Positions 1-54,063 of a stretch of 54,063 bases of DNA are shown piece by piece. How positions within the stretch are numbered: position 1 is the stretch's first letter; every line of letters begins with the position of its first letter. The stretch comes from a virus: the IMG/VR virus record IMGVR_UViG_3300002242_000171, positions 1 through 54,063 of that record, one strand, 5' to 3'. The position numbers were made by a program, and so were the translations under genes. The notes beneath the pieces are model-generated. The model made no database searches and was not told the DNA's origin. It was given only the letters and a program-made list of their open reading frames with translations.

Positions 1-114
1 AATCAAAGCTAACGTTATCGTTTGCGTTTAAAAAGTTGAGTGTTTTTACTGTGCCACACTCACACAGCCTTGCACATTAAATTTTCAATATCCAGTCGAT
101 ACCAGTTCACCCCC
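1..114 (-). ncRNA. ssrA: tmRNA (ssrA), 5' part, cut by window edge
   Basis: Transfer-messenger RNA rescues stalled ribosomes and tags the unfinished peptide. Read on the minus strand, the RNA opens at 114 with GGGGGTGAACTGGTATCGAC, the usual tmRNA 5' end (acceptor strand plus TCGAC block). A clean H-type pseudoknot in the PK1 position follows: CTGTG (67-63) pairs with CACAG (53-49), and TGAGTG (62-57) pairs with CACTCA (42-37). The tag reading frame then resumes at GCA (25-23) after a TAAAC block and reads Ala-Asn-Asp-Asn-Val-Ser-Phe-Asp before the window ends. The A-N-D-N opening is typical of bacterial tags. The rest of the tag, the other pseudoknots and the 3' tRNA half lie outside. It starts 9 nt after the stop of the Cys-rich peptide gene, so it is probably cut out of the same transcript. 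Confidence 0.86.
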
Positions 115-123
115 GTGAATATT

Positions 124-225
124 CTAACATTTTCCTGAACAATTTACACATGAGCAGCAGCCACAACAGCAGCAACAATGATTGTCGTTAAATAGATTTG
201 CTAATTTGTGTAGTATTTTTTTCAT
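124..225 (-). CDS. Cys-rich 33-aa micropeptide, function unknown
   Basis: This short gene is not recognised as any known family. It starts ATG (225-223) and ends TAG (126-124), giving 33 residues. A lysine/leucine N-terminal part (MKKILHKLANLFNDN) is followed by HCCCCCGCCSCVNCSGKC, so ten of the last seventeen residues are cysteine. Translation is well supported: the primase stop codon TAA is embedded in a perfect Shine-Dalgarno sequence, TAAGGAGG, 7 nt before the ATG, so the two genes look translationally coupled. The tmRNA begins 9 nt downstream. The cysteine density suggests metal binding (metallothionein-like) or a redox or inhibitor role. The N-terminal half could form a short amphipathic helix. 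Both functions are inference. Confidence 0.72.
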   Translation of the reverse strand: MKKILHKLANLFNDNHCCCCCGCCSCVNCSGKC

Positions 226-232
226 CAGAAAT

Positions 233-240
233 CCTCCTTA
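233..240 (-). promoter_or_regulatory. Shine-Dalgarno overlapping primase stop codon
   Basis: On the minus strand the bases TAAGGAGG combine the primase stop codon TAA with a full-strength GGAGG ribosome-binding site, 7 nt before the ATG of the Cys-rich peptide. This arrangement supports translation of the small gene and coupling to the gene before it. Confidence 0.75.
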
Positions 241-1179
241 TAGATTAATGATTTCATTAATTAAATAGTCGTATGATTTGATAAATGTTGCATCTTCTTT
301 TCTCTTTATAAATTGATCTCGCGACATTTCGCCAACATCGTTATATGGAAGAATGTTGATTTTATGTACTTCAATATCATATTCTAATAAAAGCTTTATG
401 ATCCTCAAAGTTTTTCTGTCAACATCTGGATCCAATGCAATATAAACTGGCGTGTCATTTTTTACAATTTCTTGGAACAATTTTGAATGCTCTCTTAAAG
501 TTGAACCAAGAATTGGAACTGCATTGTCTCCAGCTTTGATCGCATCAAAAACGCCCTCGACCAAAATCAGATCTTCGTCGAAGTCAAGATACAGCTCATT
601 AAAAATAATATCTTTGCTGGCTTGTGGATTTTTATACTTTCTCCAATCATCTCCATAACTTCTGGCAATGAAGAAGTTTGCTTTTCCACTCAAGCCAAAT
701 GAAGGAACAATAATTCGAGACCCAAAGTCTCCATCATCACAATAACCAATTTTCCACTTAACAATATCTTGTTTAAAGATTCCTCGACTTTCCAAATAAT
801 TTAAAGGATATAGAGATGTCTTTGGAAGATTTTTGTTTGCAAGAGATGCGAATTCTTTTGGCAAATCAAGAGTTTGTTCTTCTTCAACGAACTTATCATC
901 TTGCAGTAAAACTTCTGCGAAAGTCGAGACATCAATTTGTTGTGTTAACTGGCCCCATTCTTTTCGCTCTTCGTAGTTTCCATACTTACGAATTAAACGG
1001 TAGATTGATCGGCCGGCATATTCACAAACCCAACACTTAAAAACATCGCGCTCAATATTGACTGAAAGTTTATTTTTGTGATGATCACATTTTGGACAAG
1101 CGAAAAGAAGTTCGTTTCCAGCTTGATGATAATATCCTAAAACGTTTCTTAGGATTGAACGCTTTTTTCCGTCTGACAT
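238..1179 (-). CDS. DNA primase, T4 gp61-like (zinc ribbon + TOPRIM)
   Basis: This gene makes RNA primers for lagging-strand synthesis. The N-terminus carries a zinc ribbon, C28-P-K-C31 and C49-W-V-C52, as in CHC2-type primases. The TOPRIM part shows the metal-binding glutamate in LILVEGVFDA (E208) and the acidic D-P-D-V-D motif at 250-254. The length of about 313 aa fits phage primases that work with a separate helicase. I prefer the ATG at 1179, which has AGGG 5 nt upstream. The frame also extends to a TTG at 1206, but that adds nine residues without a better ribosome site. The start overlaps the end of the RuvC-like gene by 31 nt. No helicase gene is visible in the window. Confidence 0.85.
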   Translation of the reverse strand: MSDGKKRSILRNVLGYYHQAGNELLFACPKCDHHKNKLSVNIERDVFKCWVCEYAGRSIYRLIRKYGNYEERKEWGQLTQQIDVSTFAEVLLQDDKFVEEEQTLDLPKEFASLANKNLPKTSLYPLNYLESRGIFKQDIVKWKIGYCDDGDFGSRIIVPSFGLSGKANFFIARSYGDDWRKYKNPQASKDIIFNELYLDFDEDLILVEGVFDAIKAGDNAVPILGSTLREHSKLFQEIVKNDTPVYIALDPDVDRKTLRIIKLLLEYDIEVHKINILPYNDVGEMSRDQFIKRKEDATFIKSYDYLINEIINL

Positions 1180-1688
1180 ATATACCCTGCTTTTGCAATC
1201 ACCCAACTGTCTGCTTTATCAAAACAGTACGGTTTTGGATTGCCATGCTTAGTATATTCTATAAGAACAGACGGTACATTGTCAAGAACATAATCTATAA
1301 CAACTTGTTTTGCCTTGACACCTTTAGGTATTTTGATGCCACATTTTTTTCTTGCGGAGGTCGCTGCGACATATTCTGGTATTATATCTAGAATCGAATA
1401 ACATAGCCAGGATACGATTCCATTAAATCGAGAAAGAGTCGAAAGAGTCTTTGCTGATGAAAAGCCACTTCGAAAACTTTGTAAAGATTGTTCTATATAA
1501 ACAGCCTCTAGATGAAACATATCGTCTAGTTCCCATATTCTATCTTTAATAAAATCAGACTTGTCAAACAAAGTAGGAAAATACTTTTTATTGCGCATAT
1601 CCCAAGCTGTACAAAAAATAACTTTACCATCTTTATCTAAGACTGTTGCGCCAGTTATGCTCGTACTAATATCTAAACCTAAAATCAT
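1149..1688 (-). CDS. RuvC-like Holliday-junction resolvase (RNase H fold)
   Basis: This is a probable four-way-junction or branched-DNA nuclease used in phage recombination or in debranching DNA before packaging. The first strand, ILGLDISTSITGA, carries the first catalytic Asp (D6). VYIEQSLQSF carries the Glu (E66), and the C-terminal helix CFDKADSWVIA supplies D157 and D160, the D-E-D-D pattern of RuvC-type enzymes. At 179 aa it is close to bacterial RuvC length. It lies between the virion genes and the primase, with a 12-nt gap to the structural gene downstream of its coordinates and a 31-nt overlap with the primase. T4 uses an unrelated enzyme (gp49) for this job, so this is a substitution relative to T4. 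Confidence 0.8.
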   Translation of the reverse strand: MILGLDISTSITGATVLDKDGKVIFCTAWDMRNKKYFPTLFDKSDFIKDRIWELDDMFHLEAVYIEQSLQSFRSGFSSAKTLSTLSRFNGIVSWLCYSILDIIPEYVAATSARKKCGIKIPKGVKAKQVVIDYVLDNVPSVLIEYTKHGNPKPYCFDKADSWVIAKAGYICQTEKSVQS

Positions 1689-1700
1689 ATTAACATTATA

Positions 1701-2843
1701 TCAATAATCTAGTTTAAGTTTAAATGTATAGTTATCGTTTTCTTGTTTACGGACCGGAGTGGCTACTTTGGCAATTCCAATTAAATTTTTATCTTTATCG
1801 AAAATGCCAACTTTAGAAATAAAAGTTTGTTTTCTAAATTCTGCATTATGCCCTGAAAAAGAACTGCTAATTGTATTCGCGATGGGTCTTTGTGTTTCCT
1901 GAAAATTAACAGAAGAAGTGCTTAAAGTACTAATATACTCGCTATCTTGAAATTCTGCATAAGTAGGATTATTCGAATAATTTAATTCACCTGCGGGGGC
2001 GTGTGCCAGCATTGTTATAATATTTGTTTTGGTCACTCCCTCAGCTTTAATTTTATAACTTGCATATGGAGTTAACATAGTTTTGCGCGCAAATGTATTC
2101 CAGCGGGGAGCAATTGCGCCGGCAGCATCAGATAAATATTTTGCATCAGTATAACTCGGACCTTCTGAAATATCCCAAGATCCTGTCAAAACTATTATTC
2201 CCTCGTTATATAAAACGACACCAGCCACCAAACCCTCGTGATCAGAAATAGTACCAGAAGATTGAATTAATTCTCCATTTCTGTTTTTATCTGTTAACTT
2301 GCCGATCAAAGATCCGGTGATATAAAAACATAATTCAACAGTGCCTTTCTTGATTGCGCTTCCGTAAAAGATAGAAGGAAAGTCAACTAATGTCAATCTT
2401 TGAGTTGCTTTATCACCCATTGACGATGAAAAATTATAATGAGAACTTAAGTATTTATAATAATTTAATGTATTTTTTAGCGCATCGATCTGGAGACGTG
2501 CGGAATCTGTGTTATATACATCTGTTGTTAAGGTCGCAGTTAATGGATAACTTCCTGTCATTAAAGTTCCCATATCCATGGCAGCATAAGTATATGAACT
2601 TACTCCTCTAAAAGCTTCTAACGACGAACCTTTCGGAAGAAAAGGATAAATTAAATTATCAGCAGCTCTGTTGACATTTAATTCATGTAAGTTGATGTTG
2701 CCAGCCGGCGTATTCGAATTTCCATCAGATTGATCTAAATTATTATAATATGCCCACTGGCCATAGATCCAAAAATTAAACTCAGGATTTAATTCAATCG
2801 TGTTTACAAAGACGTCATTTTCTTGAAATTCATAATAAGGCAT
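1701..2843 (-). CDS. Virion structural protein, paralog of the 2855-4024 protein
   Basis: The product has 380 aa and no recognised function. It is rich in Ser, Thr, Asn and Tyr, with no signal peptide or membrane segment, as expected of a tail or fibre component. It is clearly related to the neighbouring 389-aa protein. Both carry an N-Y-S-N/S-N-P-T-Y motif (here ELNYSNNPTYAEF), a V-G-I-F-D-K-D-K-N-L-I-G-I-A-type strand pair near the end, a P-V/L-R-K motif, and both finish L-D-Y. Only 11 nt separate the two genes, consistent with tandem duplication followed by divergence. An adhesin or baseplate-edge role is a guess from position at the end of the virion block. Confidence 0.72.
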   Translation of the reverse strand: MPYYEFQENDVFVNTIELNPEFNFWIYGQWAYYNNLDQSDGNSNTPAGNINLHELNVNRAADNLIYPFLPKGSSLEAFRGVSSYTYAAMDMGTLMTGSYPLTATLTTDVYNTDSARLQIDALKNTLNYYKYLSSHYNFSSSMGDKATQRLTLVDFPSIFYGSAIKKGTVELCFYITGSLIGKLTDKNRNGELIQSSGTISDHEGLVAGVVLYNEGIIVLTGSWDISEGPSYTDAKYLSDAAGAIAPRWNTFARKTMLTPYASYKIKAEGVTKTNIITMLAHAPAGELNYSNNPTYAEFQDSEYISTLSTSSVNFQETQRPIANTISSSFSGHNAEFRKQTFISKVGIFDKDKNLIGIAKVATPVRKQENDNYTFKLKLDY

Positions 2844-2854
2844 ATTATAATACC

Positions 2855-4024
2855 CTAGTAATCTAATCTAACTCTAATTGTTATTTCATTTGAAGGATCT
2901 TTACGGAGTGGTTCCGAAAGTTTCGCTGTTGCCAATAGTTCATTATCTGCTGAATATAAACCAATGGTTGTCACATATGAAACCGGTAGATCCGTTGATA
3001 CTGTTTTTGTAACAATTTGGCTAGCAGATAGATATGTCGGATTTGAACTGTAATTAAATTCATTATTGTTTAATCTACAGAAATAGATTGTAGAATTTAA
3101 TTCTGTAGTGTTATTAAAGTCGATGCTCTCGACGCGGTGACGTAAAGCGTCGCTGGCGCCAGAAATAGAAGACCCGGTAAGAAGAGCATTAATGGTTCCA
3201 GCTCCTTCGCCAAGTGCATTTCCGCCGCCGTCATACATAATGACATTTTCGCCCAAGCCCAAGCCGCCGGTGTCTGAAGCTCCGGTTAAGAAAACAGAAG
3301 CTGTTAGCACAGCAATGCCGGCCTGATAAAAAACCAAACCTGCCGAATCGCTAGTTTTAGGCTGAGCGTCTTGTGGTGTGCCGCTAAGGGGTGTGCCAAC
3401 ATGATTTGAAGCATATAAGATTCCATATTCGCCAACCGGTGAATTCACATAATAGCCGCTACTTCCTGAACTATCATTTAATCTTATTTGTTTTGCGAAA
3501 GTTGTTGCTGCTGTCGGGGTCGCATCATAATAAGCGGCACTAACGCCTAAATCTAAATAAAAACTACCTTTCTTAATCTCATCTTTATTGAGAAGTCGTG
3601 CGAAATTAATAAAAACAACTTCATTCATTTTGCCAGCGCCATCTGCCAAATTGCCATCGATGTCGAATCTTTGAATTTTTCCACTAGAATCATGTCCCAT
3701 TAAAACTTGAGACATTTGATTATATAAATTAACTTTATTTTTCTGTTGTGTTGCGCTAAATGGCGAAGAACTGGACAGTGCCGAACCGGTTGATAAACCA
3801 ACTGCTAAGTCCATAATATGATTAGCAGAAGAACTTAGGTAAGAATAGTCGTAAACAGCCTGAAACATTCCATGGGAAAAATTTTTAATATTAGTTTCAG
3901 TTGCCGTACCACCTTCGTTATAAGTACCTGATAAGATCGTGCCAGTCACTGGTATTGCTTCGTGCAATAATGTTCTAGTTGTTGTCTTGTCGTTGTTTAC
4001 AAATGTTTTATAAGTGCTTGCCAT
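2855..4024 (-). CDS. Virion structural protein, paralog of the 1701-2843 protein
   Basis: This 389-aa protein has no recognised enzyme motif. Its second half matches the next gene downstream: EFNYSSNPTYLSA against ELNYSNNPTYAEF, then VTTIGLYSADNELLATAKLS, a P-L-R-K motif and the shared final L-D-Y. A middle stretch is Gly/Ser-rich (around residues 230-295), as in flexible fibre or collar proteins. It is followed by its paralog after 11 nt and preceded by the 345-aa protein after 17 nt, so all three appear to be one transcription unit. Confidence 0.72.
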   Translation of the reverse strand: MASTYKTFVNNDKTTTRTLLHEAIPVTGTILSGTYNEGGTATETNIKNFSHGMFQAVYDYSYLSSSANHIMDLAVGLSTGSALSSSSPFSATQQKNKVNLYNQMSQVLMGHDSSGKIQRFDIDGNLADGAGKMNEVVFINFARLLNKDEIKKGSFYLDLGVSAAYYDATPTAATTFAKQIRLNDSSGSSGYYVNSPVGEYGILYASNHVGTPLSGTPQDAQPKTSDSAGLVFYQAGIAVLTASVFLTGASDTGGLGLGENVIMYDGGGNALGEGAGTINALLTGSSISGASDALRHRVESIDFNNTTELNSTIYFCRLNNNEFNYSSNPTYLSASQIVTKTVSTDLPVSYVTTIGLYSADNELLATAKLSEPLRKDPSNEITIRVRLDY

Positions 4025-4041
4025 TTTTATATCCTATTAAA

Positions 4042-5079
4042 TTAAGCTGTCTTTTTTAGAAAACGAATTGGAATATCAACTCTGTATCCTGTTGTTACAC
4101 CGGTTACTCTTACCGTTGAATCAATGTATTTGAATGTGCCTTGAAAATCATTCGCGGGAGGGCCGCCTGTAAGTCCAGTAGCTCCCCCTAGGCGGTCAAA
4201 CAAACTTTCGCTCGTATTTAGCTCTAGAGAAGCCTTTATTCCAAATCCAATTCGGGAGCCGCGAGGGCCGGCTATAGCAGAATTGTTGCCTACCGTAGAT
4301 GGGTCCTGTGTTAGTGCTTTGTAATTGGAATCAAAAAAAGCTGAATTATTATTTTTTGATATATAATAACTAGCAATTCGGTCATCGTCAACAAAATTAG
4401 GCTGAATTGTTGTCATCGAAAGTATTCCGGCGCCGCCGACAGCTCCAACAGACGCTATCTTTCCTAGCCTATCATCGATCTCAATAATATATTGATTTTC
4501 AATCAAATCAGAATCTAACTGAAAGGAAGCCGGAATATCTGTTGTATCCAATCCTTGATCCAAAACTATTCTTGTTTTATTATTATAATTTGGATTACCA
4601 TCTCCAACTATGATTCCCGTTACTCCATGAAGGGGCGCTCCGGCGCCGTCATTTTTGCATGTACTAGTAGTCTCGTCGACAGTTATAACATACATACCAG
4701 AAGAAAGATCATCGAATGCTGTTGCGGTAGCTCCGCTTTTGCCAAACGTGTTTGAATTTACAACTAGGTCATCGTCATTTACTAATTTAACAACCGGCAA
4801 ATAAAATAAATTATTTCTCGGTATTGTCATTAACTTATGCTTGCAAGAGCCAATATTGTTAGTAAATGCTTCCAAAATCGGTGTTGTCAAGATATCTAAA
4901 TCATAATAAGCTGATCCGGATGCATTATTTTTATCATATTTTCCATAATCAATCTCGTCATCAGCAACTGCAAATTTTGTAATTTTAAAAGAGCCATCGC
5001 CTCTCGCTAAACGTTCGCGGCCTAGGTCAGTTAAAACGGCGTCAAGAATAATGTCGCCTGAATTGTCTAAAAATCCCAT
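4042..5079 (-). CDS. Virion structural protein with a conserved N-terminal module
   Basis: The 345-aa product is a probable tail or baseplate component. Its first 50 residues (GFLDNSGDIILDAVLTDLGR, then a Gly-rich turn and KFAVADDEIDYGKYD) form a module also seen in the 331-aa protein at 11928-12923 (DIQLTPLGKRLMQIG and YAFYDDDIIYDGQY). The rest has beta-type composition with no known motif. The start is firm, with GGAG 7 nt before the ATG. A 76-nt non-coding gap precedes it, the longest between genes in this stretch. Confidence 0.7.
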   Translation of the reverse strand: MGFLDNSGDIILDAVLTDLGRERLARGDGSFKITKFAVADDEIDYGKYDKNNASGSAYYDLDILTTPILEAFTNNIGSCKHKLMTIPRNNLFYLPVVKLVNDDDLVVNSNTFGKSGATATAFDDLSSGMYVITVDETTSTCKNDGAGAPLHGVTGIIVGDGNPNYNNKTRIVLDQGLDTTDIPASFQLDSDLIENQYIIEIDDRLGKIASVGAVGGAGILSMTTIQPNFVDDDRIASYYISKNNNSAFFDSNYKALTQDPSTVGNNSAIAGPRGSRIGFGIKASLELNTSESLFDRLGGATGLTGGPPANDFQGTFKYIDSTVRVTGVTTGYRVDIPIRFLKKTA

Positions 5080-5155
5080 TTAAGTTCTCCAAATTATAAG
5101 TGATTTTAACATAAATAGTGTACTACTTTAATTAGTCTTTCTTGTTTAATATTGA

Positions 5156-8071
5156 CTATTTTTGTAAAATTGGTTTTTTAAATCTAGTAAAGATGTCAAG
5201 TTTTCTTCCTGTTTTTTTCGAAACTAATCTTATTTTAAATTGATTATAGCTACTGTTTGTATTGTTTTCATCAAATCCAAAAACAGATTCTTTTTTGACT
5301 CCTAACTTTATTGTTTTTGTGTCATTGTTTAGTGTATCTTCTACATATTCTTTCAAAGAATTTTGTATTTGTTCATTATTCAGATCTAGACCGCCGGTGT
5401 CTGTTTTTTCATCAATAATTGATTGGCCAAAATTAGGCTTTAATCTTAAATATTTTCGAAAACTTGTGGCCGACTTATTTAAGTCGCGCAATTTTTTATT
5501 TAAATAATAAAAATGATCATGATCGTAGGTGTTTAATACAAAATATATTGCGCCCTCGTTGTTTATCGCCTGAAGTTCAAAAATATTTGTTGGATTAGAA
5601 AAATTCATTGCTTCCAAAGTATCAACATGTTTTTCATCTAATGAACGGAATATATACCAATATTTTGTATTAGGCGAAATATTATCCAAATATGACGGAT
5701 TACCATCTGCAGCGCTTAATGTCACTTTTTTAGACAGGCCCGGGTTGCCAAAATCAAATAAACTAGCCGGACCATTAGGCATTGTATTTTCCGATATTCG
5801 ATATAATTCAAAAGCAGAAACGTCGCCTTCCGATTTAAAACGAACTCCTCCACTTTTTTCCTTGGGAGTACTTTGGATCGCTGGAAAATCTGTTTTCTTG
5901 ATAGCGTCAGGTCTTAATACTATATCTCCTGTTCCATTTTGGAACATAATTAAAACTTCACGATCATTGTTGCGATATGGCACAAAATCAACAATTGGTG
6001 CCAAAGGCGGCGACTCATGTACAACTGTTTTTTTAGGCTTTACATATGGAATTTCTACTAATCTAGCAGATGTTCTATATTGAACATCTACTTCTACTTC
6101 AAATCTTGGGCGTCCCTCATCTGGATTTCTAATTGTTGGATTATCTTTATAGTTATACAAATTACCCAAGACAAATTGAATTGCAAAAATAGTATATTGA
6201 TATTCTTTGCCATAAACAACTTGTGTATCTATTATATTGGCATCGATTAATTGTGAGTCATTTAATACATAAAAATTCTGAATGAACGTTCCGTCCATAT
6301 CTCTTTTTTCAATTCGATAAAAAAGTGTTTCGTTATAACATGTTTTCCCTCGCATTATATCTTTAAAGCCTCTTGCTTTGCTTTTGGTGAGAGTGTCATA
6401 TAACGATAAAAATTTTATTTTTTTAATCAAGGCTGTCAAAGGATTAACCTGCAATAGATTAATATCATCATCAAAAAACTCTTCAGAAGAAATAGATATG
6501 GCCTTATCTTGCGCATTGGAAATTGTATTACTCAAGAAGCTAGTATTACCGCTGACCAACTCAATAGCATATTGAACAAAAAGATCAAAATCACAAACGT
6601 TTAAATCATGTGGAAATCCAGTAGCCCAAGTTTTTTCTCCGCTAGCCACATTATTGTCTATAATTTGCTCTTCCTGGTATGTATAAAATGATTTTGGTGC
6701 TTTGGATGATTGTATATAATATGCTACCAAAACATCGAAGAGGCCAGCAATTTTCAAAATATCTGCAACTTGAGTATTGGTATCTGTATTAAAAGTAACT
6801 TCATTATAAAAAGGAAAAGATCCTTTTGTGATATTGATATCATCTGTTTTTAAAGCCTCTAAGGGGAAAATAACATTTCGAAACTTCTTGCATGTATCTT
6901 TCAGAACTGGATCACCAGTAATTTCTAGAGATTTTTTTCCAAATACATCTCCCCATGTTTCATAGTATTCATTTCCAGATCTTCCATGAGAAACGCCGTC
7001 ATAAGCAGGATCTGTTTTTTCTAGAGCCCTCAAGATATTTCCCTCAAGTCGATTATTGAGAGTAGTATGTGTCGCATAATTTCTATCAACAGAAACATTT
7101 TCAACATTATCCATTTGTGATGAATTAATTGGATTATTTTTTTCTGCCAAAATTACATTAAAATTTGGAAGATATAATTCTAGCGGTATTTCATTATCGA
7201 CAGGCGATGAGAAGATTGACTCATAGGCCGGCTGATGGAAATTGTAATTTGATTCTAAATTTGTATATAAGACTTTTACTACACCTAATTCATCACTAGT
7301 TATACTATCGTACGGATGTAAAAACACAAATGGAAAATCATAATAACCATTTGCATTATGAGTGCCTAGTCCTAGTTTATGAATATTTAAATCTTCAACA
7401 AAATCTCTCCAAGCATCCGGCGGGAAACTTGATAAAGTAATTGGTGCTAAATAATTTGTCTTCTCCTCTAAGCCGCCCTGCGGGATCGAAATAATAAAGC
7501 TAGTTAATTTAGAATCTGTGTAAGAAGCGATCTGGTTTCCCATATCTGCAAAATTATAAAAAACAGACGCTTCAAAACGATCAGTGCTGATGTCTTTGTT
7601 TATTTCTATATGTTTGTTGTCTAACGCTTGTAGATTAGTGTTTAAGAATTCATATTTTCCAGAGCCCGAGTATCTATAGAAAAACTTGCCTAGATTATAA
7701 CGAACCAAATCTGCATTATATAATATTGATGAATCAAGATCGGTTTTAAATTTTCCGTAGGAAGGAGGCAAAGTAGGCAAGCCGACCAAATGAGATAGTC
7801 TTTGCAAATTTCCATCATGCACAAATAACGTTTCGTATCCTACCAAAGATAAATTTTTAAAATTAGACGCCGTAGTATTATTATTATCTGATGTGCCAGC
7901 TGGTGGCATTGGAGTGTCCTGGTCCGAACTTTGATCCCCTAAAGGCGGGTGCACAGTATCATACGCGCCGTTGTCTGCTGCGTTTTCTCCTTGAGTTGAA
8001 CCATCTTGTGCTGGCTGATTGACCGCATTCGTCATTTCTTCGACTAGGTTTTTTCCGTCTTCATTAAACAT
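5156..8071 (-). CDS. Large virion protein (971 aa), possible Fn3-like segment
   Basis: No family is recognised. The first 70 residues are disordered and rich in Gln, Asp, Asn, Ser and Pro. A long beta-rich body follows. Around residues 740-840 the order VSAFELYRISE, then SYLDNISPNTKYWYIFRSLD, then NPTNIFELQ resembles a fibronectin type III fold (the YWYIFRSLD strand fits the Fn3 F-strand pattern), though this is only a pattern match. There is no transmembrane segment. It sits among tail genes with small gaps on both sides. A role as a baseplate or fibre scaffold is inference. Confidence 0.68.
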   Translation of the reverse strand: MFNEDGKNLVEEMTNAVNQPAQDGSTQGENAADNGAYDTVHPPLGDQSSDQDTPMPPAGTSDNNNTTASNFKNLSLVGYETLFVHDGNLQRLSHLVGLPTLPPSYGKFKTDLDSSILYNADLVRYNLGKFFYRYSGSGKYEFLNTNLQALDNKHIEINKDISTDRFEASVFYNFADMGNQIASYTDSKLTSFIISIPQGGLEEKTNYLAPITLSSFPPDAWRDFVEDLNIHKLGLGTHNANGYYDFPFVFLHPYDSITSDELGVVKVLYTNLESNYNFHQPAYESIFSSPVDNEIPLELYLPNFNVILAEKNNPINSSQMDNVENVSVDRNYATHTTLNNRLEGNILRALEKTDPAYDGVSHGRSGNEYYETWGDVFGKKSLEITGDPVLKDTCKKFRNVIFPLEALKTDDINITKGSFPFYNEVTFNTDTNTQVADILKIAGLFDVLVAYYIQSSKAPKSFYTYQEEQIIDNNVASGEKTWATGFPHDLNVCDFDLFVQYAIELVSGNTSFLSNTISNAQDKAISISSEEFFDDDINLLQVNPLTALIKKIKFLSLYDTLTKSKARGFKDIMRGKTCYNETLFYRIEKRDMDGTFIQNFYVLNDSQLIDANIIDTQVVYGKEYQYTIFAIQFVLGNLYNYKDNPTIRNPDEGRPRFEVEVDVQYRTSARLVEIPYVKPKKTVVHESPPLAPIVDFVPYRNNDREVLIMFQNGTGDIVLRPDAIKKTDFPAIQSTPKEKSGGVRFKSEGDVSAFELYRISENTMPNGPASLFDFGNPGLSKKVTLSAADGNPSYLDNISPNTKYWYIFRSLDEKHVDTLEAMNFSNPTNIFELQAINNEGAIYFVLNTYDHDHFYYLNKKLRDLNKSATSFRKYLRLKPNFGQSIIDEKTDTGGLDLNNEQIQNSLKEYVEDTLNNDTKTIKLGVKKESVFGFDENNTNSSYNQFKIRLVSKKTGRKLDIFTRFKKPILQK

Positions 8072-8100
8072 ATTTCAGTACCTGTTTACTTAAATAATTA

Positions 8101-8382
8101 TTAAGTATAAGATTTTCCTCCAGAAGTATTTGAGTCGCTTTTTGTATTCGTATTTTGTTTTGGGGGCGTCTTAAGTTTCGAAGTATTCTGTTGAACTGTT
8201 TTATCTTTTTTCAAATCATCTAAAGTCTTTGTTGATGTCAACGTAGGATCCAAGATTATGTCTGCTGATATATCACCCAAAACTTCTCTCATTTCTTTTA
8301 ATTCTTTTGCGATTGTTTTTCTTTCTTTTTCTTTTGGTTTATTTGTTTTTGGTAATGCGATAGAAGGGTCTTTTTTTGCCAT
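8101..8382 (-). CDS. Small basic protein, unknown
   Basis: The 93-residue product is rich in Lys and Thr with little hydrophobic content. A short helical, charged part (KEKERKTIAKELKEMREVLG, residues 17-36) is followed by a disordered Lys/Thr/Asn/Ser tail. GAGG 7 nt before the ATG supports the start. It lies between two large structural genes with gaps of 29 and 15 nt, so it may be an assembly chaperone or a small accessory tail protein. Nothing in the sequence decides this. Confidence 0.6.
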   Translation of the reverse strand: MAKKDPSIALPKTNKPKEKERKTIAKELKEMREVLGDISADIILDPTLTSTKTLDDLKKDKTVQQNTSKLKTPPKQNTNTKSDSNTSGGKSYT

Positions 8383-8397
8383 TATGTTTCCTCGTAA

Positions 8398-11300
8398 CTA
8401 TATAAATTTTTTCGTTGATTTGATTACAAAATATTCATTATAAATCGGTAGATTTAAAAAGGAATTACTTCGAACTCCAAAATTATCATTAGTATATTTA
8501 ACAAATTTGCAAACAATATTTTTTCCAGCATGAACATGTTCAAAATAATCATTATGTGTAAGAGTTCTCCAAACAGGATTTAAAGATTTATCTAAAGAAT
8601 CAATAAACATTATTTTTACTGTACTTGAATAATTGAACCACCACCAACCGAAAGTTTCAATACTTCTGTTTATATCTTCGAAAATTGCTGGATATAGAGG
8701 TGGATCTGAGATCTTAGCTGCAGCTTTTTTGTTACTAAAAGAAGGGTTGTAAGTAACAACTAAAGATTTGATATTATTTGGTATTCTTGTTGAAACTATT
8801 TTTTTTGTTTCTTCTTGCTTAGGTATACCAGATGCATCTGCCGTTTCTGTCAAAAAATCCACTAGTTTTGCATAAATTTTTAATTTTGTATTATCATTGG
8901 TAATAATCTTGCCAAGGATTCCAGATAATAAAAAGTCTATTTTTCCAGCGTATTCATCGCCGATATTTAGACTGTCCATATATTGATCAATAACTTCATC
9001 CTCTAGGGATCCTCCGATGCTTTCATCTTCTAATAATACAAGATTGGCTGAATCCAAAGAACTTATTGTATCTTCTGACTCGGACGTATCAACAAAATCT
9101 GTCTCTTCGGATGTTCCAGGTATAGCAGCATCATTAATAAAGTTTAACTGTTGATACAAATCATTCAAGAAAGAAACGCCATATGGTGATAAGATTTCTA
9201 TATATTTTTTTACTTGATTTCTTGTTGCATTTGGATCTTGTATATCTTTTCTGCTGTTTGTCATAGAATATCTTATGGTATCTAGCAAAATATCTTTATA
9301 AAATAAAAAATTGTTTTGATATGGATATATTCTTGGTCGCGGGTCGACGGCTGGTATTCCTTGACTAAAAGTAAAATTATCCATATTTGTGGATCGCATT
9401 TGACCATCTAAATATACTTTCGCTAAACCTAAAAATGTAACCGAATATTTTTGAATGTTTAACATATTAATGTTGTTTAAAGCCTGCGGAGCTTCAGAAA
9501 AATATTTGTTCTGTTCTTGTATAACTCTTTCTTCAAAAACATCACTGCTTATTTGAATATTTCCATCCGGATTAAGTGGCACACTAGTGCCATCGGCATT
9601 TGGAATATCAGAAATTAAATATTCATAGCCTGTTTGATAATATTGATCTAAATTAACAATGCCAGTCAATGTTTCTTTAAAAGAAATTGTTCTTTTATAT
9701 GTGTTTTCCCCTGATTTTACTCCAGATCCAAAACTATCTAATTTTTCTATTGTGCCTAGGCCAGCATTTGGTGACCAAAATTCTTTTATAATATTGTTGC
9801 CTTCTTTTCTTGTTATTAATTTAATATCTAAAACATCTTTATTGCAGCCAGATATTTTTATCATTTTTTCAAGCAACGTCCGGAATAAATCAAAAAGCTT
9901 AATTAATCCTTGGTAGTTTCCAGAATCAGGACTTGCAATTTTAATTAATTTTGCCATCATATCCCAGTCAACAGCGCCAGATTCTAAGTTCGACAAACCA
10001 TATAAACACCATGTTTTATACATCCGGATTACACAATCTTCAATAATATCATTAACTTCGTCACCATGGTTGCCTTCATAGCCATCAACAACTGCGTTAA
10101 CATTGAATTTATCTAATTTATCATTATAATATTTTTGTAAATTACTATCGATAAAATTAACATATTTTTTTAATCTTGCGTAAGTATTCAAACTAGTTTT
10201 AAGAATGCCTTGTAATTCCCTAGCTATTCCATCTTCAATTTCTACTTCATAATAATATTGATATTGGCCCTTTTTCTTTGACTTAACAGACGCATCTTTA
10301 AAGGACAAGAGAAGGTTTCCCGGTCCAAGAAAATTGACATCATTAATTTTATTAAGACCAGAGCTGGTGCCCAAATCAGAATATGTAGCTACCAATTCCG
10401 GTATCGCATCTTCATAAGAGTTTCCAATATCAGCGTCTAGTGTATCTTCTATGAAATTATTTCGACTTTTTGCTGGTGTTCCTAATCTATTTTGGCCGTA
10501 TCCAATCGACCTTACTCTTTTTCTATAAACTCTAAGATCGATTATTTTGGTTTTTAAAAAGATATTATTTATTGTTGTTTCTAAAATGTTCGCAGCAACA
10601 TAATTTTGTCCTCCAATCATGTTAATGACATTTTTTGCAATATTACTGTGCATTGATTTATCTAATAAAATTTTATTTTTATCCAAACAAATCAAGCCAG
10701 AAAACGTTCCATCCGAATGAGAAGACATACAATCAAAAGAATATCCTTCTGGTAACTCTGTTTTATAAGCACCATCTTTTCTTCTGGGCTGCTTATTTAT
10801 TTGTGACATCTTATCGTAAACATTATCTATTTGATATAAGTCTTGTAGAAATATTTTTTCTATTTCTTCGTCGTCTCTTAAATCGACAATTTTTGTGTTA
10901 ACAACCTCGATAGGATTAAGAATTACATTTTTATTGTGAATCGGCAGATTAGGGTCATTATGAACTTGTCCTGTCATGAGTGTGCCATCCGGCATTGCAT
11001 GCCAATTTCCAAACCACAAGTGTCCATTATCTTCTCTCTGAAGAACTACAGCACCATTATTAACAGTTTTTTGATTAAATATTATATCATAAGATACTGC
11101 TGACGCAGCATTGGTTTGGACTAAATCTGTAATTGTTTCCGTTAGGGCGCCAAAATCAATAAGTTGGCTGATTCCTGGTGCGTCGGAAGGAAGATCTGCT
11201 GTAATTGTATCAGTTATACTTTTGATCATCGACTGCGGATCAACCTCTGTTACAACCAAATAAGCCAAGAAACCAGGATTCAAATCTTGCAATACGAAAG

Positions 11301-11928
11301 GCTCTAATGTAATCGGCAAATTATAAAGTGTAGAGCCATTTTGATCAGTACTAATAAACTTTGCTTTATCCGCTCTTATTTTACTAGCTGAGTCAGCCTG
11401 AAATAAAATATCTGATACATTGATTCTTCTTAGCGGACCATCATTAGTTCCAAAATCCGCAGGAAACATGTTTTCTACATACGCAAGAACAGCAGGATCA
11501 TTAAGTTTTATTCCTACACCAGATGACGGAGTCTTAAGCGCCGGCGATCCTTTCATTCCATTCCAAAATGCTTCATCAATTTGGTATACTTTAACTGTAA
11601 CCATTGAAGCCAAATTTACATCGTCAAACCAAAGTCCGGAAGCTTTTGCTGACAGTTTTGTACTTTTTTGCAAAAATCCTTGCAAAGATAATGTTAATGT
11701 AATTTTAAGGTTGTTTGCGCTCTGATCTGTGGGGAAATCTGTAATATTTTGCATAATATGCGGATCTTTAACGCGAGAAGTACCAGAAACTCCATCGATA
11801 GAATAAATCGTATCATTCGTTAAAGCAGAAGTTTCCAGCGTTGCTGTTTGAATTGAAACTTTTGGCATGCCAGAACTAATAAAATCTTGAATTGATTTTT
11901 GTTTATTCTGTTCTAAAATCATAGACAT
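8398..11928 (-). CDS. Large virion structural protein (1176 aa), unknown
   Basis: No named family is recognised. The N-terminal 300 residues are beta-rich (for example LKITLTLSLQGFLQK, then MVTVKVYQIDEAFWNG). The middle has long helical stretches, and around residues 938-963 there is an acidic Ser/Glu/Asp linker (SEETDFVDTSESEDTISS). It lacks a signal peptide, membrane spans and catalytic motifs. The start codon overlaps the stop of the 331-aa gene by one base (TAATG), indicating coupled translation. Its size and place in the block point to a baseplate or tail-appendage component. Confidence 0.68.
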   Translation of the reverse strand: MSMILEQNKQKSIQDFISSGMPKVSIQTATLETSALTNDTIYSIDGVSGTSRVKDPHIMQNITDFPTDQSANNLKITLTLSLQGFLQKSTKLSAKASGLWFDDVNLASMVTVKVYQIDEAFWNGMKGSPALKTPSSGVGIKLNDPAVLAYVENMFPADFGTNDGPLRRINVSDILFQADSASKIRADKAKFISTDQNGSTLYNLPITLEPFVLQDLNPGFLAYLVVTEVDPQSMIKSITDTITADLPSDAPGISQLIDFGALTETITDLVQTNAASAVSYDIIFNQKTVNNGAVVLQREDNGHLWFGNWHAMPDGTLMTGQVHNDPNLPIHNKNVILNPIEVVNTKIVDLRDDEEIEKIFLQDLYQIDNVYDKMSQINKQPRRKDGAYKTELPEGYSFDCMSSHSDGTFSGLICLDKNKILLDKSMHSNIAKNVINMIGGQNYVAANILETTINNIFLKTKIIDLRVYRKRVRSIGYGQNRLGTPAKSRNNFIEDTLDADIGNSYEDAIPELVATYSDLGTSSGLNKINDVNFLGPGNLLLSFKDASVKSKKKGQYQYYYEVEIEDGIARELQGILKTSLNTYARLKKYVNFIDSNLQKYYNDKLDKFNVNAVVDGYEGNHGDEVNDIIEDCVIRMYKTWCLYGLSNLESGAVDWDMMAKLIKIASPDSGNYQGLIKLFDLFRTLLEKMIKISGCNKDVLDIKLITRKEGNNIIKEFWSPNAGLGTIEKLDSFGSGVKSGENTYKRTISFKETLTGIVNLDQYYQTGYEYLISDIPNADGTSVPLNPDGNIQISSDVFEERVIQEQNKYFSEAPQALNNINMLNIQKYSVTFLGLAKVYLDGQMRSTNMDNFTFSQGIPAVDPRPRIYPYQNNFLFYKDILLDTIRYSMTNSRKDIQDPNATRNQVKKYIEILSPYGVSFLNDLYQQLNFINDAAIPGTSEETDFVDTSESEDTISSLDSANLVLLEDESIGGSLEDEVIDQYMDSLNIGDEYAGKIDFLLSGILGKIITNDNTKLKIYAKLVDFLTETADASGIPKQEETKKIVSTRIPNNIKSLVVTYNPSFSNKKAAAKISDPPLYPAIFEDINRSIETFGWWWFNYSSTVKIMFIDSLDKSLNPVWRTLTHNDYFEHVHAGKNIVCKFVKYTNDNFGVRSNSFLNLPIYNEYFVIKSTKKFI

Positions 11929-12923
11929 TAATCACAAGCCTCCACTTCATCGTCCGGAATATCATAAACATTGGTTGAGGTTGTAATTTTCTCTTCCAAA
12001 TCAGAGCAATTAAATATAAATGTATCTGTATATGTTTTTTCTAGTTTTTCGGATTTAACGGCGCGGCAATAAGCTTCTTCTGATATTTCAGAATCAACGT
12101 TAAAATCAAAATAATATTCTACAGTATCTGGTTCACTATTGTCTGTTACACCTGAAAAATACAATCTTTCTTCTGTTCCGTCCGACATAATTCTAAAAAC
12201 CTCTACATCGAAATTTTCATTTAAAAAGTCTGTGTTTTTTTCCAAAACCTTAATAAAAAGACTGTCTTCGACCACCGATAAATAGCTTCCGTCAGCAGAA
12301 ATATATGTTGTATCTCCATCTTCTGTTTCAAAATCAACTTCAGATACTTCTCCTGGGGCGCCCATTTGAGTTGCAAATTCAGGACTAGTCTGATCTATTT
12401 TAATTTTATATTGTATATCACATTCTAATTTTGGTATATTTTCATTGCAGCTGCCGGTTGTTACAGACAAAGACCCTGTTAGTTTCGCCTCATAAAAATC
12501 AACCATCCAGATTGGCATTTGTTTTGTACTATAAGACATGTTGCCCAAAGGACCAAAGCCTTCTAATTCAAGCTGTTTCTTTTCAATTGTTTCCGTTTTT
12601 ATAGTAGCAGTTGTGCCGGGTTCAAGCATGGACTGAAATAAATTTTCTTGATATATTGGAAAATCATTCGTAGTTGTATTTTTGTTTATTTTTTCTTCAA
12701 CAGAGTATAAATATGTTTGTTGCTTTACTCTCGGCGTTTCCTTGATTCGATCATAAGTTTCATTCTGTGTTTCTGTCACGCCGGCGTATTGGCCATCATA
12801 AATTATATCATCATCATAAAATGCATAAAATTTTGGTTTAAGGCGGCCTATTTGCATTAATCTTTTGCCCAGCGGAGTAAGCTGAATATCTAAGACTTCT
12901 TGTTTTCTATCAAAAAATTCCAT
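11928..12923 (-). CDS. Virion structural protein sharing a module with the 4042-5079 protein
   Basis: The product has 331 aa. Residues 1-50 (EFFDRKQEVLDIQLTPLGKR and then FYAFYDDDIIYDGQYAG) match the N-terminal module of the 345-aa protein. The remainder is acidic, including a C-terminal stretch DIPDDEVEACD, and predicted strand-rich. It lies 4 nt after the giant 3360-aa gene in transcription order and is translationally coupled (TAATG) to the 1176-aa gene. The shared module may be a docking domain that fixes different proteins to the same virion site. Confidence 0.7.
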   Translation of the reverse strand: MEFFDRKQEVLDIQLTPLGKRLMQIGRLKPKFYAFYDDDIIYDGQYAGVTETQNETYDRIKETPRVKQQTYLYSVEEKINKNTTTNDFPIYQENLFQSMLEPGTTATIKTETIEKKQLELEGFGPLGNMSYSTKQMPIWMVDFYEAKLTGSLSVTTGSCNENIPKLECDIQYKIKIDQTSPEFATQMGAPGEVSEVDFETEDGDTTYISADGSYLSVVEDSLFIKVLEKNTDFLNENFDVEVFRIMSDGTEERLYFSGVTDNSEPDTVEYYFDFNVDSEISEEAYCRAVKSEKLEKTYTDTFIFNCSDLEEKITTSTNVYDIPDDEVEACD

Positions 12924-12927
12924 TTAT

Positions 12928-15900
12928 TTAAAAATCCGTTCCTTCTTCTTGTCGCTGGGCTGGCGTATAAGCATTTTCACCTTCCGGTAGGTCCGAATTC
13001 TGTGGTCCCTGCTCTTCAAAGAATGAGTCTTCTGGAGCGGATTCTGGTGTTTCCGCAATAACTTCCGGACTAGTCAACTTTATTGAAGTTTCCAATTTTG
13101 CCAATTCAACCAAAGAACAATAATCATAGGGCCAATTATAACTATACGTATGATCAACATCTGCAGTATTTTCAACTTGATTTGTAATAAAAGCTAGATT
13201 GTCAGACTCAGTTTCAGTTACATTAATATATTTATTTCTTGCGCGCTTCTTAACTTTAAAAACCATCCATCTTAAGTTTCTAGTTATTTTTTTAATATCG
13301 CTCTTGCTCATCCCTTCGCCGGTGAATTTTTGCCAGAATTCGCTCATTAATTCTCCATCTTTGCAGGGAATACTCAAAGTTGAACTATCCGGCACAACTT
13401 TCATTGCTATATCCGGCATTACTCCTTGCCATATATCCTGCAGTTCTTGTCTAGAGAATTTATGCTTGAATTCAAAAGCAAACATCACAAATGGATCAAT
13501 AATTGGATTTGAATTATTTACAAAATCCCAACGAGGCGGGAATATAAATCTTCTCATTTTATCTTTGAGATTCAAAACAGATGGTGACTGGCTAGTTTCA
13601 GCGCTCTGTTCATCAATTTGTTCCTCAACTTGATTAACAATATCCAATATACTTGTGGCGTCGTAGTTCGCGGCGTCGGATTTTACTTCTATATTGTAAA
13701 TCGGGAAGAAATATTTATTATCTGCTTTCGAATGTATGCAATTAAATTTGGCTGCCAAAGCTTTAGATTGCAAATATGGTATTGCGACAATACATTCTGA
13801 TATTGATTTTTCTCCATCAGTAGGCAACTCACCAACTTTTTGATTTTTTGGTGTTCCTTGTGCAAACATTGTTGCCAATAATGATTTACTGTTTGATGTA
13901 TAAGCGCCAAGTTCACTAGGCTCTGTATCTCTCAAGGTAAGTTTGAGGCCGCGGCCGCCTTCTGGAATATTTCCATATCCATTCCACATGCCTCTTGCTT
14001 TGCTATCATCAGTATAATGATTAAAACTTAGAACAGGGCATTCGTATTTGGTAGAAATGACCCATTGTTCTTGTTCTGTTGGATCGTCTGGCTGTTGAAC
14101 AATAATCCCATCGGGACCTGAAGCAACCAAAGGAGCAATCTTTTTGCCAAATAAATCCAAAGAGGAAGAAACATTCATCATAGTACTAATTGCTGGGGAT
14201 GTTTGGTCGACCCAAGTTCGCAATGGATAATTGCCTCCCTTAAGGGTACCCGGGGCCCATTGCGCATATCCTGAACTTCCTGTATCATATGACGCTGAAG
14301 GAATGTTGTTTAAATTATTGTAATAAGATGCCGTTAATTTGCTGAATATTGTACCTAGGGAGGGCTGTGGCGTATCCTCGACAGTATTTGTATAAGTTAA
14401 ATCAACAGTTGCTTTTCCATAAAAGTACGGAGGAGTATAAGGTGCATATGCCGGATCTTGCCTTTCGCCGTACAACATCTCATTGAACAAATTTGAGGCG
14501 GTATAAAAGGCCGTAGAGGCGCCATAAATTTCGCCGCGGCAATTTCTATAATAGAAAGATGCTGTATTGCCTGGTTGCAATCCATTGAAATCTAAGCCAT
14601 TTCCATAAGCTATAGAGCTATTAATCGCACCCTCTGTCATAATATTCTCAACCATTTCTATGTCAATTGACATTTGGTATGTAACATCTTGCTTGAAAGA
14701 AATTTCTGACATTGGCTTTGATGTCCATGAAGTTAGTCTTCCATCTTTAATAAATAAGTTAACAGATTCTGCCAAGAAATTATCCATAGCTCGACGATAT
14801 AAATCATGACTTTCGTTGCCATTCCAAGTAAAGAATGCATCAGTATAATTGTTTGCAACTGCATATAATTTATTTCGTCTGTTGCTCGCATCTTCTGAAT
14901 CATAAATTGGTAATTTCGAAAAATCATATAAAGCTTCGAAAGGCAATCTATAATTTGAAGCAGTCGCATATGTAAAAGCCTGCAAGCCCTCAGGAGCTTC
15001 CGGGACGGAACCGGTATAAATTGGCCAGTCAACTGCAATTCCAGATTTAATAGTATTATATAAAATACCAGGAGCAAAATATGGCTGCAACAGAGCCTGT
15101 GTGCGTGCTGCATTCTGATTAACATACCCGCTCCATGGATCATCTGCAGATTCAATACTTTGAGAGCCGCTGATGTGGGCGCCCAAAGACTGTGACAAGA
15201 GTGTCGCTAATTGTATTGTTCTATTAACAGGATAGAATCCGTTATATGGCAATAGTTTTTTGAGGCCATGACATGTCAATCTAATAGAGGTTGCATTTGC
15301 TAAATTCTTATGATCTTCTACAATAATATCAAAATTTTTCAAGAAGTCTGAATGTAAATAATCTTTATAAAATTGTGTATTCACGCTAGCGGAATTAATT
15401 ATACCATCAATTCTAAAATTATTTCGATACGGAACTGGTGCCATAAAATCAGAATCTTTATCTATTACGTAATATGGCATATGGTTGGAAATATTGAATT
15501 CAGGAATAACTGAATAGTCTTTTCCAATCTTACTTAAATCTGCAGAATAATCTGTGTATGAATCATACCAAGGATTTCTGCCGCGATCGATATTTGTAGT
15601 CCAATTAATATTAGACGAGCCAGACTGTAAATCGTTAGTCCACTGACTAAGAGCAGTTGCGTTTGAACCAAGCCAGCCGGCGGGGTTGGAGGGAGTTCCA
15701 GGCGCAATTGCGCGCATTGTAGAATCTAGACCATGGTATCGAACCGAGGCTGTGGTCCAAATTAAATCTCGGGGTGATCCGGACCTAGAGGAGCCGACGT
15801 CTGTCGTCGGGCCCGTATCAACAAAAGAAGGGCCATTAAACAATTGTCCAGAATACTTATCTCTAGAATTAAGTGCTTGTGGGGCCGGCCAAGCGAAGAT

Positions 15901-18900
15901 GGAGCCGGCCGGACCGGAAGAAGCAGAAAGCTCTTCAAAAGAGCCCGTCCATGCACCTTCGAGTGGCCATATGCTTAAAGAAGCGCCAGTCGAGCCGCTC
16001 ATCACAGTCCATGACTGGTAAGATGGCGACGCGTGATAAGGCCAATCAGTAACGTTCGAGGCACTTAAATAATAGTTTTGGTTGTTCAGTGCGATTAAAT
16101 CTGTTCTCACACGATTTTCAATATCATCTCTCCAGAAAGATCTATGAGATATGCGATCATAACTGTTGTCTCCGCCGCCGGCAACTTCAGTATAATTATT
16201 TCTTGCCCTTGTTCTATTCAAGAATGTATTTTTAGACTGAGGCCATATAACTTCCGTATATCGCAAAGACTCAAAACGCTTAATTGGATTCAAGGGGCTA
16301 ACAATGTCGTCATCTCTATATAAGGAGGTTATAGAATCATATATTGGCGGAGGCTTAGTAGTTGACTTAAACCATTCGTTGTGATTAAACAAGAAAGCAT
16401 GGTAAGCTGCTTGCGGATTAGCAAAAGAACAAATATTATTATTAAATGTATAATCGAAGACCATACCTTGAGTTTCAGTAGGCTTATAAAGATCTTGAAC
16501 TGCCCGGACTCTTATTTGAACTGGCTTATGCTTTATTGTCACAACAGATTCTGTAAAGTTTAATATTGGATTTACACCAAACTTCAGTGCTTTTTTGTCA
16601 TTAGTGTCAGGAATGCTTTGTTGCTTTGCTTGCATCTTAACGGCACTAAAAGTATTTGTTTTCCTATGATGTCTCATAATCGGATGATTTCCGCCACGAA
16701 TCTGTTTCCAAGATGGCCAGCCGTATGGGCCTTGGCGATGATGTATGATACCATTCAATAATGCGTTGCCGGCATAAGTCGAAAGAAGCACACCCTTGGA
16801 AATTAAACCACCTTGATATTGATAAGACGTTGCATTGTTTTCATAGCCAGTGTTAGTGCCTGGATATCCTAAGCTATTTTCGCTAGCTGTTACTGGCTCA
16901 TATATGTTAGTGTTGAGGCCTACGAAATCATTACGAATAAGTGGATATCCAACTGCAAGGAGGGGGGCCTCTGGAAGTCCATATCTCCATGTTGAGTCGC
17001 CGGCGAACCAATAACTTGCAAAATCGCTAGAACTAACAAATGTCATATCATTTGATTTTATCGAATATCCCAAAGGCGCTGTTAATCCATCTCCTCCGCC
17101 TGCATAATAAAGGTTGCCAAAAATATTTGGACCTGCATAATTGCCAGATAGAGAAGCAGTAATCCAAGCATACTGACGATCACTCTGTGGAATTGCGTGC
17201 TGTATGAAGAAATTATCATATCGCTGCCTATTCACTGCTATTTCTGTTCCATCGGGCATAATATACGCTTCAGCACTTTGACCAACATTTCTATTGACTT
17301 TGTGTACTGAAGCAGTTAGAGCGGCGCCGTCTGTTGTAGATAAGCGCGCATCATAACCAGGATATGGGCCGCCGGCCATATGATTTCGTTGTAATATATC
17401 CAAAGGCGGCGTTGTTGTCAAGGTTCTCAAATTTATATCATGAGGATTGCCAAATGGACGTGTTTCGTAAAAGACACTTGGATTAGTTCCGCTGCGAAAT
17501 GTTTCCAAAGTGGCTCCTTGGTGAGATCTCTCTTCCATTACGGCGCGGCCATTTCCTGCAATACCCGGCTCAGTCTGATATATCCAAAAACGAGCTTGTG
17601 CGGGGTCTGTGGCACCCGGATAATTGGTGATCACCGCGGAAGCAGTTATTCCTAACACTCCACCAGAAAAAGCAGTATTAATTGCGTGAGCTAACGAATG
17701 TGCAGAGCCAGATTCTGCCAGGCCCGGGCCGATTGCAGCACAATCAGATGCATCCCAAAAAGCCGAACACCTAGTTCCATAATTGAATACCAAACCATTA
17801 TTATCATATCCTACAGTCGGATCCGTTAACCATGTTGCAAGATAATTTTCTCTAAATGTTATATTAAGGCCCGCGCTGGAAGTCAATCCTATAGTAAAAG
17901 GCTTAGCCCAGCCGCCCAAGCCTTGACTAGTGATGCTAACAACTGCCACTGCACTATCACCGGATGCAGTGATATTTGATCTTGGTTTTCTAACCGTCAT
18001 ATTACGGTAGTTTAGGCTGTTATAGACGGAGAAGGTGTGTGAAGCAGGGTCAAGATAGCCTAGGGCCATTGCTTCCGGAGAACCGGGTGCAGAGAAGCGG
18101 TCAGCGATCGTCACACTTTGCAACGATGAGCCGGTTCTGTCCATCATATTAAAATCAATATTTCCGGAAAGATTGAAGACCTCTGCTGTTGCTTGTGTAA
18201 AGTTGGCGAAATTATCTTTTAGCCAGCCTTTTTGTGTATTGGCGCCGACCGTTTGAACTATCTGATATTCTTTAGAATAATTGCCCAAATATAATGACCC
18301 GGTGCTGGTTTTTATGTTTTTGATAACAACCGGTCTTTTGGCGATTTCATCTAAGAAATATTTTGATTTTGGATCATCATCGGCGCGTTTACTTAAAGTT
18401 AAATTAGAAGCGTTAACTGCCAAATCATATTCTTCAATACGGTCAGTTGTCGTAAATGGAGCAACTTTTCTTGATTTTTTGCCTCCGACATGAATTTTTG
18501 TAAATGGACCTTGCAAGGTTTCTTGCGTTTCGGCGCCATATACATCGCGATGATTATCGTTGATTTCAATTCCACTATTAAATGTAGTAAGAGACGTTTT
18601 GTAGCCAGTGTCAACGGAAGAAGAGTAAACTGTAAATGGCGCAATGTTGCGGCCTTTTATTGGACTTTGTTCTAAGTTTGCTTTAAAGTCTAATCTTCGT
18701 TTGACATTTAGATCATCTTTATCTGTACAATCTACAAAGCTCTCAATATCTTGTAGAATAATATTTTCTGTTTTGCTGCTTTGATCTAATTCAGTTTTTA
18801 CAAAGTTATATTTAATATTATCAATCTTAAAATCTTGGGCTCGATCGACGGCAAAATGATAAGGTCTGGTGAATTTTCTTAATGCATATGTGGATCCAGA

Positions 18901-21900
18901 GACAACCGAATTTGAAATTCGTTTAATTATTTCTCTTTGTTCGTCAACTGTTGAATCTCCAGAAGATATAAGAATTCTATCTCTTTCTGCCCTATCTTTC
19001 CAGTATAAACAATTAACATTTTCTTCTGCTGCGCCTTGAATAAAGTAGCTAAATGTTATATGCAGGGCGAAGACGTCGGTATCGATATCTGTGTTTCCTA
19101 GGGGACCTGGCTCCAATTGATTAAATCTAAAAGTATTCGTTATCGAGCCAATCATTGCCAAAATTTTACCTTGATGGCCGGCAGATGAATTGACCGCTTC
19201 TATAATCTCGCCTCTAAAATCAGATTGGCTAGACATTCCTTGAATTTGAACCCAAACTTCTGTTGAATTGCCGGTACCTGTTTTTACGGTACCGGTGGAG
19301 CCCGCGCCATTATCATCAAAAACATACTTGCGCTTTGTTCCATCTGTCGATATTAATGTAAAATATTCTCCATCTAAATCAGAAGATGTGCTTGTAATAA
19401 CAGCAGTTTGTGTCCATGCATATGTAAAATTGCCTGGCTCGTGGCCTTCTTTCCAATTATATAATAATTCGTTAATGCCTTTGATTCTTCCATCGGGCTC
19501 AGGCTGCTGAAGATTTAAGTTTGTATACTTTGTCTCAATCCTATTTCTTTCTAATACATGACTCTCAATCATATTCCTTACATTATCTGCCATATCAGCA
19601 GTTGCAGGAACCAAATTTAAAAGCATTGTAGAAATTGAATTATCAATCCATTTAAAATATTCTATAAATTTATCTAAATCCGGTATGTTGTCAACTCGAC
19701 GGAAAAACAATTCTTTGATTTTATCCATCTCTTTGCTTGATTTTCGATATCTGGTGACTGGATCTCCAATTAAATTATGAAAATCTTTGATGCCGGCGAA
19801 CATGTTCAGCATTTCATAAGAAATATTTGCATACATGCTCTTTTCGAAAGCATAAAAATATTTAACCGGGCGATGTTCACGAGTAAATATTTCTCCTTCG
19901 AAATCAACTATATTAACCATATCATCAGAATTAATCAAATCCGGAGCGACTAATCTAGTCGAGGGTACGTATTTCTTTTCAACTACTTGTGTGCTGCTAG
20001 CAGCAAAATTATGTCCCAATCCAGTATGCTGTCTTTCAACGATATTGGATAATGGATAACTTAATAGTTCATTTGATCCGCTAGAAAAATCACTAACTGC
20101 AAATTGTCCCGAAGCATCAGAGGCAGTAACCTGTGCAAAATCCCAATTTAGTGCCAAAGAAGAGATTTTTGGCATTTCTGTTTCAGATAAACTCTTGTTT
20201 GAGGCGACGCCTTGAAATAAATACGTATTTCTGTGAGGATGATTAACGCCATAAGATGCATCATTTTTGGCATGATATTCCAAAGTATCATTTTCAAGAT
20301 ATGAATTCCAATAGCGCGCATAAGATACGTAAACATCTGATTCATTCAAAAGTGTACCACTAAAGTTTGTTCTATGTGCACCAACAAATAAACGCTTTGG
20401 AACAGAGAAAAAAGTAGATCCATATGCAGACTGTAGCGTACCCGATATTGCGAAACTGTTTATGATGGTGTCGCCAAGATGTTGGTATCCAATTAATTCC
20501 GCAGTTACTTCAACCGGAGTATCAGATCCTGTAACAAAATCAACTTGTGGATATTTTGTATCTCTAAGCCTAACACTCAAATTCCATTCTGTGTTGTCAT
20601 ATATATCTGTGTATACTGATGATGTAATCGGCCCTAGGGCGCTGCCTGTTAAAAGAAAGTAAGCCTCTGGGCTGTCTCTCATCGATTGTTTTTGTTTTCT
20701 AACAATATAAACTTGTACTGAGCCGCTATCACTTGTAGCCCAAGCAGTATCTGTATTACTATCTGTTTTTGCTGTATGTAAGCCAAAAAGCGACGAGGTT
20801 GTTTCACTATAAATTTTTGAATCTCTACTTTGTAACAAAGGATATTTGGGAAATAAAATTTGTGTTTCAACCGTAACAGCGCCTAGTGCGTCAATACCAT
20901 TAGTTTCATCATCGCTTCCAGATATATAAGATTTTGAATTTGGATTTCCAGCTTCGGGATATCCATATACAGATGCAGCATTATTATTATAAAAATCAAC
21001 ATATTTTGATTTTGACGACACATCTCTTGTATTAGTTTCTAAACGCCAATTTGTATTTTGTCCATATAAGTTAAGTCTTACTAGTTCTTCATCAATTCCA
21101 ACACATCTTAAGAGATTTCTAAATGATTTCTTTGTGCCTTTTGTTTTATAGATATGAATTAAATTGTTATAAATGTTTTTGTATATCTGGTTCTTTACAT
21201 CATATAATTTTTTCTCAAATAGCTTCTTATCATCTCGGGTATTTGCATATGCAAAGATATCAATATCTGTTAAAATTTCGTCAACATCAAAACCATAATC
21301 TTTCAGAAGTCGATCATTAAAGAAATGTGGGCGTGCGCTACTAGAGGCATATTGTATATTCTTAATTGTAGGAAGTGCTTCGATTTGCAAATGCAAAGTA
21401 TCAAGATAGCTAGCTAAAATTTGTGTTAATTTGTGTAATTGTCCTTCGCCTTGAGCATAATCATCTTCTGATATCCAGGCTGGCAAACTATTAATTAAAG
21501 AAGATCCGTTGTTGAAATCATGTTCTTGGCCTATAGTCTTTAAATTCTCTAGTTTACTAGCGACGTCCGGATGAAAAGAATAAATAATTGGATCTTGAAA
21601 TTCGCGGCTGGCATGGCCAGATTCTACTAACGCTGAAGATGTAGAACGACTATCTGTGGAACTATATCCTTCCCAAAGGCCATCGCTGATTCTTCCTGAA
21701 TAGTCCAAAACAACGCTATCTACTGAAGATGTTTGAGTTATTCCTTCATTAAATTTATAATATACTCCCAAGTACGTATTTGATAAATCAGTGTTTGTTC
21801 CGCCATAAACTTGATCTTTATAAAATCTTCCAATCTGTTTCGCGTTTCTTGCTGTTTTCCAAAATCTAAATTCATCGATAGAGCCACTTAGTTTACCCCA

Positions 21901-23010
21901 ACCTAAATCACCTTTATTATCATTCAAGATTGTTGTAACCTGAGATCCTATTGTCGCGATAAAAGCTCCAGTGACGGGGCCCTGGGATCCCCAGTGATCA
22001 TCACTGCCGGAAGTCTTAGTAGAAGTTAAGACGCCGTCGACATATAACTCACTTTTGTTAATGTTGCCACTGTTTTGTGATACTAGTGTATAGTGGTGCC
22101 ATTTATCGTCTGCAATGTTTGTTAAGCCGGTATCAAAGCCGCCGGCACACCAAACAGAATCACCAGAAGGACAATATTGCGCGTTATTAGAGCCAGATTG
22201 TATACCAGCAAAGATTTTATTTGGCTCTGAACTTCTTAGATAAATCATAAATCTACCATAAGTTCCACCAATGCCAATATCCGATAAGCTAGCGCTATTC
22301 CATAAATCGAATATTGTTTCGCTGGTTCCGCCCGGGCTGCCAGTTATTTGTGTATCGTCGTTTGCCCATTGTGCCTTTTTAAGCCAAAATTCTACAGTGT
22401 TACCATAAGTAAGATCTAATTTTAAATTAGATTCTCTAAAACTACCGGTGTCATAAATATTTGCTTTTGACAAGCCTTTGATTGATTGTCCTGGCTCTAT
22501 TTCTGATTTCCAATCTTCATTAGGGTCTGCGTTTGGGCCACCTTTGATAAAGATGTATTCTTTTGTAGAAGAATCATAAGATCTGTGGAGCGAGTGAGCA
22601 GGGGATCCAGTCAAGGCAGTCTGGTAGGCACCAATTGTGATATGTCCAGTTGTACGAGGATATTCATTTTCAAATATATGTTTATCTAAATAACTTGATG
22701 ATAGGTCCCATAATACTTTTTCTTTTTGACTTCCATCATAAGGATACTGATTGTAGATTCTAGTAAATGCATCTTTATAATATTCTTCTGCCGATCCATA
22801 TCTTGCAAAATTTGATGCTGAAGCAAAATCAATTTGTGGCACAAATCGATCTTCTTGCGCTTCATAAGCTTGAAGAAATTCACTAGATTCAATTTCATTA
22901 GCAAGAGACGCAGTTGTACTGCTGGTCAAATAACTAAAATTTTTACTCCCAGGCTTGAAATAATCTGCTATTTTTCCAGCGCTGTTAGGATCTATAATTT
23001 TTTTATCCAT
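12928..23010 (-). CDS. Giant baseplate/tail protein (3360 aa) with lectin-like domains
   Basis: This is one uninterrupted frame. Residues about 195-430 form a LamG/concanavalin-A-like fold: NTVEFWLKKAQW, DDKWHHYTLV, ELYVDGVL and LSGSIDEFRFWKTARN are its usual strands. A second such fold is likely at about 708-915 (TEWNLSVRLRD, RLFVGAHRTNFSG, VYVSYARYWNS). Between them, IYKTKGTKKSFRNLLRCVGI (about 620-639) resembles the K-G-T segment of P2 gpI-type and wedge proteins, so this may be the gp7-like wedge core with added binding domains. Further on, two segments ending QLEPGPLGN and QTEPGIAGN look like copies of one structural module. The gene follows gp6 and the 550-aa gene, as expected for a wedge component. 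Sugar binding is inferred from the fold. Confidence 0.72.
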   Translation of the reverse strand: MDKKIIDPNSAGKIADYFKPGSKNFSYLTSSTTASLANEIESSEFLQAYEAQEDRFVPQIDFASASNFARYGSAEEYYKDAFTRIYNQYPYDGSQKEKVLWDLSSSYLDKHIFENEYPRTTGHITIGAYQTALTGSPAHSLHRSYDSSTKEYIFIKGGPNADPNEDWKSEIEPGQSIKGLSKANIYDTGSFRESNLKLDLTYGNTVEFWLKKAQWANDDTQITGSPGGTSETIFDLWNSASLSDIGIGGTYGRFMIYLRSSEPNKIFAGIQSGSNNAQYCPSGDSVWCAGGFDTGLTNIADDKWHHYTLVSQNSGNINKSELYVDGVLTSTKTSGSDDHWGSQGPVTGAFIATIGSQVTTILNDNKGDLGWGKLSGSIDEFRFWKTARNAKQIGRFYKDQVYGGTNTDLSNTYLGVYYKFNEGITQTSSVDSVVLDYSGRISDGLWEGYSSTDSRSTSSALVESGHASREFQDPIIYSFHPDVASKLENLKTIGQEHDFNNGSSLINSLPAWISEDDYAQGEGQLHKLTQILASYLDTLHLQIEALPTIKNIQYASSSARPHFFNDRLLKDYGFDVDEILTDIDIFAYANTRDDKKLFEKKLYDVKNQIYKNIYNNLIHIYKTKGTKKSFRNLLRCVGIDEELVRLNLYGQNTNWRLETNTRDVSSKSKYVDFYNNNAASVYGYPEAGNPNSKSYISGSDDETNGIDALGAVTVETQILFPKYPLLQSRDSKIYSETTSSLFGLHTAKTDSNTDTAWATSDSGSVQVYIVRKQKQSMRDSPEAYFLLTGSALGPITSSVYTDIYDNTEWNLSVRLRDTKYPQVDFVTGSDTPVEVTAELIGYQHLGDTIINSFAISGTLQSAYGSTFFSVPKRLFVGAHRTNFSGTLLNESDVYVSYARYWNSYLENDTLEYHAKNDASYGVNHPHRNTYLFQGVASNKSLSETEMPKISSLALNWDFAQVTASDASGQFAVSDFSSGSNELLSYPLSNIVERQHTGLGHNFAASSTQVVEKKYVPSTRLVAPDLINSDDMVNIVDFEGEIFTREHRPVKYFYAFEKSMYANISYEMLNMFAGIKDFHNLIGDPVTRYRKSSKEMDKIKELFFRRVDNIPDLDKFIEYFKWIDNSISTMLLNLVPATADMADNVRNMIESHVLERNRIETKYTNLNLQQPEPDGRIKGINELLYNWKEGHEPGNFTYAWTQTAVITSTSSDLDGEYFTLISTDGTKRKYVFDDNGAGSTGTVKTGTGNSTEVWVQIQGMSSQSDFRGEIIEAVNSSAGHQGKILAMIGSITNTFRFNQLEPGPLGNTDIDTDVFALHITFSYFIQGAAEENVNCLYWKDRAERDRILISSGDSTVDEQREIIKRISNSVVSGSTYALRKFTRPYHFAVDRAQDFKIDNIKYNFVKTELDQSSKTENIILQDIESFVDCTDKDDLNVKRRLDFKANLEQSPIKGRNIAPFTVYSSSVDTGYKTSLTTFNSGIEINDNHRDVYGAETQETLQGPFTKIHVGGKKSRKVAPFTTTDRIEEYDLAVNASNLTLSKRADDDPKSKYFLDEIAKRPVVIKNIKTSTGSLYLGNYSKEYQIVQTVGANTQKGWLKDNFANFTQATAEVFNLSGNIDFNMMDRTGSSLQSVTIADRFSAPGSPEAMALGYLDPASHTFSVYNSLNYRNMTVRKPRSNITASGDSAVAVVSITSQGLGGWAKPFTIGLTSSAGLNITFRENYLATWLTDPTVGYDNNGLVFNYGTRCSAFWDASDCAAIGPGLAESGSAHSLAHAINTAFSGGVLGITASAVITNYPGATDPAQARFWIYQTEPGIAGNGRAVMEERSHQGATLETFRSGTNPSVFYETRPFGNPHDINLRTLTTTPPLDILQRNHMAGGPYPGYDARLSTTDGAALTASVHKVNRNVGQSAEAYIMPDGTEIAVNRQRYDNFFIQHAIPQSDRQYAWITASLSGNYAGPNIFGNLYYAGGGDGLTAPLGYSIKSNDMTFVSSSDFASYWFAGDSTWRYGLPEAPLLAVGYPLIRNDFVGLNTNIYEPVTASENSLGYPGTNTGYENNATSYQYQGGLISKGVLLSTYAGNALLNGIIHHRQGPYGWPSWKQIRGGNHPIMRHHRKTNTFSAVKMQAKQQSIPDTNDKKALKFGVNPILNFTESVVTIKHKPVQIRVRAVQDLYKPTETQGMVFDYTFNNNICSFANPQAAYHAFLFNHNEWFKSTTKPPPIYDSITSLYRDDDIVSPLNPIKRFESLRYTEVIWPQSKNTFLNRTRARNNYTEVAGGGDNSYDRISHRSFWRDDIENRVRTDLIALNNQNYYLSASNVTDWPYHASPSYQSWTVMSGSTGASLSIWPLEGAWTGSFEELSASSGPAGSIFAWPAPQALNSRDKYSGQLFNGPSFVDTGPTTDVGSSRSGSPRDLIWTTASVRYHGLDSTMRAIAPGTPSNPAGWLGSNATALSQWTNDLQSGSSNINWTTNIDRGRNPWYDSYTDYSADLSKIGKDYSVIPEFNISNHMPYYVIDKDSDFMAPVPYRNNFRIDGIINSASVNTQFYKDYLHSDFLKNFDIIVEDHKNLANATSIRLTCHGLKKLLPYNGFYPVNRTIQLATLLSQSLGAHISGSQSIESADDPWSGYVNQNAARTQALLQPYFAPGILYNTIKSGIAVDWPIYTGSVPEAPEGLQAFTYATASNYRLPFEALYDFSKLPIYDSEDASNRRNKLYAVANNYTDAFFTWNGNESHDLYRRAMDNFLAESVNLFIKDGRLTSWTSKPMSEISFKQDVTYQMSIDIEMVENIMTEGAINSSIAYGNGLDFNGLQPGNTASFYYRNCRGEIYGASTAFYTASNLFNEMLYGERQDPAYAPYTPPYFYGKATVDLTYTNTVEDTPQPSLGTIFSKLTASYYNNLNNIPSASYDTGSSGYAQWAPGTLKGGNYPLRTWVDQTSPAISTMMNVSSSLDLFGKKIAPLVASGPDGIIVQQPDDPTEQEQWVISTKYECPVLSFNHYTDDSKARGMWNGYGNIPEGGRGLKLTLRDTEPSELGAYTSNSKSLLATMFAQGTPKNQKVGELPTDGEKSISECIVAIPYLQSKALAAKFNCIHSKADNKYFFPIYNIEVKSDAANYDATSILDIVNQVEEQIDEQSAETSQSPSVLNLKDKMRRFIFPPRWDFVNNSNPIIDPFVMFAFEFKHKFSRQELQDIWQGVMPDIAMKVVPDSSTLSIPCKDGELMSEFWQKFTGEGMSKSDIKKITRNLRWMVFKVKKRARNKYINVTETESDNLAFITNQVENTADVDHTYSYNWPYDYCSLVELAKLETSIKLTSPEVIAETPESAPEDSFFEEQGPQNSDLPEGENAYTPAQRQEEGTDF

Positions 23011-23016
23011 CTAGAA

Positions 23017-24669
23017 TTAACTATCCTCGGTATCTTCTACTCTAAATTTAAAAGTTCTATTAAATTCTTTATATCCTGGCTCCTGATAGGATGCCAAAAT
23101 AATACCATACATATACCCGCCTTCAAGCATTGTCATATCGAGATCAAAGTATGAGCCAGATACATCAGATGATAATCTAGTGTATGAGCCTGTATTTCCA
23201 ACTTCTAGGGGCGCTGTGGAGCTGCCAGTGCCATATGATATCACTTCATAATCATCAAATGTTCGAACAATTCTGAAATACATATTATCTAATATTGTAT
23301 TTTCAACTTTTGCAACAGCTTTAGAATAGATCGTAGGATTCCAGTCTTTAAGTCTGGTTGTAATACGGAATCTTGCTTCTTCAGATGTTGTATATGATGG
23401 TTTTATATTTGCTATGTTGACCACATGTTGAGTTCCGGCATTTTGTCTAGAAGCGGCAAACACTTTTGGCTCAAAAGAACCGGTACTGACCTGAACGCCG
23501 AGCTTATCCGTGCCGTCTAAAGACCATACATCATAAAGAGTTGTTATAGGAGTAGCAGCAGATGTTAAAGCGAATGAGGCTGAATATATTCCAGTTGATG
23601 CCCAGCCACCAGTAACAACTGTTGGGACTCCGGCTGCAACATAATCAGTCGTAGTGACCAAATTCAAAGCTGAAGCTGAAGGAACTGTGTTGTTTTCTGA
23701 ACCTGAAAATATTTGTAAATAAATATTTGTTGATGGATCAGTAATACCAGGAATATTTTTTAGACGACCATTGACATAATTATATAAATATAAAGTATTC
23801 AAATTATCTTCTGCGGAGAGTAAGGAACTACTATATTGAACTTTCGCTCTATCGTCTTTTATTGTAGAATCCCACCTGGCTTCGATACAGGGCCTTTTAA
23901 AGAAAAATTCACTAGTTCTAGAGAAAAACTTCTTTGTGTAATAAGATCTTTGGGCTCCGGAGACGTTCTGAATAATATTATCATTTGCGAAGCCGCCGAC
24001 GGAGCTAGAGTAATAGGCTTCTTGGGTTCCAGTTACGTGAATTCCAAGTCCATAATTTTCAAACCCGGTGCCGTGAGTATCAAAGCCTTTTATCCAGCGC
24101 TCGACTGTATCAGTTATATCAAGTTTTAGATTTTCAGTGCCATTTTCGAATGTTACAGTTTGTGTTCTGTCGCCGGAATCATTACCAGCTGAGGCTGTAA
24201 GATATGTCCCCCCAACCGTTGTCCATGTTGCAGATCCGGTTCTCATTACCCAATTAGAGCCTTCATAATCTTTTGTAATGTCTAGGTAACTTTCCATATC
24301 GAGGCCGAATCCTTCTTCCCAAGAAGAGGAAGCCGGCACCACTGTCAATGTTAAGTTTTTCGGTACTGTTGAGGCATGCTTTGCATTGAATAGTCTTAAG
24401 CAAAATTGAACATTTCCGGAAGCAGGAATGTCTCCCGCCGTACGGTCAGCTACAATTTCGCTAGTTGGAAAATGAACTAATATTCTAGATAATTCTTGAC
24501 TTCTTGAAATTCCAGAAGAATTTGATGTAAAATTTTGTCCATAGATTGAAAACGTTTCTAAAACATCTGAGGCGCCCATATTTGAACCAGTGGCGCGAGT
24601 AATCAAATTGCTCTTGTAGGCATTTGTAATTGTATTATCTTTATTTGCTATATATTTTTTAATACCCAT
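23017..24669 (-). CDS. Virion protein with DNRLRE-like beta-sandwich
   Basis: The product has 550 aa. The N-terminal 210 residues resemble the DNRLRE / disaggregatase-related beta-sandwich found in surface and phage structural proteins: scattered polar strands, ILVHFPTSEI (63-72), SSSWEEGFG and LKLDITDTVERWIKG (181-195), the last being the most typical segment. The second half has no recognised domain. It is coupled to gp6 by a one-base TAATG overlap and followed by the 3360-aa gene after 6 nt. This order (gp25, gp6, this gene, giant) suggests a wedge component, perhaps filling the role of T4 gp8, though no sequence match to gp8 was seen. Confidence 0.7.
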   Translation of the reverse strand: MGIKKYIANKDNTITNAYKSNLITRATGSNMGASDVLETFSIYGQNFTSNSSGISRSQELSRILVHFPTSEIVADRTAGDIPASGNVQFCLRLFNAKHASTVPKNLTLTVVPASSSWEEGFGLDMESYLDITKDYEGSNWVMRTGSATWTTVGGTYLTASAGNDSGDRTQTVTFENGTENLKLDITDTVERWIKGFDTHGTGFENYGLGIHVTGTQEAYYSSSVGGFANDNIIQNVSGAQRSYYTKKFFSRTSEFFFKRPCIEARWDSTIKDDRAKVQYSSSLLSAEDNLNTLYLYNYVNGRLKNIPGITDPSTNIYLQIFSGSENNTVPSASALNLVTTTDYVAAGVPTVVTGGWASTGIYSASFALTSAATPITTLYDVWSLDGTDKLGVQVSTGSFEPKVFAASRQNAGTQHVVNIANIKPSYTTSEEARFRITTRLKDWNPTIYSKAVAKVENTILDNMYFRIVRTFDDYEVISYGTGSSTAPLEVGNTGSYTRLSSDVSGSYFDLDMTMLEGGYMYGIILASYQEPGYKEFNRTFKFRVEDTEDS

Positions 24670-26477
24670 TAGGTCACAACACCTTCAAAATCAATTCCGT
24701 TTCTAAACTCGTATATAGTGTCGAAAGGAAATGTTAAATAACGACGATCTGCCGAAAATGCCTGTTCTACACTAAATGTAGTATCCGCATAATCGGCTCC
24801 AATTTTTTGGTATACATCAACTTTTACAGTATCTGCTACTCCCTTGATAGAATTTAATAATTTATAAATTTTTGTTATCTCTAAAAATTCGCCTATATCT
24901 GGTTGTTTGTTAATGTATTTGCTGTTTAACACCATAAGACAATTATTAAGCACGGTTGTCTTGTTAACATTTCTTTCGGCAACTATCTCAAATCTTACAC
25001 CTAAATTAACAATTTTAGCATCTAGAATATCAATAGAATCATTAATCATTCTATACTTGTTTATCCAATTTTTTAAATTTTGTTTAATAGTAGAATTGGC
25101 GGGCACTAAATTATTAGTAGAATTTTTACATAGTATATATAAATTTAAGTTTCTTTTAAATGAATCTTTATCTTTATTCATGGTGCAGCGCGCAATAGAA
25201 CCAAATTTGGGAGGCATTGAATAAATCATAGATTTATAATCCTGCATTGTAACTGCTCTGTTTTGGGAATAAAAAATGCCGTAAGCTTTTTGTTTTATTT
25301 CATCTACAGTCGCACTCATCTCATCACCCAAAACAGGATCTTCGTTGATAACCTCCAAAGATCTTCGAACAGCTCCCAGTTTTGTTCCACTTAAATTAAA
25401 CTCATCTTTGAACACCAGATCTGGCTGTGAAGCCTCTGTAATTGTTCCAACCGGTGAATTTACTTGCGCAGTATTATTGTGTCTATAAACAACTGTTAAA
25501 GTCGTATTCGATGGGCCGACGCCGAGTTTATCAGAACTTATTAAATTAGTTGGATCAAAACTTTGATCAGTGCTGTACTCTCTGCCATGTAAATTAATAA
25601 TCGCTTGATTTGGCTCTGCTATTGGGTCTGTTGAAATATCTTCTTCGGAGCCATGGCCAAAGACCAAGAGCGTTTGTCGGGCACTTCTCTCAACTGTAAA
25701 GCGGCGAGGCACTACATGCGGCTTAAGAATATTGGGCGCCAACAATCTTTGTGTTGGATCCGGATTAATCAATTCTTTATAAACTACATCCTGAGAAAGG
25801 TAGTCGACCTCTATATAAGAGTTACCGTTGGAGTCATAGACAGACATTATTTCTGCGATACTGGATGCGCCCGGAATTTCTAATTTTCTAAATCTTTGAA
25901 ATTCACCAATAGTAAAGCTAGCTGTTTTAAAGTTTCCGGAAATAATTCTACCTTTTGCTTTTACAGCATAATTTATTGGAGTTCCAGTACTCGGGTTTAC
26001 ACGGCCAACGACCACCATATTTGAAGATTTTGAAAAATCTACATTTTCCACCAATATATAAGAATTCCCAGCTGTCGATGAAAAAGTGCTTCCTCGTTTT
26101 AGTGTTGGCAAATACAACGGGTCCGGGCCGCCTCCTGTGGTAGCAGGAGGTACTAAAATATATAATGTAACAACACCATGTGAAGATGGAGCTGCATCAA
26201 ATTTATATCCTAACTGGCGACTTAACTTAATAATATTATCATATTCTATAGCTGTCTGTAAAAAAGATTCGTTAGCCTGATAATCTAGATAGAAAGACAT
26301 AACGTCACCGACATAGGCAACCATATCAAGCATTAAGGCGCCAAAAGAAGCTTCACTGAAGTCTTTATAGGTATTTGGATAATATCTTTTTGCGTAACTC
26401 GTTAATTCATCCTTGATAGATGAAAAATTTCTTGCAGTATAATTTATCGATAGTTCTTCGATTTTTGTTTTTGCCAT
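24669..26477 (-). CDS. gp6: Baseplate wedge protein, T4 gp6-like (baseplate J family)
   Basis: The 602-aa product builds the inner ring of the contractile-tail baseplate. The N-terminus (YTARNFSSIKDELTSYAKRY, then FSEASFGALMLDMVAYVGDVMSFYLDYQ) is the characteristic opening of gp6-type wedge proteins. The central part, around residues 390-450 (AVTMQDYKSMIYSMPPKFGS, IARCTMNKDKDSFKRNL), and the C-terminal DIGEFLEITKIYKLLNSIKG also fit baseplate J-like proteins. T4 gp6 is 660 aa, so the length is comparable. It follows the gp25 homolog after 34 nt, the usual neighbour order in T4-like phages. Confidence 0.88.
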   Translation of the reverse strand: MAKTKIEELSINYTARNFSSIKDELTSYAKRYYPNTYKDFSEASFGALMLDMVAYVGDVMSFYLDYQANESFLQTAIEYDNIIKLSRQLGYKFDAAPSSHGVVTLYILVPPATTGGGPDPLYLPTLKRGSTFSSTAGNSYILVENVDFSKSSNMVVVGRVNPSTGTPINYAVKAKGRIISGNFKTASFTIGEFQRFRKLEIPGASSIAEIMSVYDSNGNSYIEVDYLSQDVVYKELINPDPTQRLLAPNILKPHVVPRRFTVERSARQTLLVFGHGSEEDISTDPIAEPNQAIINLHGREYSTDQSFDPTNLISSDKLGVGPSNTTLTVVYRHNNTAQVNSPVGTITEASQPDLVFKDEFNLSGTKLGAVRRSLEVINEDPVLGDEMSATVDEIKQKAYGIFYSQNRAVTMQDYKSMIYSMPPKFGSIARCTMNKDKDSFKRNLNLYILCKNSTNNLVPANSTIKQNLKNWINKYRMINDSIDILDAKIVNLGVRFEIVAERNVNKTTVLNNCLMVLNSKYINKQPDIGEFLEITKIYKLLNSIKGVADTVKVDVYQKIGADYADTTFSVEQAFSADRRYLTFPFDTIYEFRNGIDFEGVVT

Positions 26478-26511
26478 ATAATAACCTCAGCAATATTAAT
26501 TAGTTTTATAT

Positions 26512-26889
26512 TCAGTTTGAGAGAGTAACAAGTAGATTATCTGTAGTTCCTAAATCAGATATTTGATATACAATCAGCACATTAAGTCTTGCTGTGTTCT
26601 GCGAACTATTGCCAATTTGTATATCTGTAATATCGATAAATGGCATATATGTTTGTGCTTGTCCAATTATATTTCCGTATAGTGTATCTTTGACATCTTC
26701 GGTCATGCTCTCAAATAAATATTTTCTTAGCCCAACCCCAAAATTAGAATCCATGATCTTTTCTCCAGGAACAGTAAGAACTAAGTTTTTTAAATTTTGT
26801 TGTACAGCCTCATGTATAGTCTTAGTTAGACCATAGTGGCCATCGATGGCGTCGACTAGTAGTGGTAACTTTGGGGAAATTCCATACAT
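26512..26889 (-). CDS. gp25: Baseplate wedge protein, T4 gp25-like (GPW/gp25 family)
   Basis: The 125-aa product is the sheath-initiating wedge component of contractile tails. The central motif, VPGEKIMDSNFGVGLRKYLF (40-59), is the family signature, with the conserved Glu-Lys-x-x-x-x-x-x-F-G pattern. IDITDIQI near 85-92 fits the family's last conserved strand. It lies directly before the gp6-like gene, as in other contractile-tail systems, and after the 2831-aa gene. The start ATG has GGAG upstream. Confidence 0.9.
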   Translation of the reverse strand: MYGISPKLPLLVDAIDGHYGLTKTIHEAVQQNLKNLVLTVPGEKIMDSNFGVGLRKYLFESMTEDVKDTLYGNIIGQAQTYMPFIDITDIQIGNSSQNTARLNVLIVYQISDLGTTDNLLVTLSN

Positions 26890-26924
26890 TTTCTTCTATC
26901 TCCTTGATTATAATTATTTGCTTA

Positions 26925-29900
26925 TTATTTTTTACACTCATCTTCTGGATCTGCAGAGAAGCCATCTAAGTCAATTTCTACGTTGGGGGCACCAAGTGTG
27001 TCGTCGGTGGCCAACTCAGGCTCTGGTGCTCTTGGGAATTCGACCGGCATGAAAGCTAGAGCTGCATAAATAAACCCTAGGGGGCCGACATGTATTGATG
27101 GATCTCCAAACGCGGGAAAGCCTGGCGGATATATGGGTGTTGGGCGATCGCCGAAGGGATCCCACATCATTTCCAACAACGCCTTATCTGGTAAACCCTG
27201 CTCTTCTTGAACATTCATAAAGTGCGCTAGCCCGGGATCAATTTGTTTTACCAGATATCTTAATAAAAATTTGGGCACGACAGTGCCAAGCCACTGAATA
27301 AATGGATCGCTTGTGTTTCCAAAAGAAAGAGCCTTTTGCATTGCTTCGTTCCAGCTTTCCATTTCAGGACCTTCGGCGCCAGATAAAGGCTCGGACTCAT
27401 CCCAATTATTTTTTGGCTTATTCTGCTCTTTTAACAGTGCTGCAGCAATTTTTCTACTTTCTAAGAACATCTTGTCATAATTGTATTTGTCATCATATGG
27501 GAAATACATATGATGCAACATCGCGAAATTTAATAAATTCGAAGTTGGAAAAACAAAATCATCAAATATTCGTACTGATGGTAAATTAAATAAATCTTCT
27601 ACCAAATCTCTAGAATCAATTCCGTGACGCGTCACCAAAGGATCGAGAGCAGAGAGCGCCTCTGAGTCAAGTATACTATAATCCAGCCATTCCGGATCAA
27701 CGTTAAATGCTTGTTTAATATCTGCAAAAGTTAGATTTTTAAAATCATGCATTTCTTTTTCTATAAACGCATCTTCAATTGGTATTATAAAAAACGGTTT
27801 AATGATTCTAAATGAGTCCCTGATCGATAAACTTGGCCATCCAGTATCATCTGCTATAGCTTGAATTTGATTTAACTTAGATGTGTTGGGGCTTTTTATT
27901 AATTCTTTTATTTCATAGGCACGCTCTAAAAATCCTTTATTCCGCATTGATGAATCATGATTTTTTTCCTCGGCATGTTTAATCGAATTTTTAATTAAAT
28001 CAATAAAAGTACCATTTTGATCTAAGTCAGATGATGATATCGGTGAAATTTTATTCTTACTTCTATCTTCTACTACATTTTGAATTTTATTTTGATCTAG
28101 ATCAAGCGTGTCCCATAAATTATGAGGAGCTACATAAACTAATCTTAATCCATGTTTTATACTGCTAAGAAAATAAGAAATAGCAGTATCAGCCAATTCA
28201 AGCGTCAGACCTGGCATGCCTGAAACTCCATTTATATAATTATCAAATACTTCTAAAGACTTTAAAATTGCAATATCGAAATTTTTATATGAAATAGTAA
28301 ATTCAGTTGCGTTATCCGTGTGTATAAATTCTACACCTAGGGCTGCCTGGAATGCTTCGTACATGGTTACAAATAAATCTTCTTCTCCTGTCCATAAAAA
28401 ATCCTTTGAATAGTTAAATTTTATTTTTAAATATTTTTGCAGTATAAATCCGCCGTCTTTTGTTAGTCGGCCCATGTGGGTAAGATTCCCTTCGGCATCA
28501 TAAAATGAAGATAAGACCTTATTTGAAGGAGAAGTATATGCTTCGTTATAAGCATCACAATTGATATTTTTTGAATCTACTGTATTTTCTGTGTTAAACA
28601 GCGAGCGCTCTTCATCTAATCGCATAACAATATTGTTTGGACTATTCGGTGGTACTTTCCAAGTACCTAGGTATTTACCGTTGACAGCAAGGCCTGAAAT
28701 TCCATGGAATGATAATTTATTGTTATGGTTTGTCCAAGGAAAATAATTAACTAAATTTGGCTTAAAGGTCGATGGATTATCTGCATACATAAGCTGACTA
28801 GACCCGTCAGCAAAATTTGCTATTGTAGCATCTCCAAATCCATGAGTTCCTTCATCAATATTTTTAAATGTAAGCAACTGGCTTGGAACATCATAAATCG
28901 CTTGTGATGCTAATAAATTCTTAGCCTTCTTATTTCGACGAACTTTATCCAATAAAATGTTATCTAAACGTGACACCATTGATTTTGTGTTATCGTTGAT
29001 AAGCACTTTAAATGCCAAATCAAGAAAAATCGATTTAAGACGACTTTTAATTTCAAATACAGAGTTGACTTCATAATTAAATCCATTATTTTCAGCAATA
29101 ATTTTTACAACATCTGCGTTTATTACACCCATGTCTTTATTCAATTCATCTAAATCTGCTAAATTAAAAATCTTATCCTGAAGGCTTGTGAATGTACGTT
29201 TTGTTATATCTTTGGAATCATCATATAAAACTTTGTTTGATAAAATCTTTACTTCAAGTTTTTCATCAACTTTCCTTCTCAGGTTTTCCATGACAGTTAC
29301 TTGTAATTGTTTATAAAGGCTAGGGTCGATCAAGTTAGCATTTTCTTTCATTTTGGTTTTCATCAAAGTTAAGAATATGCTAGAATCAACTAATGAATCT
29401 TGTACGCTGAATCTAGAAAAGAAAAATAAAGATCTTATCATGGCTTCAGCTAAAATAAGACGTGTATAAGCCAAAGCCATTCCATATCTTAAGGCATCGT
29501 TAAATGGATCCGGGTCGGCTTCAGATCTAGAAATTGCTTCACATGCATTTTTTTTATAATAATCTTTTATTAATTTTTTTAATCCTTCATAATCCAACAT
29601 TCCATCTCTAAGTTTTTTTAAATTTGGATTAGCGCTATCATTACAAATTAACTGTTTCGATAAATAATCTGACTGGCTTCCCAAAATCAAACTAGTAAAT
29701 TCATCAATATTAAACAATCTAGATTTGGAACATTGCCGAAAGATATCTCCTTGTTTTTTAACAAGATGCATCTGATGTATGTTCACCAAATGTTCTTCTA
29801 ACTCTTTATAATTGTTTATATATTCTTGTTTGGCAGCGCCCATGGCGGCGCCAGGAAATGCATTAGCAATAGATTTAGAAATAGATCTAGCAAACGTAAA

Positions 29901-32900
29901 TTCTGGCAATGTAACGTCGGGATCTGAATCGAAAGTTATTCCTATATTTTTTCCTGTAAGATCTTGACCTTCTTGATAAAGCGAAAGAAGATGATCATAT
30001 GTTTTCTTATCTTTTATCAGATCACTTACTTCAAAATTATAAACTTTATTATTTCCATTTTGGCTTTTATCAAAAGCATATGTTCCATGTTTTAAAACAA
30101 CAAATTTGGCATAATCTAGCGGAATGTTAGTCTGCTCTATGTGCTGTTGTTTGGGAATATGAAGATCAACTAGCCTTATATCTTGAGAAGCATATAGCGG
30201 AGCATATTTTTTATCACCAGAAATCATGTCTTCTATTGATGCGTTGTGCTGCATTGCTCCGTTAACAATTGTAAGTTGTTGCCATAATTCAGGCATCCTA
30301 TCTTCAATTTCTGTTTGAAGATCTTCAATCGCCGATTCGGCCTCGCTTAAATCAATTTGTAATGGATACATTTGATCTTGCAGTTCCCATAAAACAGGCA
30401 TGTCGATAAATGAAATAGCACCTAAATCATCTATTTTCTGCTGAATCAATGCTATTTCTTCTTGCAATTGAATCTTTTGTGTCTGAAGGCTAAAAATTTC
30501 TTGATTATCCGCGGCGTTGGCGCTCGAAAGAGTATCCATCAAGTCCCAATTATCTGAATAACCAATTAATAGATCTGTATAGTCTTTTTTTGCGCCGGCG
30601 CTTTTTATTTCAACAGTTGAATAAAACTTTTTAAATTTCTGTGAAGCTCCGTCGATACTAATATTTCCTTTCTTCAAAATATTAGATTCATCTGTTTTTT
30701 CTATATTGGTTTTCAATCTTGGCGCAACCTTGCGAATAACTTTATCTTGTTTAGGAAAACTACCGGTTTGAGGCGTGTTGTTTTCGTCAAATAGAACAAC
30801 GCCATCCAAAGGAGTGCCTTCGGCTCCGACTACCTCATTGCCTGGTGTCCATGGCTGTGTATAGTCTCTTCCCAGAACAGGATATCTGAAAGGAGCATCC
30901 TCGCCGGCGCCATAGGGAACAAATTCTTCTTTAATTAAAAGAGATTTTGCACCCAAAACATCAGCATTGAAGCGATCCGATAAGGAATCAAATATGGTTT
31001 TCAAAAGCCTATCGGTCATGCGATTCATATAATCATTATCAACCAGGGCGCCGTCCATACATGCATTATATGAGTTATCAAAAGAATCTTGGAAATAATC
31101 TGAAATTTCTTCATATGCTAAAATTCCTTCTAATGTTTCAAGTTTTTCTTTATTAATTTCGTCACTAGACTTAAGAATTTCTTCGCATTGTTCTTCGGAA
31201 AATCCCTTACTTTTCAGCATGTTACAATAAGCCTCATCTTTATATTTCTTTTCACATAATAAAGTAATCAAGCTTAAATCTTGTACAACGGTATTGCAAT
31301 AAGCAGTGTTTACATACCGTCCTAATTTTAGAAAATATGTTGCAACATCATCTGTTGTTTTAATAATCAAGCCTAAAATTCTGAATGCTTTTATTTCTTG
31401 TACAGCCTTGAGTACTAATTTCTTTGTTTTAGGAGAGGCCTCGAAAGAAAACAAACTACATATTTCAGATGGTTTTAATAGGCCCGAAACATAGTTTAAC
31501 AATTTTTTTAATTCTTCTATTAAGTCAATAGTTATTGGTATTCTATCATTTGAATCTTCTAACATTTTTCTTAAATTATCATCGATCCTGGCGGCATCCT
31601 CGAATAACGAAGCAATATCTAGATTGCCAGCGTTGTTAAGAGGAAGATCTCCTTGTTGGTCCGGGATGGATGGTATTAAATTAGCTAAATTCATGAGTGC
31701 CGCGGAAGTATTGGCGGTAACTTCATCATCAGACAATCCTGCTATCAAATCATCAACTGCGTTTTCAGTCGAGGGCCAATTAACCATATCTTCTAATATA
31801 TCTTGTGTGTTAGAGGGAATATCTGAAACGTTTCCTTCCGCACACATCATGAGTGCCTCTTGCAAGATTGTTTTTATTGTCGATAGCAGAACACTGTTCA
31901 AGCCCTCATCAATCCCTTTCTCGATTGCCATATCAACGGCGCCCAGAGGATCGTCACTATAGTCTACAGTAGGTACTTCAACACTGGGAACATCCATTTC
32001 TTTAGTGAAAACACCGGTTGCATCTGCTGTCATTTTGCTTTTTAGCGCTGTAATTCCAGGAACATTATCAAATTTTCCGCTTATGCTTATAATTTCTTTA
32101 AGGCCTGGTATTTCTTCGGCGCCGGCTTCTAACATGTTAGCAAATTCATCAGACTTGTAAAATTCTGTTGCATTTTTAATAGCGTTAAAAAAATCTTGAA
32201 CAAGATTTTTCTCTTTAATTAATTTCATTAATGCGACAGTAGCAAAAGCTAATTTTTCTTTTGTTACCGGTGGCTTGGCTGTTTCGGCAATCATCTGCAA
32301 TTGTTCTAAAGTATCCGGATCTAAAATTTTTGACAACTCTTCGTTAACTTTTTCATTTGCGGCCATGGCCATCAATACTGTGTCTGATAAGGCTTTTAAT
32401 ATCGCCATGGTAGCGGCTTCGATTGCATCTTCGATTGGAACTAATTTGCGAAGACACATCGTGGCTTGAATAATAAATTCTCGTATGTTAAGGCGGTATA
32501 CTATGTCAAATAAGTCATCGACATCATCGATATATGGTAATATCAACATCATTCCTTTAATGAAGTCGTCACCATCGTTGTTTTCTTTATCTTTTACCTT
32601 GGCCTTTTTCTGATCTGTTTCTGATTCCATGTCCTCATTTTCTTTTGTCAGATCTTCTTTTGTTTTTACCTTCTTTTCTTCTTTTTCTTTTTCATTTCCG
32701 GCTGCTTTTTCATATGCCTCATACGCGCCAGAGGGACTGTCCCCGCCTGGCGATTCTTTCTCTTTTGCCGGCTTAATTGCTGGCGATGGAATCGTAAATT
32801 TTTGTACTAATTTAATACCAGCATATTCCTTTTCCAAAACGTCAATATTTGATCTTAATACTAGATCAAGTTTTTTAGCATAGAAAAGATAACCAGTAGC

Positions 32901-35420
32901 TGTTTGATCTGCAAAAACAGAAGTTTCTTCATCAGGTATCGTCTCAACACAATCTATGGCGGCGCCGAGATAATGAAATGTGCGAGGAGGTGATACTGTC
33001 TCAAAACCATCTGAATCCACGTCCGAAGGAGCTGCGGCCGGGTCTTCTGAGTAAGCTGCATACAATACCTTAAGCTCTTTTGTTAGACCAAACTTAAGTA
33101 TATTATTTTTTGTATTATCATATTCTATATCATTTAATTTTAAGAAATCTTTAACAAATTGAACAAAATTCTCTAAACGATTCTTTTTCTTATTTATATC
33201 CGGAAAAGAATCCACGTTGCCGCCAGAGGCGCTATATCTCCTGATTCTTGTCTTAAATTCAACCTCTAGATCCTGCAGCAAAGTTTCGATTTTCTTTTCA
33301 ATTTTATCAGTTTCAACGTCTATTTCTGGGATGATTCCGTCTTTGGCGGCATCGGCATACTGTTGAACCGACAGGGTGTTATATTCTATAGGCACCTGCG
33401 TTAGCCATCGAGCTTCAAGATAAGATTGAGAAACCTGAACTAAAACTTTAATTTTGTTATCTTGTCTGTTCTCACTGTGATATTTCTTTGCTTTGAAAAA
33501 CAAGCCGTCAGACATGCTTGAATCGTCGATGATTCCGCCTTTAGATTTTGTATTAAAAATTACTATTTTGTCAACAACTTCTGAACTACTTACTTTTCCG
33601 AGATATTTAAGTAAAGCTTTAAGGCCTTTTCGGGCTGCGCCTTGGCGGGCGCCGTTCAAAAAATCACTTTCGCGATCGCCTTCCTTCGTCTCATCTTCGA
33701 AATCGTCCTCCGTGCACTTGTCTGCGCAAATGTTAGTTGCGGCGGTATGTGCGGCGTCGATAGTTGAGCCTTCGTTAAGTATTCTCGCAGTTTCTTGTGT
33801 CACGCATTCATCGTAACATTCTGTATCTTCTACAGACGTCAAATTTTCAGTAATCAAATTATTCGGATCAATATCCATTTCTGGATTTTTCGACGCTGAA
33901 CTTAGAGCTTGTAAGAACCCTTCCGAAAACTTTGGTACCTCGACCGTAATCCACCATTCGTTTTCTTTTTTATTTAAAAATGGTTGGCACTCGTCTCTTT
34001 CTCTCCAATCTGGCGCAACATAAGCTTCATCAGGCTCTGGTACCTCTGTCACTGGCATGGACCCTTGTTTAATTAAGTTACATAACCACTGAACAAGTAT
34101 GTCCTCCTCACTAGCCGGAGATAACGGAAACCCTCTCAAAACTCTAGAATCTAGATACCCTTCGCTTCGATTTCCTGCTTCATCAATAATTTCAACACTA
34201 TTGAAGACACCGCGCTTTCCTAGACCAGCTTTTATAATTTGTACTTGTGTTCCCGGAGACAATTCTTCAATGATACTACCATCGAACAAACTTTGGTCTA
34301 CTTTGTAATCACCACCTACTTTTATATCAACTGAGGATAAATTACCCGCGCGATCTGAGGGAGCATAGCCACTTCTTAATAAAGCAACTGCCTCTTCATC
34401 GCCAACTGTTAATTTACGAACATAATGAGTCGCTCCACTAAACTTTGTTTCTGGTTCTAGCGTTTCATCAAACGCTGGCAGACTGCTTAAAAACAAAAAG
34501 TCTATCAAACGAGGATCATTCTCTAGCTGAGCCTCTGCATCTTCTGCTAAAGTAGTGCCGCCGCTCTTGAGTTTTTCATTAATTTTCGCACGATCATTGC
34601 CAAGAGCAAAAACTTGTGGATATTTTTGTACAAAAGCGAGAAAATCTAGATAAGTAATCGCTCTTTGTTCTGTTGGGGAGCCTAGGCCCGGGGATCCAGG
34701 AAATATATCTAAAGGAACATTGACCAAAGTAGAAGTTGTTAAATCTCCTTGAGGCTCTTTCTTTAAATATTTATAGGCGTCTACTTTTAAGAAATCTTCA
34801 TATACTTCTTCTGTCAATACTTCTTTTAAAACATTAAAGTTATCAAATTGACTATAGTCATTGCCGCTGCTTTCGGCAGAATCAAATTGAACGTATAATT
34901 CATACGCCACTTTTGCAAAAAGAGTTAATACGCCGTTTTCTCTTATAGTGTTGTGTGCCTCAGACAAGGCGCTATAAAAAACACTTTGATTTTCCCATGT
35001 ATCCTGTGACCAATTTATGAAACCGCCGAGCCATAGGGCCATCTCAGGGGAAGTTGAATAGATATCCGGAGTATAATTATAATTTTTACCAGCTATATTA
35101 TTTAAATTATATGCTGTAGGTGCACCAGAAAGCAGATCGGCATATCCTGCATATCCAGAATTAGAAGACCAGCCTGGAACGGAAAAAGATGATATATTTT
35201 CCGGAGGAACTTCACCTGGAGCTAAAAATGTATTATCTATCATAGATAAAATGCCTAGTAGCTTATCATTTTTTGCGTAATTGTTAAATATAGCTGGATC
35301 TGTATTCCCTAGGGAATCTCCTTCCTGCCAATCATTATCCATGTTTACAATCGCTTTCACAAAATTACGCGCGTTTTGTAAATCATTATAAGTCAGATCA
35401 TGTAATTTTAATATTGCCAT
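26925..35420 (-). CDS. Giant virion protein (2831 aa) with SH3-like and coiled-coil parts
   Basis: This is a single open frame, not assignable to a known family. About residues 363-430 look like an SH3b-type domain (DIKVGGDYKVDQSLFDGSII, then PGTQVQIIKAGLGKRGVF and SEGYLDSRVLRGFPL). Around 545-580 there is a Cys cluster (DTECYDECVTQ, NICADKCTEDD) that could bridge or bind metal. Residues about 885-950 are a highly charged Lys/Glu linker. A coiled coil is likely at about 1637-1710 (SLQTQKIQLQEEIALIQQKI). Long helical segments dominate the rest. It sits between the 315-aa gene and gp25 in the baseplate block, so it is probably a baseplate hub or tape-like component. That role is inferred from position and size only. 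Confidence 0.68.
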   Translation of the reverse strand: MAILKLHDLTYNDLQNARNFVKAIVNMDNDWQEGDSLGNTDPAIFNNYAKNDKLLGILSMIDNTFLAPGEVPPENISSFSVPGWSSNSGYAGYADLLSGAPTAYNLNNIAGKNYNYTPDIYSTSPEMALWLGGFINWSQDTWENQSVFYSALSEAHNTIRENGVLTLFAKVAYELYVQFDSAESSGNDYSQFDNFNVLKEVLTEEVYEDFLKVDAYKYLKKEPQGDLTTSTLVNVPLDIFPGSPGLGSPTEQRAITYLDFLAFVQKYPQVFALGNDRAKINEKLKSGGTTLAEDAEAQLENDPRLIDFLFLSSLPAFDETLEPETKFSGATHYVRKLTVGDEEAVALLRSGYAPSDRAGNLSSVDIKVGGDYKVDQSLFDGSIIEELSPGTQVQIIKAGLGKRGVFNSVEIIDEAGNRSEGYLDSRVLRGFPLSPASEEDILVQWLCNLIKQGSMPVTEVPEPDEAYVAPDWRERDECQPFLNKKENEWWITVEVPKFSEGFLQALSSASKNPEMDIDPNNLITENLTSVEDTECYDECVTQETARILNEGSTIDAAHTAATNICADKCTEDDFEDETKEGDRESDFLNGARQGAARKGLKALLKYLGKVSSSEVVDKIVIFNTKSKGGIIDDSSMSDGLFFKAKKYHSENRQDNKIKVLVQVSQSYLEARWLTQVPIEYNTLSVQQYADAAKDGIIPEIDVETDKIEKKIETLLQDLEVEFKTRIRRYSASGGNVDSFPDINKKKNRLENFVQFVKDFLKLNDIEYDNTKNNILKFGLTKELKVLYAAYSEDPAAAPSDVDSDGFETVSPPRTFHYLGAAIDCVETIPDEETSVFADQTATGYLFYAKKLDLVLRSNIDVLEKEYAGIKLVQKFTIPSPAIKPAKEKESPGGDSPSGAYEAYEKAAGNEKEKEEKKVKTKEDLTKENEDMESETDQKKAKVKDKENNDGDDFIKGMMLILPYIDDVDDLFDIVYRLNIREFIIQATMCLRKLVPIEDAIEAATMAILKALSDTVLMAMAANEKVNEELSKILDPDTLEQLQMIAETAKPPVTKEKLAFATVALMKLIKEKNLVQDFFNAIKNATEFYKSDEFANMLEAGAEEIPGLKEIISISGKFDNVPGITALKSKMTADATGVFTKEMDVPSVEVPTVDYSDDPLGAVDMAIEKGIDEGLNSVLLSTIKTILQEALMMCAEGNVSDIPSNTQDILEDMVNWPSTENAVDDLIAGLSDDEVTANTSAALMNLANLIPSIPDQQGDLPLNNAGNLDIASLFEDAARIDDNLRKMLEDSNDRIPITIDLIEELKKLLNYVSGLLKPSEICSLFSFEASPKTKKLVLKAVQEIKAFRILGLIIKTTDDVATYFLKLGRYVNTAYCNTVVQDLSLITLLCEKKYKDEAYCNMLKSKGFSEEQCEEILKSSDEINKEKLETLEGILAYEEISDYFQDSFDNSYNACMDGALVDNDYMNRMTDRLLKTIFDSLSDRFNADVLGAKSLLIKEEFVPYGAGEDAPFRYPVLGRDYTQPWTPGNEVVGAEGTPLDGVVLFDENNTPQTGSFPKQDKVIRKVAPRLKTNIEKTDESNILKKGNISIDGASQKFKKFYSTVEIKSAGAKKDYTDLLIGYSDNWDLMDTLSSANAADNQEIFSLQTQKIQLQEEIALIQQKIDDLGAISFIDMPVLWELQDQMYPLQIDLSEAESAIEDLQTEIEDRMPELWQQLTIVNGAMQHNASIEDMISGDKKYAPLYASQDIRLVDLHIPKQQHIEQTNIPLDYAKFVVLKHGTYAFDKSQNGNNKVYNFEVSDLIKDKKTYDHLLSLYQEGQDLTGKNIGITFDSDPDVTLPEFTFARSISKSIANAFPGAAMGAAKQEYINNYKELEEHLVNIHQMHLVKKQGDIFRQCSKSRLFNIDEFTSLILGSQSDYLSKQLICNDSANPNLKKLRDGMLDYEGLKKLIKDYYKKNACEAISRSEADPDPFNDALRYGMALAYTRLILAEAMIRSLFFFSRFSVQDSLVDSSIFLTLMKTKMKENANLIDPSLYKQLQVTVMENLRRKVDEKLEVKILSNKVLYDDSKDITKRTFTSLQDKIFNLADLDELNKDMGVINADVVKIIAENNGFNYEVNSVFEIKSRLKSIFLDLAFKVLINDNTKSMVSRLDNILLDKVRRNKKAKNLLASQAIYDVPSQLLTFKNIDEGTHGFGDATIANFADGSSQLMYADNPSTFKPNLVNYFPWTNHNNKLSFHGISGLAVNGKYLGTWKVPPNSPNNIVMRLDEERSLFNTENTVDSKNINCDAYNEAYTSPSNKVLSSFYDAEGNLTHMGRLTKDGGFILQKYLKIKFNYSKDFLWTGEEDLFVTMYEAFQAALGVEFIHTDNATEFTISYKNFDIAILKSLEVFDNYINGVSGMPGLTLELADTAISYFLSSIKHGLRLVYVAPHNLWDTLDLDQNKIQNVVEDRSKNKISPISSSDLDQNGTFIDLIKNSIKHAEEKNHDSSMRNKGFLERAYEIKELIKSPNTSKLNQIQAIADDTGWPSLSIRDSFRIIKPFFIIPIEDAFIEKEMHDFKNLTFADIKQAFNVDPEWLDYSILDSEALSALDPLVTRHGIDSRDLVEDLFNLPSVRIFDDFVFPTSNLLNFAMLHHMYFPYDDKYNYDKMFLESRKIAAALLKEQNKPKNNWDESEPLSGAEGPEMESWNEAMQKALSFGNTSDPFIQWLGTVVPKFLLRYLVKQIDPGLAHFMNVQEEQGLPDKALLEMMWDPFGDRPTPIYPPGFPAFGDPSIHVGPLGFIYAALAFMPVEFPRAPEPELATDDTLGAPNVEIDLDGFSADPEDECKK

Positions 35421-35429
35421 TGTGATTAC

Positions 35430-36377
35430 CTAGTTTAGGTGGTGCCATGCAGAAAGAATATAACCAGGATTCTTTTTTCCGTTTTTATTTGTCTTTGAAA
35501 GATTATTTGTTGATAGTGTTTTTATATTGTGTCTTTGGTTGACTAAAGATCTTCCAGTTCTGGTAAGGTGTTTTGTCATGTTATCGAGTGTAAGTGGGAT
35601 AGCGTTGAATGAAGGTGACGTAGGCATAATGGGAAATATTGTTATATGATAGTGCTGTATAAATGCTGTATTCACCATCATCTGATATTCTACATAGCCG
35701 GCTATGATACCATTTAATTTTGCGATTTCTTTATTAACTAATAATAAATAATCTTTTAATTTGTCTCCCAGCACCATTGGTTGCATATCTTTGGTTTTGC
35801 AATTTCCCCCCATTAAATCAACGCCGACATTTCCATTATCTTTAGCTTTGCCTCCTTGTGCATTTTCGCTATCAACAACAGTGACTAATTTTATTCCTTG
35901 CCTGGCACAAATTCGAATATCATCTGATTTTAAAGCAATTGCGGCTTTTGCTTCACTTTCTCCTACTTTACCAGGACTTAAATTCATATTTTTGTCAATA
36001 TCGGTCTTTTGAGAAATAATAATTCTTGATGCATCTTTTACGAAATCCGGATCTGCATATATCTTGTTTCCTTTTTTATCGACAGTTTTGGCTTTGGAGC
36101 CTAGTCGGCCGACAACTAAATCAATTGATCCGGCGTGCGATTCGCCTGCGCCGCCTCGTCCTGAAGAACGCGTTCCGGGACGGTCTCTTCCTAAAACAAT
36201 CCAAGTATTGTTTTCGCCTTTAATTACTTTTTCGCAACTGGCTGCAAGATATTCCGGAATTGGCTCAATTAATTTGGTGTTTCCAACACCATCTTCCGCA
36301 TTTGATCCTTGAGAAGATCTTGCGCTTTTTTGAGATGCTGACGCGCCACTTAAATTTTTTGCTTTATTTGTACCCAT
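35430..36377 (-). CDS. Virion protein, possibly baseplate or spike associated (315 aa)
   Basis: The first 30 residues are disordered and Ser/Ala/Gly-rich. A central beta-rich part with the order DASRIIISQKTDID, then KAAIALKSDDIRICARQGIK resembles the repetitive strands of gp5/VgrG-type spike proteins, but the match is weak. The remainder is helical (KLKDYLLLVNKEIAKLNGII), and the C-terminal tail is basic and Asn-rich. It sits 9 nt after the TIM-barrel/M15 lysin gene, and the 2831-aa gene follows after another 9 nt, which would fit a partner of the lysin at the tail tip. No catalytic motif is present. Confidence 0.62.
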   Translation of the reverse strand: MGTNKAKNLSGASASQKSARSSQGSNAEDGVGNTKLIEPIPEYLAASCEKVIKGENNTWIVLGRDRPGTRSSGRGGAGESHAGSIDLVVGRLGSKAKTVDKKGNKIYADPDFVKDASRIIISQKTDIDKNMNLSPGKVGESEAKAAIALKSDDIRICARQGIKLVTVVDSENAQGGKAKDNGNVGVDLMGGNCKTKDMQPMVLGDKLKDYLLLVNKEIAKLNGIIAGYVEYQMMVNTAFIQHYHITIFPIMPTSPSFNAIPLTLDNMTKHLTRTGRSLVNQRHNIKTLSTNNLSKTNKNGKKNPGYILSAWHHLN

Positions 36378-36385
36378 AGTTTTCC

Positions 36386-39300
36386 TTAGTTTGTTCCTGC
36401 ATCTGCTACCAATGGTTCATCATCTTCTTCAGTCCAATCTTCTCGGCCTAAAATCTGATTCCAGTTTGGTATTTTTTCATTTGCCGGGATTAATGTATAT
36501 GGCCAGCCCGGGAATTGTGGCGGCTGTTTACTATTTTTTAGATAATCTTCAAGGAAGGAGTGCACCTCTGGATTGTATTTTTTGAGAAAATCCATGGACA
36601 CCGTAGTATAATTCCAGCCTTTTAGTTGAAATTTATTTTTCGCCTTCTTAAAGCTATAGCCAATATCACTTACATCATTGGAAGCATGCGAATTTATGAA
36701 TATATAATAATCAGTAGCGCTCCCGGGTAAGCCGCCTTCGCCGCGGAAATCATAATGAGGGCCGCCACCTTGGCCGCCGGGAGAGATAAAGCCACCATTT
36801 CCCTTCACTGGGTGTCCTTGTTGGTCAAAAGATAAGCCAGTGACACCCATATGCGCTGCGCCGCCGCGATCTTTACTAGATTCTTCTGTATATCCTGGTA
36901 CTCCAGGAATATTTTGATTCAAATATAAGCCGGCACAGCCTTTGGGTATTCTTTTCGCGCCGTTCATCAAATACCAATTGATGGCCCACATGTAAAGTTG
37001 TGGGACCGCTTTCTTTTCGCCATTATCATAATAAAACACATGATAATCCATGGCCCCGGCATGATAATGCCGGCTTGTACCACTTAAGTGTGGGCGCCAA
37101 CTAGACATAATTTTTAATCTAACGTTACTAATATTCGGAAAAGGTGCGAAAACCATTTGCCAATATCTCTCCATAATATCTGCAGCTGCCCATGTCATAA
37201 TCGTGTATCTTTTGTTTGCCTCACTAGGTGTCCATGGACCCTTGTCACCCGCATCTTTGCGTTCTTTTGACGGATTTCCAGTGTTCAAAGGACTCGGCGT
37301 AGTAGAAAAGTACGCATTTTGGTTTTCTCTGGTCTTGCCTTTCTTATTCCATTTCTTAATTAACCATTCTCCGTCGCCGCCAGTCTCAAATCTATCCCAA
37401 TCAACATCATCCAATTTCTTTGGCCAAGAGGCTTTTCGCTTTTGACCGCCGTTCTTGATTCCGGAATATGACTCACCGGTATTAGGATTAGCATCTGGCA
37501 CCTTCTCTTCAACACATTTTCCAGATTCTTTCTTTTCTTTTGGACCTTCTTCTTCATTCTGATGTTCTAAAATTTGCTGCAGCTCAACTAACTTGGCTTG
37601 CAGTTCTTCATGATATTCTTGAGCTTGCCTTAAAGCTTCCTTTGCCGCATCAATTTTAGATTGAGTTGCGGCAAAACTTTCATCAATTTCAATAGTTTTT
37701 CCTAAACATTTATATAATTTTTTAAAGCCTAGGTCCGAAAGAGCAGGACCCATAGCATTTAAGTTTTTTGTATGCTCTTGTATGGTCTCTTCGTTAGATT
37801 TAAGCTGTTTTAGCTTATCTTGAATATCTTCTTCAAGTTCTTTTTTTCCTTCTGCATCTAGTTTAGGATAAACAGCATAAGGATCTCTAGCTTCCCATAT
37901 AGCTTTATTTGGAATAAAAGAGTTTGCTTTGTTTATATGTTCCTTATTTTTGTTAATGAAGTTTTTAAACTCTTGGACAACGTCGCTTAAATAAGTTTCA
38001 ACAGGGTTTTGCAATATCATTGTCTTGTTCGCGACGTCTATTTCTGGTGTGGAATTAAATTTTTCTGCAATTGCTTCCGCGTCTCCCAATTCTTTTATCA
38101 AGTCCCATCTTTTTTCTGGCCATTTATTTGAATGATAATTAATATTTTCCCAATCATACCAAATTATTGCATTTGGATTTTCTAACGAACTTTCAAATGT
38201 CCATTTAATTTCTTGACGAGAAGCTAAAGGAGGCTTGTTGATTACACCGTCGTTAAGAGCATAGTTGGACCAACCTTCTGGATCCGGTCTTGCCCCTAAC
38301 ATTCCCAAGCCAGGAATTATATTTTTAAATCCTAGTTTGACAAAAATATCGAATATCTTTGTAAATTCTGCTTTTCTAGTTTGTGACTCCGGGTTTTCTG
38401 GGGTTAAGAAAGTATCACTTCCTTCGTTTTTGGCACTTTGTGCTAAAATTTGAGGAATAAAAAAGTCAGGCCTCCACTCAGAATGTGCAATGTGGCTCCA
38501 CGGAATATTTCCGTGATTTAAAATATTAGAAATAGTTATTCCGACGCTATAGCCGGCCTCTTTAGCTGCATTAAAAGTATTATTATAAAGAGATAAGATA
38601 TCATTTCTAATTTTCAAAGATGTTAAAGAGCTTCCAGGAGGAACATATTGACCAAGATCAATTACAATTCCAATAGTTTTTGCAGCGTCAGCTAATTCAA
38701 TTATTTTATCAATAAAATCTTGCTCTCTTCCATGTATTGGGTATCCCAAAACATAAGTCCTGATTCCATTATATTGATATTCTTGAACAAGCTTTTTCAT
38801 TTTTTCAGTATTTGCAATTCCGTCGGCGCTTGAATCGACTCTATCTTGGCTATATCCGGTAAAACAAATCCAACTCAAATTAACATCTTGAGCTTGTTTC
38901 AGGGGATGGGTTGATATATCCGGATATCCAGTAAACACTCCCTTTCCTCTTGGAATAGCCCCTTGATCGGATGTTACATCAATGCTCGGCTTAACAACAT
39001 GTTGTCCCGTTCCCCATTCTAGAGCTTCGTTTAAATAATCCAAGAACTCGCCACTCATCGGCTCACCACAAAAATCTCCCTTGCAACGATCTTCGAATTT
39101 GAGTTTTGGAGCATCCTCGGCACTTTTTACCGTTACTATGTTTGTCTCGTCAAAGCCCAAATACCAGCGGCCGTCGGTACCAAGAGGATCATCAATTCTT
39201 ACCCTGACTACGTACCCGGGCTTTGGGACAGCGGCTCCGGGAATTCCTTGATATATGGGATACCCTTTAATAGCCTCATCTCCGCCATGGCCGGCCTCAT

Positions 39301-39649
39301 TGGGCAATTTATAGATTTTGGGTAAGTGAGCGTCTAACATGGGATGTAAACATACAATCTCTATAGGCGCTGTGGCTTCTTGACCATATACAACTTCTTT
39401 AAGTTTGTTGAACGCTCCTTTAAAGTCGCTAGAATCGGGCTTGTCGGTGGCCATGGAATTCAAGACTTTTAAACAAACAACGTTTGCAAACAAAGCTCCG
39501 TCTGGTATTGTTTTCTCAGTATAATCTTTAGCTAGCATATCTCTTGCAGCATATACAGGATTTGTAGTACTGCTCCAAGACTTTACTTTTTTTGATATCG
39601 TTGAGCCGGCATTTAAATCACCTGGAAATAAATTATCAATTGTCGCCAT
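36386..39649 (-). CDS. Tail-associated lysin: TIM-barrel domain plus M15-type peptidase
   Basis: The product (1087 aa) is a probable wall-degrading part of the tail tip. An OB-like N-terminal region (about 95-165: IEIVCLHPMLDAHLP, PGYVVRVRIDDP) is followed by a TIM-barrel-like region (about 257-515) whose strands read LSWICFTGYS, IRTYVLGYPI, GIVIDLGQY, VGITISNI, NIIPGLGMLGA and IIWYDWENINYH, suggesting a glycosidase. A coiled coil (about 575-705) leads to an M15-like zinc peptidase: TSRHYHAGAMDYHVF near 860 and GGPHYDFRGEG near 965, the S-x-H-x-x-G-x-A-x-D and H-x-D motifs of D-Ala-D-Ala-type peptidases. I chose the ATG at 39649, with GAGG 9 nt upstream; an in-frame ATG at 39664 would place that GAGG inside the gene. 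It overlaps the upstream gene by 14 nt. Confidence 0.78.
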   Translation of the reverse strand: MATIDNLFPGDLNAGSTISKKVKSWSSTTNPVYAARDMLAKDYTEKTIPDGALFANVVCLKVLNSMATDKPDSSDFKGAFNKLKEVVYGQEATAPIEIVCLHPMLDAHLPKIYKLPNEAGHGGDEAIKGYPIYQGIPGAAVPKPGYVVRVRIDDPLGTDGRWYLGFDETNIVTVKSAEDAPKLKFEDRCKGDFCGEPMSGEFLDYLNEALEWGTGQHVVKPSIDVTSDQGAIPRGKGVFTGYPDISTHPLKQAQDVNLSWICFTGYSQDRVDSSADGIANTEKMKKLVQEYQYNGIRTYVLGYPIHGREQDFIDKIIELADAAKTIGIVIDLGQYVPPGSSLTSLKIRNDILSLYNNTFNAAKEAGYSVGITISNILNHGNIPWSHIAHSEWRPDFFIPQILAQSAKNEGSDTFLTPENPESQTRKAEFTKIFDIFVKLGFKNIIPGLGMLGARPDPEGWSNYALNDGVINKPPLASRQEIKWTFESSLENPNAIIWYDWENINYHSNKWPEKRWDLIKELGDAEAIAEKFNSTPEIDVANKTMILQNPVETYLSDVVQEFKNFINKNKEHINKANSFIPNKAIWEARDPYAVYPKLDAEGKKELEEDIQDKLKQLKSNEETIQEHTKNLNAMGPALSDLGFKKLYKCLGKTIEIDESFAATQSKIDAAKEALRQAQEYHEELQAKLVELQQILEHQNEEEGPKEKKESGKCVEEKVPDANPNTGESYSGIKNGGQKRKASWPKKLDDVDWDRFETGGDGEWLIKKWNKKGKTRENQNAYFSTTPSPLNTGNPSKERKDAGDKGPWTPSEANKRYTIMTWAAADIMERYWQMVFAPFPNISNVRLKIMSSWRPHLSGTSRHYHAGAMDYHVFYYDNGEKKAVPQLYMWAINWYLMNGAKRIPKGCAGLYLNQNIPGVPGYTEESSKDRGGAAHMGVTGLSFDQQGHPVKGNGGFISPGGQGGGPHYDFRGEGGLPGSATDYYIFINSHASNDVSDIGYSFKKAKNKFQLKGWNYTTVSMDFLKKYNPEVHSFLEDYLKNSKQPPQFPGWPYTLIPANEKIPNWNQILGREDWTEEDDEPLVADAGTN

Positions 39650-39956
39650 TAGCTTTGTCCTCATCGCTTATTAGATCAAAAAGCTGTTCTTTGTCTTCTA
39701 AAGTAAGGCCTTGAGATGAGGAGGATTTTTTGAAAAGTAACGCGTTAAGTTTCACCAATTGTTCGTTTGATCTTTGTAACGTTTCTAAATACTTAGCTGC
39801 TATTTGGCCGGCCTCTTTATGTTCGTGTTTATTTGTGCCGATGTGGCTCATAATATCTACCAATAAAGTAGAGGCCATGGCGCGATCATCTCTAATATTT
39901 TGAAGAGACTCGCCTATTAATGATTCTAGATCTGATTGTTTATTTTTTCGCGACAT
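39636..39956 (-). CDS. Small helical protein next to the sigma factor, unknown
   Basis: The product has 106 residues and is predicted fully helical, with a repeated heptad-like pattern (YLETLQRSNEQLVKLNALLF, 56-75) and an acidic C-terminus (EDKEQLFDLISDEDKANGDN). It resembles no family that I can name. In T4 the late-transcription coactivator gp33 is of similar length, but no specific similarity to it was seen, so this is only a thought from position. It lies 3 nt after the gp55-like gene and overlaps the lysin start by 14 nt. Confidence 0.6.
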   Translation of the reverse strand: MSRKNKQSDLESLIGESLQNIRDDRAMASTLLVDIMSHIGTNKHEHKEAGQIAAKYLETLQRSNEQLVKLNALLFKKSSSSQGLTLEDKEQLFDLISDEDKANGDN

Positions 39957-39959
39957 ACA

Positions 39960-40694
39960 TTAGATATCTCCCTCGTCCCACCTAGTTTTAAACTCTCTAT
40001 AGCGGGCCCTCATTTTATTGAGATTGTTGACCACTTGTTTTGTGTTAAGGCCGGTAATTTCTCTTATATACAAGTAAATAGCTTTTTTGTTAAAAATCTC
40101 TATATCCTCGACACTTTCGAAAAGAATTTTAATTGCGTCTAGGACGCGTCGCTCATTTTCTTTTAAATTTAGATTTTCCCACTTATTAATTTCACCCTTT
40201 AAATAAAATAAAAATTCTGCCTTTTGCCGCATTTCATCATATTCGTTCTTTATGACCAAAGTTTCATGAACGCTATGCCCACTTGTAACAAGATCTTCAA
40301 AACATATTTCTCTCTTTAGACTTTTTGAATTCTTTTTAACTTTGTGAATGAACCAATTTTTCGTGATAACACTAAAATAAGAAAAAGCTTTTGATTTTCT
40401 ACTTGGATCATATTTGTTTAAAATTGTTGTAAGCCAAATTTTACAGTCATCTTTAAGATAATCTATGTTAGGAAGATTCGTAAATTTATATGTGTATACG
40501 ATCTTATCAACTAGTTCGTTAAAGGCCGGCCCAATTAATTTTATATATAATTCGGACCTTACTTTATTACAATCTGTTGACGCATATTTTATTATTGCAT
40601 TTTCATGTACTTTTGTGAAATACATGTTTTTAGTTCTTTTTTTACGGCGTTTCGGAGGTGTCTTCGGTTTCTCTGTCATTAGTTTCTCTGTCAT
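39960..40694 (-). CDS. gp55: Late-transcription sigma factor, T4 gp55-like
   Basis: This is a short sigma factor that would direct host RNA polymerase to phage late promoters. The diagnostic part runs from about 55 to 125: FNELVDKIVYTYKF, YLKDDCKIWLTTILNKYDPS, then SKAFSYFSVITKNWFIHKVK (101-120), the region-2-like core of gp55 proteins. The C-terminal half is helical with an R-K/R-rich end. The start is placed at ATG 40694, 7 nt after GGAG. A TTG at 40712 would extend the frame, and the ATG at 40679 is a second candidate, since the repeat duplicates the start signal. It overlaps the membrane-protein gene by 53 nt. The basic stretch PPKRRKKRTK (14-23) is distinctive. Confidence 0.78.
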   Translation of the reverse strand: MTEKLMTEKPKTPPKRRKKRTKNMYFTKVHENAIIKYASTDCNKVRSELYIKLIGPAFNELVDKIVYTYKFTNLPNIDYLKDDCKIWLTTILNKYDPSRKSKAFSYFSVITKNWFIHKVKKNSKSLKREICFEDLVTSGHSVHETLVIKNEYDEMRQKAEFLFYLKGEINKWENLNLKENERRVLDAIKILFESVEDIEIFNKKAIYLYIREITGLNTKQVVNNLNKMRARYREFKTRWDEGDI

Positions 40695-41064
40695 TAGTTT
40701 CTCCGGGGTCAATATCTAATTCTTCTTCTACTACTTCAGTAAAATATACATTCTGATACTCATAAAAGTTATTAATCAGTTCTTTTGAATGATTGATTAA
40801 ACTCTCTAAAGTTTCATCACCATAGAACATTTCTAGCTCATATATTTGCGACATATGATCTGAGAACTTCTCCATATTACGAAGTAACGAATTAAAATCA
40901 TTATATAATTGCGTACGCTCGCCTAACAAGTATCGCATGTAAAAAACTACACCAATATTTATCAAGGCAGAAACAAATAATAAGAATGGTATTAAGCCAA
41001 ACAAATATATTAGCAAAAAAGAATTTAATATTATAGAGCTAATCAGTGGCAGGTGTTTCATCAT
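40642..41064 (-). CDS. Small membrane protein with two N-terminal helices
   Basis: The 140-residue product has a hydrophobic N-terminus: one or two membrane helices (LISSIILNSFLLIYLFGL, then IPFLLFVSALINIGVVFYM, within residues 6-44), then a soluble, acidic, mostly helical part of about 95 residues. The C-terminus contains the repeat E-T-N-D-R twice, produced by the 15-bp DNA repeat that also encodes the start of the sigma factor. It overlaps the zinc-ribbon gene by 26 nt. The function is unknown; the topology suggests an inner-membrane protein with its tail in the cytoplasm. Confidence 0.62.
   Translation of the reverse strand: MMKHLPLISSIILNSFLLIYLFGLIPFLLFVSALINIGVVFYMRYLLGERTQLYNDFNSLLRNMEKFSDHMSQIYELEMFYGDETLESLINHSKELINNFYEYQNVYFTEVVEEELDIDPGETNDRETNDRETEDTSETP
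40667..40703 (-). repeat. 15-bp tandem repeat carrying a duplicated translation start
   Basis: On the plus strand the unit GTTTCTCTGTCATTA occurs twice in full (40667-40681, 40682-40696) and then partly (40697-40703). The unit length is a multiple of three, so it reads through in both overlapping genes: E-T-N-D-R repeated in the end of the membrane protein and M-T-E-K-L repeated at the start of the sigma factor. Each copy carries a GAG and an ATG, so the repeat duplicates a potential start site. Confidence 0.85.
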
Positions 41065-41314
41065 GTGTATTATTTTCCAATTCTTTCCTATAGTCTTTTA
41101 AAATTTCCCTATTATCTTCAATAAATTCTTTAGTTAATTCACCGATATTTTTAGTTAAATTTTCTTCTTGTTTTTTAATAAAAACTTTGTTGACTTCTCG
41201 TTTTAATCCATCAACTGCCTCACATTGTGGACAATTTTTTAATTTCTCTTTTGGGCTATGATATGCTGCAAAAGAGTGGTTGCATTCATTACAAGAATAG
41301 AAATACTTAGGCAT
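41039..41314 (-). CDS. FmdB-like zinc-ribbon protein
   Basis: The 91-residue product opens PKYFYSCNECNHSF and carries a second pair NCPQC. C8, C11, C28 and C31 form a zinc ribbon like that of the FmdB/regulatory zinc-ribbon family. The C-terminal half is charged and helical (about 45-85). Similar small zinc ribbons are common in phages, mostly of unknown function; nucleic-acid or protein binding is inferred. It overlaps both neighbours by a few nucleotides (8 nt and 26 nt). Confidence 0.72.
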   Translation of the reverse strand: MPKYFYSCNECNHSFAAYHSPKEKLKNCPQCEAVDGLKREVNKVFIKKQEENLTKNIGELTKEFIEDNREILKDYRKELENNTHDETPATD

Positions 41315-41507
41315 CAGTATCTGTTAGCTTGTCATAATCTTGATGATTCATTTTATAGATCGGCGGATTCATGACAAATAATTCATCTTTATCACCTACT
41401 TGAAAATTAAAATTCTTCAATACAGGAACGATATCACTCTGTTCCAATAATGATTTTTGTAGTGCCATCATAACTGCTCCTAGCGCTTCATCTGAAAGTT
41501 TAAACAT
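41307..41507 (-). CDS. Small conserved-looking phage protein, unknown
   Basis: The 66-residue product starts MFKLSDEALGAVMMALQKSL, an amphipathic helix, and ends in a polar Asp-rich tail (YDKLTDTDA). No family is recognised. The start is firm, with AAAGGAG 7 nt before the ATG. It lies 30 nt after the RmlB-like gene in transcription order, so it is the first gene after the glycan cassette. Confidence 0.6.
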   Translation of the reverse strand: MFKLSDEALGAVMMALQKSLLEQSDIVPVLKNFNFQVGDKDELFVMNPPIYKMNHQDYDKLTDTDA

Positions 41508-41537
41508 TTTTTTCTCCTTTTTTTGTTTTAGACAATT

Positions 41538-42494
41538 TTACCATTGCCATTTGAAATTGTTTTTGTAAAACTTAACAATTTTTTTGATTTCAATATCGAA
41601 ATCTTTTTCTGGTTTCCAGCCAAGTGATCTTAATTTAGAATCATCTAAAGCATATCTAACATCTTGGCCCGGGCGCTTATAAGTCAAATTAACATATTGT
41701 TGCCAATTCTCATCAGTGCCGTAATAATGAAGAATGATTTTGCGAACTGTTTCTTTGTTCTTTTGTTCGAAAGATCCCGCAATATTAAAAATCTCATTCT
41801 TTCTATTGGATTCTATTATTTTTATAACAGCGCTCGCTGTATCTTCTGCATGCAGCCAATTTCTGTAAGGTTCTCCTTCATTGTGAAGACGAACTTCTCT
41901 ATTCCAATTAAGAAGCTTGATGCTCAGTGGAATTAATTTTTCTGCATGCTGCCTGGTGCCATAATTATTCGTCGGGCGTAAAATAATATATTCTATTCCA
42001 TATGTTCGAGCCCATGCTTCGATTAACAAATCTGCTGCAGCCTTGGATGCCGAATATGGATTGCTTGGCTTTAATAAATCATTTTCTGTGTGGGCGCCAT
42101 CTAAAATGTCGCCATAAACTTCATCTGTACTAAAATGTAATAATATTGGCTTGTTGCAAATATTAGAGGGTTTTTTTCTTATTAATTCCAAGAGGTTTTT
42201 AACGCCTTCAATATTTGATCTAAGAAAATCTTTACTATCAATAATGCTATTTCCGACATGTGTTTCGGCTGCAGTATTAATAATATAGTCACAGTCTGGC
42301 AATGTGTTTAAATCACAGATATCTAGCCGCTTAAACGAAAAATTTTTATAGGTTTGCAAGTTTGTTAAAAATGCTTTATTGGCAGCATATGTCGTTTTAT
42401 CAATACCTAAAACTTTCCAGCCTTTTTGTAAACATTTTTCAGCTACGTGCGAGCCTATAAAACCCAAGCATCCTGTGACAATCACAATTTTCAC
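41538..42494 (-). CDS. rmlB: dTDP-glucose 4,6-dehydratase-like SDR enzyme
   Basis: This is a nucleotide-sugar short-chain dehydrogenase that would convert NDP-glucose to the 4-keto-6-deoxy sugar. It has the NAD-binding G-C-L-G-F-I-G (8-14), the TAAETHVGNSI segment (74-84), the catalytic T-D-E (123-125) with Y147 and K151 (NPYSASKAAAD), and the RmlB-type substrate region LRPTNNYGTRQHAEKLIPLS. At 318 aa it is slightly shorter than typical RmlB. The start codon is GTG, with AAGGGCG upstream, and it directly abuts the cupin gene. Other NDP-sugar 4,6-dehydratases of the same fold are possible. Confidence 0.8.
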   Translation of the reverse strand: MKIVIVTGCLGFIGSHVAEKCLQKGWKVLGIDKTTYAANKAFLTNLQTYKNFSFKRLDICDLNTLPDCDYIINTAAETHVGNSIIDSKDFLRSNIEGVKNLLELIRKKPSNICNKPILLHFSTDEVYGDILDGAHTENDLLKPSNPYSASKAAADLLIEAWARTYGIEYIILRPTNNYGTRQHAEKLIPLSIKLLNWNREVRLHNEGEPYRNWLHAEDTASAVIKIIESNRKNEIFNIAGSFEQKNKETVRKIILHYYGTDENWQQYVNLTYKRPGQDVRYALDDSKLRSLGWKPEKDFDIEIKKIVKFYKNNFKWQW

Positions 42495-42854
42495 TTAATC
42501 GCCCTTAATAATCCTATGAGAATCACTATCAAAATGCTGTGTTGAAAATTCAAACAATTCTGTATCTTCAAGTGCAACCATCTGATGCCTTAATCCACGA
42601 TAAACATGAAAATTATCTCCACGTTCTAAAATTAATTCTGATGCATTCTCTATATCATCATCATCTGAATATTTCACAAGCATTTTGCCAGATTGAATAT
42701 AGAAAACCTCATCTTTCAATTCATGAAAGTGCCAAGAACATCTCTTTCCTTTGACAAAATATAATAATTTTCCACAATATTCTTCACAATTGACGATCCA
42801 TTTTTCAAATCCCCAACCTTTTGGTACAAAATTAATCTCCATAGAAGTGTTCAT
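42495..42854 (-). CDS. Cupin, mannose-6-phosphate-isomerase-like
   Basis: This is a 119-aa single-domain cupin. The metal-ligand motif is clear: W-H42-F-H44-x4-E49 and, at the second half, G-L-R-H90. The opening P-K-G-W-G-F-E-K is typical of sugar-phosphate isomerase cupins and of cupins in LPS loci. It is probably a sugar isomerase or epimerase, or a binding cupin, but the substrate is open. The ATG at 42854 has AAGGGG 7 nt before it, and the gene overlaps the nucleotidyltransferase/HAD gene by 23 nt. Confidence 0.72.
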   Translation of the reverse strand: MNTSMEINFVPKGWGFEKWIVNCEEYCGKLLYFVKGKRCSWHFHELKDEVFYIQSGKMLVKYSDDDDIENASELILERGDNFHVYRGLRHQMVALEDTELFEFSTQHFDSDSHRIIKGD

Positions 42855-43545
42855 CTTTCATCCCCTTATCGTCAATATAAACATCGCCAGCCGGTTTCCC
42901 TAAAACAACTCTATGAAATTTAACACCCCAGCTTTCAAGCTGACGTACTGTAAACAAATAAAATTCTGGTCTGGCCTTGCTGCCATCATTGTGATAACGG
43001 CCCATTCCTCTGGCTGTGTGATAAATTATTTGTTTACCTTTATCATAAAGTTCGTTATTTATTTTAATTCTATCCATTAATGGTTCAGCTTTTTCATAGT
43101 CTCCGTCAGATAAGGTACATATTGTTCCATCAATATCAAAGACATATGATTGTATTTCTTCTTTTTTCTTTTCTAATATTTTAGTTGTTGAGTATCCCTC
43201 GACAAAATTAAATATTTTAACTTCTGCCAAGTCGTTTCCAACAACTTCTTCTTTTTTGTAATCTCCACCTTTTACTATTATATCAGGTTTTATTTTCTTT
43301 ATTAAGTTATATGGCGTTTCTTCTTCAAAAATTATTACATGATCGACATATCTGCAAGACTCTAAAGCAAACTTTCTATCATTTTCAGAAAAATAAGGTC
43401 TTGTGTCACCCTTTAGTTTTTTAACACTAACGTCGGAATTTAAACCAACAATCACCATAAAGCCCAAAGATTTACAATATTTAAAAAGCTCAATATGGCC
43501 TCGATGAAGAATATCAAAACACCCATTTGTAAACACAGTTGTCAT
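42832..43545 (-). CDS. Fused heptose-1-P nucleotidyltransferase and HAD phosphatase
   Basis: This 237-aa chain has two domains. Residues 1-130 are a cytidylyltransferase-fold domain like HldE/RfaE2, with the catalytic H14-R-G-H17 in TNGCFDILHRGHIEL, NSDVSVKKLKGDTRP (36-50), the KGGDY element near 92-96 and the STTKI element (119-123). Residues 131-237 are a HAD-superfamily phosphatase: FDIDGT (D137, D139), IIYHTARGMG and VYIDDKGM. In the heptose route a kinase, a phosphatase and a nucleotidyltransferase act in series; here the last two activities appear joined. Whether the HAD part is truly the GmhB-type phosphatase or another LPS-type phosphatase is not shown by sequence. It overlaps the kinase gene by 4 nt. 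Confidence 0.8.
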   Translation of the reverse strand: MTTVFTNGCFDILHRGHIELFKYCKSLGFMVIVGLNSDVSVKKLKGDTRPYFSENDRKFALESCRYVDHVIIFEEETPYNLIKKIKPDIIVKGGDYKKEEVVGNDLAEVKIFNFVEGYSTTKILEKKKEEIQSYVFDIDGTICTLSDGDYEKAEPLMDRIKINNELYDKGKQIIYHTARGMGRYHNDGSKARPEFYLFTVRQLESWGVKFHRVVLGKPAGDVYIDDKGMKDEHFYGD

Positions 43546-44279
43546 ACCACACTGACTCCTCTTTTCTGAACAACAACAGTTGCACAGTCATTTGCATATC
43601 TGATAGATTTTTTAATGTCCTGAGTTGTGCTGTAATTAACAACTAAGCCGGACAAAAAAGTATCGCCTGCTCCAGAAACATCTTTAATTTCAACAGATTT
43701 AACAGGATAAACTTTATCTTGATATTTGCAGCCTCTAGGCCCTATCGTTACGATTAATTTATTTTTAATATTTTCCGGAATGCTATTTTTTGTTTTTTCA
43801 TATTCGTGATGGTTTATCTTTATAAATTTAACATTCTCACACCATGATCCAAGATCTTTCTTTGTATCCAGAAAAACACATTTATGATTTCGCGCAATAT
43901 ATTCGACATCTTCTTCTGTTAGAAATCCTTTGCAATAATCTGAAATTACTATAATTTCATAATTTGATAATGGAATTTCTTTAATATCGCATCTGTCTAT
44001 TTCATGATCGTTTTTGTCTATTCTAATAAACATTTGATTTGTGTTTTTGTGAACATATCGCGTTTTCATGACTTGTTGCCAGTTATCATTAGTAATGATA
44101 TCACAATCTTGTCCTAAAGCTATTATATTCCTTTGGACATTCATAGCCATGCCAGAACTTTCCACCTGTTCGATCAGATTAAAAACAGGTACTGGAGCTT
44201 CTGGAGCTAAACGATCACAGCTGCCGTAACAATATATATCCTTGCACGATTCTCCAATTACTAAAATGTTTGATGCCAT
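43542..44279 (-). CDS. hldA: Heptose-7-phosphate kinase-like (PfkB/ribokinase family)
   Basis: The 245-aa product probably phosphorylates a sugar phosphate on C1. It carries the HldA-type N-terminal signature (SCDRLAPEAPVPVF, 20-33) and the family's anion-hole and catalytic base motif G-A-G-D (203-206, in DVSGAGDTFLSGL). HldA-type kinases are usually above 300 aa. The middle here is compact: the ESSGMAMNV segment replaces the common G-G-A-A-N-V-A, and much of the region after it appears missing. This is therefore a shortened version, or one with changed substrate binding. It sits 4 nt into the nucleotidyltransferase gene and 3 nt after the dehydratase. Confidence 0.8.
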   Translation of the reverse strand: MASNILVIGESCKDIYCYGSCDRLAPEAPVPVFNLIEQVESSGMAMNVQRNIIALGQDCDIITNDNWQQVMKTRYVHKNTNQMFIRIDKNDHEIDRCDIKEIPLSNYEIIVISDYCKGFLTEEDVEYIARNHKCVFLDTKKDLGSWCENVKFIKINHHEYEKTKNSIPENIKNKLIVTIGPRGCKYQDKVYPVKSVEIKDVSGAGDTFLSGLVVNYSTTQDIKKSIRYANDCATVVVQKRGVSVV

Positions 44280-44282
44280 TGT

Positions 44283-45290
44283 TTACCGACTTAGAAATTT
44301 ATTTCCTGAATGTATTCTTTGTCTCCAATAGTTTAACAGATCATTCATCGTTTTGTTAAATGAAATTTCAGGAGTCCAGCCGGTATGATTGGTAAATTTT
44401 GTTGTATCTGGAACTTGTAAATCTGCATCGATAGGGCGTAGTCGACTTTGCTCAATTTCAACTTTTATATCTTTTACGGCTGAACATTCAATTAAATAAT
44501 TTAGCATCTCTTTCACCGTACAGGAAAAACTACCGCCAATGTTGTAATATTCTCCGGATTGCGGATCTTTTGTGACCAACATATAATATGCGCGAACTGC
44601 ATCTCTAACGTCAGACCATGTTCTCAAAGAATCTAAATTTCCAACTTTGATAACCGGCTCTAATTGGCCGGCTTCAATCATTGCAATTTGTTTAGCAAAT
44701 GTCGATTCAGCAAAAACATCTCCTCTTCGTGGTCCAGTATGAGTAAACATGCGAGTAGTCATAATTGTCATATTATAAGCTTCTGCGTAATATCTACCAA
44801 TTAAATCTGTTCCTACTTTTGATATTGCATATGGAGATGCCGGATGAAATGTGCACTCTTCGTTAATAGGCAAATATTCTTTGGGTACTCGACCAAAAAC
44901 TTCAGATGATGCACATACGTGAATCACCGGATTATAGGCCGATTTTCGAATAGCTTCCAATAACTTAGCCGTACCTAGTATATTCGTCTCTAACGTCTCT
45001 AAGGGGGCTTTAAAGCTAGTCTGTGGGTAACTTTGAGCCGCAAGGTGGAATACATAATCCGGCGAGGCCTCAGAAACAGCTGAATCTAAAGATGGATAAT
45101 CATTTAGATCTCCATAAATCAAAGATATGCGATCTTTGTTGTTTATGCGCTCAAACAAATGTTCAATATTTGACATGTCATCATTCCAACGACAAAAACC
45201 ATATATATCCCAATCTGTATGTTCTAGAAGAAAGTCAGTCAAATGAGAACCGACCATGCCTGTTATACCTGTAATGAGTGCTTTTTTCAT
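44283..45290 (-). CDS. gmd: GDP-mannose 4,6-dehydratase-like SDR enzyme
   Basis: The 335-aa product is an extended SDR enzyme. The N-terminus shows G-I-T-G-M-V-G (8-14), the S-S-E (128-130) of the catalytic triad and Y154-A-I-S-K158. The signature FHLAAQSYPQTSFKAPLETL and the SNIEHLFER stretch point to GDP-mannose 4,6-dehydratases. In some bacteria a close relative acts on GDP-heptose instead of GDP-mannose, giving 6-deoxyheptose. Given the adjacent heptose kinase that is an attractive possibility, but the substrate cannot be read from the sequence. It is preceded by the His-type DegT gene with a 1-nt gap. Confidence 0.78.
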   Translation of the reverse strand: MKKALITGITGMVGSHLTDFLLEHTDWDIYGFCRWNDDMSNIEHLFERINNKDRISLIYGDLNDYPSLDSAVSEASPDYVFHLAAQSYPQTSFKAPLETLETNILGTAKLLEAIRKSAYNPVIHVCASSEVFGRVPKEYLPINEECTFHPASPYAISKVGTDLIGRYYAEAYNMTIMTTRMFTHTGPRRGDVFAESTFAKQIAMIEAGQLEPVIKVGNLDSLRTWSDVRDAVRAYYMLVTKDPQSGEYYNIGGSFSCTVKEMLNYLIECSAVKDIKVEIEQSRLRPIDADLQVPDTTKFTNHTGWTPEISFNKTMNDLLNYWRQRIHSGNKFLSR

Positions 45291-45291
45291 T

Positions 45292-46458
45292 TTAAGGCCT
45301 TCTGTTTAATTTTTCGCACAAAGATACAATTTGCTTTTCAGATAATTCAGTATGGTTTCCGATATATAAACTATTTTCATGAATAAAATCAGCATTATTC
45401 AAATTACCTGAAATTCTAAATTCGTAGTTCTTTAAATACGGCTGTCTGGCTTGATTGCCGCCGCCGGCAGTGCCCAGACGATATTCTACCCCTTCTTCTT
45501 CCAAAGTTCTGCAAATTTGTTTTAATAATAGAGAGTTGGCTTCTTTTAATATTAGAGGTAATGCAAAACTACTATTGCCCTGTAGATTAAAATCAGTAAA
45601 AAACATATCTTTGTCTAATGAATTGAGCCATGTGTTCAAATTATCTTTTCTACAGGAAATGTTATAATCTAGCCTTTTTATTTGTTGCAAACCCAATACT
45701 GCATTCAGTTCAGTGCTGCGCATATTGTAGCCTGGTACTCCAAATGTAAAAAGTGGATTTAAGCCTGTTTCATAATATCCTTCATGGGTTTTTTTATCGA
45801 CTTCTCGCGTCATCCCATGAGAACGAAAAAGTCTAGCTAATTGATATATCTTATAGTCATTTGTGCAAACCATGCCTCCTTCTATCGTTGTGATATGGTG
45901 ACCAAAATAAAAAGAGAAGCAAGACATGTCTCCTAAAGTGCCAACTTTCTTATTTTCATGTTCAGCTCCGTGTGATTCACAGCAGTCTTCAATTAACAAG
46001 AGATCATTTTTCTTTGCTAATCGAATTATCTCTTCGTTCAAGCCATCAAAACCCAAACAATGAACCAAAACAATTGCTTTTGTATTTTCATTGATTGCGT
46101 TTTTAATATTTTCATAAGAAATTGCCATAGTCTCTTTATCAACATCAACAAAAACCGGCTTGAAACCAGTATTGATCACAGAAGCAACATCAGAAACCCA
46201 TCCAATTGGTGGAACAATAATTTCTCCTTTCTGTCCCTTCATTTCGCGGGTTATGGCCATGGTAATATAATTCGCAGAAGCTCCGGAATTGACCATGACA
46301 CTATATTTAACTCCTAGCCATTTTGACCAAGCTTCTTCAAATTCTTTTACTTTTGGCCCATTTGTAAAGCGGTTTGAATTTAATATAAAATCTGCCAATG
46401 CTAGCTTATCTTCTTGAGTTATATTATCGTTAATTAAGGGTATATTAAAGTTCTTCAT
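45292..46458 (-). CDS. DegT-fold sugar 3-dehydratase-like enzyme (His-His in place of Lys)
   Basis: The 388-aa product is a PLP-dependent sugar-modifying enzyme of the DegT/DnrJ/EryC1/StrS fold. In aminotransferases of this family the PLP lysine lies in a S-F-x-x-x-K motif; here the segment reads FSFYFGHHITTIEGG, with H187-H188 in that place and no lysine. ColD and CDP-6-deoxyglucose 3-dehydratases have exactly such a His and remove the 3-hydroxyl. This predicts a 3-deoxygenation step rather than amine transfer. LLIEDCCESHGA (154-165) carries the PLP-binding Asp. It overlaps the radical SAM gene by 1 base and is followed by the GMD-like gene, which could make its 4-keto-6-deoxy substrate. Confidence 0.78.
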   Translation of the reverse strand: MKNFNIPLINDNITQEDKLALADFILNSNRFTNGPKVKEFEEAWSKWLGVKYSVMVNSGASANYITMAITREMKGQKGEIIVPPIGWVSDVASVINTGFKPVFVDVDKETMAISYENIKNAINENTKAIVLVHCLGFDGLNEEIIRLAKKNDLLLIEDCCESHGAEHENKKVGTLGDMSCFSFYFGHHITTIEGGMVCTNDYKIYQLARLFRSHGMTREVDKKTHEGYYETGLNPLFTFGVPGYNMRSTELNAVLGLQQIKRLDYNISCRKDNLNTWLNSLDKDMFFTDFNLQGNSSFALPLILKEANSLLLKQICRTLEEEGVEYRLGTAGGGNQARQPYLKNYEFRISGNLNNADFIHENSLYIGNHTELSEKQIVSLCEKLNRRP

Positions 46459-47978
46459 TAGTCTCCTAGTAATTTTCTTTTTAATTTAATTTTTGTATTT
46501 TCAACAATATTATCTGCGGCAATATCTCCGAACTTATTTCTTATTTTAGCTAAGAATTTAGGCGATGTATGAAATTTATTATAAGCTTCGTCTCTAAATT
46601 TTAAAATTTCTGCAGCAGTTAAATTATTGGTTGACAAAGGAAGCGTGTTATATGAATGCCATGAATATCCTGCATAATCTTCTGGGAGTTCTGCTCCTCT
46701 TTCAATAGCATCTTTATATAACTGACTTCCAGGCAAAGCCATTGATGCATAAAAGTTTGCCATGGCCGGCGCCAGATCTATGGCTAATTCTAAAGTTTTC
46801 TCCATGCTCTCAACAGTATCGGTCGGTAATCCAAATATAAAATTTGCTCCTACATTTATGTCAGCTTCTTCAACTTGTCGTACAACTTCATGAATATCAA
46901 CATCTTGAAATTTACCTTTTGAAACTTCTAGTCTTACGTTTCTATCTCCGCTTTCAATACCTAAGCCAAGCCATCTAATTCCTGATTCTCTTACTATTTT
47001 TAAAACATCTGGGCGTCGAATAGTATCAATTCTAGAATAGGCCCACATTCGTAAATCTTTTCCATATCCTCTTTCGATGAGGCCTTCACATACTGGCAAA
47101 TAATATTTCGGATTTAATAAAAACATCTCATCAATGATTCGAATATTTTTGACACCCATCTCAACTAATTTATCGAATTGCTTTAAAACAAATTCAGGTG
47201 ACCAATATCTCATCATACTATAATTTCCAGCAACTCCAATTGGATCATTGTCATTGCGATTTAAAATATTAATCATACAAAATTCACACTTAAATTGACA
47301 CCCCAGAGAGGTATTGATAGCTGCATATGGAGTTCTAATTTCATGATCGTATTCGGCATGCCACATAGGGCAACGATATAAATCAAATGGCTTTTCTTTA
47401 AAAGGTAATAAGTCCCAAGCATAGCCAGGTAAATCAACATCCATTCTTGAAGTAGGAACTACTTTTTCCGGCTTATTCAAAATAATTTGATCATTTTCTC
47501 TATATCCAATACCTTTTATATTTTTTAAATTATCCAAATTATTTAGTAAGTTTCTTAAAGCATATACACCTTCGTTGGTAAACACGATATCAACACTTTT
47601 CTCTTCTTTTAGTGTTTCGTATGGAAGTGCCTGCACATGAGAGCCAATAAAAGAAATTGGAATTTGAATACCGGATTTTTTAATATGATCCGATAGAGCA
47701 ATTGCGCCGCTCATAGTAGTTGTGCCGGCATTTACATTTTGACCATATGCAACAACGCATATTAGCCTAGGATCGGCTTTTTTTATTCTTTCGATAGCAT
47801 TATCTAAAGTTAGTTTTTCGGCGGCCGTATCTAGTATATCTACTTTAAAACCAACAGATCTGCAAGATTCTGCCAACAAACATGCCCAGGTCGGTGGTTC
47901 AACTGCTGCATAATCTTTTGCCAAATCTTGATATAATGATTTGGCATTGCCCGGGGCTATGAATAAAACGTCTAACAT
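46458..47978 (-). CDS. B12-binding-type radical SAM protein
   Basis: The 506-aa product has an N-terminal region of the cobalamin-binding type seen in many radical SAM proteins (about 1-150: DVLFIAPGNAKSLY and FIGSHVQALPYETLKEEKSV). The core starts at C227-Q-F-K-C231-E-F-C234, the CxxxCxxC cluster motif for the 4Fe-4S cluster, followed by the usual SAM-binding segments (RIIDEMFLLNPKYYL and WLGLGIESGDRNVR). Such proteins make methyl transfers or difficult carbon-centred changes. The substrate is not evident; the glycan context suggests a sugar, but a lipid or peptide is possible. It overlaps the E1-beta-like gene by 7 nt. Confidence 0.8.
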   Translation of the reverse strand: MLDVLFIAPGNAKSLYQDLAKDYAAVEPPTWACLLAESCRSVGFKVDILDTAAEKLTLDNAIERIKKADPRLICVVAYGQNVNAGTTTMSGAIALSDHIKKSGIQIPISFIGSHVQALPYETLKEEKSVDIVFTNEGVYALRNLLNNLDNLKNIKGIGYRENDQIILNKPEKVVPTSRMDVDLPGYAWDLLPFKEKPFDLYRCPMWHAEYDHEIRTPYAAINTSLGCQFKCEFCMINILNRNDNDPIGVAGNYSMMRYWSPEFVLKQFDKLVEMGVKNIRIIDEMFLLNPKYYLPVCEGLIERGYGKDLRMWAYSRIDTIRRPDVLKIVRESGIRWLGLGIESGDRNVRLEVSKGKFQDVDIHEVVRQVEEADINVGANFIFGLPTDTVESMEKTLELAIDLAPAMANFYASMALPGSQLYKDAIERGAELPEDYAGYSWHSYNTLPLSTNNLTAAEILKFRDEAYNKFHTSPKFLAKIRNKFGDIAADNIVENTKIKLKRKLLGD

Positions 47979-48877
47979 ATGATTTCCTGCTTAATTTTTG
48001 AAATTATTTTTGATGCGGAGGGTGGCAAATTATCTACCGTTGGATAAAATCCTGCTGTTCTGTTCTCCAGACACATCGTGCGAACACATTTTCCTGATTG
48101 GACCATCATCCTGTGTGCAATACTGCTAGCGGCACCTTCCTCATAATCATCATCCAATACAATACCACCATATTTTGAATTATTTAAGGCTTTTTTCCAC
48201 TCTTCTTTAAAGACAAAAGGCTTAATCCATAATTGGTGAATTACATTAACTTTCAATCCTTCTTTTTCCAGTTCTATTCTAGCTTTTTCTGCTTCAAATC
48301 TTGTTATTGATATTGGAAAAAGAGTTATATCTGCTTCTTGATGAATTGTATTTTTGAATTCTTCTGTATTATCATAGCTTTTTCTGTGTTCTGAGATATA
48401 GTAGACCTCATCATCTTTCATGAATTCATCATACGCGTATTGATATTCAGCGGAACTCATTGGAGATAATATTTTAACTCCAGGCATTCTCTGGTATATA
48501 GAATGATGCGAAGATCCTGCAACGGGCCCCATTCCTCCTTCCATCGCGATGCTACGAATCAGAAGAGGGCATGATCGATCCCAAACTTCTTTTGATTTCA
48601 TAGCATAATTTGCAATAATTGGAGAGTTAAACCATTGAAATCCTTGATATCTAACAACATAAATCGGCCTTTCGCCGGCCAGCGCTGCTCCAACAACAAT
48701 TCCGGCGCCTGCAACATCAGCCATTGATAATTCTACCATCCCATCTTTTTCATAAAGTTCAGGTAATGTGCCGCCGACCCATCCAACTGCAGTTAAACAC
48801 TGGCCATAACACTTTGAACCATTTTTTAAGTGGTGCCTGGTGATGTCTTTTATTGTTTGTCTAACTGTTTTTGCCAT
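47972..48877 (-). CDS. TPP-enzyme E1 beta-like / transketolase C-terminal-type subunit
   Basis: The 301-aa product is the beta-type half of a split TPP-dependent dehydrogenase or transketolase. The segment MADVAGAGIVVGAALAGERP (52-71) matches the E1-beta element around the residue that activates thiamine, but the usual Glu appears to be Asp (D54). PVAGSSHHSIYQRMPGVKIL fits the family's His-containing loop and P-G-V/L-K-V motif. The C-terminal domain (GIVLDDDYEEGAASSIAHRM) is the E1-beta ligand-binding part. It overlaps the alpha-like gene by 28 nt, so the two were probably translated together. Confidence 0.75.
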   Translation of the reverse strand: MAKTVRQTIKDITRHHLKNGSKCYGQCLTAVGWVGGTLPELYEKDGMVELSMADVAGAGIVVGAALAGERPIYVVRYQGFQWFNSPIIANYAMKSKEVWDRSCPLLIRSIAMEGGMGPVAGSSHHSIYQRMPGVKILSPMSSAEYQYAYDEFMKDDEVYYISEHRKSYDNTEEFKNTIHQEADITLFPISITRFEAEKARIELEKEGLKVNVIHQLWIKPFVFKEEWKKALNNSKYGGIVLDDDYEEGAASSIAHRMMVQSGKCVRTMCLENRTAGFYPTVDNLPPSASKIISKIKQEIIC

Positions 48878-49692
48878 AGTTGCTCCACCTTTTCTTTAGT
48901 TTCATTATGAATTTTTTGAGCTATTTTGCCTAATCCGGACATTTCATGCTCATATCGATCAAAAGTATTCGGATCATCAATGCCAGCGCCTGAATGCCAA
49001 AATTTTCTATGAGTATTTATGTTTAATAGCATAGGGGCCTCAAAGACATTTTCTAAACATTCTTTAATCTCCAAAGGGTTGTCAGAAGTTTGCATGCCTT
49101 TCATTCCGAAAGCTTTTGCTACGTCATCCATCTCCCACTTTCTTCTTACTTTTTTTTCTGTCAAGATAGATAAATTGTTATCTTCAACAACAAATAAAAT
49201 AGGTAAATTTTTAGTAGAGGCCCAGCCCATTGCCCCTAGGACATAATCTTCTTCAGCGGACGCGTCTCCCATATAAACAATTGTGGGCTGTTCGGTCTGA
49301 TAGCAGTGGCCAACCGAAATTGGAACTTGGCTTCCCATTAGGCCATCATGGCCAAATATGTTTTTTTCCTTTGAATGGATAGACGCTGACCCGCCCATTC
49401 CTCCTGCACAACCAGATTTTCTTCCCAATAATTCATCGATCAATTTATCTATTGGTGCTTCGAATGACAAGTATGTAGAATGACCGCGGTGTTGTATGAA
49501 TATGTTTGGTTCAATATTTTTTTCTGCCATAACTTCTGCAATCGATGCAGATATATATTCTTGTCCTGCTGACAAGTAAATTGGAAACTTGAACATTTTA
49601 TTTTGAATACCATCAAAAACATATTGCTCAAAGTTTCTGCATAAAGAAGCTCTTTTGAAAACATTAAGCCTATATTGGTTATTCACATTCAT
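48850..49692 (-). CDS. TPP-enzyme E1 alpha-like subunit
   Basis: The 280-aa product is the alpha-type half. The TPP motif runs from G142-D-A-S-A-E-E to V-E-D-N172-N173, and the cofactor loop GGMGGSASIH lies around 97-106. IQHRGHSTYLS near 66-76 fits the family's Arg-Gly-His site. The pair resembles E1 of pyruvate-type dehydrogenases, but no E2 (lipoyl) or E3 gene is seen. In avilamycin biosynthesis an E1-alpha/beta pair is thought to add a two-carbon branch to a sugar, a precedent for a role here. It overlaps the 2OG-oxygenase-like gene by 14 nt. Confidence 0.76.
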   Translation of the reverse strand: MNVNNQYRLNVFKRASLCRNFEQYVFDGIQNKMFKFPIYLSAGQEYISASIAEVMAEKNIEPNIFIQHRGHSTYLSFEAPIDKLIDELLGRKSGCAGGMGGSASIHSKEKNIFGHDGLMGSQVPISVGHCYQTEQPTIVYMGDASAEEDYVLGAMGWASTKNLPILFVVEDNNLSILTEKKVRRKWEMDDVAKAFGMKGMQTSDNPLEIKECLENVFEAPMLLNINTHRKFWHSGAGIDDPNTFDRYEHEMSGLGKIAQKIHNETKEKVEQLWQKQLDKQ

Positions 49693-50602
49693 GAAATTTT
49701 AAATTTCCTGTTGTATAGTGGGAGAAGGTGGTTTTTTTATGTAAAACATGATCATCGTTTATTGATCTTTTCGTAGAAATCAGCAAATCTTCTCCTATAA
49801 TTTTAAAGTCATTAGTATATTCTGCTTCTCTATCCGGATGGACGCTGTGCTCTCCTATTAGGATTGTAGTATCAATTGAAGCGCGCGTTCCTGATTTTTT
49901 CTTTCTGTTGGTTGCATGAATCAGCGCATAATCACTAATGTGAACTTTGCCTTTTTTTGGTATCAAACTCTCATCAGGCTCATAATAATCTAGCACCCAT
50001 TGCATTTCTTCATATGTTGCGGCAGTGTTCAAAAACCTATCTGAAAAAGATGATTTATCTTTAGGGCTCCAAAAAATAAGATTATTTTTCTCAACATCCC
50101 CCAGCAAAGGAATATAACAATTCATTGACCATGGGCCCTCAACCCAAGCATCAGAATGAGGAAAACTGGTATTTAATGTTCTATTAACATTGTCCTCTAA
50201 TTCTGTTCCAAATTTAATTCTAATATTAGGCGTCATTCTAAATTTTGTCATTAAATTAGGATTATTTTTAATAATGCTATTGACTATGTTAGACCAGCTT
50301 CTCAAAACTAAATTATATTCTATTTGATATTCTTTTTTAGGAACAACTCCGCCATTTGGAGTAACATTATCTCTTTTTAATCTATTATCATCTATTTTTT
50401 GGATAAATTCTTCTTCATTTGTTGTAAAATCAAAATATAAAGCTTTCGATATGTAGAGCATCATAGAAAATTTTAAAGATCGTAATTCTTCATCTGTTGG
50501 AGTATAAGAAACCATAAGATCATGTACTCTATCTAAATTCCAATCATTTTGCATTTTTAAAAATCTAGATTTTCTATACGTATAATCCTCACTCATTTTC
50601 AT
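49679..50602 (-). CDS. Probable 2OG-Fe(II) oxygenase
   Basis: This 307-aa protein has the layout of a 2-oxoglutarate/iron oxygenase. The H-x-D motif occurs in SFPHSDAWVEGPWS (H149, D151). A distal histidine and an arginine follow in ISDYALIHATNRKKKSGTRAS (split here as IHATNR and SGTRAS; H229, R240), matching the H-x-D...H...R pattern. The segments NCYIPLLGDVEKNN and KVHISDYALIHAT are typical of the double-stranded beta-helix. A sugar hydroxylation is the likely role given the neighbours, but the substrate is unknown. It overlaps the HAD gene by 4 nt and the E1-alpha-like gene by 14 nt. Confidence 0.65.
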   Translation of the reverse strand: MKMSEDYTYRKSRFLKMQNDWNLDRVHDLMVSYTPTDEELRSLKFSMMLYISKALYFDFTTNEEEFIQKIDDNRLKRDNVTPNGGVVPKKEYQIEYNLVLRSWSNIVNSIIKNNPNLMTKFRMTPNIRIKFGTELEDNVNRTLNTSFPHSDAWVEGPWSMNCYIPLLGDVEKNNLIFWSPKDKSSFSDRFLNTAATYEEMQWVLDYYEPDESLIPKKGKVHISDYALIHATNRKKKSGTRASIDTTILIGEHSVHPDREAEYTNDFKIIGEDLLISTKRSINDDHVLHKKTTFSHYTTGNLKFHECE

Positions 50603-50991
50603 TTTAATCTCTCTTTTATATCACGCATGGTGTCTTCCCAATTTTGAAAATAATATCCTTTATCATCAATATAGAGCTGAGCGCGGGGCTTTTCGCATGT
50701 AATTTCATCAATATATTGCAAAACATTATATTTTTCCAACCACTCTGTAACCAACTCTGTTCCGTTTTTCCCATTAACCAGTGGTCGCGAGGGTTTTACT
50801 TTTGCTGTAAAAATAATAATATTAAAATTTTTTGATAAATCTTTGATCGCCTCTAAGGATCCCGGAAGGGGATCTCCATAGCATGTACCATCGTGCCATC
50901 CTTTACTAAAATCATGTATTACTCCATCAAAATCGATCGCAACATTTTTTAAATCTTTTTCAAATCCTGGTGGTACTTCTTTATTGCTCAT
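50599..50991 (-). CDS. HAD-superfamily phosphatase (single domain)
   Basis: The 130-aa product is a small HAD hydrolase without a large cap. Motif I is VAIDFDGVIHDF (D20, D22), motif II is IIIFTAK, and motif IV reads LYIDDKG. It resembles the C-terminal HAD domain of the fused 42832-43545 protein (VYIDDKGM), so the cassette contains two related phosphatases. It overlaps the cupin gene by 11 nt and the oxygenase gene by 4 nt. A sugar-phosphate phosphatase role, for example of the GmhB type, is inference. Confidence 0.75.
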   Translation of the reverse strand: MSNKEVPPGFEKDLKNVAIDFDGVIHDFSKGWHDGTCYGDPLPGSLEAIKDLSKNFNIIIFTAKVKPSRPLVNGKNGTELVTEWLEKYNVLQYIDEITCEKPRAQLYIDDKGYYFQNWEDTMRDIKERLK

Positions 50992-51652
50992 TGCTTTTCT
51001 CCATGGTAATAATAATTGTTTCTATGTCTAAGACAGTAAAAACTTGCATAAGTTGTTTGAGCGTGTTAGATGATATAACGTCCCCGGGGCCGGCGACAGT
51101 TGTTCCATAATTTGTTTTTAAGCCGCCGCGCAAAAATATAATATTTTTATCATCTTGAATATTTTTTAAAGAGGAAATACTTTCTATCTTAACAACATCA
51201 ATTTTTGAATTTGCAATCTTATATGCATGTGCGTCGACGGGGTCTTCTATCCACAAACAATCGTTCTTCTTGGGCATCTCAAACGTTTTATCTTCATACG
51301 GAGTGCCTTCGCGACCATACTTGTCTTTAAGTCGTACTAAGTCATGCTTATCAACAGGAGTCTCAATTTCAAAAATATATGCACCTTCCTTTGAAGTTGC
51401 TTTCGTCGAATGAAACAAGCCTTTTCGAATCATGATTTTTTCTAGAGATTTAAGTTCGAAAGAATCATTGAGAAAAGAGACTTCAACTTTGCCATCAATC
51501 AAAATCAAACCAGTAGTTTTATTTGGATGACAATGCATAGAAGTGCTTTGATCCGGCGCTATGTATAAACACCATAGAGCAACATTTTCATTTTCGTATG
51601 CAAGGTATTCATATCCCCATGGTTTCTTAACAATGTTATCAAACTTTCTCAC
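50981..51652 (-). CDS. Cupin-domain protein, LPS-biosynthesis type
   Basis: The 223-aa product has a cupin in its first 110 residues: M-H40-C-H42 and, later, L-F-H81, with the opening K-K-P-W-G-Y-E-Y. The usual metal Glu is not obvious (TTGLILIDG stands in its place). The element DLVRLKDKYGREGTPYE (104-120) recurs in cupins of surface-sugar loci. The C-terminal part, about residues 150-223, is an additional region of unknown function. The start codon is GTG, with GAGG upstream, 3 nt after the DJ-1-like gene. The substrate is unknown. Confidence 0.68.
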   Translation of the reverse strand: MRKFDNIVKKPWGYEYLAYENENVALWCLYIAPDQSTSMHCHPNKTTGLILIDGKVEVSFLNDSFELKSLEKIMIRKGLFHSTKATSKEGAYIFEIETPVDKHDLVRLKDKYGREGTPYEDKTFEMPKKNDCLWIEDPVDAHAYKIANSKIDVVKIESISSLKNIQDDKNIIFLRGGLKTNYGTTVAGPGDVISSNTLKQLMQVFTVLDIETIIITMEKSNEQ

Positions 51653-51655
51653 AAG

Positions 51656-52195
51656 TTATTTGCCTCTTTTTTCAAAAGTTTGATATCCCGCTCTCATCCA
51701 TTCACCCATAAAATCATAATGAGGTGAAGAGACTATATTGCTATCAACTACAACTGGGCCTCGATGATATTTTGCGCCGGCATTGTTAATATCGGCTTCA
51801 ATGGCATAATAGCCAGATACAGTTTTTCCTTCAATAACGCCGGCTGTAATTAATAATTGTGCTCCGTTGCACAAAGAAAAAATAGTCTTGTCTAGAGCAT
51901 TCCATTCACGAACGAATTCAACAACTCCCTCTTCTAATCTTAATTTTTCTAAAGCTTTGACACCGCCTGGAACAACCAAAATATCGTATTCTAGATATTT
52001 TTTTCTATTTTCAGAGTCATTAAAATCAGTTGTTAATACATCGCCAACCATATGACAGCCCAAAATACCATAAAATCTGCCTAGCTGATTAGCAACAACA
52101 GTAACTTCAAAATTATTTTCTTTCAAACTATGATACGGATAAATAACTTCATGGTCTTGAAATCCGGTATACGTAAGAATAAGCGCTCTTTTCAT
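51656..52195 (-). CDS. DJ-1/PfpI-family protein
   Basis: The 179-aa product has the DJ-1/PfpI fold. The nucleophile elbow is FSLCNGAQLL with C109, and an acidic residue sits at E16 (GFQDHEVIYP), the usual nearby Glu. ILVVPGGVKALEK (72-84) is the oxyanion-side motif. A conserved His appears in SSPHYDFMGEW. Such proteins are chaperones, deglycases, glyoxalases or amidases; the activity cannot be told from the sequence. It is unusual within a surface-sugar operon, between an RmlC-like gene and a cupin gene. Confidence 0.75.
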   Translation of the reverse strand: MKRALILTYTGFQDHEVIYPYHSLKENNFEVTVVANQLGRFYGILGCHMVGDVLTTDFNDSENRKKYLEYDILVVPGGVKALEKLRLEEGVVEFVREWNALDKTIFSLCNGAQLLITAGVIEGKTVSGYYAIEADINNAGAKYHRGPVVVDSNIVSSPHYDFMGEWMRAGYQTFEKRGK

Positions 52196-52204
52196 TTTAT
52201 TTCC

Positions 52205-52681
52205 TTATTTGTCTCTTAATTGTAATATTGGCTTATCTATAGGCCAATTTATATTAATATCTTTGTTATCCCATTTTAACGTAAACTGCTGGTCAACGTC
52301 AGGATATTCGCCCTCATAAGACCATTTATAATGGAACACAGAACTATCTGATAGTACTAAAAATCCATTTCCTACTCCCGGAGGTACTAGGACTTGTTTT
52401 CTAGTTTTATCGTCTAAAATCAACCAATCCCATTGTTTGTAGGTATTAGATTCTGGCCTATTATCAACCACAACAAAATACATTTCGCCATGGAGACACG
52501 TTATTAGCTTATGAGATTTAAAATCTCCGTGAATTCCACGGAGAACATATTTTCTGCTAGTCGACACCTTATCATGATTAAAATCTAGATCGTGATCTCC
52601 ACTTTTCCACAAAGTCCACAAGTCACCTCTGTAATCAGTGAATACATCCGGATTAAAAATCTTTACATCATGAATTTTCAT
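52205..52681 (-). CDS. rmlC: RmlC-like dTDP-4-keto sugar 3,5-epimerase
   Basis: The 158-aa cupin-type epimerase acts on a 4-keto-6-deoxy nucleotide sugar. It shows the conserved LRGIHGD with H51 in the place of the RmlC catalytic His, VLVPPGVGNGFLVLSD (97-112), and a Tyr in the following VFHYKWS. RmlC proteins are usually about 180 aa, so this is slightly short. Together with the RmlB-like gene it could make a rhamnose-type or related precursor. No RmlA or RmlD gene is seen in the window. It starts 14 nt inside the end of the 139-aa gene. Confidence 0.75.
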   Translation of the reverse strand: MKIHDVKIFNPDVFTDYRGDLWTLWKSGDHDLDFNHDKVSTSRKYVLRGIHGDFKSHKLITCLHGEMYFVVVDNRPESNTYKQWDWLILDDKTRKQVLVPPGVGNGFLVLSDSSVFHYKWSYEGEYPDVDQQFTLKWDNKDININWPIDKPILQLRDK

Positions 52682-53087
52682 CCCAGCTAATTTCCCAATC
52701 CTTAAATTCTGCCGCTAAACAATCAATTTTATAATCTTTTCTACCGCCAGCTAATTCTTGAATTTTATTTTTAGCAGTATTTCTAATGCCATTTAGTCCA
52801 TGAGTTAGTTCTAAATTATTTCCATCTTTTACGCCTTTACGATAATTTGACTCATTGTGCCAAATATGTAAATTCATTTGAGATAAAACAATAATTGCCC
52901 TGACTGTATTTGCATCTAATATAACATTTTTTTCGCTTAATGTTAAGTCAATATCATGTAAGATGTCGGAAATTTCTTGAGCGTATTCTTCTTTGTGCTC
53001 TGGTATAAAAACTTCTTTAAGCTGAGCTATTGATAATCTATCTACTAATTCAGATAAGGTTGGTAAATATTTTCTTCTTTCTTTCAA
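52668..53087 (-). CDS. Small helical protein in the glycan cassette, unknown
   Basis: The 139-aa product is not recognised. It is helical and opens PTLSELVDRLSIAQLKEVF (about 9-27), with SQMNLHIWHNESNYRKG in the middle and LAGGRKDYKIDCLAAEFKDW near the end. The start codon is TTG, backed by GAGG 5 nt upstream, and it overlaps the glycosyltransferase stop by 4 nt (TTGA). No other in-frame ATG occurs near the start. The genomic company suggests a part in glycan assembly, without evidence of an enzyme motif. Confidence 0.6.
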   Translation of the reverse strand: MKERRKYLPTLSELVDRLSIAQLKEVFIPEHKEEYAQEISDILHDIDLTLSEKNVILDANTVRAIIVLSQMNLHIWHNESNYRKGVKDGNNLELTHGLNGIRNTAKNKIQELAGGRKDYKIDCLAAEFKDWEISWDENS

Positions 53088-54055
53088 CGAAGCCTCTTTT
53101 CTACTATATCTTTAAATATTCTTTCGGTTGAATACAGATTAATAGCCTTTTGATATGCGTTCTCTGCTACCAGCTGATAGTGGTCCCAATTATTTAATAT
53201 TTCTCGTATTTTATCTTCTAGATCTTCATCATTCTTATAATAAACAAATTCTTTTTCTGGCTCAAACCAATAATCAAATATATGCCATGGATCTTCTTTC
53301 AACAATACTAGTGTCTTGTTGAAAATGGCCTCAATCGGACGCGTTTTAATTTGAGGTGCGATTTTCTGATCCAATCTACAAAAAGCTTCATTTTCGCGCC
53401 AATCCGGAAGCTGTTTTATGATCTCTATTTCACTATCTGTAAAATATAAAAGATTTGACGTTACCATGATTTTGCTTGCTCTTAAGTATCGCCACATGGC
53501 GGGCCTAGGAATATTAACTCCGGTTACATACTTTACTAGGTTTTGTGGTATGCCTAGGCCAAGTGTGAAGAAAGCATGCTTAAACTTGGGAATAGTTTGT
53601 ATAATATTTAATACTGTAGACTGATCTCTAATTGACGGAGTAGGTACATTTCCCCAATAAATTACATCTAAAATTTTATCGGGATTTTCATTTTCTGGAG
53701 CACTCCAGTTAATATTGTGAGGAAAAATAATAGGCCTATATTTATCATAATTATTTATTTTATTCATCCACTCCGCACTATACGGACATGTCGAATATAT
53801 CTCATGAAAATAATCGGCCACTTCTAGGCTTTTTTTTACTTCTTGCGGGGGGCCATAGAAACCACAGGGTTGCTCTCCTTGATAATATACTTTTCTTTTA
53901 AAATTTTTATATTTATTTTTTATCTCACTGTTATATGGAGTGGCATATCCATAAAATAGCACTTCCTCTTCGCTATCATTATCAAATTTTTCAAAATCTA
54001 AATATTCGTACGCACAGTCGCCATATTCTCCCGTCTTGTCTCTAACAATTTTCAT
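53084..54055 (-). CDS. Glycosyltransferase-like protein
   Basis: The 323-aa protein is probably a GT-B-type glycosyltransferase. The C-terminal half carries the usual nucleotide-sugar-binding part: AFCRLDQKIAPQIKTRPIEA, then FNKTLVLLKEDPWHIFDYWF, a pattern of acceptor-end and donor-site loops seen in surface-sugar glycosyltransferases. No transmembrane helix is present. Family and linkage cannot be assigned. It is the first complete gene of the window in transcription order, so more of the cassette may lie beyond the right edge. It overlaps the next gene by 4 nt. Confidence 0.7.
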   Translation of the reverse strand: MKIVRDKTGEYGDCAYEYLDFEKFDNDSEEEVLFYGYATPYNSEIKNKYKNFKRKVYYQGEQPCGFYGPPQEVKKSLEVADYFHEIYSTCPYSAEWMNKINNYDKYRPIIFPHNINWSAPENENPDKILDVIYWGNVPTPSIRDQSTVLNIIQTIPKFKHAFFTLGLGIPQNLVKYVTGVNIPRPAMWRYLRASKIMVTSNLLYFTDSEIEIIKQLPDWRENEAFCRLDQKIAPQIKTRPIEAIFNKTLVLLKEDPWHIFDYWFEPEKEFVYYKNDEDLEDKIREILNNWDHYQLVAENAYQKAINLYSTERIFKDIVEKRLR

Positions 54056-54063
54056 TCATTAAT

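What the first reader, a model, noticed from the sequence alone, without database searches (positions are those of the whole stretch)
124..225. Hidden 33-residue peptide with ten cysteines, coupled to the primase
A gene too short for standard calling has a full Shine-Dalgarno embedded in the primase stop (TAAGGAGG), an ATG, and a C-terminus HCCCCCGCCSCVNCSGKC. It sits between a primase and a tmRNA. This density of cysteine in a cytosolic peptide suggests a metal- or redox-active phage product that I do not recognise.
Basis: partly seen in the sequence, partly recalled or inferred. Interest (0 to 1): 0.75.

Follow-up and report, generated by a model that had tools for sequence, protein, structure and literature searches.

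The report
Hidden ten-cysteine phage peptide family
A 33-residue phage protein, too short for ordinary gene finders, proves to belong to a previously unnamed family found in dozens of large T4-type phages, nearly always with exactly ten cysteines and often beside genes for proteins that appear to be packed into the virus head, which suggests a tiny metal- or thiol-carrying protein made during head assembly.

Summary
ORF 124..225(-), MKKILHKLANLFNDNHCCCCCGCCSCVNCSGKC, is a real gene. Its Shine-Dalgarno overlaps the primase stop. A tmRNA follows, but only its 5' 114 nt lie in the window. I found 75 distinct family sequences (plus one degenerate copy) in IMG/VR contigs, almost all Gp23-type (T4-superfamily) phages, normally one copy per contig. 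They share an amphipathic N-terminal helix, an invariant His, and a C5-G-C2-x-C core with a variable tail. Total cysteines are exactly 10 in 68 of 75. The tail holds two cysteines in 69 of 75, in about 20 layouts: number is conserved, spacing is not. Scans using only the helix (32 loci) or helix plus HC (50 loci) returned nothing but this family; a Cys-array scan without His returned none. No Pfam, PHROGs, NCBIfam, PADLOC or PDB relative was found.

The primase link is lineage-specific. The general association is with genes whose products start with capsid-targeting-like sequences (41% of adjacent genes versus 0.8% elsewhere in the same genomes). Best explanation: a metallothionein-like thiolate peptide made with, and possibly packaged among, internal head proteins. 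The coding family is shown; metal binding and packaging are inferred.

The parts
124..225 (-). Gene of the 33-aa ten-cysteine peptide (ATG at 225..223, stop TAG at 126..124)
   Evidence: family alignment; coding signature
226..240 (-). Primase stop codon TAA overlapped by the Shine-Dalgarno AAGGAGG and a 7-nt spacer
   Evidence: sequence; ribosome-site statistics
178..222 (-). N-terminal amphipathic helix segment KKILHKLANLFNDN-H (codons 2-16), the address or docking part
   Evidence: hydrophobic moment; AlphaFold2 helix at residues 2-11; conservation
127..177 (-). Ten-cysteine module CCCCCGCCSCVNCSGKC (codons 17-33)
238..1206 (-). DnaG-like primase (zinc ribbon and TOPRIM), immediate upstream gene
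1..114 (-). 5' part of a tmRNA gene, cut off by the contig end; tag begins ANDNVSFD
   Evidence: RF00023 E=3.9e-14; complete tmRNA in relatives

Best explanation
The ORF is a member of an undescribed family of 31-49 aa proteins of large T4-superfamily phages. It has two parts: an N-terminal amphipathic helix that acts as an address or docking segment, and a flexible module of one invariant His plus ten Cys that folds only when it binds soft metal ions (Zn2+, Cu+ or Fe), like a minimal metallothionein. Number of ligands, rather than their spacing, appears to be under selection. The gene is often carried among genes for putative capsid-targeted internal head proteins. The most likely scenario is that it is made with them, and it may be packaged and injected with them, carrying or buffering metal or thiols for the phage. 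Shown here: coding gene, family, ten-Cys count, amphipathic N-terminus, phage type, genomic association. Inferred: metal binding, time of expression, packaging, delivery.
For: Family and coding. Exactly 10 Cys in 68 of 75; tail count 2 in 69 of 75 over about 20 layouts; variance of the total 0.093 versus 0.635 summed over columns; aromatic residues 2 of 1223 in the module, as usual in metallothioneins (the comparison is general knowledge). In L046 the one lost Cys at that column is replaced by His, another metal ligand. Phage type: Gp23 in 37 of 44 contigs searched, S77 prohead protease in 28 of 34 members. Neighbours with capsid-targeting-like N-termini: 58 of 142 versus 4 of 521 background; 40 of 142 versus 3 of 521 with an HMM trained on more distant genes. 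In the window's own lineage the primase-tmRNA interval is a cargo slot: empty in L005, L007, L008; two such genes in L002; peptide plus three to five such genes in L003, L004, L006. In L051 and L099 the peptide directly follows the prohead protease gene.
Against: No metal-binding or expression data. The helix lacks the L/I-X-E cleavage site of capsid-targeting sequences and scores only 2.1 bits against their model, versus about 33 for true members. In the window's own contig no such cargo gene lies beside it. Many loci have other neighbours (S2P-type protease, DNA polymerase, tail sheath). Patchy presence (absent in 15 primase-related records, most of them fragments) shows it is dispensable.
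Confidence: 0.45

Rival explanations
1. Host-takeover or membrane peptide: the amphipathic helix binds the inner membrane or a host protein, and the Cys/His cluster is a small structural zinc knot that fixes an interaction surface. It acts in the cytosol and is never packaged.
For: Amphipathic helix with near-invariant H6, L8, F12; short accessory gene in variable small-gene regions; patchy distribution.
Against: No target known. A structural zinc knot usually needs fixed spacing, whereas the tail spacing varies freely.
Confidence: 0.25
2. Virion disulfide staple: a peptide kept reduced in the cell that cross-links head proteins when particles meet oxygen outside.
For: Even number of cysteines in most members; neighbours are head-protein genes.
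Against: Five adjacent cysteines and free tail spacing do not suit a fixed disulfide pattern; totals of 9 and 11 occur.
Confidence: 0.12
3. Precursor of a modified peptide (RiPP): helix as leader, Cys module as core.
For: Leader-core layout; conserved N-terminus.
Against: Radical SAM genes in only 4 of 34 member contigs; no maturation enzyme among the Pfam families listed for adjacent genes. A host enzyme is not excluded.
Confidence: 0.05
4. Chance or antisense open frame in a repeat, not a gene.
For: Cys-array matches without His are common in viral contigs and mostly lack a start codon or a ribosome site.
Against: Third-position variation, conserved helix, start and Shine-Dalgarno in 75 distinct sequences; none of the 87 no-His stretches shows the helix.
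Confidence: 0.01

Closest known systems
Metallothioneins (for example cyanobacterial SmtA; general knowledge)
   Same: Very small, Cys-rich, hardly any aromatic residues in the Cys module, His beside the Cys cluster, ligand number kept while spacing varies
   Different: No sequence match to any Pfam or NCBIfam model; run of five Cys; added amphipathic helix; phage gene; metal binding untested
T4 internal head proteins and their capsid targeting sequences (IPI-IPIII, Alt; PMC9026906)
   Same: Genes lie together with putative capsid-targeted genes; phages have the S77 prohead protease; short hydrophobic-patterned MK... N-terminus
   Different: No L/I-X-E cleavage site; weak score against the targeting model; packaging untested
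AT-hook proteins (Pfam PF02178)
   Same: L043, L064, L068, L075, L086 end in RRRGRPRK
   Different: Below Pfam's cut-off (12.2 of 17.4 bits); absent from most members and from the window peptide

Membership tests
Metallothionein (class defined by properties) | Small protein, very high Cys content, few or no aromatic residues | tested here: met
   10 Cys of 33 residues; 2 aromatic residues of 1223 in the Cys modules. The N-terminal helix does contain Phe.
Metallothionein (class defined by properties) | Binds several d10 metal ions through thiolate clusters | not testable with these tools
   Needs mass spectrometry or spectroscopy
Metallothionein (class defined by properties) | Sequence match to a described metallothionein family | tested here: not met
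   Pfam and NCBIfam scans of 38 members: none; HMMER composition filters may hide weak Cys-rich matches
T4-type capsid-targeted internal head protein | N-terminal targeting sequence ending in a prohead-protease site L/I-X-E | tested here: not met
   No conserved Glu at the end of the helix; 2.1 bits against the targeting model. In T4 a processing-blocked variant still targets (PMC9026906).
T4-type capsid-targeted internal head protein | Gene lies among internal head protein genes of a T4-type phage | tested here: met
   58 of 142 adjacent genes versus 4 of 521; held-out model 40 of 142 versus 3 of 521. The neighbours themselves are only inferred to be head proteins.
T4-type capsid-targeted internal head protein | Present inside virions | not testable with these tools
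   Needs virion proteomics
RiPP precursor | Modification enzyme encoded nearby or in the same genome | tested here: not met
   Radical SAM in 4 of 34 member contigs; none among listed families of adjacent genes
AT-hook protein | Pfam AT_hook above curated cut-off | tested here: not met
   12.2 and 11.6 bits versus 17.4

The most novel reading that the evidence does not exclude
Large uncultivated T4-type phages pack a metal-loaded or thiol-rich micro-metallothionein into the head with their other cargo proteins and inject it with the genome, delivering metal or reducing power, or stripping a host metalloprotein, at the first moment of infection. No phage is known to me to deliver a metallothionein-like peptide.
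Probability: 0.2. Interest if true: 0.88.

Novelty: new variant of a known kind. Interest (0 to 1): 0.63.

Why it matters
A protein family with a near-fixed number of cysteines is spread through large T4-type phages and appears in none of the family libraries searched. It may be missed because it is only about 33 residues long; that cause is an inference. It gives a compact, testable object: a module of about 17 residues that seems to be selected for ligand number rather than spacing. If it is packaged, phages would have a way to bring metal or thiol chemistry into the host with the genome. The work also exposes a variable cargo slot between primase and tmRNA in one phage lineage.

Tried and rejected
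The nearest cultured primase relatives (Flavobacterium phage immuto, Microcystis phage Mel-JY01) and one uncultured phage record gave no match to the family profile. Fe-S assembly linkage: IscU in 7 of 34 members versus 0 of 10 non-members, too few to mean much. RiPP idea: radical SAM in 4 of 34. Prokaryote genomes: six pattern hits in 84,980 species, five chance, one a MAG contig of the same length as an IMG/VR contig. The test of the helix as a capsid-targeting sequence was weak. No paper with the motif, or on phage metallothioneins, was found in the held library.

Full report
Observation. The window's minus strand encodes, at 225..124, MKKILHKLANLFNDNHCCCCCGCCSCVNCSGKC, 33 residues with ten cysteines. 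The upstream gene, 238..1206(-), is a DnaG-like primase. Its stop codon overlaps the peptide's Shine-Dalgarno (TAAGGAGG), 7 nt before the ATG. The claimed tmRNA is real but only its 5' part lies in the window: RF00023 at 114..1(-), E=3.9e-14, cut off by the contig end. ARAGORN and gathering-threshold Rfam miss it. In seven close relatives a complete tmRNA lies downstream of the primase, with tags ANDNV[DGST]F[DE]YALAA.

A real family. Twenty primase relatives were fetched without any reference to the peptide. Five of them have a homologous peptide right after the primase. A scan for HCCCCCGCC in viral contigs returned 80 loci, apparently the cap, of which 79 encode a short family member (L070 is the exception). 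Because that pattern fixes the His and seven cysteines, I ran scans that do not. Helix plus His-Cys gave 50 loci, all family. The helix alone, with no cysteine in the pattern, gave 32 loci, all already in the family. Conversely, the Cys array without His gave 87 stretches, none with the helix; most have no start codon or only weak ribosome sites and look like frames opposite Ala/Gln-rich repeats. Helix, His and Cys module therefore belong together. Across the alignment, variability sits in the third codon position (entropy 20.4, 15.7, 41.0 bits) and Cys codons mix TGC and TGT. A Shine-Dalgarno core precedes 62 of 74 starts versus 12% of random ATGs; since starts were chosen partly by ribosome site this is slightly flattering. 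No formal dN/dS was computed.

Anatomy. The consensus is M-K-x-[FLVI]-[LI]-H-[KR]-L-x-N-[LI]-F-[ND]-x-x-H-C5-G-C2-x-C followed by a tail. AlphaFold2 gives a helix at residues 2-11 and no confident fold for the rest (mean pLDDT 66.7). The helix is amphipathic (moment 0.71, reached by about 1.4% of shuffles). The most telling feature is cysteine number. Excluding one degenerate tandem copy, 68 of 75 distinct sequences have exactly ten. The tail, never part of a search pattern, holds two cysteines in 69 of 75 although it occurs in about 20 layouts (CxGxC, GCC, CC and so on). Two alignment columns are almost perfectly exclusive (41 versus 32 sequences, two with both). The variance of the total is 0.093, against 0.635 if columns varied independently; part of this reflects how the tails were gapped. 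Both sequences that lost two core cysteines (L102, L106) have one extra in the tail. This favours a metal-thiolate cluster over a fixed disulfide pattern, but it is an inference. Five members (L043, L064, L068, L075, L086) have an added RRRGRPRK tail resembling an AT hook, below Pfam's cut-off.

Where it lives. A search of 50 records found one copy per record in the 35 that have it, with one tandem exception. Of the contigs searched, 37 of 44 have a Gp23 major capsid gene, and 28 of 34 members have the S77 prohead protease, so these are T4-superfamily phages. They may overlap the uncultivated Far-T4 phages (PMC4360716), which I did not test. Contig habitats were not reported by the tools; from memory many of the data sets are marine, which is unverified. 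In 84,980 prokaryote genomes the only true match to the strict pattern is a 101,404-base contig binned with a Halobacteriovorax MAG, the same length as an IMG/VR virus contig. This is a weak host hint at best.

Neighbours. The gene is codirectional with the gene upstream in 71 of 71 readable loci (median gap 14 nt), but that gene belongs to 39 different clusters: primase in 14 loci and an S2P-type protease in six, and others including prohead protease, tail sheath and DNA polymerase. What recurs is a class of small genes whose products begin MK[IL]TKxxLxxIIKEE, MKxLLExWRxYLxE or PRYFLNE. These resemble T4 capsid targeting sequences, which are about 10 residues long and cut after L/I-X-E by the prohead protease (PMC9026906). 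They make up 58 of 142 immediate neighbours versus 4 of 521 genes elsewhere in ten of the same genomes, falling to 25%, 24% and 16% with distance. Since the patterns were written after seeing the neighbours, I repeated the test with an HMM of the first type trained only on more distant genes: 40 of 142 versus 3 of 521. The training genes still come from the same loci, so the test is held out by position, not by genome. The window's own lineage shows the slot directly: between primase and tmRNA, L005, L007 and L008 have nothing, L002 has two such genes, and L003, L004 and L006 have the peptide followed by three to five of them. In the window only the peptide is present.

Mechanism. I commit to a metallothionein-like thiolate module with a helical address, made with internal head proteins and possibly packaged. 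The steps not shown are metal binding, late expression and packaging. The helix itself is not demonstrably a capsid-targeting sequence: it lacks the cleavage site and scores poorly against the targeting model, although better than typical N-termini. In T4 a residue change that blocks processing still allows targeting (PMC9026906), so packaging stays possible. Rivals are a host-takeover or membrane peptide with a zinc knot, a virion disulfide staple, and a modified peptide; the last is disfavoured by the rarity of radical SAM genes (4 of 34).

Known relatives. No family in Pfam, PHROGs, NCBIfam or PADLOC and no PDB chain matches apart from the sub-threshold AT hook, with the caveat that composition filters disfavour Cys-rich sequences. 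The held literature has no paper containing HCCCCCGCC and none found on phage metallothioneins. The family is therefore undescribed as far as these tools reach; its kind, a Cys-rich putative metal-binding micro-protein, is known.

Noticed in passing
L002, L003, L004, L006, L036, L038, L059, L068, L088 and others: Large families of small phage proteins begin MK[IL]TKxxLxxIIKEE, MKxLLExWRxYLxE or PRYFLNE, like capsid-targeting sequences; some loci hold several in a row. This looks like a large packaged-protein repertoire.
   Followed up: partly
window 1..240 and L002-L008: The interval between primase and tmRNA is a variable cargo slot: empty in some relatives, filled with up to six genes in others.
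   Followed up: partly
L032, L049, L066, L081: Phage genes for IscU, an IscA/ErpA-like Fe-S carrier and a cysteine-synthase-like enzyme lie near the peptide in some contigs; IscU is in 7 of 34 member contigs.
   Followed up: partly
L028, L037, L053, L087, L088, L102 (upstream gene): A phage-encoded site-2-type protease (Peptidase_M50) sits directly upstream of the peptide in one lineage.
   Followed up: no
L043, L064, L068, L075, L086: Peptide variants carry a C-terminal RRRGRPRK tail resembling an AT hook.
   Followed up: partly
L048 1565..1785 (reverse-complement coordinates): Tandem second copy of the peptide gene with a shortened helix and a lost Cys tail, apparently decaying.
   Followed up: no
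window 12928..23010 and 26925..35420: Two giant ORFs of 3360 and 2831 aa on the minus strand.
   Followed up: no
window 46458..47978: Gene related (24% identity) to a B12-binding radical SAM protein of Streptomyces phage SF3, near sugar-nucleotide epimerase and aminotransferase genes.
   Followed up: no

What the first reader, a model, noticed from the sequence alone, without database searches (positions are those of the whole stretch)
41538..54055. Large phage-borne cassette for an unusual deoxy (possibly branched) heptose or hexose
One compact, co-transcribed array joins a heptose-7-P kinase, a nucleotidyltransferase-HAD fusion, GMD-like and RmlB-like 4,6-dehydratases, a His-type 3-dehydratase, an RmlC-like epimerase, E1-alpha/beta, radical SAM, an oxygenase and cupins. 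A plausible logic: activate a heptose, make a 4-keto-6-deoxy sugar, remove O-3, then add a two-carbon branch and further methylation or hydroxylation. I know no phage system with this whole set. The product could modify host LPS (superinfection exclusion), decorate the virion, or enter phage DNA.
Basis: inference. Interest (0 to 1): 0.82.

Follow-up and report, generated by a model that had tools for sequence, protein, structure and literature searches.

The report
Phage cassette for branched deoxy sugar
A large uncultured phage carries a 16-gene, tightly packed set of sugar-making enzymes, shared as conserved gene blocks with related phages and with marine bacteria, that most likely builds an unusual deoxygenated, carbon-branched heptose used to decorate a surface, probably the virus particle itself.

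Summary
In detail: 16 overlapping minus-strand ORFs (41538-54055, cut by the contig end) encode the enzymes named, plus a glycosyltransferase, a DJ-1/PfpI protein, a second HAD and a bicupin. The enzymes sharpen to a chain. GMD-like 44283 is closest to C. jejuni GDP-heptose 4,6-dehydratase (382 bits; next 193). DegT 45292 is ColD-like (His for Lys, no Fe-S motif). E1-alpha/beta resemble the split ThDP pairs that add two-carbon branches to keto-sugars; no E2 was found. The radical SAM enzyme is B12-dependent. Relatives occur in 23 uncultured viral loci, modular but block-conserved and under purifying selection, including a 186-kb contig with several glycosyltransferases and no flippase. No E1-beta match exists in 50,697 isolate-phage records. 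The same set occurs in marine Betaproteobacteria beside flagellin genes, and in Thiothrix with GmhA and an HddA-like kinase, so it is not phage-exclusive. Best reading: an NDP-3,6-dideoxy-4-C-acetyl heptose pathway for cytoplasmic glycosylation, most likely of virion proteins. Base sugar, branching step and target are inferred; no product is shown. Phage sugar cassettes are known; this chemistry makes it a new variant. A second, RmlB-type dehydratase may serve another sugar.

The parts
53084..54055 (-). Glycosyltransferase (Glyco_trans_1_2 type); contig ends here, cassette probably continues
   Evidence: PF13524 3.1e-8; 39% identical homologue at the same place in the 186-kb relative G001, which has several more glycosyltransferases upstream
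52668..53087 (-). Small conserved cassette protein of unknown function (weak DUF7164 hit)
   Evidence: 50-89% identical in most related phage loci; dN/dS as low as 0.009
52205..52681 (-). RmlC-like sugar 3,5-epimerase
   Evidence: PF00908 4.3e-37; TIGR01221 106 bits, below equivalog cut-off
51656..52195 (-). DJ-1/PfpI family protein, constant partner of E1-alpha/beta in phages and bacteria
   Evidence: PF01965 8.5e-34; linked to E1 in most of the 37 bacterial loci
50981..51652 (-). Bicupin, constant partner of E1-alpha/beta
   Evidence: PF01050 2.9e-6; AlphaFold model pLDDT 90 with matches to bicupins and phosphomannose isomerase cupins
50599..50991 (-). HAD-family phosphatase-like protein
   Evidence: PHROG 1238 1.4e-16; 59-73% identical in E1-bearing phage and Thiothrix loci
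49679..50602 (-). 2OG-Fe(II) oxygenase-like protein
   Evidence: invariant H149-x-D151, H229, R240 in six relatives; Foldseek best hits are 2OG-Fe(II) oxygenases, low-confidence model
48850..49692 (-). E1-alpha-like subunit of a split ThDP enzyme
   Evidence: PF00676 7.2e-18; GD-x...NN ThDP motif
47972..48877 (-). E1-beta-like subunit of the split ThDP enzyme
   Evidence: PF02779 3.5e-9; profile matches PDH E1-beta 1.2e-9; catalytic Glu position is an invariant Asp in nine phage rows
46458..47978 (-). B12-dependent radical SAM enzyme, probable C-methyltransferase
   Evidence: PF04055 and PF02310; CQFKCEFC motif; profile reaches AprD4, TokK, CysS, tryptophan C-methyltransferase
45292..46458 (-). 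ColD-like PMP-dependent sugar 3-dehydratase
   Evidence: ColD 228 bits vs E1 159 bits; His for Lys; no Fe-S cysteine cluster
44283..45290 (-). GMD-type NDP-heptose 4,6-dehydratase-like enzyme
   Evidence: 7us5 GDP-D-glycero-D-manno-heptose 4,6-dehydratase 382 bits vs 193 for the next
43542..44279 (-). Short HldE domain I-like heptose-phosphate kinase
   Evidence: TIGR02198 120.7 bits (cut-off 345); 4e84 heptose 7-P kinase is best PDB hit
42832..43545 (-). HldE domain II-like sugar-1-P nucleotidyltransferase fused to a HAD domain
   Evidence: TIGR02199 157.1 bits (cut-off 181.5); TIGR01689 and PHROG 1238 for the HAD part
42495..42854 (-). Small cupin
   Evidence: PF07883 5.4e-8
41538..42494 (-). 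RmlB-type 4,6-dehydratase, possibly for a second nucleotide sugar
   Evidence: TIGR01181 7.1e-89 (298 bits, cut-off 365); best PDB hits are dTDP-glucose 4,6-dehydratases; TDEVYGD and YSASK motifs

Best explanation
A phage glycan-biosynthesis operon of cytoplasmic enzymes. A sugar phosphate (most likely heptose 7-phosphate from the host) is activated by the HldE-like kinase, a HAD phosphatase and the HldE-like nucleotidyltransferase. The GMD-like enzyme makes the 4-keto-6-deoxy sugar, the RmlC-like enzyme may epimerise it, and the ColD-like enzyme removes O-3. The E1-alpha/beta pair then adds an acetyl unit from pyruvate to the C-4 ketone, and the B12 radical SAM enzyme and the oxygenase decorate it further. 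Phage glycosyltransferases attach the product in the cytoplasm, most likely to virion (tail or fibre) proteins. Shown: genes, motifs, closest families, conserved blocks, selection, glycosyltransferases present but no flippase, polymerase or E2 found. Inferred: substrate, reaction order, branch position, methylation, target.
For: Dehydratase closest to GDP-heptose 4,6-dehydratase; 3-dehydratase closest to ColD with its diagnostic His and no Fe-S motif (criteria in PMC8987622). DegT copies at least 54% identical go with the GMD-like gene in 7 of 7 non-redundant phage loci, DegT copies at 44-48% in 0 of 8 (Fisher p 1.6e-4, phylogeny not corrected). Split E1-like ThDP pairs add C2 branches to keto-sugars (KbDH in vitro, AviB1/B2, Pau11/12; PMC12247030, PMC4425429). 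His-type 3-dehydratase within about 10 kb of E1-beta in 17 of 37 bacterial loci. Bacterial parallels with HddA-like kinase, GmhA and transaldolase. No E2. MTA/SAH nucleosidase, APRT and flavin reductase beside the radical SAM gene in related phages. Target: flagellin genes beside four betaproteobacterial clusters; no Wzx-type flippase or Wzy in 12 records and no ORF with 6 or more TM segments in the 186-kb relative, while glycosyltransferases occur in 10 of 12 records.
Against: HldE-type kinase and nucleotidyltransferase normally make ADP-beta-heptose, whereas the dehydratase and 3-dehydratase resemble GDP-sugar enzymes; both HldE domains fall below the equivalog cut-offs. GmhA is absent from all records tested. 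The catalytic Glu of E1-beta is Asp throughout the phage family. E1's constant partners are the DJ-1 protein and the bicupin, whose roles are unknown. E1 and the radical SAM gene often occur without each other. Betaproteobacterial clusters L068 and L070 carry GDP-mannose genes, so a hexose is possible there.
Confidence: 0.5

Rival explanations
1. Same kind of sugar, but the target is the host envelope: nucleotide sugars and glycosyltransferases remodel LPS or capsule during infection, blocking superinfection.
For: SAR11 and Thiothrix homologues sit in surface-polysaccharide-like islands. Cyanophage clusters of this sort have been called LPS clusters (PMC3037559). Host flippase and ligase could be used.
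Against: No flippase, polymerase or 6-TM protein found in the phages; position beside sigma and tail genes; flagellin neighbours in Betaproteobacteria.
Confidence: 0.3
2. The base sugar is a hexose: GDP-mannose or dTDP-glucose feeds the dehydratases, giving a colitose- or yersiniose-like hexose, and the HldE-like genes serve a separate heptose.
For: A second, RmlB-type dehydratase is present; GMP/PMI and Fcl-like genes lie in L068 and L070; some loci have HldE-like kinase without the GMD-like gene.
Against: 44283 scores 382 bits with the heptose enzyme and at most about 150 with GDP-mannose dehydratases; it is adjacent to the HldE-like kinase in the window, G001, L010 and L020/L021; Thiothrix clusters pair it with GmhA and an HddA-like kinase.
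Confidence: 0.25
3. E1-alpha/beta with DJ-1, bicupin and HAD form an independent side pathway (for example a ketose or acyl substituent), not a C-4 branch on the ColD product.
For: These partners accompany E1 even where no 3-dehydratase lies within the contig stretch; E1-beta has Asp for the catalytic Glu.
Against: E1 directly abuts DegT in G001, L020-L021, L023, L068, L070, L075 and L077; the ThDP family precedent is C-branching of 4-keto sugars.
Confidence: 0.3
4. Stuffer DNA or decaying host genes with no function in the phage.
For: The possibility was raised for cyanophage LPS clusters in PMC3037559.
Against: Intact reading frames, dN/dS mostly about 0.06-0.29 in close pairs, conserved order and complementary enzyme sets.
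Confidence: 0.03

Closest known systems
GDP-colitose pathway (GMD, ColD, ColC)
   Same: GMD-type 4,6-dehydratase followed by a ColD-like, Fe-S-free, PMP-dependent 3-dehydratase with His for Lys
   Different: Heptose-type dehydratase, HldE-like activation, E1-alpha/beta and B12 radical SAM added, no ColC assigned
Campylobacter jejuni GDP-6-deoxyheptose pathway
   Same: Closest solved relative of 44283 is a GDP-heptose 4,6-dehydratase of this pathway; RmlC-like epimerase present
   Different: HldE-type instead of HddA/HddC activation; 3-dehydratase and branching enzymes added; phage-borne
Split ThDP C2-branching enzymes (alpha-KADH2: KbDH-alpha/beta, AviB1/AviB2, Pau11/Pau12)
   Same: Separate E1-alpha and E1-beta subunits with no E2 found, beside deoxysugar genes
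Yersiniose pathway (CDP-sugar, E1/E3, YerE)
   Same: Predicted product class: 3,6-dideoxy-4-C-branched sugar
   Different: YerE is a single flavoprotein on a CDP-hexose; here a ColD-like dehydratase and an E1 pair on a probable heptose
Cyanophage LPS clusters (P-SSM2, S-SSM7, ACG-2014f) and Flavobacterium phage immuto cassette
   Same: T4-like phages, large nucleotide-sugar and glycosyltransferase islands, some near phoH
   Different: The annotated stretches examined (ACG-2014f, immuto) list no E1-alpha/beta, B12 radical SAM enzyme or HldE-type activation; no E1-beta match in isolate phages

Membership tests
ColD-type 3-dehydratase | Catalytic His in place of the aminotransferase Lys | tested here: met
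   FGHHITTIEGG; both His invariant in 15 phage rows
ColD-type 3-dehydratase | No four-cysteine [2Fe-2S] motif, unlike E1/RfbH and SpnQ | tested here: met
   No conserved cysteine set in the alignment; ColD 228 bits vs E1 159 bits (criterion from PMC8987622)
ColD-type 3-dehydratase | Acts on a GDP-4-keto-6-deoxy sugar | not testable with these tools
   needs enzyme assay
GDP-heptose 4,6-dehydratase | Closest characterised relative is the heptose enzyme, not GDP-mannose dehydratase | tested here: met
   7us5 382 bits; next 193 (a reductase); GDP-mannose dehydratases at most about 150
GDP-heptose 4,6-dehydratase | SDR dehydratase motifs (S/T-x-E, YxxxK) | tested here: met
   CASSEVFG and YAISK in the translation
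GDP-heptose pathway | GmhA, HddA and HddC partners | tested here: not met
   No SIS_2 domain in 13 phage records; HldE-type genes instead. Thiothrix homologue cluster has GmhA and an HddA-like kinase
HldE heptose kinase and adenylyltransferase | Scores above NCBIfam equivalog cut-offs | tested here: not met
   120.7 vs 345 and 157.1 vs 181.5 bits
Split ThDP C2-branching enzyme | E1-alpha and E1-beta without E2 acyltransferase | tested here: met
   PF00198 in 0 of 12 records, controls positive
Split ThDP C2-branching enzyme | Linked to enzymes making a 4-keto deoxy sugar | tested here: met
Split ThDP C2-branching enzyme | ThDP-activating Glu in beta subunit | tested here: not met
   Asp53 invariant at that position in nine phage rows; same ADV motif in the six bacterial rows matched
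Split ThDP C2-branching enzyme | Sequence relationship to AviB2, Pau12 or KbDH | not tested
B12-dependent radical SAM C-methyltransferase | CxxxCxxC plus B12-binding domain | tested here: met
B12-dependent radical SAM C-methyltransferase | Methyl transfer | not testable with these tools
   MTA/SAH nucleosidase, APRT and flavin reductase beside relatives are indirect support
T4-like phage glycan cluster | T4-like phage, several glycosyltransferases, island near phoH | tested here: met
   gp55-like sigma, baseplate wedge, PhoH-like gene and glycosyltransferases in G001; the PhoH call is by reading the sequence

The most novel reading that the evidence does not exclude
Phages and marine bacteria share an undescribed pathway to a 4-C-acetyl, C-methylated 3,6-dideoxyheptose, built with a split E1-type carboligase and a B12 radical SAM enzyme, that glycosylates filament-like proteins: flagellin in the bacteria and tail or fibre proteins in the phage, so that the virion carries the same kind of sugar as a bacterial surface filament.
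Probability: 0.25. Interest if true: 0.8.

Novelty: new variant of a known kind. Interest (0 to 1): 0.62.

Why it matters
Whether the large sugar islands of T4-like phages are functional, and on what, was left open when the cyanophage genomes were compared (PMC3037559). This cassette is specific enough to test: it predicts a definite nucleotide sugar and a protein target. It would also place split E1-type C2-branching chemistry, so far discussed for secondary metabolites, in phages and in Gram-negative surface glycans, and would add a probable B12-dependent sugar C-methylation to phage biochemistry.

Tried and rejected
GmhA (SIS_2) in the window record and 12 related records: none. Isolate phages: E1-beta and the small conserved protein 52668 give no match; the radical SAM enzyme only a 24% hit in Streptomyces phage SF3. 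Plasmids: one 23% E1-beta hit. CDP-sugar E1/RfbH assignment of DegT rejected for lack of the cysteine motif and lower score. Oxidative pyruvate dehydrogenase role rejected because no E2 was found. DNA modification judged unlikely: the glycosyltransferases seen include group 1, group 2 and GT11 types, with no DNA-specific one recognised. Stuffer DNA rejected by selection. AlphaFold of the oxygenase was low confidence (67) and supports only the fold class; the bicupin fold did not point to one reaction. Host not identified; nearest isolates by sigma and baseplate are Flavobacterium phage immuto and Microcystis phage Mel-JY01 at about 28-33%.
Full report
What is there. The window is a 54,063-base virus record of a T4-like phage: a gp55-like late sigma factor, a baseplate wedge protein and a DNA primase are recognisable. 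Upstream of the sigma gene, 16 minus-strand ORFs from 54055 down to 41538 follow one another with gaps of at most 9 bases and many overlaps, so one transcript is likely (inference). The first ORF of the series starts 8 bases from the contig end, so the cassette is probably incomplete. Families are given.

Refining the enzymes. The GMD-like protein 44283 matches the solved GDP-D-glycero-D-manno-heptose 4,6-dehydratase 7us5 (from C. jejuni, by my own knowledge) at 382 bits, with the next structure at 193 and GDP-mannose dehydratases at most about 150. DegT 45292 matches ColD at 228 bits and the Fe-S enzyme E1 at 159; its active-site Lys is His, invariant in 15 relatives, and no Fe-S cysteine set is conserved, which are the ColD criteria reviewed in PMC8987622. 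E1-alpha and E1-beta are distant relatives of pyruvate dehydrogenase E1, with the ThDP motif in alpha but an invariant Asp where PDH E1-beta has its catalytic Glu. No E2 acyltransferase occurs in 12 records. The radical SAM protein has a B12-binding domain and CQFKCEFC, and its profile reaches AprD4, TokK, CysS and tryptophan C-methyltransferase. The oxygenase conserves HxD...H...R and resembles 2OG-Fe(II) oxygenases in fold, on a weak model. 50981-51652 is a bicupin. The kinase and nucleotidyltransferase are HldE-like but below equivalog cut-offs.

Relatives in phages. The radical SAM gene has 15 and E1-beta 8 loci in uncultured viral contigs; isolate phages have no E1-beta match and only a 24% radical SAM match. 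Contig L019 keeps nine consecutive genes, RmlC to DegT, in the window's order at 45-70% identity. Elsewhere blocks are recombined: DJ-1/bicupin/(HAD)/E1-alpha/E1-beta is one block, the radical SAM gene another, and HldE-like kinase and a His-type DegT are nearly universal. DegT copies at least 54% identical to the window's occur with a GMD-like gene in 7 of 7 non-redundant loci; more divergent DegT copies in 0 of 8 (related contigs, so the p value of 1.6e-4 is only indicative). Several radical SAM-bearing loci also carry MTA/SAH nucleosidase, APRT and a flavin reductase, the housekeeping expected of a radical SAM enzyme; none were found in loci that have E1 without the radical SAM gene. Close pairs show dN/dS mostly 0.06-0.29.

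The 186-kb relative. G001 carries the cassette between a PhoH-like gene and the sigma factor, with group 1 and group 2 glycosyltransferases, a GT11, UDP-GlcNAc 2-epimerase, UDP-glucose dehydrogenase and an FkbM methyltransferase. No ORF has six or more hydrophobic segments, and flippase (PF01943) and Wzy_C are absent from 12 records while glycosyltransferases occur in 10. Most records are fragments, so absence is strongest for G001.

Bacterial counterparts. E1-beta homologues occur in 37 bacterial loci: Thiothrix SAGs and a gammaproteobacterial MAG (71-73%), SAR11, SAR116, Betaproteobacteria, Patescibacteria and others. The DJ-1 and bicupin genes travel with E1 in most, and 17 of 37 loci hold a His-type 3-dehydratase. 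In betaproteobacterium L077 the radical SAM, E1-alpha, E1-beta, DegT, oxygenase, bicupin, DJ-1 and GMD-like genes lie in about 9 kb beside HldE-like and HddA-like kinases and a flagellin gene; L068, L070 and L074 also have flagellin nearby. Thiothrix L049 adds GmhA and an HddA-like kinase to a 65% identical GMD-like gene; L074 adds a transaldolase. In the E1-beta tree the Thiothrix group lies inside the phage group (98/94), pointing to exchange between phages and bacteria.

Mechanism. From these, the likely chain is heptose-P activation, 4,6-dehydration, optional epimerisation, 3-deoxygenation, and transfer of an acetyl unit from pyruvate to the C-4 ketone, with C-methylation and hydroxylation by the radical SAM enzyme and oxygenase. 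Precedent for the branching step is the split alpha-KADH2 type: KbDH-alpha/beta couples pyruvate to sugar-like ketones in vitro (PMC12247030), and AviB1/B2 and Pau11/12 are implicated in avilamycin and paulomycin (PMC4425429). My estimates: a 3,6-dideoxy-4-keto NDP-sugar 0.85; heptose 0.7; C2 branch 0.6; C-methylation 0.5; virion protein as target 0.45. The RmlB-type enzyme may serve a second sugar.

What is known and what is not. Sugar islands in T4-like phages are known (PMC3037559; ACG-2014f and immuto), and virion glycosylation is reported for mycobacteriophages (cited in PMC12619734). The combination here was not found in isolate phages, nor in a small literature search. I therefore call it a new variant of a known kind.

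Noticed in passing
L001:17192-18936; also L002, L004, L005, L007: APRT, MTA/SAH nucleosidase-like and flavin reductase genes (all or some) sit beside the B12 radical SAM gene in related phages, apparently clearing or supporting its SAM chemistry.
   Followed up: yes
window 51656-52195 versus L016:7605-8144: The DJ-1 gene is 91% identical between window and G001 while most neighbouring cassette genes are 52-85%, suggesting gene-specific exchange or strong constraint.
   Followed up: partly
L048-L051: Thiothrix/gammaproteobacterial E1-beta lies inside the phage clade, so these marine bacteria may be hosts or exchange partners of the phages.
   Followed up: partly
L049:31-1564: A second, more ordinary-looking E1-alpha/beta pair (SED at the catalytic Glu position) stands directly upstream of the heptose-dehydratase-like gene in a Thiothrix SAG.
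   Followed up: no
window 12928-23010 and 26925-35420: Two giant proteins of 3360 and 2831 aa in the tail region, possible fibre or glycan-acceptor candidates; not annotated here.
   Followed up: no
window 36386-39664: A 1092-aa protein near the sigma factor gene with a peptidase-like C-terminal part by eye, perhaps a tail-associated lysin.
   Followed up: no
L029 (G001:38001-57000), genes at 49948-52853 of G001: UDP-glucose dehydrogenase, NAD synthase-like and GDP-mannose epimerase-like genes extend the relative's sugar repertoire beyond the window's set (the last two by reading the sequence).
   Followed up: partly
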